The notes under the pieces are model-generated. The model saw only the letters and a list, made by a program, of their open reading frames with translations. It was not told where the DNA came from and searched no databases. From the NCBI RefSeq assembly GCF_033568475.1, contig NC_133122.1, positions 18,656,206 to 18,720,205 on the forward strand: 64,000 bases of DNA, given 5' to 3'. The DNA is from Henckelia pumila. Lineage: Eukaryota; Streptophyta; Magnoliopsida; Lamiales; Gesneriaceae. The translations under genes and the position numbers were made by a program. Shown in pieces: positions 1 to 64,000 of the stretch; position 1 is the stretch's first letter, and every line of letters starts with the position of its first letter.

Positions 1-758
1 AGTGATATTGAATTTAGTAACAATTTTAGGATTTCTATTTAACATTAATACGATCATTTTTTTAATTAAGAAAATTTTTTGAGGCATAGAGCTTGAGTTG
101 TGCAGTTTAAAAGATTTGAATTGCACCGTCACCACTAGCTATAGCTATTGGTAAGTGTCATACAATCGGTCCTACATTATTTTTAGGAAAATACTACATG
201 TTCATGGAGAGTTACACGTTTACACATTACACTTACAATTACATGATTATCCCTGATGCATTTTTGAAAGATTGTTTTTCCAAATAAAGTGTTGGGATAA
301 TCATGTAATTTTAAGTATAATGTGTAACTCAACGTATAACAATCAGTGTACATGTATAACACTACCCTTATTTTTATTGGTTTTATTTATGATTAGTATT
401 AATTTAATGAAAAAAATACTCTATATGTCCAAATTATGTAGGTCACGTTTTTTTTTTTTTTTTGTCTCAAATGTAAAATAATATTTATTACACTCCTTGA
501 CTAATATACATTTATTAATTATATCTTAAAAATTGTGCAATTATTTTTTGAATACATTAAATAAAGATAAAATGGGGAGTTTGTACAAAATTTGTTTCCC
601 AATATTTTTTTTCTTAATCCGTGTGAAAAAAATAGGTCTATATAATTAGGACGAATGAAGTATTTTTTTTTTTACTTGAGGAGAGTTGTCCTTACATTAA
701 GATTACACAAAAACATGGATTGAAAAGTGTCTTATTTGGATAGGTGAATTTATATGAT
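1..758. other. AT-rich flank, no gene seen
   Basis: No open frame here resembles a protein I know. The stretch is AT-rich with poly-T runs and holds one hairpin MITE at 188-367. It may be one side of the older DNA into which MULE 1 inserted, continuing after 19185. Confidence 0.5.
188..367. repeat. Small hairpin MITE, copy 1
   Basis: A ~180-bp imperfect palindrome: the left end reads TACTACATGTTCATGG and the right end ends in GTGTACATGTATAACACTAC, its near reverse complement. The interior (TTACACATTACAC ... GTATAATGTGTAAC) is also inverted. A second copy with the same layout lies at 63018-63196, so it is a dispersed family. No TSD was settled and the superfamily is unknown. Confidence 0.6.
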
Positions 759-767
759 TTATTGTAA

Positions 768-1374
768 GGGAGAATTGGAGATAAATCCCCAATCAAAATC
801 AAAAGTTTAAAATCAGTCCCCTTGTCATAACTTTTTATTCTGCACTCCCTATTGACCCAAAAAGTTTAATTATACTCCCTGTTTCATGTTTTATCCCATT
901 TTCCCTTTTAATTCTATTTTTTTTAATTTTCTTGTTTTATCCCATTTTCCCTTTTAATTCTATTTTTTTTAATTTTCTTTTCCCATTTATTATTATTATT
1001 ATCTCCTACCTTCACTTTAGTTTTTTCCCCAATTTCACGTCTCATGTGAATCCCTAAACAACCCCACCGATTTCCATCGCCTCTCTTCCCTCCCAATTTC
1101 TACGACGTCCAGTGAAGAAAACTAAATCTTGTGCCACCAATTTTCTCATCTTCTAGTCAACATCAAGAATCCACCGGCAGTAGGAACCCACCAATTTGTG
1201 ACACCTACGGGAAACGATAGAAATCAGGCGACAAGGGACAACGATTGGAAGCAAAGAAGCGAGGAAAGTGAGTTTCTTGTTATCTACTTGTTCGATTTGT
1301 TCCATATCTTATGAGATTTGTGCTTAATTTGTTTAATCAGTGTTTCGCTTCAAATCCTCTCATTTTTCTGAATC
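768..1374 (+). repeat. Left TIR of MULE 1
   Basis: Begins GGGAGAATTGGAGATAAATC and matches the reverse complement of 18612-19176 until CTGAATCG at 1374, after which the two sides diverge. A 42-bp unit rich in TTTTATCCCATTTTCCC is repeated in tandem around 890-980 in this arm only. The arm contains a 61-codon frame (1129-1314) also present in the right arm; I take it as chance coding in the TIR, not a gene. MULE TIRs usually hold the promoter, so transcription of the transposase probably starts here. Confidence 0.92.
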
Positions 1375-1846
1375 GTGGTCACCAATTTCGAGCTGATAAT
1401 TTGGTGATGATTTGTTACTTTACTTGTTGGGAATCTGTTGGCTTAATAATTTTATATTATTAGCGACACCCACTATCCTTTGATCAATTAATCGATGATT
1501 TTTACTCGTATGTTTTTTTTATTTCCGAGGCATTGTGATGGTTTTTTTTTTGTTTTTGGAGTTTTGTTGACTTCTAGGTTTATTGGTTTGGTGGGTACTT
1601 AATTTTCCTTGTTTTTAATTACCAATCAGTAAATTCTATTTGTATTAGTGTTCAAAATAATTATTTGATGCAGCAATTATCTTTCTCATCAGGACTTTGA
1701 ATTCGTTGAGTTGAAAGAATATAATTTTATTCTTGTTTACTAAGATTTTGTTTTTTTTATCATGTATATTGAGGTATAGTTATTGATTTTTATTTAATTT
1801 TTTAATCGTTCATTTGACTAATATTTCTGCTTAATTTCTTGTAGGA

Positions 1847-3658
1847 ATGGAATCTGCATCTGGATCCTCTAATTTTTCATTTTTGGGTAGCTGTGATTAT
1901 AAAAATGACCTTTATATGATTTCAATCTATAATGGCTTCAGTCTAATGGAGTTGTTTCTGAATCTTGGAAGAAAATGTAAGGAGATTACTCCACAAACTA
2001 TGACATTGCAGTATCTAGCCCCTCATCAGAAAAAATATGTTACATTGAACGAAGATGATGACGTCCGTATTATGACTCATCTTCACATATCTATGAAACT
2101 TACAATAATTAACATGAGGGCTGTGGAAAAAGACGAAATGAGATCTTACAATTCCACGAGGTAAAAACTCCTGCCTTGATTTTTTGTTTTCCATATAAAT
2201 TTGGTTGATGTTTATAAATATTTATTTAATTTTTTTATTGGTAAGTCATTTGCAGCGTGCAACTACTAATACTATATTGTTTATTGATATCTCATTTTTT
2301 GTCATATTATGTTTAGTGCTTTTGCGAATCTAGATCTTATGTAAGAAGTAAGTTATATTTTTCAAATCATTAGAGTTTTAAACTATTAACTAGAATATGA
2401 GTATTTTATTCTCCCTTTTTTTTATTTGTGTTATGTTAATAATTTACTTCAATTTAAAAAATGGGAGGTTAATAAAAATTTTCATTACTTAAAATAGGTT
2501 TGGATCTGAAGATGACACGTTCACTAATAACGATGATCATCTTCAAGTGGGTTTGTTAAGAAATTCTATAGACGTTTGGAGTAATTGCATTCGAGGAGTG
2601 GGTCAGATATTCAAGGATGTTGCAGAATTTCGAGTATATGCCAAGAAGTATGCAGTTGCTATGAGACGGTCTTTTTTGTATAAAAAGAATGATAAAGAGA
2701 AGGTTATTCTTGAATGTAGCGCAAATGACTGCTCTTGGAGAATTTATGCTTCAAGACACAAAGCTGACAATCTCTTTGGAATTAGAAAATGTAATCTAAC
2801 ACATACATGTGGAGATGACAATCTTCGTAGTAGAGGATATCCTAGAGCTGATGCTGCATGGGTTTCCAATGTTGTGATGGAGAGATTGAGAGGAGAACCG
2901 TCTTATCGACCATGTATGATGTTGAAAGATATACAAAGAGATTATGGGGTCGATCTCAATTACCACAAGGTTTGGAGAGGGAAAGAAATGTCTTTGCGTG
3001 ACATTCATGGTGTAGAGGATGAATCTTATGACAAACTAAGATGGTATTGCAATGCTATCAAAGTAACTAATCCGGGAAGTATTGTTGATTGTGAAATTGA
3101 CCTTCTTAGTAATAAATTTAAACGGTTATTCATTTGTTTCAATGCATGTGCAACTGGTTTTATCAGTGGATGTAGACCCTTGATTTTCTTGGATGACACT
3201 CACATAAAAAATAAATACAAGGGAAATATTTTGGTTGCCGTTGCAAAGGATGCTAACGATGATCTTTTTACGTTAGCATATGCAGTTGTGGATTCTGAAA
3301 ATGATGACAATTGGGGATGGTTTTGTTTCCATCTCAAAGGCGTTCTAGTTTCACATCACTGTATGGTATTCGATCAGTTTACCTTTTTCTCCGATAGGCA
3401 TCCAGGGATAATCAAGGCAGTTGAGTTAATATTCCCATGCAGTCATCATGCATATTGTCTGCGACATTTGGTGGATAATTTCGTGAAACAGGTTTGTATA
3501 TGTGCACTAGTTTTAGCATTTCAGTATATGTGCACTATTTATATATTTTGTTTTGGTTATTTGAATGTAGGTCATGCGAAGATACCCACTCCAAAACAAA
3601 AAACACTGGTCATCTATTTTCAAGAAAGCTGCGTATGCCCCATCAAAGCAAGAGTTTG
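1847..3658 (+). CDS. MuDR-type MULE transposase, 5' part (exons 1, 2 and start of 3)
   Basis: Catalyses element excision and insertion in the nucleus. Exon 1 (1847-2160) encodes a short N-terminal domain resembling the PB1-like domain of many plant MULE transposases. Exon 2 (2498-3491) carries a FAR1/WRKY-like zinc-binding region (CSANDCSW ... THTC) and the first two catalytic aspartates: LDDTHIK and FFSDRHPGI. CSHHAYCLRHL, typical of MULEs, follows. Exon 3 starts at 3571. Both introns have GT...AG ends (2161-2497, 3492-3570) and keep phase. An LTR retrotransposon enters exon 3 at 3658; the frame resumes at 11399. With the insertion ignored, the three exons total 2,136 bases (711 codons plus stop) without an internal stop, so the transposase was probably functional until that insertion. 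Confidence 0.88.
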
Positions 3659-5171
3659 TGTAGTGACCCTGCATGGAATCACCTACTAACTGGCAACTAA
3701 TAGTATGCATTAAATTTAATACAACAAAATACTTAGCAGAGTAAAACGTGCGGAAACATAACCATAATTTACATATCAGCTTAGTAAAATAAGTCCAAGC
3801 TTAAATCTGTAGTGATACAACCAAATCAAAAATCTTAAAAGTAAACATTATACAGCTATATCGAATCCTGCTGTATAACTAACTCTTCAAGGCCCCTGCT
3901 CCCTAGTCCTGCCTTGAACTACCAGCTCCGTCCATCCTGCGACCTGCCTCGTGGAATAGGGTGTCCAAGATAACAACTAGGACGTGAGCGCTAACGCCCA
4001 GTACATAGACATGAGTAAACATATGTATATAATGCATGCAACATGATGACTGGTAAAGGGTCATCCGAAAAGTCATGCTCAGTACCGGCGCCACATGAGT
4101 GCTACCACCGCACGGATCAACCTCTGGGTGCAACCACACTCGTCTAGTACACCAGAGTAGACAGACATAAATGCCCCCGCCGTCGCGGTACTCTTAGTGA
4201 CAGACTATCGAGTATAGAGCTGAGCGGCTCTATAATCAGGTATAACAAGGTATAGGCTCACCGTGTATATGCACATGACATATGAATATGGAAAACGGTA
4301 AATCATACATCATGCCATATAATAATGCCAAATAAATGCAATATATAAACATGTATACTCGCTGGCAATCTCAGTCAATGGGTACGTACTTAACACCGAA
4401 GTCTGAATAAGCTGGAAAAAGACAACCCGTAGCTGTCCTAGGTCAACTCCCGACCTGACCTGGTCTCAAGCTTGACCCAAACTGGTCTCTTGGTCCGACC
4501 CCGAGCTCTTCCTTCCCGAGCTATTCCTTCCAGAATTCCCGAGCTACTCTTTTCCGAGCTCCCGAGCTACTCTTTTCCGGGCAAAGATATGAAGTGAGAT
4601 GGAAGTGATGTGAAAAATAACTGAATCCCCAGCTCCTATTTATAGACAAATATTTGGGGTGATCGGGATTCTTGAGCTAACGTCGAGACGTCCGAGCTCC
4701 TATAAGCACGCCACGTATCAGATGCTTGAGCTGAGTCAATACCATTATTGACAGCTCATGCTTAGGCGCCAACTGTCATTCATGCAAGCGTCCACACACC
4801 TGCCTGCCTATCCTGGAGGGTTCGGGCTTCCCTAATAGCAGTTCGGGATTCCCTAGCAGTAGGTCGGGATTCCTTAATAGCAGTTCGGGATTCCCTAGCA
4901 GCTTTTCAAACTTTCTTAGTAACAAAATTCCCTAACAGACTAACAACAGAATTCCCTAGCTGTAGAATCCCTAGCAAGAGAATTCCCTAGCTAAAGAATC
5001 CCTAGCTGTATAATCCCTAGCAGCAAATTCCCTAGCAGCTCATGTTTCCCTAGCTGCTCATATTCCCTAGCTGCTCATATTCCCTAGCTGCTCATCAGTT
5101 CAGCAGTTAAGACTGGACCCTTAATCATGATTATCATATTATTATCTTAAAATGAAATTTGGGTTACTACA
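3659..5171 (-). repeat. 3' LTR of the Tekay-like element
   Basis: 1,513 bp, starting TGTAGTGACCCTGCATGG and ending GGGTTACTACA on the + strand. It contains a block of short imperfect repeats around TTCCCTAGCAGC / TTCCCTAGCTGCTCAT (about 4830-5095) of unknown role. Paired with 9862-11393. Confidence 0.92.
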
Positions 5172-5299
5172 TTCTCCCCACCTTTAGATATTTCGTCCGC
5201 GAAATAAAATCTAAAGACAAATTAAGATAACAATATGAAACAGAAAACCATGTCTTATTACAACAAACTGTAATTATACTGATACATGGTAATCAAAAG

Positions 5300-6450
5300 T
5301 ATAAAACAAACAACTCAGGATATTCCCCTTGCATACGACTCTCCGTTTCCCAAGTTGCTTCTTCAACGCCTCGGTGCTGCCACTGTACCATCACAAGTGG
5401 TATAGTCTTGTTCCGAAGAACTTTCTCCTTTCTGTCTAGGATACAGATTGGTCGTTCAACAAAAGACAAATCTGGCTCTAGCTGAATATCAGTAGATTGA
5501 ATCACATGAGATTCATCAGCTATGTACTGTCGAAGTAACGACACATGAAAAACATTATGTATACTGGAAAGAGATGGCGGTAAAGCCAAACGATATGCAA
5601 CATCTCCGATCTTCTCCAGTATCTGGAAAGGCCCAATGAAACGAGGAGACAACTTGCCTTTCACACCGAATCTCATCACCTTCCTGAAAGGTGATACTCG
5701 TAAGAACACATATTCACCAGGCTCAAACTGAAGTGGCCGACGGCGAATATTAGCATAACTGGCTTGCCGATCTTGAGCAACTTTGATCCTATGCTTGATC
5801 AAATCTACCTTGTCTACAATCTGCTGCACCAATTCAGGACCCTCGACTTGTCGTTCCCCGACTTCATCCCAGAATAACGGAGTACGACACCATCGACCGT
5901 ACAATGCCTCGAAAGGTGCCATATCAATACTACGATGATAACTGTTATTGTAGGAAAATTCAATCAAAGGTACTTGATCCTGCCAAGATAAGCCAAAGTC
6001 CATGATAGAAGAACGTAGCATATCCTCTAGTGTACGACTCGTCCGCTCTGACTGCCCGCTAGTCTCCGGATGATATGCAGTACTCAAACTCAGAGTGGTA
6101 CCCAACGCCTGCTGAAAACTATCCCAAAAATGTGAGGTAAATCGCGGGTCTCTATCACTGACTATACTCACTGGAATCCCATGCAATCGCACTATCTCCT
6201 GGATGTATAAGCGTGCCATGCGATCATAAGAATACTCCCGGTTGTAAGGAATGAAATGTGCTGATTTCGTCAACCGGTCAATGACAACCCAGATAGCATC
6301 ACACTGACGTGTATTCATAGGCAAGTGGGTGACAAAATCCATAGTCACGTGTTCCCACTTCCATTCGGGAATTTCAAGATTCTGCAGTAATCCACCTGGT
6401 CGTCGATGTTCAGCCTTGACCTGTTGACAAACCAAACATCTCGAAACAAA
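5300..6450 (-). other. Integrase and chromodomain-like tail of the Tekay-like element
   Basis: Fossil integrase. CLVCQQVK is from the zinc-binding end, DFVTHLP and IVSDRDPRFTS carry two core acidic positions, and SAYHPETDG-like SLSTAYHPETSGQSER is the usual plant gypsy motif. The C-terminal part (VMVQWQHRGVEEATWE) matches the chromodomain tail that sorts such elements as chromoviruses. Confidence 0.85.
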
Positions 6451-6849
6451 CTGATAAACACTTCGCTTCATCCCTTTCCACCAGAATCTAGTGCAAGTCC
6501 TTATACATTTTCATGCTACCAGGATGAACTGATAATCGACTCCTGTGAGCTTGAGAAAGAATATTATTCCTGAGCTCCGCAACATTAGGTACAACCACTC
6601 GATTAGATAGACACAATAAACCATCTGCCTGAAAATGGAATCCAGATGTATTAACTCCATTGGCTAGACATGCCAAACGCTGAGTCTTAACATTAGATAT
6701 ATGAGCATCTCTGATCCGAGAATACAATGCTGGCTCAGATAGAATAGTATACAAACGAATCCAATTCCTCCCTTTCTTGTGCTTGAGCGTAAAACTCAAT
6801 GAACAGCACTCTTGAATCATATGAGATATTTCATTAGTCTGAAGTGCAG

Positions 6850-8700
6850 AAAGTCTCACCTGCCGACTCAAGGCATCAGCAGTAAGATTGGCAGAACCTG
6901 AATGATATTTGATTTCACAATCATAATCCTTCAAAAGATCCATCCAGCGTCTCTGTCGCATATTCAACTCTGCCTGAGTGAATAAATACTTCAAACTCTT
7001 GTGATCCGTGAATATCTCAAATTTCTCGCCATAAAGATAATGCCTCCAAATCTTGAGCACAAATACAATGGCGGCTAACTCGAGATCATGCACTGGATAA
7101 TTATTCTCATGCGTCTTCAACTGTCGAGAAGCATAGGCAATAACATGTCCATGCTGTGTCAAAAGACATCCTAACCCCTGACCAGAGGCATCAGTATAAA
7201 CAACATAACCTCCTGATCCAGAAGGTAGAGCTAGCACAGGTGCAGTAGTAAGACGTCTACGCAGCTCATGAAATGACTCCTCACAATCCGAGGACCAAAT
7301 GAAGGTAACATCTTTCCGAGTAAGCTGAGCCAAAGGCCTGGCCAACTGTGAAAAATTCTCGATGAACCGACGGTAATATCCAGCTAGACCCAAGAAACTA
7401 CGAATCTCAGCAACCGTCGTCGGACGAGACCAGTTCAGCACTGCCTCTATCTTACTAGGATCAACAGATATTCCTTCACTAGAAATCACATGACCGAGAA
7501 ACACTACCCGATCAAGCCAAAATTCACACTTGCTCAATTTCGCATACAGCTGCTTATCTCGTAACGTCTGTAAAACAATCCTTAGATGCTGTGCATGCTC
7601 ATCCTTGTCATGAGAATAGACAAGAATATCATCTATGAAGACGATGACAAATCTATCCAGATACTCTCGAAATACCTGATTCATCAGGTTCATAAAGACT
7701 GTCGGTGCATTCGTCAAACCGAATGGCATCACCAGAAATTCATAATGCCCGTATCTGGTCCTGAAAGTAGTCGTAGAAATATCAGAGTCTCGTACCCGCA
7801 TCTGGTGGTATCCAGATCTCAGATCTATCTTAGAATAGACAGAAGTACCCTGTAGTTGATCAAACAGATCATCAATCCGCGGCAAAGGATACTTATTCTT
7901 GATGGTGACACGATTCAACTGCCTGTAATCAATACATAATCTCATCGATCCATCCTTCTTCTTGACAAATAACACAGGTGCTCCCCACGGAGAAACACTC
8001 GGACGAATATATCCCTTATCAAGCAGATCCTGTAACTGCTGTTTCAATTCCCTCATCTCTGACGGTGCTAGACGATAAGGTGCTCGGGATATAGGCGTAG
8101 TTCCTGGTACTAGATCAATACCAAATTCAACCTCTCGAACCGGAGAAAAACCAGGAATATCATCAGGGAATACGTCAGGAAACTCGCTGACAACCGGTAG
8201 CTGATCAATACCCGGACTACTCGCAGACATGTCAACTGCATAGATGAGGTAGCTCTCCCCACCTGACTCCAAGACATGACATGCCTTCAGAGCCGAAACA
8301 AGTGGCATCGGAGGTCGCGCACCCTCACCATAAAAATACCAGCTATCACCCTCAACAAGATGAAACTGTACCAGACGCTGATAACAATCCACAGTAGCGT
8401 GATATAAAGTCAGCATATCTATTCCCAAAATACAATCAAAATCTGTCATTGCTAATATCATCAAATTAGCCAATAACACATTACCCTCAAACTCCAGAAG
8501 GCAACCCATCACTAGACGCTTAGTTACTACCTCCTGCTCCAACGGAGTAGATACAACTAAATTCATATCTAATGATACATAAGGTAATCTATGTCTCTTA
8601 ACGAAGCGACTAGAAATAAAGGAATGCGATGCTCCAGTATTAATTAAGACAAGTGCAGGAATACCACATAACAAAAAGTTACCTGCCAACATGCGATCGC
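6850..8700 (-). other. Protease, reverse transcriptase and RNase H of the Tekay-like element
   Basis: Fossil pol domains in the usual order on the minus strand: aspartic protease with the active-site region [10 protein letters not shown] (about 8335-8650), reverse transcriptase with [16 protein letters not shown] and the FIDDILVYS catalytic box (about 7400-8050), and RNase H starting at [12 protein letters not shown] (about 6850-7200). Confidence 0.88.
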
Positions 8701-8859
8701 TTCCCTCAGTAGCATGCTCCTGATACAGAGCAAATACCTGCCCTTGAGTCTGGGGACGATAACCAGAATAACTCTGTGGTGCTGGCTGCTGACATGGAAA
8801 AGTAGAAGCCTGAGATCCAACCTGGGATCCCGATCCACTAGCAGAACCCAGGCGCTGAG

Positions 8860-9750
8860 GACAATCTCTCCGCAGATGTCCCTGCTGACCACAAATATAA
8901 CAAGCACCAGTAGCTCTCCGACATGAAGCTGCAGGATGCTTCCCACCATAGTGGCTACAAAACTCCTTCTTCTTATTCTTTTTCCCAAAGCGGAATGTAC
9001 CTCGTGAACCACGAGAACCAGACGAAGTAGTAGGAGTAGAAGAAGACGTAGGTACAGATGGCACAACAGATTGAGCTCGAGGCTCAAAAGATCCACTAGG
9101 CTGTGCTGGCATCATCAGCTATCCCCGCCTGTTGCTAGTCTCCACAAGACGACAACGGTTCACCAAAGTCTCATAAGATACCGGGTCATCACATACGACA
9201 ACCTGTGAGTAGATATCTTGATTCAAACCTTGTAGAAAGATATCATACTTCAACGCATCACTCTCATTGATATGAGGACTGAAAGGTAGCAGATCAAGAA
9301 ATCGTTGCTGATATTGATCAATAGTCATTGATCCTTGCCTCAAAGTAAGCAACTCCATCGATCGTGCTTGGCGAACAGCCGGAGGAAAATACAGTTTCTG
9401 GAACTGCTGACAAATCCCCCCAAGTCACCTGTCCTCTCTCAGTACGTGCCTGAGCAGCCTTGGCATCCCACCAAAAACGTGCTCGATCCTCTAGAACGAA
9501 TTCTAGAACTTCCAGTTTCTGTTCCTCAGTGCACTCGAAAGCTCGGAAAGTACTCTCGAGTTTAGACATCCAGCTTCTAGCTTGTTCAGGATTCTCGCCT
9601 CCCACCAAGGGTTTCGGTCCTACCTGCATGAACTTATTAATAGTGTAGCGACGTCTACCCTCATAAGGACGATGTCGATCATCCTGATGATGATGGTGAC
9701 GATGATGATGACCACCTCTCTGGCCAACACTACCGTGACTCTCGTCAGCC
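8860..9750 (-). other. gag region of the Tekay-like element
   Basis: Fossil gag coding. It contains a retrotransposon gag capsid stretch (WWDAKAAQ) and a CCHC zinc knuckle ([14 protein letters not shown]) near 8860-8900. The capsid region comes first on the minus strand, as expected. Confidence 0.8.
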
Positions 9751-9845
9751 ATATCCTGAAAAGAATTGGACATTAAAATCCCAAATGCGCAAGAATTACT
9801 CAAGACTAAACTAAATCCCAAGTACTAATTTCAAAATCTATGCAT

Positions 9846-9857
9846 GCTCTGATACCA
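9846..9857 (-). other. Primer-binding site, initiator tRNA-Met
   Basis: On the minus strand it reads TGGTATCAGAGC, a 12-base match to the 3' end of plant initiator tRNA-Met, a few bases inside the 5' LTR. This fixes the orientation of the element. Confidence 0.85.
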
Positions 9858-9861
9858 AAAA

Positions 9862-11393
9862 TATAGTGATCCTGCATGGAATCACCTACTAACTGGCAAC
9901 TAATAGCATGCATTAAACTTAATACAGCAAAATACTTAGCAGAGTAAAACGTGCAAAAACATAACCATAATTTAAATATCAGCTTAGTAAAATAAGTCCA
10001 AGCTTAAATCTGTAGTAATACAACCAAATCGAAAATCTTAAAAGTAAACATTATACAGCTATATCGAATCCTGCTGTATAACTAACTCTTCAAGGCCCCT
10101 GTTCCCTAGTCCTGCCTTGAACTACCAGCTCCGTCCATCCTGCGACCTGCCCCGTGGAATAGGGTGTCCAAGATAACAACTAGGACGTGAGCGCTAACGC
10201 CCAGTACATAGACATGAGTAAACATATGTATATAATGCATGCAACATGATGACTTGTAAAGGGTCATCCGAAAAGTCATGCCCAGTACCGGCGCCACATG
10301 AGTGCTACCACCGCACGGATCAACCTCTGGGTGCAACCACACTTGTCTAGTACACCAAAGTAGACAGACATAAATGTCCCCGCCGTCGCGGTACTCTCAG
10401 TGACAGACTATCGAGTATAGAGCTGAGCGGCTCTATAATCAGGTATAACAAGGTATAGGCTCAACGTGTATATGCATATGACATATGAATATGGGAAACG
10501 GTAAATCATACATCATGCCATATAATAATGCCAAATAAATGCAATATATAAACATGTATACTCGCTGGCAATCTCAATCAATGTGTACGTACTTAACACC
10601 GAAGTCTGAATAAGCTGGAAAAAGACAACCCCTAGCTGTCCTAGGTCAACTCCCGACCTGACTTGGTCTCAAGCTTGACCCAAACTGGTCTCTTGGTCCG
10701 ACCCCGAGCTCTTCCTTCCCGAGCTATTCCTTCCAGAATTCTCGAGCTACTCTTTCCCGAGCTCCCGAGCTACTCTTTTCCGGGCAAAGATATGAAGTGA
10801 GATGGAAGTGATGTGAAAAATAACTGAATCCCCAGCTCCTATTTATAGACAAATATTTGGGGTGATCGGGATTATTAAGCTGACGTCGAGATGTCCGAGC
10901 TCCTATAAGCACGACACGTATTAGATGCTTGAGCTGAGTCACTACCATTATTTACAGCTCATGCTTAGGCGCCAACTGTCATTCATGCAAGCGTCCACAC
11001 ACCTGTCTGCCTGTCCTGGAGGGTTCGGGCTTCCCTAATAGCAGTTTGGGATTCCCTAGCAGCAGGTCGGGATTCCTTAATAGCAGTTCGGGATTCCCTA
11101 GCAGCTTTTCAAACTTCCTTAGTAACGAAATTCCCTAACAGACTAACAGCAGAATTCCCTAGCTGTAGAATCCCTAGCAAGAGAATTCCCTAGCTAAAGA
11201 ATCCCTAGCTGTATAATCCATAGCAGCAAATTCCCTAGCTGCTCATGTTTCCCTAGCTGCTCATATTTTTCTAGCTGCTCATGTTTCCCTAGCTGCTCAT
11301 ATTCCCTAGCTGCTCAACAGTTCAGCAGTTAAGACTGGACCCTTAATCATGATTATCATATTATTATCTTAAAATGAAATCTGGGTTACTACA
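9862..11393 (-). repeat. 5' LTR of the Tekay-like element
   Basis: 1,532 bp, about 4% different from the partner LTR by eye. It is about 19 bp longer, mainly because of extra TTCCCTAGCTGCTCAT-type units near 11235-11320. Transcription of the element would run from here toward lower coordinates. Confidence 0.92.
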
Positions 11394-11398
11394 GTTTG

Positions 11399-12138
11399 AA
11401 GAACATATTAACAATATAATAACATCGATGCCACTTGCTAGAGAGTTTATAGTCAATTCATGTCCCGAAAGTTGGGCAAATGCATGGTTTCCAGGAAAGC
11501 GTTGGGGTGTGATAAATAATAACATGGCCGAGTGTTGGAATAATTGGGTGAAACCAGCCCGATCTCTCCCTATTGTGGTCATGGTAGACCATATTCGCAT
11601 TCAAATTATGGAAATGATGCACGAACGTCGTGAAGCGACAATGGTGATGATTAAAAGATTGAGTCCATCAAAGGAGAATTTTCTTGCAAAGACATATGCC
11701 CAATCTCGCAGCTTGAAAGTGCGTAAAGCAAGTGGCTTGAGTTTTGAGGTTGTGGACGGGGATAAATCATTTGTTGTTGATTTGTCTGCTATGACTTGTT
11801 CGTGCAGAGGTTGGCAGATTAATAGTCTTTCATGCAAGCATTCATGTGCCGCAATAGAATCAAAATCATTGTCTTTATATGATTTTTGCGACAAATACTT
11901 TAAGATAGAGTTCTATCGTGAAGCATATAGAGGAATCTTAAATCCTATCCCTACATTTGAGATGCATGAGTCCAATCTTAGTCAATCGTTTGTAATCAAT
12001 CCTATCGATGTTCGAAGCCAACCTGGCCGAAGAAGAACTCAAAGAATACCGTCGCAAGTCATAGTACGTGTGTCAAATTGTGGTCGATGTCGCAAGAAAG
12101 GCCACAACCGCCGCAGCTGCAAAGAACCCATTAACTAG
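11399..12138 (+). CDS. MuDR-type MULE transposase, 3' part (rest of exon 3)
   Basis: Continues the transposase frame directly after the retrotransposon and its TSD copy (GTTTG, 11394-11398). It contains the third catalytic residue in NNMAECWNNW (Glu of the DDE triad), a SWIM zinc finger (CSCRGWQ ... CKHSCAAI) that in MULE transposases helps DNA or protein binding, and a C-terminal CCHC zinc knuckle (CGRCRKKGHNRRSC). It stops with TAG at 12136-12138. These domains, in this order, are the standard C-terminal half of MuDR-like proteins. Confidence 0.88.
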
Positions 12139-12499
12139 TTTTTGCTTTATGGTTTGTTAACTTAGTTGTTAGCTATTTGACTTACCAGTAAAAATCATAC
12201 AATTATATATTAGTGTCTTGCAAGATTATCATTGTTATGAAGAAAATACTAATACATTTTCTAATTTACTGGAAGAGAAGGATGGAAGAACGAAGAATTT
12301 GCGACAATATGCTTAAAAGGTGTCCATGATCCTGCAAAAGTATTAGTGGTGCATCGTTCCCTTGACATTCTCGTTCTTTTATCATGTTTTGTTCAACTAG
12401 AGAGTCATATGTTCTTTTGTGGGATTGACGAATTTAGACTTTATTTTTGCGAAAGAATATTAGATATAATTTCTGTTGATGTATGAATTTTCATGTTTT

Positions 12500-14335
12500 G
12501 GACTTATGGAACTAACTATGTATGGTATGGTATTGCCGAAATTTAAGTGAAAGTGTACCACATCCATATGTTTACTGTAACACAAATTAGCTTACGTTGT
12601 ACCGTATCTTATTTTAAAGTATACCACGTAATATATGATATAGTACCACAAATTCATGTGGAGTTTTTACCACCTTAACTTAAAAGAGTATGAAATCTTT
12701 GTGTTTATTGTACCACATATCATTCTTTCTTTGTACTGTATGTTATGTTAATGTGTACCACTTAATGTATGATATAGTACAATAAATTCATATGGAACCG
12801 TATCTTATTTTGAGTATATGTAGAAATGTGCAAATTATTGGAACATTGTTAATAGAAATGGTATGGTAGCATATGTTTTGGACTTATTGAACTATGTATG
12901 ATATGGTATTTCCAAAATTTAAGTGAAAGTGTACCACATCCATATGTTTACTATACCACAAATTAGCTTACGTTGTACCGTATCTTATTTTAAAGTATAC
13001 CACATAATATATGATATAGTACCACAAATTCATGTGGAGTTTTTACCACCTTACCTTACATGATACCAAGATGCTATCAAATAACAATATAATCAGTACA
13101 TGTATTAAATAAAAATGTCACGTAATCATATCAAATAAGATAATATAGACTAAGTTGTAGTTTCTCCATTTGTTACAATTTAACAAGTTATCAATGACTA
13201 TTTTATCACTTAATCATGTGATATATTTCAAAAATTCAAATATTTTTATCATTTAGTATTCTTTTCCAAAGAAAGCGCTAGAAATTATGCGCGTGAAAAT
13301 TATTGGAACATTATTAATAGAAATGGTATGGTAGCATATGTTTTGGACTTATAGAACTATGTATGATATGGTATTTCCGAAATTTAAGTGAAAGTGTACC
13401 ACATCCATATGTTTACTGTACCACAAATTAGCTTACGTTGTACCGTATCTTATTTTAAAGTATACCACATAATATATGATATAGTACCACAAATTCATGT
13501 GGAGTTTTTACCACCTTAACTTACATGATACCAAGATGCTATCAAATGACAATATAATCAGTACATGTATTAAATAAAAATGTCACGTAATCATATCAAA
13601 TAAGATAATATAGACTAAGTTGTAGTTTCTCCATTTGTTACAATTTAACAAGTTATCAATGACTATTTTATCACTTAATCATGTGATATATTTCAAAAAT
13701 TCAAATATTTTTATCATTTAGTATTCTTTTCCAAAGAAAGCGCTAGAAATTATGCGCGTGAAAATTATTGGAACATTGTTAATAGAAATGGTATGGTAGC
13801 ATATGTTTTGGACTTATAGAACTATGTATGATATGGTATTTCCAAAATTTAAGTGAAAGTGTACTACATCCATATGTTTACTGTACCACAAATTAGCTTA
13901 CGTTGTACCGTATCTTATTTTAACGTATACCACGTAATATATGATATAGTACCATAAATTCATGTGGAGTTTTTACCACCTTAACTTAAAAGAGTATGAC
14001 ATCCTTGTGTTTATTGTACCACATATCATTCTTTCTTTGTACTGTATGTTATGTTAAAGTGTACCACTTAATGTATGATATAGTACACTAAATTCATATG
14101 GAACCGTATCTTATTTTGAGTATATGTAGAAATGTGTAAATTATTGGAACATTGTTAATAGAAATGGTATAGTAGCATATGTTTTGGACTTATAGAACTA
14201 TGTATGATATGGTATTTCCAAAATTTAAGTGAAAGTGTAACACATCCATATGTTTAATGTACCACAAACTAGCTTACGTTGTACCGTATCGTATTTTAAA
14301 GTATACCACATAATATATTGATGCGTGGTTAAAAA
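12500..14335. repeat. Satellite-like tandem array inside MULE 1
   Basis: Repeats of ~370-470 bp. The marker GGTATGGTAGCATATGTTTTGG recurs near 12860, 13327, 13791 and (with one change) 14166; the marker GTACCACATCCATATGTTTAC recurs near 12555, 12935 and 13398, with changed copies near 13860 and 14235. The stretches 13040-13300 and 13500-13766 are nearly identical, so recent local duplication occurred. The array has a skew toward GTACCA/TGGTAC words and no coding potential. Confidence 0.8.
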
Positions 14336-14815
14336 CGCAGTACCATTTGTATTGATACGTAGTAGGTTTACTTGAAAATAAAGTATAATAAGCTCATAAT
14401 ATGGTATGAAAATCTGTTAAATTTGGTACATCTTCATACATGTTTTATATTGTGCTGTTGGTGCGTGGTCAAAAACACAGTATCATTTGTATTGATAAGT
14501 AGTACATGTTGTTGAATATGAAGTATAATAACGTCTAATTGTGGTATGAGAGTTTTTATATTTGGTACATCTTTCATACATGTTTACATTTTAGTGTTGG
14601 TGCGTGGTTCAGAAACGCAGTAACATTTGTATCAATACGTAGTATGTTTACTTGAAAATTAAGTATAATAACCTCTTATTCTGGTATGAGAATCTGTTAA
14701 TTTTGGTACATCTTTCATGCATGTTTTATATTGTGGTGTTGATGCGTTATCAGAAACGCAATACCATTTGCTTAAAAATGAAGTATAATAAAGCCTAATT
14801 GTTGTATGAGAACAT
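14320..14815. repeat. Second tandem array (~135-140 bp unit) in MULE 1
   Basis: Four diverged units starting with GTGCGTGGTCAAAAACGCAGTA-like words near 14325, 14460, 14600 and 14740. Each is followed by ATTTGTATTGATACGTAGTA, AAGTATAATAA and TTTGGTACATCTTTCATACATG. No coding potential. It lies between the first array and the 3' end of the Ulp1-like gene. Confidence 0.75.
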
Positions 14816-15004
14816 CAATTTTACCAAAATTAAACATCCATTCAACCAAAATCAAACATCCAACTTCAACAACATAGTTATAAATAGAAATTAAACATCA
14901 ATTCTACCAAATTACAATACCAATTTCATCAACAAAATTATCCATCCGATCAAAGTATAGTACAGAATACACCAACACAATTGTTCACTTTATTTTCATT
15001 TTCA

Positions 15005-17934
15005 TTAGTTCTTCCCCATCAAACCATATTCGTCTTTTAGGATGGTTGCGACAACGTGTGCCCTTATACCGTCTATGTTGCATTCACTCCGATTACACCA
15101 TGTAAAAGGGTCATCACGAGCATAGCACTCTGCCCATAGGCAAGTAAACACACCATAATCTGGATTAAGCCCTTGGGCTCTACACTTTGGAAATCCCACG
15201 TTGCAATTGGAAAGATCAATATCCTTGAAAATCCTCAAGTATCCTAATAGAAATTCAACCTGGACAAAAATGAATTATTGTAATATTAAAACTAATTGCA
15301 TCACATAATAAGAAAGGTAAAATAATGCATTACTTACAAACTGCCTCGCACTTGTCCTGTCATATGGACTGTCTATTGAGTTCCTCACCACAAATTCCTT
15401 TTTTGTATTATTCCACACAAGCAAAAACCAGTGAGATCTCACACCAATAGGAAATAAGACATATCTGCATATCTCCATTACTTCCTTTTCTAGATCGTGT
15501 AGCTTCACCACAGTACTGTTTGTACACTTGGAGAGGAAGTCCACATATTGATGATCCTCAAGTGGTTTGTTATTGTAGTGCTTACCAAGTACATGTAATG
15601 CATCACGCTACGAAAATATTTAAATTGTCAACAATCAATTTTTATGGTGCTTAAGTACTTAAATAAAAGAACACTAGATGAAATAAAATTAACTAAAAAA
15701 ATAGCTCATAATAACCTGAACCCAAGGTTGAACCACATAAATGGGGAGATCATGGTTATTGGAGCGACACAGAATTTTCAGGTAGCATTCTATTATCTCT
15801 CCTCGTACATTTTTTCCAAATAACATATCACATAATTGAGGTCCTTTCACTGATAGGTACGAGTCATTCCACACCATGCAACTGTGCAAAAGAAATCAGT
15901 GCACTAATTAAAATAACAATGTAATAAACATGAAGACTTACTCTAATTTTTCTCTTGATAGGAAAGAACAAATGACATTTCTCTCCGATTCAGTCACAAA
16001 ATTATGTCCACGAAAATCTGTCCGATCCTTGTATAATTGCAAAGGATCCTTAACGACCTGTCCAACGTCCAACGTGACCTGCTCAACAATACGAACAAGA
16101 TCTATGTGGTAGTCATCCTAATGAAACACATAACAATTAAAACATAAACAATATAAGTCGTATATCAAATAAAGAAAAATAAACAACTATAGGTAATATA
16201 TTACAACTAACCTCTGTCGTACTACCAACCAAACTACTGGATTTCTCTCTCAATCGTTTTGAAGTTCTTCTTGGAACATTCATCAAACTCTCTTTGTTTT
16301 TCCTGCTAGCGCGCTCTACTTTCTTTCTCATGTTTGTGATCTTCTTCGGATCAAACCCACTTGCAGCATCGCTCTCGTCAACCAGCAACTTTGAAACATG
16401 GTCATCAATATTTTGGCCGGAGGCTTCTTCATCGTCCTTCAAGGTCATTTTACTAGAATCCACATTCACATCATCAAATATATTCTCAATTTCCTTCTCA
16501 ATTTCATTTTCTATTTCCATTTTCTCACCTTCCGTCTCCTCTAACTTACCAACTCCACCATCCATTTCATCCGCAGCATCATTCACATCTTCATGATTTA
16601 TTGGAACTTGTGTCTCAATCTGCAAACTATATAAGTCATTGAAATTACCATCAAGATCCTTACCAAAAGAATTTTTATGACCACTACTTTTTCCAGCAAC
16701 ATTCTTCGAACCATATTTGCGTTTCAACTTCTCAATCTCAGATGACTATTCCCTAACAATCTTCTCCAAACGAGTGACATCAGTTTTCAGAACATACTCA
16801 TTCATTGTTGACATTACCTATAACAAATCAATCACACATTTCATCAACAAACAATAAGAACATTACAATTAATTGCACAATTTATAAAGTCGCATCACAT
16901 TCACGTACCACACCGCTGGAAAATAGCTCCTCAACAAACACTCTTTCTTCAAGGAATGGAACTACAGGAATAACCTATTTATAACATAAAATTGCAACGT
17001 TAGAACCTTATAATTATTTTGGATAATATTATATAAAAAGAACATATCAAATAGGACCTTCATCCTCGTAATTGCGTTAAAACATTCTTCGGCAGAATCG
17101 GCATTGTTAGGAATTTTGCACTTTGCCCAACGAAAAACACGGGAAAATTTCATAAAACTTGCCTGAATAGCAAATGAAGGTACACTATCGTACAACCATG
17201 CCTACGTTGAAATATTATTAGATTAAGTATGAACAAGAAGAAAATGTTAGATGATTAATGTATTAAGTACAATAAATACTAACCATCAACCCGACTAAAC
17301 AACCATCTAAGTACTTCTTTCGTTCCACTTCACCTTGTCCATCACCGATATGGGAAGCAATTTGCTCGCAAAGGAATCGGTAAGCAGCATCACCCCACGA
17401 GTAATAAAAAAAAAGATCCAGATCATCAAGATATGGCATAATAAATCGTGGAGTCGAATAATTTCCAACCGGAAATATCACACAATTGAATAAATATAAG
17501 ATAAACATCCTCGCAAAGTCCTCAACATATATTTTCTTCTTCTTACATGCTAGTTCAAGAAGTTTCAAACGAATACTTGACCGGATCACCTTGCTTACAT
17601 TACCCCCAAAATAACGATTTACGAAGGAAGATTCCATTTTCAAATCAATATTCACCGGCTGTCCAATATATTTTAACCCCATCACAATAGAAAACTCCGA
17701 CGACTTAAAAGGAACCGATACACTACCATCTCCAAATTTGAAGGACAAAGACTGAACATCAAACCTTTTTAACACTGCCTCGACCTTCAAAGAACTAAAG
17801 CTAAGGTTTGGAATCTTCAACCATTCCGAGAATGGAGAATCTTTGATCCACTGTAGTTGTCTTCTCTCGATTATAGGCGAAAGGTCTTCCATCGTATTCC
17901 GAAATACTGAAGCAGAACAACGGCTTGGTGTCTC
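15005..17934 (-). pseudogene. Ulp1-like (C48) cysteine peptidase gene of MULE 1, probably inactive
   Basis: About eight minus-strand exons can be traced: near 17284-17934, 17058-17201, 16909-16974, 16212-16835, 15942-16117, 15715-15882, 15338-15608 and 15005-15260, most with clear GT...AG borders. The N-terminal region (PFSEWLKIP ... YLDDLDLFFYYSWGDAAYRFL ... LDGCLVGLM) is the conserved domain of transposon-borne Ulp1-like proteins; the middle is acidic and lysine-rich; the C-terminal peptidase has the expected His (SHWFLLVW) and Asp (NSIDSP). The usual DCG of the catalytic cysteine reads DYG (PDYGVFTC), and an in-frame TAG lies in the fourth exon (GAA TAG TCA near 16745). Family role: SUMO-type isopeptidase. 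Here a catalytically dead or decayed copy is likely. No ATG opens the first frame cleanly; the internal Met of MEDLSPIIE is a possible start. Confidence 0.8.
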
Positions 17935-17961
17935 ATACGGCCTCCGGGTATTAGCTTTCAC

Positions 17962-18611
17962 CTCAGATCCTACTTATTTTCGAACCATTTTTAAATAAAA
18001 AAATAAAACAGTGTAAAGTCATAAGTCATAACGAAAAACAACATAAAAATCAATAACTATACCTCAATATACATAATAAAAAAACAAAAACATGTTCAAC
18101 TGACTCTGAATTCTCTCCAACTCACACACTAAAAATATCAACAAAAGGGATTTTCAGTTACTGAAGCAAAAAACAGGTTCACCACCACTTGAACGTGTTA
18201 GAATATCTGACACTCTAGCACCCAAATTCATCCTTTCCTTACATTTTCAAGAAAGAAAAGGCTAGGAATAAAAATTTGAGCCCCAAGGTTAAGCCAATGA
18301 AGAATTTCGGAAGCTATCCTCAATTCTCAACAGATGAGCAGATTGACTTACTTTGAAACATATGACTGTAACAAGCAATATTATGTAAATTTCAAGCTTT
18401 TTACCTCGACTACAGTGAATGGCAATTGGCAGAGACGAGATAAAAGGTCGGGTTAGGCTCAACTGAAGTTACTTCCAGTATCGTCCTCACATGTGCACTA
18501 ACTAACAAATAAAAAGACTTCCAAGTTTTAATTCCAAATAAAGATATTGACACTGGTTGATACACTAGGATAGGTGAAAAAATTGATATTTTGACATGAT
18601 TGTCATAAACT
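17962..18611. other. MULE 1 spacer, no gene seen
   Basis: 650 bases between the Ulp1-like start and the right TIR. Presumed promoter/5' leader of the minus-strand gene; no conserved protein or strong repeat was seen. Confidence 0.4.
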
Positions 18612-19176
18612 CGATTCAGAAAAATGAGAGGATTTGAAGCGAAACACTGATTAAACAAATTAAGAAAAAATCTCATAAGATATGGAACAAATCGAACAAG
18701 TAGATAACAAGAAACTCATTTTCCTCGCTTCTTTGCTTCCAATCGTTGTCCCTTGTCGCCTGCTTTCTATCGTTTCCTGTAGGTGTCACAAATTGGTGGG
18801 TTCCTACTGCCGGTGGATTCTTGATGTTGACTAGAAGATGAGAAAATTGGTGGCACAAGATTTAGTTTTCTTCACTGGACGTCGTAGAAATTGGGAGGGA
18901 AGAGAGGCGATGGAAATCGGTGGAGTTGGCTAGGGATTCACATGAGACGTGAAATTGGGGGAAAAACTAAAGTGAAGGTAGGAGATAATAATAATAATAA
19001 ATGGGAAAAGAAAATTTTAAAAAAAAATAGAATTAAAAGGGAAAATGGGATAAAACATGAAACGGGGAGTATAATTAAACTTTTTGGGTCAATAGGGAGT
19101 GCAGAATAAAAAGTTATGACAAGGGGACTGATTTTAAACTTTTGATTTTGATTGGGAATTTATCTCCAATTCTTCC
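18612..19176 (-). repeat. Right TIR of MULE 1
   Basis: Reverse complement of the left TIR, ending ...TATCTCCAATTCTTCC at 19176. It probably supplies the promoter for the minus-strand Ulp1-like gene, which starts about 680 bases inward. It lacks the 42-bp duplication of the left arm. Confidence 0.92.
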
Positions 19177-19318
19177 TTATTGTAATGCACAATGTTTTTT
19201 TTTTATCTAATGTGTTTTGCTCTTTAGATTGATAAATACTCCTAAAAATAGTATTATTAAATGGATTTAAACAATATCTAAATTTTGTGATAATATTTTC
19301 AACCATTAGTCATCCACG

Positions 19319-19342
19319 TACAGCGCACGTGCACTTTTCTAG
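19319..19342 (+). mobile_element. Helitron-like 3' terminus
   Basis: CACGTACAGCGCACGTG forms a short stem (CACGT/ACGTG) and is followed after a few bases by CTAG and then T, as at Helitron 3' ends. The 5' end was not found; it may lie on the far side of MULE 1. Low confidence. Confidence 0.35.
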
Positions 19343-19363
19343 TATATATATATATATATATAT

Positions 19364-19419
19364 CTTAGTTGGTAAAAAATATTACACATAAGAACATAGA
19401 ATTCATACTAAAACACTTC

Positions 19420-19461
<42 letters not shown>

Positions 19462-19517
19462 GAAGTGTTTTAGTATGAATTCTATGTTCTTATGTGTAAT
19501 ATTTTTTACCAACTAAG
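19364..19517. repeat. Perfect palindrome with (AT)n core
   Basis: Two 62-bp arms (19364-19425 and 19456-19517) are exact reverse complements, starting CTTAGTTGGTAAAAAATATT, separated by about 30 bp of pure AT. This would extrude as a long hairpin. It may be a foldback MITE; no clear TSD was identified. Confidence 0.85.
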
Positions 19518-20043
19518 AAAGAACACGTAAAAAATTTATTGTATGTTTATTAATATCTAATCCATAGTGGAGAACAGATATTTGATTGACAATATTAATT
19601 AAAATATAATATGATTAATTAATGATGAGATAATAAAATAAAAAATGAAAAATATAATAGGAAATTCACAATTCAAATTAGTATATTTATATATGTTCTT
19701 GATTGCTACTTCATATTAAACAAATTGAAAAAATCTATTTTTTGTTATATATATTTGTCTTTTTCCGATTTTGATTTATTATTCGATCAAATTTCAATTT
19801 TAGTACGTTATGTTTATCTGTTCTTTTTCTTTTTCTTTTTTAAATTTCCATGTTAATAATTTTTTGGGCAAGTCGTTGACATGACATAAACATAGTACTA
19901 ACGTGTGCAATATCAACACTTCTTATTTAAAAAAAATTGCCTAAAATCGTCAGAAAATTAAAAAAATATAACATTAAAACTGCGACAACATATAAAACTA
20001 AAATCAAACGCAGTTTATCGGGCCAAAAAGAAGCAAGAATCTT

Positions 20044-21640
20044 TCAATTCTTGGCCAAAAGCCTGGCCTTCAAATCTTGAACAACTTGATCAAAATTTTT
20101 CTCAGAAGATCCATCTTTCTCCAACGCATTTCGCAAGACTAAATTCACTCTTTCCACCTCTTTCTTCAGACCCCTTGAAGTATCAGATTCATCATTCAAC
20201 AACATTTTAATCTTCTCTGATACCTTAATCCTATCAACCATTAATGTCGCCATCCCATCACAAAGATCAATCCCAATCTTCCAATCATCAACAACCAATT
20301 TCCGGTTCATAGTTTGATCAGTGTACAAAGGATAACAAATCATCCGAACACCGCACCAAATACTCTCCATCACAGAATTCCATCCACAGTGAGTCAAGAA
20401 CCCTCCCACCGCAGGATCCGAAAGAACCGTAACTTGATCGCACCATGGAACCATCAACCCTTTACCATTAACATCATCATGGAATCCATCCGGCAAGAAA
20501 TCCGCTATGTCGGTTCGAACCACCCATATAAAGTTTGCTTCACTTAGAACTAGCCCGTGAGCTATTTCTTGAATCATCTGCTCGCTGCTCTTGACGTGGC
20601 TACCGAATGACACGTATAGAACAGAGCCAGGAGGCTTGGACTCGAGCCATTTGGTGCAGTCTGATTCGGAACGTAAGCTCTTGGAGACGGAGTTCTTGGT
20701 AAGATCTTTGAAAAAGTTGACGGGGCCAACTGAATAAGTTGGCTGTTTTTGGTTGAGAGCTGATAGTGTTTGGGTTTCTAGCTCTTGAATTGTGTTGAAT
20801 AAGATGAAATCTGCTTTCTTCACTTCATTGAAAGCCTGGAAAATAACCTTTTGCACAAATTTTGCTGGTTCATCTTCCTTGAGATATGGCATCAGGTCCC
20901 TTGTGTTTATTGATCCCACTCCAGGTATGTAGATTATTTCCTCGTTAATGTTGTCTGATGATATAACAAAAGAAGAGAATTTTGTCAAAACAGAGTGAAT
21001 TATCAGTAGAAGTACATGTTTTGGCTATAATGTCATAACATAAATTGGCCAAGATAACATATGAACAACACTTGTGTAGTAAGAGCACACACAATTCAAC
21101 AATATCCATACCCTTGAGTGGAAAATGGCCATTTTCGATCAGCAGGTCTAAGTGATAATTTACGGAAAAAACGGCAGCCGGTTGAGTCCAGAACGAAACG
21201 CTGATCAGATTGTACTTGAAGGCGATGGTTGCAGGCCAAGAATAGAACGTGTCAGCAATCAAGAAACTGACACCATCATATCCAGGTTGTTTTAACATAT
21301 CGCCAATGAATTCGTCCACTCGACCTGGAAAATCGCTTAGCATGGCGTCCCAGAACTCTTTGATGTGTAGAGCTCGGTCGAATTCGAGGGGAAACCCATC
21401 GCTGATGGTGGTGTAACGTATGTCGAGCCCGGACTCTCGTGCTTGGGCGAAGAAATCGGTTCCCTGCAGGCTTGTTTTGGTGTGGTCATTGGATGAAGAT
21501 ATGGTGTGGTGAATGTAGTGAGTATGGACAAAAGTGATGGTGAAGCCCTTGGAAGCAAACTTGAGGGCAAGATTCACAAATGGTGTGATGTGGCCTTGAT
21601 AGGGAAATGCAATCATAATGGCGTGGGGCTTTTCTCCCAT
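20044..21640 (-). CDS. UGT86A: UDP-glycosyltransferase, UGT86A-like (copy 1, intact)
   Basis: A family-1 glycosyltransferase that moves sugar, probably glucose from UDP-glucose, to a small acceptor in the cytosol; the acceptor is unknown. Two exons, 21112-21640 and 20954-20044, with a GT...AG intron that splits a Gly/Asp codon pair in phase, give 479 aa, normal for the family. Catalytic His17 sits in PYQGHITPF and the partner Asp130 in LIADTFYSW. The 44-residue PSPG sugar-donor box runs from WCDQVTVLS to LYTDQ with HCGWNS and the final DQ. Box position 10 is Asp where most UGTs have His, and GVRM replaces GVPM. The start was chosen at MGEKPHAIM because it aligns with the short N-terminus of UGT86A. 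A weak TATA-like element (TTATAATC on -) is ~85 bp upstream. Confidence 0.93.
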
Positions 21641-22304
21641 TTTTTTGTTTGTTGGGGTTATGAGATATTTGTCAATTTGGCTGGTTTGTGTGTTATATTA
21701 ATGTGCTAATGAAGTAGAATGATTATAAAAGGTTTGGTTTGGTTTGGTTTGGTTGTGTGATTAATTAAAAAAGGAGAAAATTAATTGCAATGAAGTGGAA
21801 AACAAATGTTATATGTCATAATTTCAATGGATGTAGGCAATGCCAAGCCTCAAGGATATCAAATGAGGAAACCTTTTCCAAAGACAAATTGAAATTGGTC
21901 ATGTTTGTGCTTGACTGGTCTCTTTGTTAGTACGTGTCAGCCTATGTGAAAGCTAAGCCGCCGCCGGATTTGAAAAGTTCGCTAAATTTGAATACCAAAA
22001 TTGTCTAGTCCTTATTTGTTAATACGTGCGAAACAAGAATTTGAATGATCGAATTTGTCTTGTACACGCCTTTCAGAAGTGTCCGAAATTGTCTTGTACA
22101 CGTTTTCAGGAGTGATTTGCAAGTTATTGAGTTAGTCTACAGTAAAAAAAATTGTCTGTCCATGTTCCGTGGAATGTGTTAATTACGATGGATTGTAAAA
22201 ATAGAATCAAGCACCTAAACATAATCGGTAAAAAAAATGTGTTTTTATTAGATATCCATATTGTCATCCACTCACCACATCAAATTGAATAATTATTTTG
22301 AACT

Positions 22305-23063
22305 TGTTAGGAAAAATTATTTGAATGAATTGAATGAGTTGAAGGAAAGACTTGTCCCAAGTAAATTTGAATTTGTTGAAATGATTTGGAGGGAAAACTT
22401 GGTTGTGGTTTGTCTCACATTGGAAAAATTCCAATGTATTGTTCACTTTATATAATCCAACTTTGGATTATTTGATTGGCCCTTAGGGCACCAGATGTTT
22501 TGTAAAGGGACAAGACGCTAGTCGATGCAACAAACACAAGCGCGGCCGGCTCGGCTCGGTGAGGTCCTATGATCAATTATTCTTTTTTGGATAAAATTTA
22601 ATTGAAAAAAGAGCAAAAAAAAAAATTAGTGTTGTTTCTTGGCTTTTTCTGTCATGGGTTGCATCCTTCTGCATACTGAAAAGTCACGACTTTTTCTATC
22701 ATGGGTTGCATCCTTACGCCTTCAAAGGTGTTGTTTCGTATATAAGACTATATATAAAGTTGTTATAACACAGAAACATCTTATAACGTATACATCAGAT
22801 TTCATCTCTCCCTCACTTTCTCAAAAGAAAAGTTGAAACGTATTTTTCGTTCGCTGAAGTTCGTGATATTTGTAGTGCTGCTATATCACGATCGTTAGTC
22901 GTTGTATCTTAGGGACGATTGCCGCCAACGTTGAGCACTGTTAACGGGCAATTTCGTCTTGCGGATAGAGAGTTTCTCTCGCCTCGACTTTGTTCATCTT
23001 TGTTGCTACTGTTATTGCTGTTGACGTACAAATTTTTAGAATTCGGAGTACACCCTCATAACA
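22305..23063. mobile_element. Solo LTR, 759 bp
   Basis: Starts TGTTAGG and ends ATAACA, flanked by the perfect 5-bp TSD GAACT (22300-22304 and 23064-23068). No internal region or second LTR is present, so it is the product of recombination between two LTRs. GTATATAAGACTATATATAAAG near 22738 looks like its promoter. The text TTGTCTCACATTGGAAAAAT and the TGTTA...TAACA ends suggest Ty1-copia, but the family is not certain. It sits between UGT copies 1 and 2. Confidence 0.85.
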
Positions 23064-23476
23064 GAACTACTATAGCTCAACGAATAGAATATAAAGAACC
23101 AAAAGTCGTCTAAATCTTCTATACTATTAGTTAAACTCCGGTTTCTTTAAAAATAGCTTCAATCCTTGTTACATCAAATTAAATTTATCTTTTTAACACT
23201 ATTTTTAAATAAACATCCAATAACTGCATTGAATTTTATTAATTAAAACACGAATAGAAAGCACAGATAACTAATCGTTGAGGACTAAAAGCCAAGAAAA
23301 TTGAGCAAAGCTGGGAGATTCTTTTATATGAAAATATAAAATTGTGTGGTAAATGGTAATGGATCGTTGGCTCCTTCCAAACTTTGGTTAGTGGTTACTA
23401 AAAAGTTGCACTTGATCTTATCTATAATGAATATGATGTAGGCAAACTTATTATAACTTCCAAATCTTCAGATACA

Positions 23477-24985
23477 TTAAACATCAACAATTTTAGCTGT
23501 TAAATCCTCAATGAATTTATCAAGATTCCTCTGGGAAGATCCACCAATATCCAATGCATTGTGCAAGATTTTCTTCACCTTCTCCGATCGGTCCCTTAAT
23601 CCCTGTGAAGCTGATGCATTCATGAAACCTCTAATCTTTTCTGCAACTTGTTGCCTGTGAATGGATTCTCCATCAGAAAGATTAATCCCGATCTTCAAAT
23701 CCTCCACCACCAATTTCCTATTGGTAGGTTGATCATATGCCACCGGATTACAGATCATTGGAACACCGAACCACATACTCTCCAGCGTCGAATTCCATCC
23801 GCAATGTGTGACGAACCCTCCCACCCCTGCATTCGAAAGAACCATTATTTGATCACACCATGGAACAATCAGCCCCCTGTCCTTTGTTTCATCCTGGAAT
23901 CCATCCGGGAAAATGTCCGAGTCCCCGGAATCCAGAATATCTTCTCGTGCCACCCAAAGAAAGTTCACCCCACTTAGCAGAAGCCCGTAGGCGATTTCTT
24001 GAATCACCTGTTTAGTCGTCTGAACCACGCTGCCAAACGAGACATACAGAACCGAGCCCGGAGGTTTCGAGTCCAGCCATTTCGCGCAGTCTGATTCGGA
24101 CCGTAGACTTATGTCTGGACGATTGGTGAAAGAGTAAACAGGGCCGATTGCATACGTTGGCTGGTTCTTGCTAAGAGTAGTTAAGGTTTTGGACTCGAGT
24201 TCTTGGACAGTGTGATGCAACACGAAATCTGCTCTGTTCATTTCGTGAAATGCCGCAAATACAAAATTGTGAATGGGAGTTCCTATTTCCTCTTCTTTGA
24301 AGTATGACATCAAGTTTTTCGATGATATTGCGTCTACTCCAGGAACGTATGTTATTTCTTCTTCTTCCGTGTCTCCTGATCATCAAGAAAAAGGGTCTTA
24401 AAAACTGCTCGATGATCAAAATGAAATCGCCATAAATTCATAAACTGATCAGAAAAATAATATACCTTTGACTGGAAAATGGCCATTCTGAGTTAGGAGT
24501 TCCCAGTGACAGCCAATAGCAAAAGCCAGAGCTGGCTGCGTGAAAAACGAAACATTTACCAGACCATACTTGTTCGCGATCCAGGGAGACCACGCAAAGA
24601 AACTGTCTGCAATCAATACAGAAACGGGAGGTGACGATGAACCAGACCCGATCATGTTCCCCATAAATTCATCGACCCGACCTGGAAAATCATTCAGCAG
24701 GGATATGAAATACTCGACAAACTGAAGACGACGATCAAAATCCACCGGAAAGCCGTCGTAAATAGTACAGCAAGTGATATCGAGGCCTGATTTCCGAGCT
24801 TGGGAGAACAAGTCGGTTTGTTTATCATTGGTGAGAGTGTGGTATATGTATTGGGTGTGGACAAATGTGATGGTGAAGCCCTTAGAAGCAAGTTTAATGG
24901 CTAAATCGACAAAGGGATTGATATGGCCTTGGTAAGGAAGTGGGAACATTAAAGCGTGGAGCTTGCAGCTTCTTGCTTCCGCCAT
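23477..24985 (-). CDS. UGT86A: UDP-glycosyltransferase, UGT86A-like (copy 2, intact)
   Basis: Same family and layout as copy 1. Exons 24466-24985 and 24375-23477, a short intron (24376-24465) in the same position and phase, 472 aa. Catalytic His21 in PYQGHINPF, Asp in LIADSFFAW, PSPG box from WCDQIMVLS to VAYDQ with HCGWNSTLES; box position 10 is Asn, as I recall for Arabidopsis UGT86A. The start at MAEARSCKLHALM is preferred over an in-frame ATG 12 codons upstream (25021) because it fits the family N-terminus and pseudogene copy 3. A TATA box lies about 50 bp upstream. Acceptor substrate unknown. Confidence 0.93.
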
Positions 24986-25033
24986 TTTCCGCAGAGAATG
25001 AAGCACTATCGATCGATTCATTCATTCACCTCT

Positions 25034-25043
25034 CTTATATATT
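25034..25043 (-). promoter_or_regulatory. TATA box of UGT86A copy 2
   Basis: AATATATAAG on the minus strand, about 50 bp upstream of the chosen ATG. The placement would give a short leader and supports that start. Confidence 0.5.
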
Positions 25044-25589
25044 CTTTTCTATTTGTAGTTATAAAAGTTACACTTGAATTGTGCGACACTTGTGGATTTC
25101 GGGTCCGTTTTTCTCATTTCTCTATTTGAAAATTATAAAATATGTATCATAATATAGATCTAATACTGAATACGTGTTCAATTACTCACTGTGACAAATA
25201 TTAAATGTGCAATTATTACAAAAATTTAAGGGTTATGGTGTCTATTAAAATTTCAAAGAAGAGGAGTGTATATTTTCAATATTGATTGGGAGGTTTTGAT
25301 CATTTTTAAAAGTGACCATTTAAAATTTCAAAAAAAAAAAAATACCAATTTAAAAAAAAACAAAAGAGTAAAATTGGGGGAGAAAAAGGAAAAAATAAGA
25401 CGGATCATGCTATATGTAAATGAACGAGTCTTACACACTGAGTTTCAAAGTTTATTTAAAATTACAAAATTATTTTAAATGCATTTTTGAAAATAAAATT
25501 CAAAATTAATATAAAAATAATTTTATAATTTCAAATATAATTTATAACTCTCTTTATAAATATAACATTTTTCAAATGAGATATATACA

Positions 25590-26430
25590 CAAAGATGGTC
25601 CTGCCCCAGGGCAAATCGGGCTTATGCTCATAGTGAGGCCCAAAATTTACTAAAAAGTTTTAATATATACTATAAATATTATGAATTAATATAGTTGAAA
25701 TTAATTATTATATTATAATAGTTATTAGAAATATCGAAGAATACTTATGCATCGTCAACAAAAAAACTATCATCCAAAATGATATATATGTTCTATCTTT
25801 GCTTCGTTCACCACCTCGATTAGTTTGGTGTAGTTTGTCGTCGACCGTCACTTTCCATCGCCTCTCCTTTATCATCGACGTTCGTAGTCTTTAGTTTTAT
25901 AGCTTGATGTTCGACCAATTTTTTCGGTCTTTGTGTTAGTTAAAATTTGACTTATGACTCGTCCAATTTAATTTTGATTTAATGTTAGATTTTAATATTT
26001 ACACTTAATTTCATGTCGTGGTTGAAAATTTATGGATTGAAGGTACGAATTTCGACACATAATTTTGAAAATTGGAAATTTTATTTAATTTATCTTTGAA
26101 TGATTTTCTAAATTAAATTCACACTTAAATTGTGAGTTTTGATGTTTCAATGTGATTTTTTTTGGATAATTTCATAATTATATTCACAAAAGATGAATGT
26201 AATTTCGTACTGTTCAATTATATTTGATTTTTTTTTTAAATAGGACTATTGGAGTTGATATTTATCTACACCCCACTTATATGTAAAATGAAGTGCAAAT
26301 TTACTCACAAATGAAATGCAAATAATTAAAAAAAATAGAATCTAAATATCCATTTTTTTAAATTAATGTAAGAAACTCTTATTTTAATATTTGTCCCGGG
26401 ATTCATTTTTCTTTGGACCGCCCCTGCATG
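25590..26430. mobile_element. Possible decayed DNA transposon (hAT-like ends)
   Basis: The left side has GGTCCTGCCCCAGGGCAAAT and the right side, reversed, has GGGGCGGTCC ... CCCGGGACAAAT, a loose inverted match of the type seen in hAT-derived elements. The interior is AT-rich and non-coding. No TSD was settled, so this is tentative. Confidence 0.3.
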
Positions 26431-26970
26431 TATATCGGGCGGAACGTTAATTTGATAGAAGATAGAAGTGATCATGATAGAAATTAGTGTGACATTCAAA
26501 AACTTTTTAAAATTTTTTATATGAGGAAAGCACTTGTCGGTCTTTATACTTTTAGACGAGTATTAGATAAATCTTTGGATTAACACAATAGTGTATATGT
26601 AAATCAAGCTAGTAAGGTAAGCTACAATAAACAAATTTTATATGACAATTTTGTTTGAAAAAATATTAATAAAAAAATCAAACTTTCATGCATCAATTGA
26701 TAAAATGCTTACATATTCCACCAACTCGAATCCTTCAAAATCATTTAATTTTATGCAGCGCGTCAGTCTGTATAACAACAGGCATTTTTCGTAGAAGATG
26801 GTATATTTTTAATAACTATTCTTGCTTCAACTTCTATATCCAAATATCTTTACATTTTAAATTTTAATTTCAAAAATGGCGGCGAACCTGTTAATTACTT
26901 GGTTGACACGCACCGAAGAATAGGACTGGACAAGTAAAAAAGAAAACATAGGATTTTACAAAGGTAGAAT

Positions 26971-27191
26971 GTCAAGAGTCACGATATGCGATGCTATGGT
27001 AGATTGGGATAAGCATTTTTGGTGTTTTTTATTTCGATTTGTCAAGAGTCACGATATGCGATGCTATGGTAGATTGGGATAAGCATTTTTGGTGTTTTTT
27101 ATTTTTAAAAAAATAAATAAATGTTTCAACTAACATTTCCGAGTTTTTTATTTTTAAAAAAATAAATAAATGTTTCAACTAACATTTCCGA
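26971..27191. repeat. Two adjacent tandem duplications
   Basis: A 64-bp exact match (26971-27034 and 27041-27104, period 70) is followed directly by a 49-bp exact tandem repeat (27094-27142 and 27143-27191). The identity of both pairs means they arose recently. Confidence 0.9.
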
Positions 27192-27526
27192 AAACACAGA
27201 AAGTATCGATGAAAATCAAATATTTGTTATCAAACAAGATGTTCATAATAGTTTCGGGGATAGCTGTGATTTCTTTTTCAAGGAGGTAATACTTATTACC
27301 TTCTTCTTCAAATCAGTGGTCGCAAATGACGTGGTTCATCTTAAATGAAATTAACCTTTTATATAATAATAAAAAAACTTATTTATTAATTATTATTATT
27401 ATGTCGTAACAGACTAACAGTGGTGTTGGATGATTAGCTTCTTAACAAACATTGGTAACACACACACACACACACGATGCATGTGATCTTTCGGTATTAT
27501 ACATTAAGACACCGTTCTGTTCACCA

Positions 27527-27819
27527 TCTTACTATCTTATTAAAGAAGAGCACCACTTAGTAACTGAATTAAAATTAATTTGGTGAAGCTGAGGAAATAT
27601 CTAAAATACCCTTAAAAAACAAAATCTCAATCTATATCTCTATTTATATTTTAAATTTCATTTGTCCACGATTTTATCTATTTGCGTGCCTTGATTATAT
27701 TTTTAAATTTAAATTGATTTGAAACAAAAAACACAATATATATATATATATACATACACACACAATAAATAATATTTATATTTTAATCACACGCACAACG
27801 CGTGTGCAGACGCGGCTAG
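27527..27819 (+). mobile_element. Short non-autonomous Helitron
   Basis: Starts TCTTACTATCTTATTAAAG after an A, and ends with the hairpin CACACGCACAACGCGTGTG followed by CAGACGCGG and CTAG, then T. TC...CTAG ends with a 3' hairpin, insertion between A and T and no TSD fit the Helitron pattern. 293 bp, no coding. Confidence 0.6.
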
Positions 27820-27839
27820 TATTACTAATATGAGTAACA

Positions 27840-28005
27840 CTCTTGTGAGACGGTCTCACAAATGAGTCGGATCAATCCTATCCATATTTATAATAATAAG
27901 TAATGATTTTGACATAAAATACAATATTTTTTAATGAAAAACCCATATAAGAGATCCGTCTCAAGAAAATGACATTTGAGACCGTCTTATATGAGTTTTT
28001 GTCTA
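27840..28005. repeat. Short repeat with GTGAGACGGTCTCAC termini
   Basis: Left end TTGTGAGACGGTCTCACAAATG; right end GACATTTGAGACCGTCTTATATGAG, inverted relative to it, about 165 bp. I know similar sequence only as a frequent plant repeat; superfamily not assigned. Confidence 0.45.
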
Positions 28006-28367
28006 TTAATATATGTATAACTCATCTAATCTCATCACACGTTTTTCTCAATATATTATTTATCCATATATTAACTATTTATTTTACATCAATCAAATCA
28101 TTAATTATTTATAATACATCAATCAAATCATTGAATTTAAATTATTATATTATCTCTTATAAATAATATAATTTTTATTTTATTTATTGTTAAAAATACA
28201 AAATAGTCATTTAACATTTTTATATAAAAATTTAATCAATTAAATCAAATAAAACATAATTTATCAATCAAATCCAATATTATTTTAACTATATTTTTTA
28301 TTTATTTTATTACATTATATTAGTTATCTATATATTAGATATATCATCATTCAAACCAAACGGTGCC

Positions 28368-29876
28368 TAAACATTAATAATTTTAGCCGTTAAATCCTCG
28401 ATGAATTTATCAAGATTCCTCTCCGAAGATCCACCAATATCCAATGCATTATGCAAGATGTTCTTCACCTTCTCCGCTTGGTGCATGAATCCCTGCAAAG
28501 TTGATCCACTCATGAAACCTCTGATCTTTTCTGCAACTTCTTCCCTGTGAAATATGGATCCTCCATCAGAAAGATTAATCCCCATCTTCAAATCCTCCAC
28601 CACCAATTTCCTGTTGGTAAGTTGATCATACGCCACTTGATTACAGATCATTGGAACACCAAACCACATACTCTCCAGCGTCGAATTCCATCCGCAATAT
28701 GTGACGAACCCTCCCACCCCTGCATTCGAAAGAACCATTATTTGATCACACCATGGAACAATCAGCCCCCTGTTCTTGGTCTCATCCTGGAATCCATCCG
28801 GGAAAATGTCCGAGTCCCTGGAATTCAGAATATCTTCTCGTGCCACCCAAAGAAAGTTCACCCCACTTAGCAGAAGCCCGTGGGCGATTTCTTGAATCAC
28901 CTGTTTAGTCGTCTGAACCACGCTGCCAAACGAGACATATAGAACCGAGCCCGGAGGTTTCGAGTCGGACCATTTCGTGCAGTCTGATTCAGACCGTAGA
29001 CTTCTGGCCACCCGAGTGATGTCTGGACGATTGGTGAAAGAGTAAACAGGGCCGATTGCATATGTTGGCTGGTTCTTGCTTAGAGTACTCAAGGTTTTGG
29101 ACTGGAGTTCTTGGACACTGTAAAGCAACGCGAAGAAGGTCCCGTTTGGTTTCAAAAGCCAGGCCAAAAAAGCACTTTTTAAAGTGTTTTTCAGTTAACA
29201 AGGTGTTTGGTTGATTAAAAAAGTGCTTAAATAAGCACTTTTTAAAGTCAAAATTAAAGCTTTTTCAAAAGCCAAAAATTGTAGCCTTTAAAAGCACTTA
29301 TTTTAAAAAATCTTATCAAAATCCAAACGGGCTCGAAATCTGCTCTATTCATTTCATGAAATGCTACAAACACAGCTTTGGCAACAGTTTCTGTTTCCTC
29401 TTCTTTGAAATATGACATCAAGTCCTTTGTGGATATCGAATCCACACCAGGAATGTATTTTATCTCCTCCTCAGTGTCTCCAGCTGACACATCAACACAA
29501 AAATAGACAAATATTCAAGCTAAGTCCTAAAACCACTCAAAGATTAGTTTCTCATTATAAGATCACCATAAATTTAGTACAAGAAACTACCTTTAAGTGG
29601 AAAATGACCATTCTGAGTTACGAGATCCCAGGTGGCAGCCGACGTGAAAAACCAAAGCTGGCTGCGTGAAAAACGAAACATTCACCAGATGATACTTGTT
29701 TGCTATCCAGGGAGACCACGCAAAGAAACTGTCTGCAATCAATACAGATGATACTTGTTTGCTATCCAGGCCTTAGAAGCAAGTTTAATGGCTAAATCCA
29801 CAAAGGGATTGATATGACCTTGGTAAGGAAGTGGGAACATTATGGCGTGGATCTTGCAGCTTCTTGCTTCCTCCAT
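28368..29876 (-). pseudogene. UGT86A: UGT86A-like pseudogene (copy 3)
   Basis: Closest to copy 2. Exon 1 opens well (start 29876, MEEARSCKIHAIM, then PYQGHINPF) but about 255 bp of its middle, counted against copy 2, is missing and replaced by a 26-bp duplicated filler, so the acceptor-binding half is lost. Exon 2 is split by a ~200-bp MITE (29138-29334). The downstream part keeps a good PSPG box (WCDQIMVLS ... VAYDQ) except that THCGWNS reads TYCGWNS, losing the UDP-contacting His. The stop codon TAG is formed by the TAA target duplication plus the first base of a MITE. A TATA-like TTTATAAAG lies ~80 bp upstream of the start. It cannot make a working enzyme. Confidence 0.9.
29138..29334. mobile_element. 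MITE in exon 2 of the UGT pseudogene
   Basis: Ends GGTCCCGTTTGG (left) and CCAAACGGGCTC (right), imperfect 12-bp TIRs, with inverted inner words AAAGCACTTTTTAAAG / AAGCACTTATTTT. GAA flanks both sides (29135-29137 and 29335-29337). Comparison with copy 2 (CAACACGAAATCTGC) confirms it is an insertion. Superfamily uncertain. Confidence 0.75.
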
Positions 29877-30482
29877 TTTCTACAGAGATTAATTGAACAA
29901 TCGGGGGATGGTTCCAGTTCGAGTAGACGATTCATTCGTTCGTTATCTTTATAAATAAAATTTATCATTTATGATTGTCTTTTTGCGATTTCGATCTTTT
30001 ATATTTTTAGATTTCAGTTTTAGTTCGCTATCTTTATTATTATTTTTGGTAATTTTAGTTTTTTTTTTTCCGGATGTGCCACTGATGTGACACAAATACA
30101 GTTAATGTGAAGCTGATGAGTACAGTGCCACGTAAGCATTTTCAAAGAAAAATGACTGAAATTGTCAAAAATCATAACATGCATGACTAAAACTGAAATA
30201 TCAAAATATAAAAAAATCAAAATCGCAAAGTGATAACGAAAAATGAAAATAATTGCGGTTTTTTCTGAATAATATTTGTACTCTTACGCATACATTATAT
30301 TCTCGTACAGTTCACTTTTTTTATTATTGAAATAAAAAAAATTCAAAAAATGGCACCACTTGTGGTTCACATATTTCGAAGTACTATCGTTCTGACGAAA
30401 CATACAAATGAATCCTAGGTGAATGAGAAAGCTTGGAGCCATACGGATTGGCACGAGTGCAACAAAAAAATAATTACAAATA
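29877..30482. other. Intergenic, no gene seen
   Basis: Upstream region of the UGT pseudogene up to the TSD of MULE 2. No coding or repeat structure beyond poly-T/A tracts. Confidence 0.4.
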
Positions 30483-30492
30483 TACAATGCTT

Positions 30493-30634
30493 GGGTTTTT
30501 TAAATAAATATAATAAATTTTAAAAAAACTTAAACAAATATAACAAATTTTAAAGCTTTTAAAAAATATAATAACGTGAGGTTTGAAACCCCACTTTCTT
30601 GAAGATCTGGGGTTTGAGACCCCGACTCCTCATT
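30493..30634 (+). repeat. Left TIR of MULE 2
   Basis: 142 bp, inverted match to 38580-38720. Contains two GGTTTGA(A/G)ACCCC words. An (AT)n tract follows at about 30688-30719, mirrored by (AT)n at 38525-38561 on the other side. Confidence 0.8.
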
Positions 30635-30680
30635 TGTTATTTTCGAGGAGTCGAGGTTTGAAACCCCTACTTCTCATAGC

Positions 30681-30725
<45 letters not shown>

Positions 30726-31131
30726 AATATTAATTCTTTTCATTAATATTTTTTAGTTTTATATTTACAGATTTAATTGTTTTTGCAAGTTAAAAAAAAT
30801 AATTATTATGATTAAAAATTTATTATTTGTTTAAAATTTTTATAATACAGTTGAACTTTTATAAATTAATAATATAACGATGATGATATTTTAATAATTT
30901 AAAAATTCATTAGTTAATCGATAAATTAATAAATTATTATTTATAGAGTATTGTTGATTCAAAATGAATATAGAGATTAATTATATAAGAAAATTGTGTT
31001 TTATTAATTTTCATAGATTTATATAAGAGTCTTCTAAATCGAGATTGAAAAATTATTATTTTCATAATTAATAATTATAAAAAGTATTTTTAAGGTTTTA
31101 TATGCATATATGTTTTTCCTATTATAAAATT

Positions 31132-32329
31132 TAGAATGAAATAAAACGATAAAATAAACTTTCATAAATTTAATTTTTGATAAATTAATAATTTTTATAA
31201 AAGATAATTTTTTTCAATCTCGGCTCGGATTGATATGTTAAATTAATAGTTTTAATAAATTAATAAGATTATAATTTTTTTTAGAAAAACTCTTATAAAA
31301 ATTTATGAAAATAAACATATATAACCAAAACCACGTTCATTCAATCAAAAAATAATTTTTAAAATAATAATTTATTAATTTATCTGTTAATTGATATCTT
31401 TCTAAAATTGAATATTATTGATCAAAATATTATTAATTTATAAAATTTCTACATCATTGTAAAATTCCAAAAATCTAAAATATTATTAACTTTCGTTTTT
31501 AAAAAATACTATTAACCATATTAATCACTTTTCAAACATGTAATTAATAAATTGAAAAATAAATAAACAAATGTCTATCTACAATTTCCAGGAGTAACAA
31601 AATATATTCTTTAAAATATTAATTTATTAATTCATCGATTAATCAAAATTTCTCTAAATTAGTAAAATATTATTATTATATATTAAGAATTTTCCCGTAG
31701 ACGCCATATTTTCATTTATCGAGATTGATCTTATGTGTTATAAATATTACACTTTTATTTTATTAGTTTTTTTCTAAAATTTCGATATTTCAAATTTTTA
31801 TATTTTCTCAACTAAACACTATAGATAAGATAAATTGATAAATAAATTTTAAATTTAATTTTTAAATTATTATATAAATAAAAAATAAATTTAAATATTA
31901 TCGAAAAAAGAATATTTATACATAACATATAATATTAAATATATTATATAATTTTATACACACACAACGTGTGTGTGCGATTATGCTAGTTATTTTATAA
32001 AGAGAATATGGTCAAAATGTTCTTGTATATTTACTCATTTTGTGTTTTGGTCATTTAAGTATTTAATTTTGGATATTGGTCCTATAACTTAAGTTATATT
32101 TTGGTTTTAGTCTTTTCTTCATGGATTATCGACGTGAAATTAGAAAATGATGACGTGCCAACTAAAAATTTTTCACGGCATTGAAAAATGATGATGTATC
32201 TGTTGTGGCATCAATACTTAAATGTCATGTTTTCAAAATCAGATTGGACCAATCGGTTCAACCGGTTCGACCAGGAATCGGTCACCGGTCTGGTCTAAAA
32301 CACTCCAAAAAACCGTTTTAACCGTTCAA
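31132..32329 (+). repeat. 1.2-kb direct repeat in MULE 2, copy 1
   Basis: Matches 36698-37857 in the same orientation from TAGAATGAAATAAAA to AACCGTTCAA, with small indels. It includes a Helitron-like 3' end (CACACACAACGTGTGTG ... CTAGT, CTAG at 31986-31989) and the start of an ACCGGTTC-rich repeat. The repeat frames 4.4 kb of unrelated DNA. It is not an LTR pair by its ends. Confidence 0.85.
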
Positions 32330-33569
32330 AGTAATGCTTTATTGGTTCAAAGCATTATATGACATGAAAAATAATGCTTTATTGGTCCAAAGTATCAAAT
32401 TTTATGCCAAAAGTATTACTCTTTTGGTCAAACGTATTACTTGGAAATATATGACTTTCATATTAAAAAAATGTTGTTTTGTAATCTATGATTATGATTT
32501 TATTTTTGCCAAAAGTATTACTTGGATATATATTGTTAATTTACATGAAAATATTTTTTTGGTCCAAAATATAATTTTTTATGGCAAAAGTATTAATGTT
32601 TTGGGCAAAAGTATTACTTAAAAAATATATGGTTATATCACATAAAAATATTGATTTATAATATATGATTGTGAAAAGTATTATTATTTTTCAAAATAAT
32701 TAGTTTCTATACCAAAAGTATTACTTGAAGGGAGCGTTTGCGATCACTAAAAAAAAGTGATTGTTAGCTTTTGGCTTAAAAAATTTATTTTTGTGTGTTT
32801 CTTAAACGTAGATCATGTGTTAGCTTATGCTTAACTTAATTGAAATCCAAAAGCTAGTCATGTGGTGATTATGATTCTCCAAAAGTGATTCTAATAAGAA
32901 GGTCATTGTTAAAATCACTCTAATCACTTATTTATCAAACACTACCCAACTTTGATTTTTAGATTTTCACATTTGTTTCCAAACACTACCAACTTTTGAT
33001 TTTTCTTAACTTTTTTATAATCTATAAATTAATCACTTCTACAAAAGCACAATCTATTGTAAACACTCCCGAAATATATGATTATTTCACATAAAAAATA
33101 TTATTTGTTTGACTAAAATTATTGCTTTTTTGAGTAAATGTATTACGTTTTCTAGTAAAAGTATTATTTGGAAATATATGGTCGTCCCCTGAAAAATATT
33201 ATTTTGTAGTATATGATTATGAAAAGTATTATTATTTTTTCCCAAAGTATTACTTATTTAGACAAAAAATGTTAATTTTATGCCAATAATATTACTTGAA
33301 AATATATTATTATTATTTCAAAATATTATTTTTTGACCAAAAATATTACTTGGAAATATATTTTTATGTCAAATAAAAATATTGTTTTGTAATCTATAAT
33401 TATGAGAAGTATTATTTTTATGATCAAAAGTATTAATTTTATGGACAAAGATATTAGTTTTTATATCAAAAGTATTATTCTGAAATATATTGTTATTTCA
33501 CATGAAATATATATATTAATTTTTTTGACCAAAAGTACTAATTGAAAAATATGGTTATTTCACATAAAA

Positions 33570-33600
<31 letters not shown>

Positions 33601-33660
33601 TATTAGCATCATTACTTTTTGAGAGATTGTGATTTTTACAAGAAACTTGTACTGAAATAT
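32330..33660. repeat. Degenerate AT-rich repeat array
   Basis: Words such as CAAAAGTATTACTT, GGAAATATATG and TTTCACATAAAA(A)TATT recur many times at irregular ~60-80 bp spacing, so the stretch is a decayed tandem array. One MITE (32730-33070) interrupts it. An (ATT)n tract lies near 33567-33602. Confidence 0.6.
32730..33070. mobile_element. MITE, 341 bp
   Basis: Ends GGGAGCGTTTGCGATCAC and, reversed, GGGAGTGTTTACAATAG; GAA flanks both sides (32727-32729, 33071-33073). Inner inverted words AAGTGATT / AATCACTT occur. Non-coding. Confidence 0.6.
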
Positions 33661-34207
33661 ATGGAATCATAAAAAGATTAAACAAGAAAAGTTGATCTCA
33701 TTGTCAACTGATTGTTTATCAACTTTGGCATTTATAACGCTCCTAAGGGTGCAAAAATTTTGGCGAGCCATATCAGTCAAGTCAAGCTATGTGAATTGCT
33801 GAACTCGAGAGTCAAGTTCAAACTATTTCGTAGATTTTTTTAATCTCAATTAAAGTAGAATTTTAATATAATAATATGAGTACAAGTACACTTGTTAAAC
33901 AAGCTCATGAGCTGGAGTTTTTTTTTATTTGTCAAAGCTAAGATCACTCAACGAGATTAATCAAACTATAATTCGAAACAAACTAGAGTACAAATTAGTT
34001 CTTAAAAGTTCGAGCTTGAGCTCTGATTTGCGTTCTACTGTAACAAATTCAACCATGCATAAGAGCTGCAGTTAACTCCATGCCGCTGAATAATATAAAC
34101 TGGCAGCACCATCCATTAGCCTCTTCCCCCATCTGTCGCCTCTGAAGCTAACGTTAATCCACACTTCATCCTAATTGCTGACATTGAGAATAAGAGAAAT
34201 CTCACCA

Positions 34208-34816
34208 TTAACCCAACAAGGCATCCATCAACATATTTTTTTCCCTAAATCCAATGGTCTGAAATGTTAGCCAATAAGAACCTATACGCAGCATCCCCCA
34301 AGAATATTCAAAGAAGGTATCCAAATCATCAAGATAAGACCAAATACATTGTGGTGTACGTAAGTTGCTAGCTAAAAACAAAACACAGTTGAATGCAAAC
34401 AAAATAAAAAACCTAACAAAGTCATCTACATCTTGATCAGACTTCTTGTCAGCTAACTCAATAAGTTTGGTAGATATAGCATCCCTATCACCGATTGATC
34501 GTTTCCCTTGGAAATATCGATCAAGGAAATCTGAACCCAAATTAAGATCTAGGTCCACAGGCTGCCTAGCTTGAGGCAACCCTAAAACAATTGAAAAATA
34601 TGTAGTAGTAAATGATACATTAATATCGGACCCAAAACGAAAGGAAGCGTTTTTTGTTTCTGCATTGAATCTTTTCAGAATGAAATCAAATCTTGTATTA
34701 AATATGGCTAACTTTGGCATCTCCAACCATTCTGCAACTGGTGTGTTAGAGATTCTCTTACGTATCTTTTCACCAAGCTTTGACAATAAAATTTTCATCA
34801 CATCTATAAAAATCAT
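34208..34816 (-). pseudogene. Fragment of Ulp1-type MULE protein (N-terminal domain)
   Basis: About 200 codons matching the first exon of the Ulp1-like gene of MULE 1: PVAEWLEMPKL, FILKRFNAET, YFSIVLGLPQARQPVDLDL, DFVRFFILFAFNCVLF and SYLDDLDTFFEYSWG line up in order with PFSEWLKIPNL, VLKRFDVQS, FSIVMGLKYIGQPVNIDL, ARMFILYLFNCVIF and PYLDDLDLFFYYSWG. After YSWG the match shifts frame, so it is decayed. No peptidase exons follow. Roughly half the residues match, so it comes from a different branch, not from MULE 1 itself. Confidence 0.75.
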
Positions 34817-34925
34817 TGGAGAATACTTAGAAAAACATCGTTTCTTACTCTTTCCACGCCCCTTATCAATATCATCAACATTCTTTCTTTTACTTTACAT
34901 TTCTGAAGGATAAAAACGAATAATC

Positions 34926-35290
34926 ACTACAATAAATTTGGGTATCAACAACACATAAAAGACAACGGTTTTTTCAAAAACCCATTGTCTTTTAGATTTT
35001 AACAACGGTTTTATTAAAAACCGTTGTTGGCCATATTTTAATGAAAAAAGACAACGGTTTGTAAAAAACTGTTGTCTTTTATATGACAAAGACAACGGTT
35101 TTTGAAAACCGTTGTCTATGAGCGGGCTTTTTATGGCCTATGACAACGGTTTTAATTAACCGTTGTCTATGTGCGTTTTTTTCTTTGTCTACGACAATGA
35201 TTTTTAAAACCGTTGTGTTTTTGTGTTGTTTTATAGAGTCAAACACAACAGATTATGTTAAAGTGTTGTCTTAACTTTTTTTTCTTTAAA
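34926..35290. mobile_element. CACTA-type terminal fragment
   Basis: Starts CACTACAATAAATTTGGG and continues with inverted and direct copies of ACAACGGTTTT / AAAACCGTTGTC (at least eight), the subterminal repeats seen at CACTA element ends. I found no partner end ...TAGTG with the same sequence, so this is one end only. Confidence 0.55.
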
Positions 35291-36110
35291 ATAAATAAAT
35301 AAATAATAATAATAATAATAATGCCGGATCTGGGCCTTCCTTCTTTAATTTTCTCAACCCATTCTTCATTCGTCTCACGCCTGCGCCCTTCTCTCACAAC
35401 TCTCCCAAAACCTAACCCTAGCCGTCACTTCTTGTCGTTGATTCTTTACCACCGGCATCGGAATGTGTGTTTGGAGCTAGAATTCGGTTATAGATCGTCC
35501 TAAGGATGTGATGAAATTTGTTTGTTTAACATGCAACAAACATGTTGTAGTGAAGAGGAAGCAAAGAAAAAGATATATTCAGTATTTACCAGGGCTTTTA
35601 TCAAAGCGTTTGGCGCGTTGATCTCGGAAGAACTCTCCAACAAGGTCAAAGGTAGTTACTAAATGTTTAACATTTCCCCTGTATATCAGGATCCATGAGT
35701 AACAGGTTTTGGGCTTCTTGTTGATAGAACTTCCCGGTGTTTTATGGGTATTTCCCGATTTGTATTTCAATGTCCTCTGGAAGGACTATGGAGGTTGGTG
35801 GTGGTTTAAATAATTATCCATCGTTCGGCTTCTACTTCTCTTACACCTTATGTATCGTGGGGGGAATCATTTACAGGAGATCTCTTTGTTGATGGAAAGG
35901 TCATTCATAGGCCACCATATATATAGACGTAGGGAGACGATGAGTTTTCAAAGGAGAGAGGCCCTTGCCTCAAATACAGAAGATGGCAACAAAACTTGAA
36001 GGCAGGTGTAATCTGGAATCCTTTGTGATGAATGGAAAATCTCAGCTCTTTGGCCAATGTTAAGACTGTTTGAAGGTACTGATTTAGGTGTTTTTGCTAT
36101 GTTTTCACGG
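35291..36110. other. Gene-like fragment, identity unknown
   Basis: An (AAT)n tract is followed by GC-richer sequence with leader-like CT-rich text (CTCCCAAAACCTAACCCTAGCC near 35404) and several exon-like stretches without a continuous frame. I do not recognise the protein. Its base composition and place inside MULE 2 suggest host gene pieces carried by the element (Pack-MULE-like), but that is inference. Confidence 0.35.
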
Positions 36111-36235
36111 TGACTTTGGTTGGCAAGGAATCACTTTGTTTTTGTTTTTTTTCTATGGCAAGATCATCATTGCTCATTTGTTGTGTCATATTCTCCAATT
36201 CAGTAAGTAGCCGTCAAGTTAAGGTGGGTTGGTTT

Positions 36236-36382
36236 AGTACATGCCGCCCGCAGGACACTACTCTGCGGGTGACGTGTAATCTCATGATTGGTCAAAATGA
36301 ATGGGTTCCATGTGTGGTCACTGATTTTAACCAATCATGAGTCGTCATGTCACCCGCAGGGCACTACCCTGCCGGTAGTATC
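36236..36382. mobile_element. Foldback MITE
   Basis: GTACATGCCGCCCGCAGGACACTAC... at the left is inverted at the right as ...GGGCACTACCCTGCCGGTAGTATC; inner words CATGATTGGTCAAAAT and ATTTTAACCAATCATG pair too. About 147 bp. Confidence 0.7.
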
Positions 36383-36697
36383 GACTCAACCATGAAATGG
36401 ATGTTGTTGCAAGGGATGAATCAATTGTGGTTTTGATCGTGGGGTTTGATTTTGTATGGCTGTTTATTCAGTTTTTTTTTAAGCAAACAACGAAATGCGC
36501 GAGCATGAAATCTTCCCATTATAACACGATTAGGTCAAGAGCCATAGTCTATAGATGAAATCTACTAGTACTTGTCACTAAATTTATCGGTAAATAAAGT
36601 GCAACATTTTACCTCGTGCCACCTTGTACTTTACCGGATCACTGAATCCATCAGCCCTCGAAATGCAAGCAATTATATGTTCCATGAATATATGTGC

Positions 36698-37857
36698 TAG
36701 AATGAAATAAAAGGATAAAATAAACTTTTATAAATTTAATTTTTGATAAATTAATAATTTTAATAAAAGATAAATTTTTTCAATCTCGACTTGGATTGAT
36801 ATGTTAAATTAATAGTTTTAATAAATTAATAAGATTATAATTTTTTTTAGAAAACCAAAACCACGTTCATTAAATCAAAAAATAATTTTTAAAATAATAA
36901 TTTATTAATTTATCAGTTAATTGATATCTTTCTAAAATTGAATATCATTGATCAAAATATTATTAATATATAGAACCTTTAAATTATTGTAAAATTCCAA
37001 ACATCTAAAATATTACTAATTTTCGTTTTAATAAAAATACTATTAATCATACTCGTCACTTTTCAAACATGTAATTAATAAATTGAAAAAAAAAAAAAAC
37101 AAATGTCTATCTACCAATTCCAGGAGTAACAAAATATATTTTTTAAAATAATAATTTATTAATTCATCGATTAATCAAAACTTCTCTAAACTAGTAAAAT
37201 ATTATTATTATATATAAAGAATTTTTTCGTAGACGCCATATTTTCATTTACCGAGATTGATCTTATGTGTTATAAATATTACACTATTATTTTTATTAGT
37301 TTTTTTTCTAAAATTTCGATATTTCAAATTTTTATATTTTTCTCAACTAAACACTATAGATAAGATAAATTGATAAATAAATTTTAAATTTATTTTTTAT
37401 ATTATTTTATAAATAAAATAAATAAATTTAAATTGTTATCGAAAAAAGAATATTTATACATAACATATAATATTAAATATATTATATGATTTTATATACA
37501 CACACGATTATGCTAGTTATTTTATAAAGAGAATATAGTCAAAATGTTCCTGTATATTTACTCATTTTGTGTTTTGGTCATTTAAGTATTTAATTTTAGA
37601 TATTGGTCCTATAAGTTAAGTTATATTTTGGTTTTTAGTCTTTTCTTCATGGATTATCGACGTGAAATCAGAAAATGATGACGTGCCAACTAAAAATTTT
37701 TCACGGCATTGAAAAATGACGATGTATCTGTTGTAACGTCAATACTTGAATGTCATGTTTTCAAAATCAGATTGGACCGATCGGTTCAACCGGTTCGACC
37801 AGGAATCAGTCACCGGTCTGGTCTAAAACACTCCAAAAAACCGTTTTAACCGTTCAA
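36698..37857 (+). repeat. 1.2-kb direct repeat in MULE 2, copy 2
   Basis: Second copy. The Helitron-like hairpin is shortened here (CACACACGATTATGCTAG). The ACCGGTTC repeat that is cut off in copy 1 runs on in this copy to about 38305, so copy 2 keeps the ancestral right border. Confidence 0.85.
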
Positions 37858-38305
37858 CCGACCAGAATCGGTCAAGAACCGACTAAGAACCAAAAAATCG
37901 ATTTTTTGATTTTTTTTTAAAAAAATAGTTTTTTTATTTTAAAACCTTAATTTAATATTTTATTATATATACATGGTTATTTGGAATTTTTTTTTCGTTA
38001 AAAATATTATTTTATTAATATTAGAGTTTTTTAATTAATTAATTAATTTTATAAAAAATATATAATTATAACTAATATTTTGAATATATTTATATAGTTA
38101 TTTATTTTTCAAACGACGATAAATATATTTTTTTCCATTTATATAAATTTTTTAGGTTTTTATAATTTAAAATATATTATTAATTATATTAAATTATATA
38201 AACGATTTTTTGGTTTGACTGTGCGGTAAAAAAATTTGACCGATTGGATCGTTTTTTTAAATTAGACCAGTTCGATCACTGACCTGGTTATAAAAATATT
38301 GTTTA
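37757..38305. repeat. ACCGGTTC-rich repeat with inverted ends
   Basis: Left part AGATTGGACCGATCGGTTCAACCGG and right part (reversed) GATCGAACTGGTC ... GATCCAATCGGTCAAA are related in inverted orientation; the interior is T-rich. Probably a MITE. A left-truncated piece also ends direct-repeat copy 1 (32240-32329). Confidence 0.4.
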
Positions 38306-38521
38306 AATAAAAAAAGACTAAATATCAAAACATAACTTAGCTTACAAAGCCAAAATCCAAAATTGAATACTTACATGACCAAATCACAAAACAAAAAAAC
38401 GTACAAGACTATTTTGACTATTATTCATTTTATAAAAGTTCAATTATTACAAACTTTTTCCAAACATGTAGAACAACTATAGATGCAAATATAAAATCAA
38501 AAAATAATAATGGTAAAATTG

Positions 38522-38570
<49 letters not shown>

Positions 38571-38579
38571 TGTATATAC

Positions 38580-38720
38580 AATGAGGAGTCGGGGTCTCAA
38601 ACCCCAACTCCTCAATGAAGCGGGGTCTCAAACACCATGTTATTATATTTTTTTAAAATTTTAAAATTTGTTATATTTGTTAAAATAAATTTAAATTTAT
38701 TATATTTATTTAAATAACCC
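38580..38720 (-). repeat. Right TIR of MULE 2
   Basis: 141 bp, reverse complement of the left TIR with moderate divergence, next to the TSD TACAATGCTT. Confidence 0.8.
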
Positions 38721-38730
38721 TACAATGCTT

Positions 38731-39155
38731 TCATAAATAAATTTTAGCCAAAGTAGAAAACGAAAAAAAGTAAATGAGGTATTTTTTAATTAAATAACTA
38801 TCAAATGATTAAAAAAAATACGAGGGAGATTATATTAACATATCCAAGCTAGCTCATGTTTGTGATAATAATAGACAATATACGTATACAACGTGTGCAC
38901 ATATATTAATATTTATCTAAAATATAATTTTACGTTCTTAAAATTTTTTTATATGAAATATATATAATAAGATTCGAACAATTTGTATTTAATATTATTT
39001 TTTCATCAATAATTTATTATTTTTTGTTTTATTTAAAAAATTAATTTTAATTATGAGATAAAGATGATTTGGAGGGAGAAAAATCGATAATATGTCTCAA
39101 TCTTTTTTATTTTTTAATTCCATAAACGTCTCAATCTTTTTTTTTATTAATAACA
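38731..39155. other. AT-rich spacer, no gene seen
   Basis: Between MULE 2 and the Cassandra-like LTR. Nothing recognisable. Confidence 0.4.
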
Positions 39156-39363
39156 TGTGACGCTCGGGGCTGAAGAGGGCGGGGAGTTGAACGGACAATG
39201 AACGGCTCCTGACAGACTTCTAAACGAAGGAAGACATGAATGAATCGAGCCGTGCCGGAATGAGAGGGATTCTAAGAATGTGTAGGTATGAGACTACATA
39301 GTTGAGGAGGACTTAAAAGATTTAATAGATACTACTCATATAAAAAAAAATGCATCTTTTTTT

Positions 39364-39437
39364 CGGGAGCTCATCACATAATAACTCCAAAGTTAAGCGT
39401 GCTTGACTTGGATAAATTATAGGATGAGTATCCCCCT
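39364..39437 (+). repeat. 5S rRNA-like segment in the TRIM LTR
   Basis: AAGTTAAGCGTGCTTGACTTGG followed by AGGATGAGTATCCCC corresponds to the 5S rRNA internal promoter region (plant 5S: AGTTAAGCGTGCTTGGG...AGGATGGGTGACC). It has several changes, so it is not a 5S gene. Cassandra elements are known for carrying this pol III promoter. Confidence 0.65.
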
Positions 39438-39452
39438 TGAAAGTTTCTCAGG

Positions 39453-40223
39453 CACTAGTAGAATTTATGCCTTTTACTTCGCATATTAACTGAAGTCGTA
39501 GATAGATAAGTACCGAAGTAGATGCACGTGAAGTAATAGGTACCATTTTACTTCGCTTAATAACCGAAGTATTAGGCATGAAATTACTGAAGTAATAGGG
39601 TACCATTTTACTTCGCTTAATATTGGACCGGTTCTGAAGTAAAAGCATGCCTTTTACTTCAGCATTTACATTATGTGACGAAGTAATATAACATCTATAG
39701 ACGAATTAAATGCGCGTATTTGACTTCGGCAGTTTTCTTAAGTGACGAAGTAATAGAACATATATGACTTCCGTTGATTCATTAAACGACGAAGTAATAG
39801 AACATATATGACTTCGTTGCATCATATATCCATACATGCTTGAATGTTCATATGGAACAAAGAAAGGGGGGAGACGACAGGGGAAGTCCTGATAAATGGA
39901 TTTGCACTTGGAGATCGAGAGAAAGGGAGAGACGTATAAGTTCGTGGAAAAAATGAAAGTAGAGAATTATACCGATCAACCTATTACTTCACCAAATATA
40001 AATTAAAAATTTTATTTTTAACTTTTTACTTCATCAAATTTAATTTGATGAAGTAAAAAGTTACTTAAAAATTTAAGTGAAGCCCGTTTTTTTAATTGAT
40101 GAAGTTAAAAGTGCATTTTACTTCGTTAGTTTTACAACCGCAGTAAATAACTATGTATTACTTCGGTAATAATGATCGCCGAAGTAAAAAATAGCGAAGT
40201 AATATGCAGAAATTCTACTAGTG
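39453..40223. mobile_element. Non-autonomous CACTA element, 771 bp
   Basis: Ends CACTAGTAGAATT and AATTCTACTAGTG are perfect inverted repeats, flanked by the 3-bp TSD AGG (39450-39452, 40224-40226), as expected for CACTA (En/Spm). Subterminal copies of TTTTACTTCG / CGAAGTAAT occur in both orientations. No transposase. Confidence 0.9.
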
Positions 40224-40350
40224 AGGGTGCGTGTGACTGAGGACATAAGCACGCTGAAAAGATTCGTCTTGATACAGTGTGATGTCACAAATGACTTCTA
40301 ATGTCATGAATTAATGACGACACTCAATTATCTCAAATCCAAGTCCAATT

Positions 40351-40396
<46 letters not shown>

Positions 40397-40401
<5 letters not shown>

Positions 40402-40536
40402 TTTGCTATCCTGCCCACTCACTGTGCCACCTAATATACCCCTCATGAGGTGGCACTCAACTATTGGATGTGATGAATTGTGCGTCCAATAGTTGAATGT
40501 CACCTCATGGTGGGTACATTATGTGGGCAGGATAGC

Positions 40537-40543
<7 letters not shown>
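40397..40543. mobile_element. Hairpin MITE inside an (AT)n microsatellite
   Basis: ACAATTTTGCTATCCTGCCC at the left is inverted at the right as GGGCAGGATAGCAAAATTAT. Inner arms GAGGTGGCACTCAACTATTGG / CCAATAGTTGAATGTCACCTC also pair. Long pure (AT)n tracts flank both sides (about 40352-40396 and 40544-40582), so it inserted into, or carries, a TA microsatellite. Confidence 0.75.
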
Positions 40544-40588
<45 letters not shown>

Positions 40589-40850
40589 TGTAATAGGAAA
40601 CGATTGCGTATGGCTATAATATCATCATCATCGTTATTTATTCTTTAATTTTTGAACAACTCATACATATTTTTTTAATAAAAGTTCAAACTTTGGATGT
40701 GCCGCATGAGCCAAAAGATTGTACATATTTGGTCAGTTTATAAAATATGAGAAAACCAATTTTACTCGAGGTAAATTAAATGCTTATGATTTTTCCAACA
40801 AAATTAAAAATTTAGGAATGTGTTTCGTAAATTGATAAAAATTAATATAA

Positions 40851-40985
40851 GAGTCAATTGTGAATAAATTCCTAAACCCAAACCTAACTTTTTTATAAAT
40901 CCCTACAATAAAAATTCTTTCTTAAAACTCCCTAGGACCACCAAACTTGTTCAAATCTAATGTTTAATTCTTGTACCCAATTTAT
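40851..40985 (+). repeat. Left TIR of the virus-bearing MULE-like element
   Basis: Inverted relative to 48625-48761, roughly 70% alike by eye. The outermost bases are GAGTCAATTGTG against GGGAAAATTATT on the other side. Confidence 0.7.
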
Positions 40986-41050
40986 GCATTTATGTACTCC
41001 ATTTATGCAATATTTGTGCTCAATTATGGTACTTGAATCATCCGCAAAAA

Positions 41051-41062
41051 TGGTATCAGAGC
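41051..41062 (+). other. Pararetrovirus primer site (tRNA-Met)
   Basis: TGGTATCAGAGC, complementary to the 3' end of plant initiator tRNA-Met; marks the conventional genome start of caulimovirids. Confidence 0.85.
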
Positions 41063-41599
41063 TTTAGGTTAAATATTCAGACTTAATATTATTCGTTAAC
41101 TCATATTTTTTTTTGTTGAGGAGAAGATTTTTTACAAAAGATGACTTCAAACGAAGGTTTGAATCAAGAGGATTTTATTTATATGAAATCCTATAAACAA
41201 GTTAATTTGTTCACAATAGATTACTTACGACAGAAAGATGATTTCTAACTCTTAATTTTTAGAAATTACCCCAAATTCCTCTAAACTCTCCGGAGATCTT
41301 AAAAAAAATTCAAAAGACGGTACAATATTACAGCAATCAGTTGTATGAAATACCTCGGCAGATTGAAGGAATCCTTAAGAAACAAGAAGAAATTCTTGTA
41401 ACCCTAAAAGATCTTCAAACTAAAATCACAAATCTAGAACAAACTTCAGGTTCTAGAAAAGGAAATACAGGAGGAAGGTTACCACTCTCGTTTGGTACCG
41501 AACCGTTGTTACATCAGAAAGGTAAAACCAAAATGGTTCAAAAACCTTTAACTGATGATGAAAGGATGATTAATCTTATAAAAGCAGTATCAGAGAAAA

Positions 41600-43000
41600 A
41601 CACTATCTGATGACTACTTTAGAGAGATTAAATCTCGAGGATCTACAAGATCTCGCGGATTCTTTTGCGAATCTCAAAGTAGTAGATCTAAAAATGAACT
41701 CCCCTGAGAGTGAACAACCCATAGGGAATCCCCTAATATATGTGGTTAAAACAGAAGAACCACATAATGAGTTTCAGGTTGGAAAAAATTCACATCCAGC
41801 AGGAACCAGATCAAGAAGGAGTAAAATCCCACTCCATCAAACTCCTTATGGAAAAACTGTTTTAGATCCAATACATCCTTACGGGGTTATGTTAAACCTT
41901 GATGTTTTGGACTTCAAAAACAGAGAAGATCTTATAGATGATTGGACGTCAGCTATGAGAATTGCAGCAGGGACATTAGATCTCAATAAAGAAGGATTCA
42001 TTAAACTTCTAGAAATGAGTCTAATGGGATCTGTCAAGATTGCTTGGGAGATGACTATGCTAGATACAAAGAAATCAATCTTAGCAGGAGAATTCCTCAG
42101 CGAAATTGGAGAAAAAATGGCCACCCTATTTAAAGCACAATTCATAGGGGTAGACTATTTCAACAATCAAGATACAGAGAAAAAGAGAAGATATACTCAA
42201 GCTCTGTATAGCCTCGAGTTACATGATATCTGTTTAGTTGATGAATACATTATGTTATTCACTAAATATAGATGGAATTTAGGAGTCGAGAAAAATGTAG
42301 CTATTCAGCTATTTTTCGCAAAAATGCCAAGTCCCTGGAGAGAAATGTTGATTAAAGAATACGTTCCAGGTCATCTTGACACTTTGGCAAGACGCGCGTC
42401 CTTTTTGAAAGGAAAATTGGCAGAATGGTGCCATATGGCAGCATTACAGAAGAACTACAAGAAAATAAGGGGTATAAATAAACGTACACCTTTATGCTGT
42501 AAAGATAATGATCTTCCAACGATCATTGGAAACAGATCACAGGGATTTAAAAGGAAGAAATTCAGAAGTAATCCCTACAATAAAAGAATGAGAAGTCCTT
42601 GTAAACCAAGAACAATTTGGTCCAAACAAAAGGCCAGATCTTATAGGTCAGGAAAAAGAAGTGGACCTACAAGAACATCCCCAGTAACAAGCTCATTACA
42701 AAGCAGGGGAAGAACACCATCAAGAAGAACTTTCAGAAGAACTCATACAAGAGCAAGTGAAAGTTTCAAGGATTGCAACTGCTGGACATGTGGAGCAAGA
42801 GGACATATATCTACAAATTGTCCAGAAAACGAGAAAAAAGGAGTTAAACTCTTTGAAGCAACACCAGATATGAATGATGCGGTCTTCTTTCAAGATCTAG
42901 TCCAAGTATATCAATTTGAGGATATCCCTTCAGATGAAAGCATATACGAAGAAGATATATTGTTTAGTCAAGAAGATTCTGAGGATGGATCAGAATCAGA
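41600..43000 (+). other. Capsid protein region of the pararetrovirus
   Basis: Fossil coding region. A basic Arg/Lys/Ser-rich stretch precedes a CCHC zinc knuckle (CWTCGARGHISTNC), then an acidic C-terminal tail rich in Glu, Asp and Ser, the standard order of caulimovirid capsid proteins. A short leader protein with a heptad-like region (ILKKQEEILVTLKDLQTKI) lies just before it. Confidence 0.8.
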
Positions 43001-43299
43001 ATCAGAATAAAGAAGAAGTGTTTCGGCATGAAACACATGAAAGTTTGGCTGGATTCTTTAGCCAAAATACGATATCTCATAATATGGTCCAAAGGATTAT
43101 GAGAAAAAATCCAACGTTACAAAAGTACCAGGGATTTTTGACAGGACAAGTAGAAAGAGTCTTAGGCAACCTAGGGCTTAGACAAAGAAGACATAATTTG
43201 ATTTACAAAGTATCCAGAAGGGAAATGGCAATCTCCATGGAGTTAACAAGTAATCAAATATAGATGCAGTTAATTCCTTTTGAAGAAATAAGAGAGGAA

Positions 43300-44100
43300 T
43301 TGCAAAAGTTGAAAGGTGAGGTAGCAAGGACGATGTCTTGGATTCATATTGGAGCAATCCAAATAATGATCAAGGCAACTTTTAAAGAAGGAATAGATTC
43401 ACCCATAGATATCGTAGTATGCGATAAAATAATGGGGAATATTCAAGATGCTGTCCTGAGTACTATCTCAGGAAATCTTTGTGCAGGAAAAATTGTAGGA
43501 GTTATCTATCCAAGAATAACCTACAATTTAGCTGACAGGGACTTTAGTCGAGCCTTGACGTTGCATCAAAACTTCAAGGAAAAGAGACTGATGAAGGAAG
43601 GTAATAGACCATATTCTATTACATATCAAATTTCATATGCTCTTTCTAATACTCATCATTCTGAATTATTTATTAGAAATGAGTTCATTGAAATTCCAGA
43701 GATCTTTGGGAAAGTTGCTCATGCAATATACCCAAAAAGAATCGAGTTTCCTTTAATTCAGAAAACAGACATTCAAATTCAAGACAGATCGGTTCTATAC
43801 AGAGACCTTAAAATAGAACCTCGAAGGTTATCTTTTCAAGGAAACCGAATGACAAGTAGGAGATGGGACAAATCTCCTATTCAAGAAATTCCACCAGAAG
43901 AAAAAGAGTTTTCTATAATAGGAAAACTTAGATCTCCAGAAGGATGGAAAGAAGTGAAAATAGTATTCGATATTACAAGTCATCGGAACCAGTTCCCTTG
44001 TAACTCGATTTACTATTTGGAACAACATGAAAAAGGAACTTACCAAGGATTGATAAATATTGGAGAATTGGAAGTTCAAATATGTGGAATTCCAAGAAAA
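43300..44100 (+). other. Movement protein region of the pararetrovirus
   Basis: Fossil region related to the 30K movement protein family: WIHIGAIQIMIKATF, GIDSPIDIVVCD, a later SGNLCAGKIVGVIYP and the YSITYQISYALSNTHHS block are in the order seen in caulimovirid movement proteins, which in live viruses act at plasmodesmata. Confidence 0.75.
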
Positions 44101-44549
44101 GATGTGGATCAGCTCATTCTTGGCCTAGAGTTTCTGGAGGATCATAAACCATGGAAACGCCTTGAAAAAGGAATAGAGTTTATGGCAAAAGAAAAGACTT
44201 GGAGGATTCAATAAGAATTCTACGAAATGAAAAACCAAGAGAATTGGATAAGGGTCAATCCCTTAATCAGATTCGAAAACTCTGTTTACAAACAGAGGAA
44301 GAAGCAACTGTTAAAATTAGTAAGTCATGAACATGATTTACTAGAACGCATTGAAGACGTAGAAAGGAGTAACCATACTCTACCTTCTGAAGCCTTAGGA
44401 AGACTAAAGGTGAATAGTCTTAATCGGATTACTGAGTTACAACACAGTCTGTTAAAAATGGCAGGGCCATTTAGTAATCCCTTTAAAAAATGGCAACAAG
44501 TTCTTTCTCCATATACATTCCGATAGGGATGTTGTATGAACAATATAAG

Positions 44550-46450
44550 GCTGAATACTTTGCAGCTTATATCGATTCGGGAGCAGGAATTTGTACAGCA
44601 AAAAGAGGAGTCTTCCCTGAAGAATGTGAAGAAGATTTGCCAAAAATTGCTGGACGGGATTTCTCTCGAAGAATTTTAATTCTTTGCAAAGGAATAAAAC
44701 AAGCAGAGATCCTTATGGGAGGAGCAGGGCAGACACCTTGATACAAGGTAAAGACACCACCAATCTATTTCCATGATACAGGAGCTGAAATCCTGTTAGG
44801 AAATAACTTCTTACAAATGTTTAAGAAGTACACACAAGACAATGAGTCAAGAAGACTTATGTTCACTACAATTTGTGATCATAAAATTATCGTTCAAAGA
44901 CTCAAAGTTGATTTTTATCGACAATTGCCGATAATATTTCGCAGCCAGCGTGGTGATAAAGGACAACTTTTTCACCCAAAAATGAAAGATCCAAGGAGGT
45001 TTGGAGAAACCATGTTGAAAATAACAACAGAACAAAAACTCCAAACAGAGGATATGGAGTTTCTCAAGGTAACTCTACATCACAGAGATATAGAGTTAGA
45101 AAATAAGGTATCCCTTGAAGATGTCAAAAAGAGGCTCAAAGAAAGTTACAACGAGCACCCTTTGGCATGGTGGGATAGAAATCAACTCAAAACCAATCTT
45201 ACTCTAAAGGAAGGCAAAGAGTATGAATTCGTCAGATATAAGCCTATCCCAATGAACATAACAGATCAAAGGGATATGAGAATGATTATCAAGGAACATT
45301 TGGACTTTGGTCTAATCAAAGAAGGAGTTTCACCATATAGCAGCCCAGGATTTCTGGTCAGAAATCATGGTGAAATAAAAAGAGGAAAACTCAGGTTAGT
45401 TATTAATTACCAAGGTATTAATAAAATCCTGGAGTTTGATGGGTACTTCATACCCAGTAGAGAACATCTAATTAGCTATGTACGAAATGCTAGAGTGTTC
45501 TCAAAATTTGATTGTAAGTCTGGATTCTACCAGATAAGAATGGAAGAAGGCAGTAAGAAATTCACAGCCTTCTCTACTCCACAAGGACACTATATTTGGG
45601 AAGTTATGCCTATGGGATTGACCAATGCACCCCAAATATTTCAAAGAAAGATGGATAATCTTTTTAAAGATTATTTCAACTTTATGTTTGTTTATATTGA
45701 TGATATTCTTATAGCATCAAAAAACATAGACGAACATGTTAAACACTTAGAGATTTTCTCTAAGATTTGTAAAAAAAAAGGACTGGTTTTATCTGAAAAG
45801 AAAGCAGTCATAGCAACAAGGAAAATTGAATTCCTTGGTATTGAGATTGATGAAACTGGAATAATTCTACAACCCCATATTGTGGAAAAGGTAAAAAATT
45901 TTCCAGATAAACTCAAAGATGTAAAACAACTCCAGAGTTTTCTAGGAGTAGTTAATTTTGCAGGGATGTTCATAAACAACCTAGCAATGTACAGAAAGGT
46001 GTTCAGTCCTTTGTTAAAAAAGGATGCCAGGTTTATATGGACCGATGACCATACTAAAGGGGTAAACCAATTAAAGGAGATATGTAAGAATCTCCCAAAA
46101 ATGGCTATACCCGTAGATGAAGATGATCTGATATTATTCACAGATGCCAGTGATGATTGGTGGGCAGCTGTCCTTACCAAGATCACTCCAGATGGAGAAA
46201 TACCATGCAGATACTGTAGCGGTCTTTTTTCAGAATCAGAGGCCATCAGATGACATATCAACGAGAAGGAATTTTATGCAGTTAAAAGGGCTTTTGAAAA
46301 ATGGCCATTATTTTTACTTGCTAAAAAATTCACGCTGAAGGTTGATAACACCCAGGTAAAAGCTTTCTTAAGAAATAAAATTGAATCTAAACCTGAGAAA
46401 GCTAGGTTATTAAGATGGCAATCATTATGTCAAAATTATATTTTGATATT
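44550..46450 (+). other. Protease, reverse transcriptase and RNase H of the pararetrovirus
   Basis: Fossil pol region. Protease active site AYIDSGAGICTAK near 44570; reverse transcriptase with SKFDCKSGFYQIRM, PMGLTNAPQIFQRKM and the catalytic FVYIDDILIAS (about 45500-45720); RNase H from ILFTDASDDWW near 46135. The RT motifs are of the pararetrovirus type, unlike the gypsy RT at 7400-8050. Confidence 0.85.
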
Positions 46451-46599
46451 GTTATTATTAAATCTCATGAAAATATTCTTGCAGATTTCTTAAGAAGAGA
46501 TGGAAGGCAGTGGCGTGGATTCCATCATGAAAATGCAGAGGCATCTCAGGGAACACCTTGGGTTACTTCAAACCGAGTTCAACCAGTTAGTCATTAATG

Positions 46600-47840
46600 C
46601 TGAAATGGCTGGTAGGTTACAACAAGCTGATCAGATCAAAGTATCTAATCGAATTACTAGATGTATGCAAGCTCAAACTCAACTATGGGCTGCTATTCAA
46701 GGGCCAATTGTTAAGGCTATAGAGAAACCATTGGTTTCTCATAAACAGAAAAAGTTAAAACCATTGGTTTTACAAGAAGAAAAAACACAGCCACTGGTTG
46801 TAGAACAAAGGGTTGAAGATTCCAAAACCCAAGAAACAAGTGCTAATCTATCATCAGCTTTTGATGAATTGGATGAAGAAACAATTGATGAGAATAATTC
46901 ATCAAGTCAACCCTCTGCCTCTGGGGTAAAAGAGAAAGAGATCAATCTTAGGCCCAATACTGACAAGGGTAAATATAAGATTGATACTAATCCAGCTATT
47001 ATTTCTCCATTCCAGGTTTATCAACAGAAGTGGGAGAAATTAAAGACAAGGAGTGAAATCAACCCAAACACTTGCAGGGTTGATGTTGCAGGAATATATC
47101 CAAGGGTTTGGCTAAAAAACAATGTCAATCCTAAGGATGTAAAACTCTGGTATGAATTTGGGGCTTTGGCCTCAGTTTATACAACGTCACCAAGCTTCCC
47201 GGAGATATCACAGTTACCAAAATGGATCCAGGAAGCAGTCCAAAAAAATGGACAAATAATGATCATTTGTCAAGAGGAGATGTGCTAGAACTATATTTAT
47301 TTAGTGCAGCTCCAGAGCCAACAGGGAAAGGATCACATGAACCCTTTCATTTCATCAAGCTAAGGAGACCTGATATGACGGGCCATAAATTTATCAAGGA
47401 TCCTAAAGCTGAAGAAATACCTTTGGTGTCCACTTTTGGAGAAAATGAAATCTCAACCAGAAGGGCATGGGGTATTTGGGTCTGTCTCACCGAGATGGAC
47501 AAAGTCAAATTTTCGTTCAAATTCTACCAGAATTCTGTGAATGGATCGTTCCTGTTAAATACAATGACAGGAAAAACTACAGCTTTCGCGGAAGAACTCT
47601 TCGAAAAGAAGAGAAACTTTTTGTGGAACAACAAGCTGCCGGGGAGTAAAGAAACTCGCCAAAAATTTTGTAACATGGCTCACATAGGAAGATGGTCTGA
47701 GGTTATCTGCCCAGAATGTTCTGATCAGAAGGAGCCAGAGTTCGGAAAAACATTCAAACCCCGAACGGATCGAAAAGATTTTTTTGAGACAAGCAAAGGT
47801 GGACAGGGACCACCAAAGATGCGTTTTTTCAGGGGACCAA
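46600..47840 (+). other. Transactivator-like (inclusion body) region of the pararetrovirus
   Basis: Downstream of RNase H, where cavemo- and solendoviruses encode the transactivator/viroplasmin. I recognise the position and some motifs (FQVYQQKWEKL, RAWGIWVCLTEMD) but not a complete domain, so the label rests partly on context. Confidence 0.55.
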
Positions 47841-48086
47841 TGTAAAAGCAGAAGATGCCCCGACAACAATAAAGAAGACATGTGAGGAGCATAAATCCAA
47901 AAGAAAAAGGACGACATGTGACTCATCCACCAACAAACAATGTCATCAATAATGGCATAACAGGACAAGGTGAATAATGGGTGACTCATCTACTAGCTAA
48001 ATATGCCATTAATAATGGCATAAAAGGACAAGACAAACAGCTGTAAGATTCCCTGAAGTTTCTCGGTGAAACGAGTGGAACCTCAG

Positions 48087-48153
48087 CTATAAATACAAGC
48101 GTTCAAGGAAGCTGAAGATATCGATCATTCCCTTCAGTTTTCTTACAAATAAA
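48087..48153 (+). promoter_or_regulatory. Pararetrovirus core promoter and polyadenylation signal
   Basis: CTATAAATA at 48087-48095 fits the TATA box of the pregenomic RNA promoter, and AATAAA at 48148-48153 the polyadenylation signal a short way downstream. About 450-500 bases of leader-like DNA follow to the right border, including a possible hairpin AGTTCGGCTTAGCCTGAACT near 48583. Confidence 0.6.
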
Positions 48154-48624
48154 TTGTTATAATATTTCTCTTTCTATTGATATAAGTTTTCGTTTATGTA
48201 TTTCAAGAACAAGGCTACTATGAGTAGCTAAACAAGTTGTCTTCTCCTCTTCAAAGGAGTTGATTTATGTAATAATATTATGTCTGAATAATTTTTCTAA
48301 AGTCTCTTGTTCTTTCATGCTCATATTTTATAATTAAATTCATATACCATACGCCTTAAGGTAGAAAACGAATTAAGGCTGTGCTGGGTGTCGTTGAAGG
48401 AGCTTGTGCAGAAACCATCTGTTGCGACTGCGTGGTTGGAGTGTGAGGAGCACTTCGTAAAACTCGGCAGGTATGACCCGACGACACTATGGTCAAAGAG
48501 GTTTTTGAATTTAATTCATCTTACGGAAGCATGTTGGACCCTAATCCAGAGTATATCGGCTGGAAACCTTGCGTAACCGATAGTTCGGCTTAGCCTGAAC
48601 TGGTTCGATAGGTAAAACAATGCC

Positions 48625-48761
48625 ACGTACAAAGGATTAAATGTTAAACACTTTATTAAGACAAATTTGGGGACCACTAGGGAGTTGAAACAAAGAAATT
48701 GGAGTGTAGGGAGTTAAGAGAAAGAAATATTTGGGTTTGGGGATTTTAAAATAATTTTCCC
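48625..48761 (-). repeat. Right TIR of the virus-bearing MULE-like element
   Basis: Partner of 40851-40985, ending GGATTTTAAAATAATTTTCCC next to the TSD. It loosely resembles MULE 1 TIR text (AAATCCCC, ACTCCCTA), but the alignment is too weak to place both in one family. Confidence 0.7.
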
Positions 48762-48921
48762 TTAATATAACCCGTATAATTAATAATTATTTATTTATTT
48801 TCATTGAGCCATGAAAGTCAGAAAACGTGCTAATTAACTCTAGCGGGATTTGTTAGTTATAGATCATTTAACGCGTATACTCTTCAATTTTGTGAAATTT
48901 ATTTTTAACTTTTAGAAATAA

Positions 48922-48922
48922 T

Positions 48923-48965
<43 letters not shown>

Positions 48966-48988
48966 GAAGTAGTAGTAGTAGTAGTAGA
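48922..48988. repeat. (AAT)n and (TAG)n microsatellite
   Basis: A long TAA/AAT run passes directly into a TAG/AGT run. Confidence 0.9.
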
Positions 48989-49029
48989 TATTTCAAAGAT
49001 TTTGACTATCTCATAAAAAAATAATAAAG

Positions 49030-50560
49030 ATCATTAGAGCATTCGCATCAGTATCTTTAAAACAAAAATTTACCTTAAAATTTAGATTTTGCACTAAAAA
49101 ATCTTCTACATCAGCTACCTAATAAATTCCCTAAATTTATAATTTATGAAAAATAAATCTGTAAATTTGGAGAATGAGATCTATTCTTTAAATAATAAAA
49201 TATTATTTTTCTCTCCTCCATCTTATTTTTCATTTTCCCCTTTTTTTCTCGCTTCATATTCCCTTTCATACTTCAACCCTCGTTTCTTCTTCTTTTCTCA
49301 ATTATTTTTCTCCGTTTTAACAACAAATATATTGAAGATTTACGGATGCCGGACTCTTGGCCATTCTTGTATCTTGGGCATCATCGATCGGGCATTCTCT
49401 TTGTTTTAGTAAGGTAAATGAAAAGCCATCGTTTCTTATCTTGCAATACATCATTGGTCATTCTTGCAGATTGATCTTGTTATAAATATTCGGCATAGTT
49501 GTGTCTTCGATATTTTCCTTTGTGGGATTTTTTTTTATCTTTATTTGTTTTGAGTTTCTGTAGTACGGGTTAAATATTCTTGCTCCTCTTTATTTTATTT
49601 TTCTTTCAATGCAAGTTCTGGACTACTACAATTAGTTTAGGTTATATGACTTTATATAATGATAATTATTATTGAGGTGTTACAGAATTTTGTTGAATTG
49701 AGAGATTTATGAGAAAATATTACTTTTTGAGAGAGAGAGTCGAAGATATTGATATTGAATTATTGGATATTGAAGTTAAAATGAAGAATGGGGTGTTACT
49801 TTTTAGACGTGTTTGAGTCTAGAGTACACTGGCGAAATCAACTCATTGAAATAACGTTTTTGGTTGTGATTCTTGTTGTAAATGAATTTTTATTTATTGA
49901 TTATATGACAAACCATTTAATTAATGTTTATCACAATAGATACTCAAAGTGGTGACATTAAACTTTTACAAAATAGAGATCCAAACTTTCTAAATGATTT
50001 AGTGACATTTACTCCGACTCCTCAAACTACCACTGAAGGTACTAGTAAAAAAACTCAACGAGGTGTGAATTTCACTCGCAACGAAGACAAAATATTAGTT
50101 AGTGGTTGACTTTGTACGAGCTTAGATGCAATTGTTGGGAACGATAAAAAGATCCACTATATTTTGGAGTAGGGAACATCAATACTACCATGAATGCAAG
50201 AAACCTAATTTTCAAGAACGAACCGCTCACTCACTAACGAATCGTCGAAGCACTATTCAACATTCAGTGAATAAGTTATGTGCTTGTTTTTGGCTCAAAT
50301 TGAAAGTTTGCATGAAAGTGGTCATAATGAGAATGATAAGGTATACATTTGTTGGGATTAAGTTTTTTTTTTTATATGCAAACACTTTTTAGATTTTGTA
50401 TGTTTTTTATTCGTGTAAAATTTTTATTCTTTGCAGATTAGACTAGCCAAAACTAGCTAGAAAGAGAATAAAAGTCTTGAATTCATATTTGAGCATTGTT
50501 TGGAAATATTGAAATATCAACCGAAATGGATATTGCAAAAAGTATAAGTGATCAAGGGGA
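49030..50560 (+). pseudogene. Decayed PIF/Harbinger element, Myb-like second ORF remnant
   Basis: 49924-50560 encodes scattered pieces of the Myb/trihelix-like protein carried with PIF/Harbinger transposases: KKTQRGVNFTRNEDKILVSG, then (after a stop) REHQYYHECK, SLTNRRSTIQHSVNKLCACF, and finally LEFIFEHCLEILKYQPKW. Frame changes and stops make it a pseudogene. Upstream, TTA followed by GAGCATTCGCATCAG near 49034 may be the left end of the element. No transposase and no right end were found. Confidence 0.6.
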
Positions 50561-50992
50561 AAAAAAGAAAAATCATTTGTGCTTCTCTTTTTACCTCAGA
50601 AACTATAAATTTGAGAGATGAAGACTCGTCTCCAATGTCTCCTCAAAATGGACAACAACACTTCAATATACTACAATATTTTAGAGACACCAAATAAAAA
50701 AAAATATACATTTATTCTCAAAATGGACAAGATTGCTGAAATAAAATACGGAATGTTAACATTTTTAATCGAAAACATTCAAAATTGAAGCAAAAATTTT
50801 AGCAACAAAATCATTGCAATAGTAGATTTTGAACAATTCAACATGAAAATAACAATAAAAGAGAACGCCTAATAACATCGTTGATCATTAACGATCGACT
50901 TATAAGTAATAGAAGACAATAACACGGGAATGAAGATTGGAGATAATGAAATTATTTTTACTTTTGCAAAGAATTATTTTCTGCATAAAAAA

Positions 50993-51631
50993 TGTTACCC
51001 CATGAAATTATTCTAGCCCGAACCCGTTCATTATGAGTTTATAAGGGTTGGCCCAATGGTGGGATTATTATTAGAAGGAAAGGTTCAGCCCAGTTTTCTA
51101 CATTGTAGGTCTTGTCATGACCTAAGCTGCCTTTAATAGGCCGACCCGAGCTAGGCCCAATACGCTGCGCACGTTTCTAGTTCAAGAAGGACTCTGACAT
51201 ATATGATATAAGCTGGGATATTTTTGAATATTCACGAGATAGAGATAGACTTACGAAAGGTCCAATAGATGAAGAGTCCTAGTTCAGGATATGTTATAAT
51301 TCGACTAGATAACTTACTCTATTTATCCCTATAAATACAGGTACTGTTACGGTTGTGTTCATTCATTACTTACTATTCGTTATTCATCACACATTCACTC
51401 TCACTTTTACATTCACATACTCATATCTCTCATGTTTTCGCATTCATTATACCCTCTGCTTTCAAGGCACTGACTTAGGTATCAGAGGGGTCACACCGAA
51501 AACACTTTTGGTGCCCCTTGACCTAGTTGTTGCTTGTGCAGAAGTTGGTGGTACCCGACCTGACCTGCTTCATAAAGGATTTGGAGGATCCATTCTACCA
51601 GACCGAATCCGAGGTGAAATTCCGACATCAT
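50993..51631 (+). repeat. 5' LTR of the LARD element
   Basis: Contains CTATAAATACAGGTACTG near 51329, a TATA box and likely start site, followed by transcribed CATTCA-rich sequence. Its last two bases lie beyond the nested Athila-like element, which inserted almost at the LTR end. Confidence 0.85.
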
Positions 51632-53111
51632 TGATAAGTGCATTTTATGCACTTAATTTATATATTATTTGACTTGGATTTTGTGATGTATCAAGTGAAT
51701 ATTATGCGTATTTTTTGTTGTTTTTGTGAGTTGCAAGGATTTGAAGAAAAGTAGCAAGAAGAAGCGGAAAGCCGAATTACGGGACAGCAAACTTCAGAAA
51801 ATTATTGGGAATGTTACAGACATCTAAATCCGATTTCCACCATTCAAATTGAAGTTTAGGATGTTTTAAAATTGTTGTCAAAATATCAGCTTGATCCGAC
51901 AGCTAGAACTTAAGTTATGATTTTTACAAAAATGCTGCGCAGATGGTGAAATGGAAGAACAAGTAGCGCCCCAGCTCTAGTTTTCCAGTGCTCCAGCGCC
52001 CGTAAATTCATGCCCAGAGCGCCCCTGCGCATCTTTTGAGCGCTCCAGCGCTAGATGTCCGTCATTGAAAAATAAAATACGAAACTTGAGCGCCTCAGCG
52101 TCGAATTATTAGCGCTCCAGCGCTGCGCAGTCTCCAAAAATATGGAAAGTATTTAATCGAGTTTTAAAAGGGATTTTATGACTTATTCTGGAGGATACGA
52201 GGGTTTAGAGAGTATTCAGAGTTTTTGAAGGCTAGAGACGGCTAGAGACCAAGGAAAAGGGATAAGAAGCATTCTTGGCACGAAGACGGACGAAGCGACT
52301 ACCGGAGACGGAGAAGCATCATCTACCTTCATTTTTATTTCATTCTTTCTCCTAATTTTTGAATGATGTTCAAGAACATGCTTTGTTTGATTTTTATTTT
52401 CATTATGAACTAATTTCTTTGTCTAGAGGGACGATGTATCTTGACTTGAAACCATGTTTTTGATACTTTGATTGATATATTAGAATTCTTCATTCGGTTT
52501 ATTTGTGTTTTTCTGAATTGATTGCGTTCAATTAACTGATCATTAGTTGAATTGTTATATTTATTTGAAATCTAGCACTCGTGAGAGGAGATTTTGAATA
52601 GGACCGTAGGAAAATACATCATTGGTGTTTATAGAGTTCGAGAGGCCTATAACTCTATTGAAGCCTTTGTAAGAATTATTGTGTTATTTACCGGATTTAA
52701 TAGTTGAACTTAGATAGGGATATTGAGTTTGCTATTGAATACGAATTTCTGCTTGACACTCGAGAGAGGTAGTAGAAAATAATAGGAATTCTTGGATAAT
52801 AAACTAGAAGAATTGATAATTGAACAATCATTAGAAATAAATTGTGGTGGACAGTCAAGTGAAGTCGAACCTCTAGCATTTATCGCTTATTGATTTTTTC
52901 TCTCGTGAACTCGTGGTTATTTAGTTTTGTTTCTTGAAAATTTTAGTTTTATAAAATCAGATCAATTTCGTAGCTCTACATAGGATTAGGATTTTATTAG
53001 TTACAAATATTTGATATAATATCATCTATTCATTCTCCGTGGGATCGACTTGGACTTAATTCATATATTATTACTTGACATCGTGCGCTTGCGAGCGAAA
53101 AACACGCAACA
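51632..53111 (+). repeat. 5' LTR of the Athila-like element
   Basis: 1,480 bp, TGATAAGTGCATTTTATGCA...ACACGCAACA. Holds clusters of GAGCGCCTCAGCGCC / AGCGCTCCAGCGCT words near 51955-52130, a GC-rich island in an AT-rich element. Confidence 0.9.
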
Positions 53112-53117
53112 AGTTTT

Positions 53118-53135
53118 TGGCGCCGTTGCCGGGGA
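53118..53135 (+). other. Primer site, tRNA-Asp
   Basis: TGGCGCCGTTGCCGGGGA, the exact complement of the 3' end of plant tRNA-Asp, six bases after the 5' LTR. Confidence 0.9.
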
Positions 53136-53319
53136 TTGAATTTTATTTGATTTATATTAAATTGTGCTAATTAGTCTTAATTTTGATTTAGAGCATTTTA
53201 TTTTATTTTGTTGGTTCTAATTTTAAAATTTTCCATGTCTATGCAGTTTATGTGAAAAAGCCAAAGTTACGAGTCACTACTCTTTGATCCGAAAATCGAG
53301 AAAACTGCTAAAGCTTTGC

Positions 53320-55420
53320 GAAAAGCTAGAAGAGAAGAGTTGCAACAAATGGCTGAAGAAAGAGAAAGAGAAAGAGAAAGAGTTGTCAATAATGCTCTGG
53401 TGCCTATCAGAGATCACTTTCGACCGGTGATCAATACTCATTATTCTGGGATAGCTCGGCAGAATATCACAGCAAATAATTTTGAGTTGAAACCATCTTT
53501 GATTAATATGGTGCAGCAGAATCATTTTAGGGGTGCAGCTACTGAAGATCCATATTTTCACCTGCGTACTTTTCTGGAGATTGCTGACACAGTAAAGATT
53601 CATGGTGTTACTGAGGACACCATCAGACTACGATTGTTACCGTTCTCTCTTAGGGACAATGCTCGTAGTTGGTTGCAGTCATTACCTCTTGGGAGTATCA
53701 CTACATGGGAAGACATGACATCTAAATTTCTGGCTAAGTACTTTCCTCCTGCCAAGTCTGCTCAGCTGAAAATTGAGATCACTACTTTCAAATAGCAAGA
53801 TTTTGAGCAGCTTTATGAAGCTTGGGAGCGGTACAAGGAGTTGCTTAGGAAGTGTCCAAACCATACTTTTCCGGATTGGGAACAAATTGAGTTATTCTAC
53901 AATGGTTTGAATGGCCCAACGAGGATTTCTGTGGATGCTGCAGCTGGAGGTTCAATATTTTCTAAATTTCCTGAACATGCTTATGAGTTGCTTGAGCAAA
54001 TGACTGTTAACAGTTATCAGTGGCCGAGTGAGAGATCTGTAATAAGGAAGTCTGCTGGAATTCATGAGGTTGATGCATTCACTTCTTTGACTGCTCAGAT
54101 GGCTACTATTTCTATACAGTTGGCTGCACTGACCAAAGGCAATCAAGTTTCTATTAAGACAGCATCGCTGGCGACTGCCGTAAATTGTGCTGATGGATTT
54201 GAGAGTCTGGAGCAAGCTCAATATGTGAACAACAGAAATTACAACAACTATCGAGGTAATCCTGTACCCAATCAATATCACCCTAGTCTGCGTAATCATG
54301 AAAATTTTTCTTATACTAACAATAATAATGTGTTGAATCCTCCTCCGGGATACAATACAAATAAGGGTGAGGGTAAGCCTCCTTTGAAGGATGTTGTTAA
54401 TGCTTTTGTGCAGGAATCGAGCAAGAGGATGGCGAGGACTGAGACTCGCCTTGACAGCTTAGAGGCGCATGTGGCCAACATGGGTGTTGTATTGCAATCC
54501 ATGGAGACTAGCATTGGGCAGTTGGCGAACGCACTGAAAGATAATAACAGAGGCCAATTCCCAAGTAATACTGAGGTGAATCCCAAGGAGCAGTGTAATG
54601 CTATCACGTTGAGGAGTGGGAAGCAGGTGGATAATGAAGAGGCAAATATGAGAGAAAGAAGTCTGAAAAAGTTGCAGTTGACGAGAAGAAGGTCGAGGAG
54701 AAAGAGTCTGAACCTGAGCAGAAAACGATGTACAAACCTCCTCTTCCATACCCCCAAAGGTTCAAGAAGAAGGCAGTGGACGAGCAGTTCTCAAAATTCT
54801 TGGAGATTTTCAAGAAGATACATATCAACATCCCTTTTGCTGATGCTTTGGAACAAATTCCGAATTATGCGAAGTTTATTAAAGAGGTGATGTCCAAGAA
54901 AAGGAGGCTGCATGAGAATGAGGTGTTGAGCTTAACTGAAGAATGTAGTGATGTGCTCCAAAAGAAGATGCCACAAAAGCTGAAGGATCCAGGGAGTTTT
55001 ACTATTCCTGGAACTATTGGTTCTTCTTATTTTAATAATGCACTTTGCGATCTAGGAGCTAGCATTAATCTGATGTCTTTGTCTATTTTCAGGAGCTTAG
55101 GACTTGGCGAGGTGAAGGCCACAATGATCGCATTGCAGCTAGCTAATAGATCTATCACATATCCGCTTGGAATCATTGAAGATGTTTTGGTAAAAATAGA
55201 TAAATTTATTTTTCCGCCGGATTTTGTTGTGCTAGATATGGAAGAGGATGCAAATATGCCACTAATATTGGGGAGACCTTTCTTGGCCACTGCTGATGCC
55301 AAGATTGAGGTGAAGAATGGTGAGTTGTCGATGGGTGTGGACGGAGAAAGAATTATTTTTAACATATTCAAGAAATCAAGTAATCCACCCATCGAGGAAT
55401 TATGCATGATTGAGCGAGTT
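53320..55420 (+). other. gag and protease region of the Athila-like element
   Basis: Fossil coding. The gag capsid part has FRGAATEDPYFHLRTFLE and LRDNARSWLQSLP (about 53500-53700); later DSLEAHVANMGVVLQSM is a coiled-coil region. The retropepsin-like domain has CDLGASINLMSLSIF and NMPLILGRPFLATADAKIEV (about 55040-55315). The chain ends in a Lys-rich tail. Confidence 0.85.
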
Positions 55421-56872
55421 GTGAAGCTAGATGACCATCCAAAACTTGTTCATGAGGTAGATTCAAAGAAGAATGATCCGAAGGTGCCAAAGAAGAAGAA
55501 GAAAACGAAGAAGAAATCAAAGTTTAAAAAGATTGTTGAATATATTTGGAGGGTGAAAGCGAAAGGGAAGACCCTCAACAAAGCGGAACCGGGCTAGAAT
55601 TGGAATAAAGTCGGGCTATGGACTATAAACTAAGCGCTTCTTGGGAGGCAACCCAAGCTAGTTTTTTTTTTGCGTTTTTTTATTTTCTTTTAGTTGTTTT
55701 TGTTTTTATTTTTATCATGAGGAAACTAGACATTAATAATGATTTTGAATTGTGTAGGTTAAAAAGTATGGAGCTGAAAGAGTTTAGGAGCCACCCCTGA
55801 TGAAGAGTTTTGAGTGATTAAGATGGTACTGAGTACTGACGCTTGGTGCCTAAGGTATGTGTTCCTTGTTTTTAATGAATACTGTACATTGAGGACAATG
55901 CACAATTTTAAGTTTGGGGGGTGTTTAAAAATTGTGAAAATTTGAAATTTTTTATGAGTTAGTTGGAGTTGAAGGCATGATGTTGTAATTGTGTTGGCCT
56001 ATGATGAAAATAAATTTTGTGTGCTGAAAAAGTTTATATTAGCTATATTTAATCTTGAGTTCTCACATTTATGCACGAATGCCATGATTTTCGATACTCC
56101 TAGCAATTAAAAAAAAATTATGTGGATTTGTGATGTGGATTAGAGGATTTGATTCTTAACTCTTGTGATTTTTATTTGAAACTGAGGTAGATTTTTAAGA
56201 TCACAGAAGTAATTTAGGCGTTTTTTTTTCGAATCTATTGAGTTTTTTTAGCCATTCTATATTCATGAAAAATCCAAAACAAATTGAGTAGCTAAAAAGT
56301 TCAAAGAAAAGTAATGGCGGAGAAAGTAAGGTGAGGGGAGGCCTTGAAAAGAAAAAAAAATGGATTGAAATTCTAGTCCAAATACAAGGCATAAAGATGG
56401 AGATGTATGGAGTAGAAGAAAGCCAAGACTAATGTTTGGCAATGCAAATAAAAATTTTTTAGCTACTCATAATCCTGCACAAATTGAAAATATTCAATTT
56501 CCTTTGCTTTGCATCATGAGTCCTTGTTTGCATTGATATATATATATGGATTCTTATCTCCTACTGATTATGCTTGAGCCTAATGTTAACCGAAAAAGTC
56601 CTGTTGATCTGTGTGAGTAAAAGTTGAACTTGGTTGAGAGTATTTTGAAACTTGAGGATGGAGTTAATGATTTTATGAAGCTTACAAATTGCATGATTTT
56701 ACCGAAAGTTAGGTGGATAGATGAGATTGGCAAATCACACACACACACGAGAACTCTTGAAAAAATTAGCCGACATGTGAATTGAATCTTGAAATGTAAA
56801 AATTCAGAGGTCGACTATATTGCTCATTACTATTTTGCTCGGGACTAGCAAAAGTCTAAGTTTGGGGGGATT

Positions 56873-58350
56873 TGATAAGTGCATTTTATGCACTTAATTT
56901 ATATATGATTTGACTTGGATTTTGTGATGTATCGAGTGAATATTATGCGTATTTGTTGTTGTTTTTGTGAGTTGCAAGGATTTGAAGAAAAGTAGCAAGA
57001 AGAAGCGAAAAGCCGAATTACGGGACAGCAAACTTCAGAAAATTACTAGGAATGTTACAGACATTAAATCCGATCTCCACTGTTCAAATTGAAGTTTAGG
57101 ATGTTTTAAAGTTTTTGTCAAAATATCAGCTTGATCCGACGGCTAGAACTTAAGTTATGATTTTACAAAAATGCTGCGCAGATGGTGAAATGGAAGAACA
57201 AGTAGCGCCCCAGCTCTAGTTTTCCAGCGCTCCAGGGCCCGTAAATTCATGTCCAGAGCGCATCAGCGCCGTATTTTGAGCGCTCCAGCGCTAGACGTCC
57301 GTCATTGAAAAATAAAATACGAAACTTGAGCGCCTTAGCGCCGAATTATTAGCGCTCCAGCGCTGCGCAGTCTCCAAAAATATGGAAAGTCTTTAATCGA
57401 GTTTTAAAAGGGATTTTATGACTTATTCTGGAGGATACGGGGGTTTAGAGAGTATTAAGAGTTTTTGAAGGCTAGAGACGGCTAGAGACCAAGGAATAGG
57501 GAGAAGAAGCATTCTTGGAACGAAGACGGACGAAGCGACTACCGGAGACGAAGAAGCATCATCTACCTTCATTTTTATTTCATTATTTCTCCTAATTTTT
57601 GAATGATGTTCAAGAACATGCTTTGTTTGATTTTTATTTTCATTATGAATAATTTCTTTGTCTAGAGGGACGACGTAGCTTGACTTGAAACCATATTTTT
57701 GATACTTTGATTGATATATTATAATTTTTCATTCGGTTTATTTGTGTTTTTCTGAATTGATTGCGTTCAATTAATTGATCATTAGTTGAATTGTTATATT
57801 TATTTGAAATCTAGCACTCGAGAGAGGCGATTTTGAATAGGACCGTAGGAAAATACATCATTGGTGTTTATAGAGTTTGAGAGGCCTATAACTCCATTGA
57901 AGCCTTTGTAAGAATTATTGTGCTATTTACCGGATTTAATAGTTGAACTTAGATAGGGATATTGAGTTTGCTATTGAATACGAATTTCTTCTTGACGCTC
58001 GAGAGAAGTAGTAGAAAATAATAGGAATTCTTGGCTAATAAACTAGAAGAATTGATAATTGAACAATCATTAGAAATAAATTGTGGTGGACAGTCAAGTG
58101 AAGTCGAACCTCTAGCATTTATCGCTTATTGATTTTTTCTCTCGTGAACTCGTGGTTATTTAGTTTTGTTTCTTGAAAATTTTAGTTTTATAAAATCAGA
58201 TCAATTTCGTAGCTCTACATAGGATTAGGATTTTATTAGTTACAAATATTTGATATAATATCATCTATTCATTCTCCGTGGGATTGACTTGGACTTAATT
58301 CCTATATTATTACTTGACATCGTGCGCTTGCGAACAAAAAACACGCAACA
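56873..58350 (+). repeat. 3' LTR of the Athila-like element
   Basis: 1,478 bp, about 4% different from the 5' LTR by eye; same GCGCT-rich block near 57205-57370. Confidence 0.9.
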
Positions 58351-58357
58351 ATCATCA

Positions 58358-59615
58358 ATTGACACCGTCTGTGGGAACGAAATATAAACCCATGATTTAT
58401 TTCTACTTGATTTATTTCTACTTGGTTGAATTAAGAAAAGAAAAGAAAAATCATAGGTGCACGACGGCACCTATGACTCCCAGCATCTTCCATCGGAAAA
58501 TCAAAACAATTTCCTTGGCTGCAAATCGAATTTTTCGCCAAGTCCGCACTTTGTTTAACCCACTCATGCAAACCACGAGATGCGTGATAAGCGGCTTACA
58601 CCTGCGCCATGCCACATCTACTCTAGAATTCTACCCGTGTCTTTTCTTCCCAGAGCACACATTCTGCTTCCTCATGAATTTATCAGGTATCCTTTTTACT
58701 TAACAATTGGCCACCTTTACTGTCGAGGTCACCACGGATGGACATGATCCGAACCAACATCTTTGCCTTTTTTGCTCCTCTTACAACTCACCTCCCCGTG
58801 TCCCAAGGCCGACCCCTCCCACTGAGAACTGCCGTTTGGTCGTCGGGATGCTTGAAAGAAAACAACAATGATTCTCTCGTGGGTCTATACATTGTCGCTC
58901 CTCGTCGTTCCCTCCCATGAAACTTACTTTTTGTCACTTTCTCTAAATTATAAGGTGATGTTCTCCAATTATGCCATTTGTTACTTGGTTGGATAAGTCT
59001 TGTTTCAAATTTTTAAAGAGCTAGGAAAGTGCATAAATATGAACCAGATATGTGTTGCATAGCTTTGGTCTCATGTGGTTTTGTTGTTCTCTAGTATGCG
59101 TTGTGTCCATAAAACTTTGTGATTTTCTATTCTCCTTAATCGAGTGCATATAAGGTGTTTGTTGGTTCTCCCAAGTAAATTTCAGGATTTAAAGTGCTAT
59201 ATGGAGGTCTAATTTGCAACTGCCAAGAGATATTCAATGAAAGGGCAAAACAAAAAAAAAAGCATACTCTCAGATGAAAGCCCACATCGGCTATGGACTT
59301 TAGCGCGTAAGTCGGGATGGGACATACTACAATATTGTCATGTCACCTTTATCAAACAACATTGCAAATCGGTGCCCACCAAAAATTCCAAGCACATTGG
59401 ACTCCGCTATGTTGCTTGCCTGTCATAAAGGATAACTCTTAATTTTATATTATATGTTCCATGAATATATGTGCTAGAATGCACTGTTCATTAAGGAATT
59501 GCACTTATTCATGGGATATCTCGTAATAAATCTTTTTTTTATATGAGTCAATGTGTTTAATTAACCCAATATTATATTGTACTTCTATTGTCTTGTATTT
59601 TGTTTGGGCCTTTTT
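58358..59615 (+). other. LARD interior, no gene seen
   Basis: Non-coding interior following the primer-site-like sequence; open frames up to 129 codons show no recognisable domain. Confidence 0.5.
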
Positions 59616-59617
59616 TA

Positions 59618-59855
59618 CAGACATCGGGCATGCAATCTCGCTGTAAGGCCCAATTATATTACATCGGACATGCAATCTAGCTGTAAGGCCTAATTATATC
59701 ACATCGGGCATGCAATCTTGCTGTAAGGCCCAATTATATTACATCGGGCATGCAATCTAGTTGTAAGACCCAATTATATCACATCGGGCATGCAATCTAG
59801 CTGTAAGGCTCAATTATATCACATCGGGCATGTAATCTCGCAGTAAGGCCCAATA
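59618..59855 (+). repeat. Minisatellite, ~40-bp unit, six copies
   Basis: Unit CATCGGGCATGCAATCTCGCTGTAAGGCCCAATTATATTA, starting near 59622, 59662, 59702, 59742, 59782 and 59822, with 0-4 changes each. Confidence 0.9.
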
Positions 59856-59879
59856 TGTGGTTCAACACTTCACAAAGCC

Positions 59880-60660
59880 CAGACAGGTCTGACACTCAAA
59901 GTCCACGTCAGTGACCCACATCAGTGGTATACAAAGCCCAGGCAGGTCTGACACTCAAAGCCCACTTCAGTGGCCCACATCAATGGTATGCAAAGCCCAG
60001 GCAGGTCTGACACTCAAAGCCCACTTCAGTGGCCCACATCAGTGGTATACAAATTCCAGACAGGTCTGGCACTCAAAGTCCACTTCAGTGGCCCACATCA
60101 GTGGTATAAAAAGTCCAGGAAGGTCTGGCACTCAAAGCCCACTTCAGTGGTATACTAAATCCAAACATGTCTGGCACTCAAAGTCCACTTCAGTGGCCCA
60201 CATCAGTGGTATTCAAAGCCCAGACAGGTCTGCCACTCAAAGTTCACGTCAGTGGCCCACATCAGTGGTATATAAAGCCCAGACAGGTCTGGCACTCAAA
60301 GTCCACTTCAATGGCCCACATCAGTGGTATACAAAGCCCAGACAGGTCTGACACTCAAAGTCCACTTCAGTGGCCCACATCAATGGTATTCAAAGCCCAG
60401 ACAGTTCTGGCACTCAAAGTCTACGTCAGTGGCCCACATCAGTGGTATACAAAGCTCATGCAGGTCTGGCACTCAAAGTCCACGTCAGTGGCCCACATCA
60501 GTGGTATACAAAGCCCAGACAGGTCTATCACTCAAAGCCTACTTCAGTGGCCCACATCAGTGGTATACAAAGCCAGACAGGTCTCAAAGTCCACTTTAGT
60601 GACCCACATCAGTGGTATTCAAAGCCCAGACAGGTCTGTCACTCAAAGTCCACGTCAGTG
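59880..60660 (+). repeat. Minisatellite, ~59-bp unit, about 13 copies
   Basis: Unit around TCAGTGGTATACAAAGCCCAGACAGGTCTG..CACTCAAAGTCCACTTCAGTGGCCCACA. Period 59 with some shorter units (near 60150 and 60610). As 59 is not a multiple of three, the same peptide-like words (HISGIQSP, HQWYTKP) appear in shifting frames, so the long open frames here are repeat artefacts. Followed by short CATCAGTGGCATCAAAA repeats to about 60755. Confidence 0.92.
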
Positions 60661-60774
60661 GCATCAAAAATCCACATCAGTGGCATCAAAAGCCCATATT
60701 AGTGGCATCAAAAAGTCCACATCAATGGCATCATAAATCCACGTCAGTGGTATTCTCCAAAGCCCAATCAAGTT

Positions 60775-60945
60775 TGGCATATCCCATGCAATTCGTGGTC
60801 AAACTCAAAAGCCCGATCCGTTCGGCACCCTGTAATTCCACGCAATTTGTGGTCAATTCAAAAGCCCGACCAAGCTCGGCATCGTGTAATCCCACGCAAC
60901 TCGCGGCCTCTCTCAAAAGCCCGATCCGTTCGGCAACATCGATTG
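60775..60945 (+). repeat. Third minisatellite block, ~60-bp unit, three copies
   Basis: Units with AAAAGCCCGA(T/C)C, TTCGGCA or CTCGGCA, and CCACGCAA(T/C)T(T/C)G(T/C)GG recur near 60785, 60845 and 60900. Confidence 0.7.
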
Positions 60946-61113
60946 TTATCTACAACTCTTTATTTGAGGTCGGTTTCATCAGATTGTCGTCTATTGCTCT
61001 TTCGAGCTCGGTTCTAATCAGACCTTCATCTAGACCGTTCGTTGAAAACACATCATGGTCTGTACTCATGGTCTAAATTAATTCTTCTTTTAGACCAGTC
61101 GGGGAGGTACTAT

Positions 61114-61756
61114 TGTTATCCCGTGAAATTATTCTAGCTCGAACTCGTTCATTATAGGTTTATAAGGGTTGTCCCAATGGTGGGATTATTATTAGAAGAA
61201 AAGGTCCAGCACAGTTTTCTACATGATAGGTCTTGTCATGACCTGGGCTGCCTTTAATAGGCGGACCCGAGCTAGGACCAATACGATGCGCATACGTTTC
61301 TAGTTCAAGCAGGACTCTGATATATATGAGATAAACTGGGATATTTTTGAATATTCACGAGATAGAGATAGACTTAAGAAAGGTCCAATAGATGAAGAGT
61401 CCTAGTTCATGACATGTTATAATTAGACTAGGTAATTTACTCTATTTATCCATATAAATACAAGTACTGTTATGGTTGTGTTCATTCATTACTTACTATT
61501 CGTTATTCATCACACATTCACTCTCACTTTTACATTCACATGCTCATATCTCTCCTGTTTTCGTATTCATTATACCCTCTGCTTTCAAGACACTGACTTA
61601 GACATCAGAGGGGTCACACCGAAAACACTTTCGGCTCCCCTTGACCTAGTTGTTTCTTGTGCAGAACTTGGTAGTACCCGACCTGACCTGCTTCATAAAG
61701 GATTTGGAGGATCCATTCTACCAGACCGAACCCAAGGTAAAATTCCGACATCATCA
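61114..61756 (+). repeat. 3' LTR of the LARD element
   Basis: 643 bp, about 9% different from the 5' LTR over the stretch counted. TATA-like CATATAAATACAAGTACTG near 61450. Confidence 0.85.
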
Positions 61757-61761
61757 AAAAA

Positions 61762-62320
61762 TAAAAAATAAAAAAAGTACATCTAACAAAAGAATCAAAG
61801 AATAAAGATATACAAATGCAAATAATTTATGAATACAACATCACAATAATTATTATTGAAAATGATGAGAAAATTGCTTCTTTTTTTATAAAAAATAAAA
61901 ATCAGATGTCAAACAAAAAAATCGTGAAAAAAATAAAAGTGGTTATATGAAGAAAAAAAAGACGCAGTAGAATACATTATTTATATTTTTTTTTCTCATA
62001 ATCAGTAATGGTAAAATAATATTTTAACACTACGCACTATTATATTTTTTATTAAATTTAATTTATTAAATATGTCATAACATAAAATTATATATTTTTT
62101 TCAATGTCTAATTTGTACAAAATTATAATATTTGCAACAACTATAAATTCAATTAGATTTGTAACATATAAAATCTTTGAACAAAGATTGTTCGCACTTA
62201 TATTAAATTGAATTTTACTATTTATTAAAATATCATAAAAATTATTAATTAATTGTATGTTTATTTATTCTTATCTCAACTCATTTATTTAACAACTATT
62301 ATCAACAATAAAAGATGTTT
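61762..62320. other. AT-rich stretch, no gene seen
   Basis: Very AT-rich; possibly the body of a Helitron whose 3' end follows. No coding. Confidence 0.4.
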
Positions 62321-62349
62321 TCACGTGCATCGCACGTGACTTTTACTAG
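62321..62349 (+). mobile_element. Helitron-like 3' terminus
   Basis: CACGTGCATCGCACGTG is a 7-bp stem with a 3-base loop, followed by ACTTTTA and CTAG, then T. This is a good Helitron 3' end; no matching 5' end was found. Confidence 0.5.
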
Positions 62350-63017
62350 TTATTAACAAAAGAGCAAAGTTTTACCATTTATGAATTAATAACATTGTCT
62401 TTTATTCTACATTAATTTTATTACCAACCTATAAATGTGAGTAAAATAAAAACGTTTTACAATCATGAATTAGCAAAATTGTTTTTTTATTCCAATAGCC
62501 TACATAAATTATAGAGATATAAGAGTAAAAGTCAAATTTTAGCCAGAGATAAGAGTATATATTTATATTATATATAAAAATTTAAATATAATAAAATACA
62601 TTTATTACTTTTATCGCAATTAAGAACCCTTTTACTCAATTGGCAAATAGAATTTCGTTCATCGCGAAAATACAATTCTATATCAAGTATATAGTTAGTG
62701 GTTAACTACATACGAACGTTTATACATTGGATCCACTCTTGGATATTACCTCAAAGTTGATCCAATGGTGGTAAACGAGACATACGTGTTGATGTCCTAG
62801 AATACATCTCGGATATCATTTGACGCTATTTCGGGATGTATATATCTATTTTTTAGATAAAATTAGGTCGAGATTTAAGAGCTAGGTGACAATATAATTT
62901 TTATTAGGGAGGAATATTTCAGATAATCATTATCTAAATTTGGCTAAGACTTGTCAAAATAGTCAAAGTATGGGGCATGTCCTATATACAAGCATTTTTC
63001 TACCATTTTTTTTTTTG
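62350..63017. other. Intergenic, no gene seen
   Basis: AT-rich, with two diverged copies of a GTTTTAC(C/A)AT..ATGAATTA motif near 62370 and 62455. Nothing recognisable. Confidence 0.35.
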
Positions 63018-63196
63018 AAATGCTACATGTACACATTGATTTACACATTGAGTTACACACTACACATGAAATTACAAAATTATTCCTCCACTTGATTTGA
63101 AATTTTTTTTTCCAAAATACATTAAAAATATTTATGTAATTTTAAGTGTAGCTTGTAACCCAACGTGTAACCTTCTGTGTACACGTAGCATCACCT
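63018..63196. repeat. Small hairpin MITE, copy 2
   Basis: ATGCTACATGTACACA at the left is inverted at the right as TGTGTACACGTAGCATC; inner AGTTACACACTACAC / GTGTAGCTTGTAAC also pair. Same family as 188-367. Confidence 0.65.
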
Positions 63197-63346
63197 TTTT
63201 TTTTTATTTTTTACGATTCTCCAATCATTTTTTTTTTTAATTTGCTGGACTTAGGCATATATTGAAGGTGATAGTTGTCAAGTCGAAAGAAATCCCAGCA
63301 CCCCCCTAAGCGAATAATTCATGGTTTTTTGGAAAGGATAGACAGG

Positions 63347-63534
63347 CAATCCACAAGGCGTTTGATCGAGGATGTACGTGAAGGACATATCATAGATTAC
63401 GTACCAGATGTGAGATGTGGATGCAATAGAACCAAGAGATTTGATGTCATATCTTCAAGAATGTGATACTACAAAAGTTATGCATGCAATATAGAACAAT
63501 CCACAAGGCGTTTGATCGAGGATGTACGTGAAGG
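63347..63534. repeat. 38-bp exact direct repeat
   Basis: CAATCCACAAGGCGTTTGAT... through GTACGTGAAGG is present at 63347-63384 and again at 63497-63534. The surrounding sequence is exon-like (63275-63466 is open) but I recognise no protein. Confidence 0.7.
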
Positions 63535-63599
63535 CAATATATATGAATCTGTACGTGGCCCGAATCAAATTACGTGGAATGGCTCGACAGCAAGGCTAA

Positions 63600-63726
63600 G
63601 GTAGTGTTTGAGAGAGCTTCTTAGAAGCACTTTTCAGTTTTTCCGTTAACAAAAATTTGAAATTTTGTAAAATTTTGTTAATAAAAAGTTGAGAAGTGCT
63701 TCCTATAAGCTCTCTCAAACACTACT
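63600..63726. mobile_element. Tourist-like MITE, 127 bp
   Basis: Ends GGTAGTGTTTGAGAGAGC and, reversed, AGTAGTGTTTGAGAGAGC, with TAA on both sides (63597-63599, 63727-63729), the 3-bp TSD of PIF/Harbinger MITEs. Inner AGAAGCACTT / AAGTGCTTCC pair as well. Confidence 0.8.
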
Positions 63727-64000
63727 TAAGAAGGACTCGGTTTTGTACGCTTCATTTGAAAGCTATCCACATGCCAATGGGCTAGCTAGGGTGCATGGAC
63801 ATATTGGAGAAGTCTAGGAAGAAACTTGAGAATGCTTCGAGGCCGGATGGATCTGTTAGTCGGATATGAAAAAGGAACAAATATATTAGAAATAATATAT
63901 TTAATTTCAACAATTAAATGAAATTATATATTTAATTTCATAAATATAAAATAATCAAAAGAATAAGAATGTGGTAGGCTCCAATGAATTTAACAAGTAG

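What the first reader, a model, noticed from the sequence alone, without database searches (positions are those of the whole stretch)
40842..48770. An endogenous pararetrovirus sits between Mutator-like inverted repeats with a perfect 9-bp target duplication
TTAATATAA lies directly outside ~135-bp diverged inverted repeats, and almost all of the interior is one near full-length caulimovirid. Pararetroviruses lack integrase and normally leave no such ends. Either the virus landed in a very short MULE, or Mutator-type ends have taken up viral DNA as cargo, which would give it a way to move and multiply that is not known to me. I know of no named element of this kind.
Basis: partly seen in the sequence, partly recalled or inferred. 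Interest (0 to 1): 0.88.

Follow-up and report, generated by a model that had tools for sequence, protein, structure and literature searches.

The report
Plant virus moving with transposon ends
A plant genome holds a large family of inserted copies of a reverse-transcribing virus that share the same jumping-gene ends and mostly show a 9-base duplication of the target DNA, and at least the viral polymerase gene stayed under selection while the family diversified, which suggests a virus that uses transposon ends to enter chromosomes.

Summary
Confirmed, and larger than reported. The window copy (TTAATATAA | 40851-48761 | TTAATATAA) has Mutator-type (MULE) termini around a near full-length caulimovirid. 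In the same 885-Mb genome 20 of 20 fetched left-arm loci and 28 of 30 right-arm loci (window copy included in each) continue from the arm into virus. Of 40 left-arm copies, 27 have both ends located; 21 of these show a perfect 9-bp target duplication, most of them different. Arms and virus therefore insert as one unit. No empty short element was seen among 100 listed arm places. The terminal 27 bp resemble the terminal repeats of an autonomous MULE in the same window. The virus is not merely dead cargo: changes private to one copy are near neutral, but fixed RT differences between subfamilies are strongly purifying (omega 0.04-0.08). Two deeper lineages, D and F, have diverged arms of the same kind; in the F copy read, the divergent block stops at the reverse-transcription primer site and is contiguous only on a circle. 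Best reading: a caulimovirid that carries MULE-type ends in its RNA leader, replicates by reverse transcription, and is inserted by a MULE transposase in trans. Insertion as a unit is shown. Circle and transposase are inferred; no joined-end copy was found.

The parts
40842..40850 (.). left copy of the 9-bp target site duplication TTAATATAA
   Evidence: other copies have other 9-mers
40851..40969 (+). left arm, MULE-type terminal inverted repeat starting GAGTCAATTGTG
   Evidence: 18 of 27 terminal bases equal to either terminal repeat of the MULE in the same window
40970..41050 (+). part of the presumed pregenomic RNA leader between left arm and primer site
   Evidence: included in the predicted duplex with 48238-48448; diverged in lineage F
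41051..41062 (+). primer-binding site TGGTATCAGAGC (tRNA-Met type; label recalled)
   Evidence: identity step of lineage F falls here
41058..41129 (+). 3' side of the presumed leader stem, complementary to about 48238-48310
   Evidence: blastn 73% over 71 bp in inverted orientation; duplex -93.0 against shuffles -60.5 +/- 7.5
41610..43010 (+). coat protein ORF with zinc knuckle
   Evidence: PF22909, E 3.6e-6
43264..44214 (+). movement protein ORF
   Evidence: PF01107, E 9.5e-25
44490..44741 (+). aspartic protease ORF (partial)
   Evidence: PF02160, E 4.7e-5
44817..46253 (+). reverse transcriptase and start of RNase H
   Evidence: PF00078 E 1.5e-35, PF17919 E 1.3e-10; closest hit is an unnamed 77% protein, closest named ones are polyproteins of Sesamum genomes
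46500..47845 (+). transactivator/viroplasmin-like region, in this copy in two overlapping frames (46500-47288, 47222-47845)
   Evidence: 21 homologues of 46500-47285; fold of homologue P0121: the 12 named matches among the top 14 are all caulimovirid transactivator, ORF VI or inclusion-body proteins; model is weak, mean pLDDT 50
48088..48094 (+). TATA-like box of the presumed pregenomic promoter, pointing out of the right end
   Evidence: motif; sequence
48238..48310 (+). 5' side of the presumed leader stem
   Evidence: 148 of 150 columns equal in lineage F over 48188-48337
48642..48761 (-). right arm, MULE-type terminal inverted repeat; read from the outside GGGAAAATTATT here, GGGCAAATTATT in 18 of 23 copies aligned
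   Evidence: 19 and 17 of 27 terminal bases equal to the two terminal repeats of the window MULE
48762..48770 (.). right copy of the 9-bp target site duplication TTAATATAA

Best explanation
The element is one member of a large family of endogenous caulimovirids whose genome carries MULE-type termini. Shown: arms and virus insert as one unit with fixed ends and mostly 9-bp target duplications, many times. Shown for RT, less fully for coat protein: the subfamilies diverged under purifying selection, and each inserted copy then decayed near neutrally. Inferred: in the replicating form the right and left arms are joined on a circular DNA and lie in the leader of the pregenomic RNA, where they could form the far part of the leader hairpin; new genomes are made by reverse transcription. 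A MULE transposase supplied by a resident autonomous MULE recognises the two arms, cuts between them and inserts the linear genome. None of the 20 ORFs of 60 aa or more in the insert matches an integrase or transposase family, so the transposase would act in trans. The linear insert has its promoter near the right end reading outward, so a genome-length RNA needs a circle; transposase excision could supply it.
For: Counts include the window's own copy (copy 1, L001, L101). (1) Left arm: 809 first-look candidates, 40 scored, 95-100% identical; 20 of 20 fetched loci run on into virus, 18 over the whole 1500-bp reference (17 others at 95-98%). Right arm: 773 candidates, 40 scored at 96-100%; 28 of 30 fetched loci run on into the viral tail. 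(2) Target duplications: of 40 left-arm copies 27 have both ends located; 21 perfect at 9 bp (17 of 22, 16 different; 4 of 5), 1 with 8 of 9, 1 with an indel, 2 copies of one locus with 7 bp, 2 unmatched. (3) Termini against the two terminal repeats of the autonomous MULE at 768-19176: left arm 18 and 18 of 27 bases, right arm 19 and 17; reached by 0, 0, 0 and 2 of 40000 random window 27-mers. That MULE also has a perfect 9-bp AT-rich duplication, TTATTGTAA, and a transposase ORF. (4) Selection: private changes RT N 165: S 54; changes in three or more copies N 27: S 44, Fisher p = 2e-8; CP p = 0.03. Fixed differences between subfamilies: RT N:S 5:21, 8:27, 5:33, omega 0.04-0.08; CP A-C 7:13, B-C 4:11. 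(5) Lineage F (one copy read) has arms of the same kind and a perfect 9-bp duplication TTATTTTTT. Against the window it is 94/121 in the left arm, 57/124 between arm and primer site, then 325/337 from the primer site on; at the right about 97% over 48188-48487, falling to 74-84% in the right arm. The divergent block, right arm plus left arm up to the primer site, is one block only on a circle and ends where reverse transcription starts. (6) The two halves of the leader stem lie at opposite ends of the insert, as a circular virus opened inside its leader would give.
Against: No joined right-left arm junction is in the genome by two exact patterns (0 matches). CP between subfamilies A and B is 5 N: 1 S, CP of F against the window is omega 0.98 on 9 changes, and the first CP sample looked neutral, so constraint is clear for RT, less so for CP. 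One stop change in RT is shared by three or more copies. Subfamilies were defined on the same pieces used for counting. D and F were compared by one copy each. The transposase was not identified; searches for it did not complete. Of 8 right-arm loci tested the left end could be read in 3, with one perfect duplication; a fourth has the arm but its end lies outside the stretch fetched, and 4 have no left arm there. Targets are very AT-rich, so some matches, such as ATATATATA in copy 37, carry little weight, and a bias of endogenous caulimovirids to (TA)n sites is already known (PMC10377300); (TA)n runs lie at 40352-40584 near this insert. One duplicated locus (L115/L122) has the right arm next to non-viral DNA. 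The terminal resemblance of lineage D to the MULE is weak: 15 and 13 of 27 at its right end, reached by 29 and 633 of 40000. The leader 48067-48466 is also 95% alike in lineage D, so conservation, and not only exchange, may explain part of the F pattern.
Confidence: 0.66

Rival explanations
1. A non-autonomous MULE captured one viral genome as dead cargo, in the manner of a Pack-MULE, and was amplified only as a DNA transposon by a transposase in trans.
For: Fixed ends, 9-bp duplications and MULE-like termini; star-like near-neutral bursts within subfamilies; neutral first CP sample; no arm-arm junction found; no transposase family among the 20 ORFs scanned in the insert.
Against: Fixed differences between subfamilies are strongly purifying in RT (omega 0.04-0.08) and in CP for A-C and B-C; deeper single-copy RT comparisons give omega 0.15 (F) and 0.27 (D). 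Dead cargo would drift neutrally. The F block that is contiguous only on a circle and ends at the primer site is not expected.
Confidence: 0.2
2. Dead cargo as above, but inserted copies were repeatedly refreshed by recombination with a circulating relative that never carried the arms, so that functional viral variants kept entering the arm-bounded element.
For: Mosaic structure of lineage F and perhaps of copy 33; constraint between subfamilies.
Against: It needs several exchanges, each leaving both arms in place. I ran no search aimed at arm-less copies, so their existence is untested.
Confidence: 0.09
3. The arms are simply the top of the viral leader hairpin and insertion is by an unknown viral or host integrase unrelated to MULEs.
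For: The arms lie beside the leader stem and are complementary; L and R arms of lineage D are more alike (0.74) than D and A arms crosswise (0.65-0.67).
Against: The terminal 27 bp of A and F resemble the terminal repeats of a resident MULE (0 to 62 of 40000 random 27-mers reach the values); 9-bp duplications fall in the 7-12 bp range given for MULEs (PMC10741241, section read); no integrase family among the 20 ORFs scanned. Lineages A and F do not show a clear within-lineage excess of arm similarity (0.69 and 0.64).
Confidence: 0.04
4. A single virus copy inserted by chance into one short MULE.
For: Would explain the window copy alone.
Against: 20 of 20 left-arm and 28 of 30 right-arm loci carry virus next to the arm; many different duplications.
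Confidence: 0.01

Closest known systems
Caulimoviridae, solendovirus/cavemovirus-like endogenous caulimovirids (genus placement recalled, not tested)
   Same: CP, MP, protease, RT/RNase H, transactivator-like protein, tRNA-Met-type primer site, promoter and long structured leader; about 7.9 kb
   Different: Fixed ends, MULE-type inverted arms and 9-bp target duplications. [quoted passage not shown] Petunia vein clearing virus is cited as an exception with an integrase-like core (PMC10741241, section read)
Mutator-like elements (MULEs) and Pack-MULEs
   Same: Terminal inverted repeats, 9-bp duplication, dispersed copies, transposase presumably in trans
   Different: Interior is a near full-length reverse-transcribing virus with signs of selection on its RT, not a transposase or host gene fragments
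Teratorn (herpesvirus joined to a piggyBac transposon, medaka)
   Same: A virus bounded by DNA-transposon ends with target duplications (PMC10175614, passages seen)
   Different: There a herpesvirus with its own transposase gene; here a reverse-transcribing plant virus in which none was found
LTR retrotransposons and Troyka
   Same: Reverse transcription followed by insertion with a target duplication of fixed length
   Different: They have LTRs, and duplications of 4-6 bp, or 3 bp in Troyka (PMC12440569, abstract and outline seen); here no LTR and 9 bp, and no integrase found

Membership tests
Caulimoviridae (endogenous) | RT/RNase H, movement protein, coat protein and aspartic protease of caulimovirid type | tested here: met
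   Pfam matches
Caulimoviridae (endogenous) | no LTRs, no integrase | tested here: met
   no integrase family in any of the 20 ORFs (two weak DUF matches at E 0.011 and 0.029); the end repeats found are inverted
Caulimoviridae (endogenous) | circular genome replicated through pregenomic RNA | tested here: inconclusive
   leader stem halves at opposite ends, primer site, outward promoter; circular block in lineage F; no joined-end junction found
Mutator-like element | target duplication of 7-12 bp, mostly 9 | tested here: met
   21 of 27 copies with both ends located are perfect at 9 bp
Mutator-like element | terminal inverted repeats related to those of a MULE | tested here: met
   lineage A: left 18 and 18, right 19 and 17 of 27 bases against the window MULE's two ends, reached by 0, 0, 0 and 2 of 40000 controls; weaker for D
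Mutator-like element | transposase with MULE domain, in the element or in trans | tested here: inconclusive
   none in the 20 ORFs scanned inside the element; one in the window MULE at 2493-3689; functional link not tested
Pack-MULE | captured DNA is passive and drifts | tested here: not met
   purifying fixed differences between subfamilies in RT, p = 2e-8; CP mixed
Pack-MULE | same TIR family also present without this cargo | tested here: inconclusive
   no short or empty pair among 13 pairs of the 100 listed places; 98 places not listed and partner ends of F not covered by the pattern; L115/L122 has the right arm next to other DNA
Teratorn-type virus-transposon fusion | own transposase gene | tested here: not met
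   none found in the 20 ORFs scanned

The most novel reading that the evidence does not exclude
A reverse-transcribing plant virus lineage with a true proviral stage: its genome carries Mutator-type ends as part of its RNA leader, so that a host transposase inserts and possibly releases it, and the virus has kept this arrangement through three subfamilies (A, B, C) and two deeper lineages (D, F) while its polymerase stayed functional. It would be a hybrid of a class I and a class II mobile element.
Probability: 0.6. Interest if true: 0.97.

Novelty: categorically new. Interest (0 to 1): 0.93.

Why it matters
How caulimovirids enter plant chromosomes and multiply there is described as speculative or unknown in the reviews seen here (PMC10377300; PMC10175614). 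This family gives a concrete, testable route: MULE-type ends and 9-bp duplications on a virus in which no integrase was found. It also shows how a virus could gain a proviral stage by borrowing transposon ends, and offers many insertions (198 exact matches to one end pattern) in which to study it.

Tried and rejected
Chance explanation of arms and duplication: rejected. Arms as part of an LTR: rejected, the repeats are inverted. Transactivator-region ORF as a hidden transposase: no convincing Pfam match (best E 0.0096, in 1 of 13 homologues) and no PDB match up to E 1; the fold search points to caulimovirid transactivators. Other ORFs of the insert: no transposase. Relatives in the IMG/VR viral collection: one scan, none. 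Tandem or circle junctions: none. Coevolution of the two arms: only lineage D shows it, not used as support. Literature: six listings for a caulimovirid or pararetrovirus with Mutator, pack-MULE, inverted-repeat or target-duplication terms and one search showed no such report by title or start of abstract; one search was badly posed (its pararetrovirus term matched none of the papers listed). Only open-licence PubMed Central papers are held. Rows dropped before counts: L014 and L017 of 20 loci; c29 of 21; copies 28 and 33 of 21 belong to no subfamily. In one search the first place was given a wrong class letter ('g' for L); it has no neighbour within 25 kb, so the pair count is unaffected.
Full report
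What was checked first. The best named RT and transactivator relatives are in Sesamum, Salvia and Perilla genomes, so the host is probably a Lamiales plant (inference). The genome is held as G000, 884,658,702 bases in 133 contigs.

The family. Counts include the window copy. With the left arm as query the genome gave 809 first-look candidates, of which the 40 scored were 95-100% identical. The element begins with GAGTCAATTGTG (25 of 40), GAGTGAATTGTG (11 of 40) or a one- to three-base variant (4 of 40), in different flanks apart from a few duplicated loci. All 20 fetched left loci continue into viral sequence: 18 over the full 1500-bp reference (the window itself and 17 at 95-98%); L014 is alike only to 41259 and L017 has a gap after the primer site. 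With the right arm there were 773 candidates, 40 scored at 96-100%, and 28 of 30 loci continue into the viral tail; the other two, L115 and L122, are one duplicated locus where the arm meets other DNA at 48614. A pattern for both ends found 198 exact places against 0 for the reversed control; in the 100 listed places there are 13 correctly oriented pairs of neighbours within 25 kb, 11 of them 7.76-7.95 kb apart, one 5.2 kb and one 18.2 kb. No empty element of a few hundred bases was seen there; the partner ends of lineage F are not covered by the pattern.

Target duplications. For all 40 left-arm hits the expected right end was fetched. Twenty-two could be scored: 17 perfect 9-bp duplications, 16 of them different. 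Copies 3 and 20 share their flank and show 7 bp, copy 33 has an indel, copies 19 and 38 do not match. For five more, whose right arm lay elsewhere, four are perfect and one has 8 of 9. So 21 of 27 are perfect; in 13 of 40 no intact right end was located. From the right-arm side 8 loci were tested: the left end could be read in 3, one perfect, one 8-bp, one in a T run; in L118 the arm runs out of the fetched stretch, and 4 had no left arm at the expected place. The targets are AT-rich with a palindromic tendency. A bias of endogenous caulimovirids to (TA)n sites is known (PMC10377300).

The ends are of Mutator type. An 18.4-kb MULE in the same window (768-19176) has 97.7% identical terminal repeats over 130 bp, the 9-bp duplication TTATTGTAA and a MULE transposase ORF. 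Against its left and right terminal 27 bp the arms of this family score 18 and 18 (left), 19 and 17 (right); 0, 0, 0 and 2 of 40000 random window 27-mers reach that. Lineage F scores 18 and 18 (0 and 0), 17 and 15 (0 and 62); lineage D 16 and 16 (6 and 13), 15 and 13 (29 and 633). A review gives 7-12 bp for MULE duplications (PMC10741241, section read). None of the 20 ORFs of 60 aa or more in the insert matches a transposase or integrase family.

Not dead cargo. RT pieces of 20 copies and CP pieces of the same copies were compared with the window. Each subfamily is star-like with RT terminal branches of about 0.6-3%. Changes private to one copy are near neutral in RT (transitions 1.22, transversions 0.80) and CP (1.07, 0.59). 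Changes in three or more copies are not: RT 0.29 and 0.12, CP 0.54 and 0.36, with one shared stop change in RT; Fisher p is 2e-8 for RT and 0.03 for CP. Fixed differences between subfamilies A, B and C give RT omega of 0.04-0.08 (5:21, 8:27, 5:33 N:S) and CP of 0.15 and 0.10 for A-C and B-C, but 5:1 for A-B. The first CP sample, copies 1-20 without subfamily C, looked neutral throughout. All three subfamilies have the same arms, and perfect 9-bp duplications occur in each. So the lineages that seeded them had a working RT while they carried the arms.

Deeper lineages. D was found as an 86% match head to head with an A copy in L112: its right arm gave 704 candidates with 40 scored at 96-100%; its left end is at the expected distance (L164) and its duplication agrees at 7 of 9. 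F was found through a third class of ends: 29 of 100 listed places, 40 scored copies at 96-100%, a perfect duplication TTATTTTTT in the one copy read at both ends. Against the window, F is 94/121 columns in the left arm, 57/124 up to the primer site, then 325/337 from the primer site and 98% over the next 600 bp. At the right, the end of the transactivator is 82-92%, the stretch before the promoter 62-76%, 48188-48487 about 97%, the right arm 74-84%. RT is 95.9% with dS 0.145 and omega 0.15; D RT omega is 0.27; CP of F against the window is omega 0.98 on 9 changes. The divergent arm block is thus one piece only if the ends are joined, and it ends at the primer site. Recombination by template switching during reverse transcription is the simplest cause (inference from how reverse transcription works). 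D is also 95% alike over 48067-48466, so conservation of the leader contributes.

The leader. About 48238-48310 and 41058-41129 are complementary; the predicted duplex is -93.0 against -60.5 +/- 7.5 for 300 shuffles, of which the lowest was -87.8. In the insert these halves are 7 kb apart at opposite ends; on a circle they would be the base of a leader hairpin with the two arms at its top. The TATA-like box at 48088 points out of the insert.

What is not shown. No joined-arm junction matches the two exact patterns tried. The transposase is not identified. Whether empty relatives or arm-less viral copies exist is open. Age follows only roughly: terminal branches of 0.6-3% at a recalled plant rate of about 7e-9 per site and year give one to four million years.

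Verdict. Repeated insertion of arms and virus as one unit is as good as certain from these data. MULE-type insertion is very likely. Replication by reverse transcription with the arms on board is the best reading of the selection and recombination results, and is what makes this new: I saw no report of it in the searches named under Tried and rejected.

Noticed in passing
window 759-19185: 18.4-kb autonomous MULE with duplication TTATTGTAA, terminal repeats 97.7% identical over 130 bp (longer inverted repeats), MULE transposase ORF 2493-3689, a SWIM zinc-finger ORF at 11353-12138 and a DUF1985/plant-mobile-domain-like ORF at 17263-17973; a Ty3-type retrotransposon (direct repeats from 3661 and 9864) is nested inside.
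   Followed up: partly
window 30516-38698: Inverted arms of 119 nt, 84% complementary, 7.9 kb apart, around another weak DUF1985 match (34208-34894) and direct repeats 5.5 kb apart: perhaps a further MULE-like element.
   Followed up: no
window 20044-29194: Three related UDP-glycosyltransferase gene pieces on the minus strand.
   Followed up: no
window 59581-60668: Tandem repeats with a 59-bp unit next to ones with a 40-bp unit.
   Followed up: no
window 53764-53868: snoR71-like match on the minus strand inside a retrotransposon gag ORF region.
   Followed up: no
window 40352-40584: (TA)n runs, themselves part of a 72-nt inverted repeat, about 260 bp to the left of the insert; a review notes (TA)n next to many endogenous caulimovirids (PMC10377300).
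   Followed up: no
L112:1135-1501: Right ends of a D-lineage and an A-lineage copy face each other 365 bp apart, two separate insertions in one spot.
   Followed up: partly
L115 and L122, inner border at the equivalent of 48614: Right arm of the family next to non-viral DNA, in a locus duplicated at 99.6%: a rearranged copy or a relative without virus.
   Followed up: partly
copies 5, 6, 12, 13 (L005, L006, L012, L013): Four copies on C1 and C2 share the same left flank, so one insertion was later duplicated or sits in another repeat.
   Followed up: no
copy 33 (L073, L053, L096, L146): Groups with subfamily C in CP but with B in RT: a possible mosaic between subfamilies, weak in sliding comparison.
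   Followed up: partly
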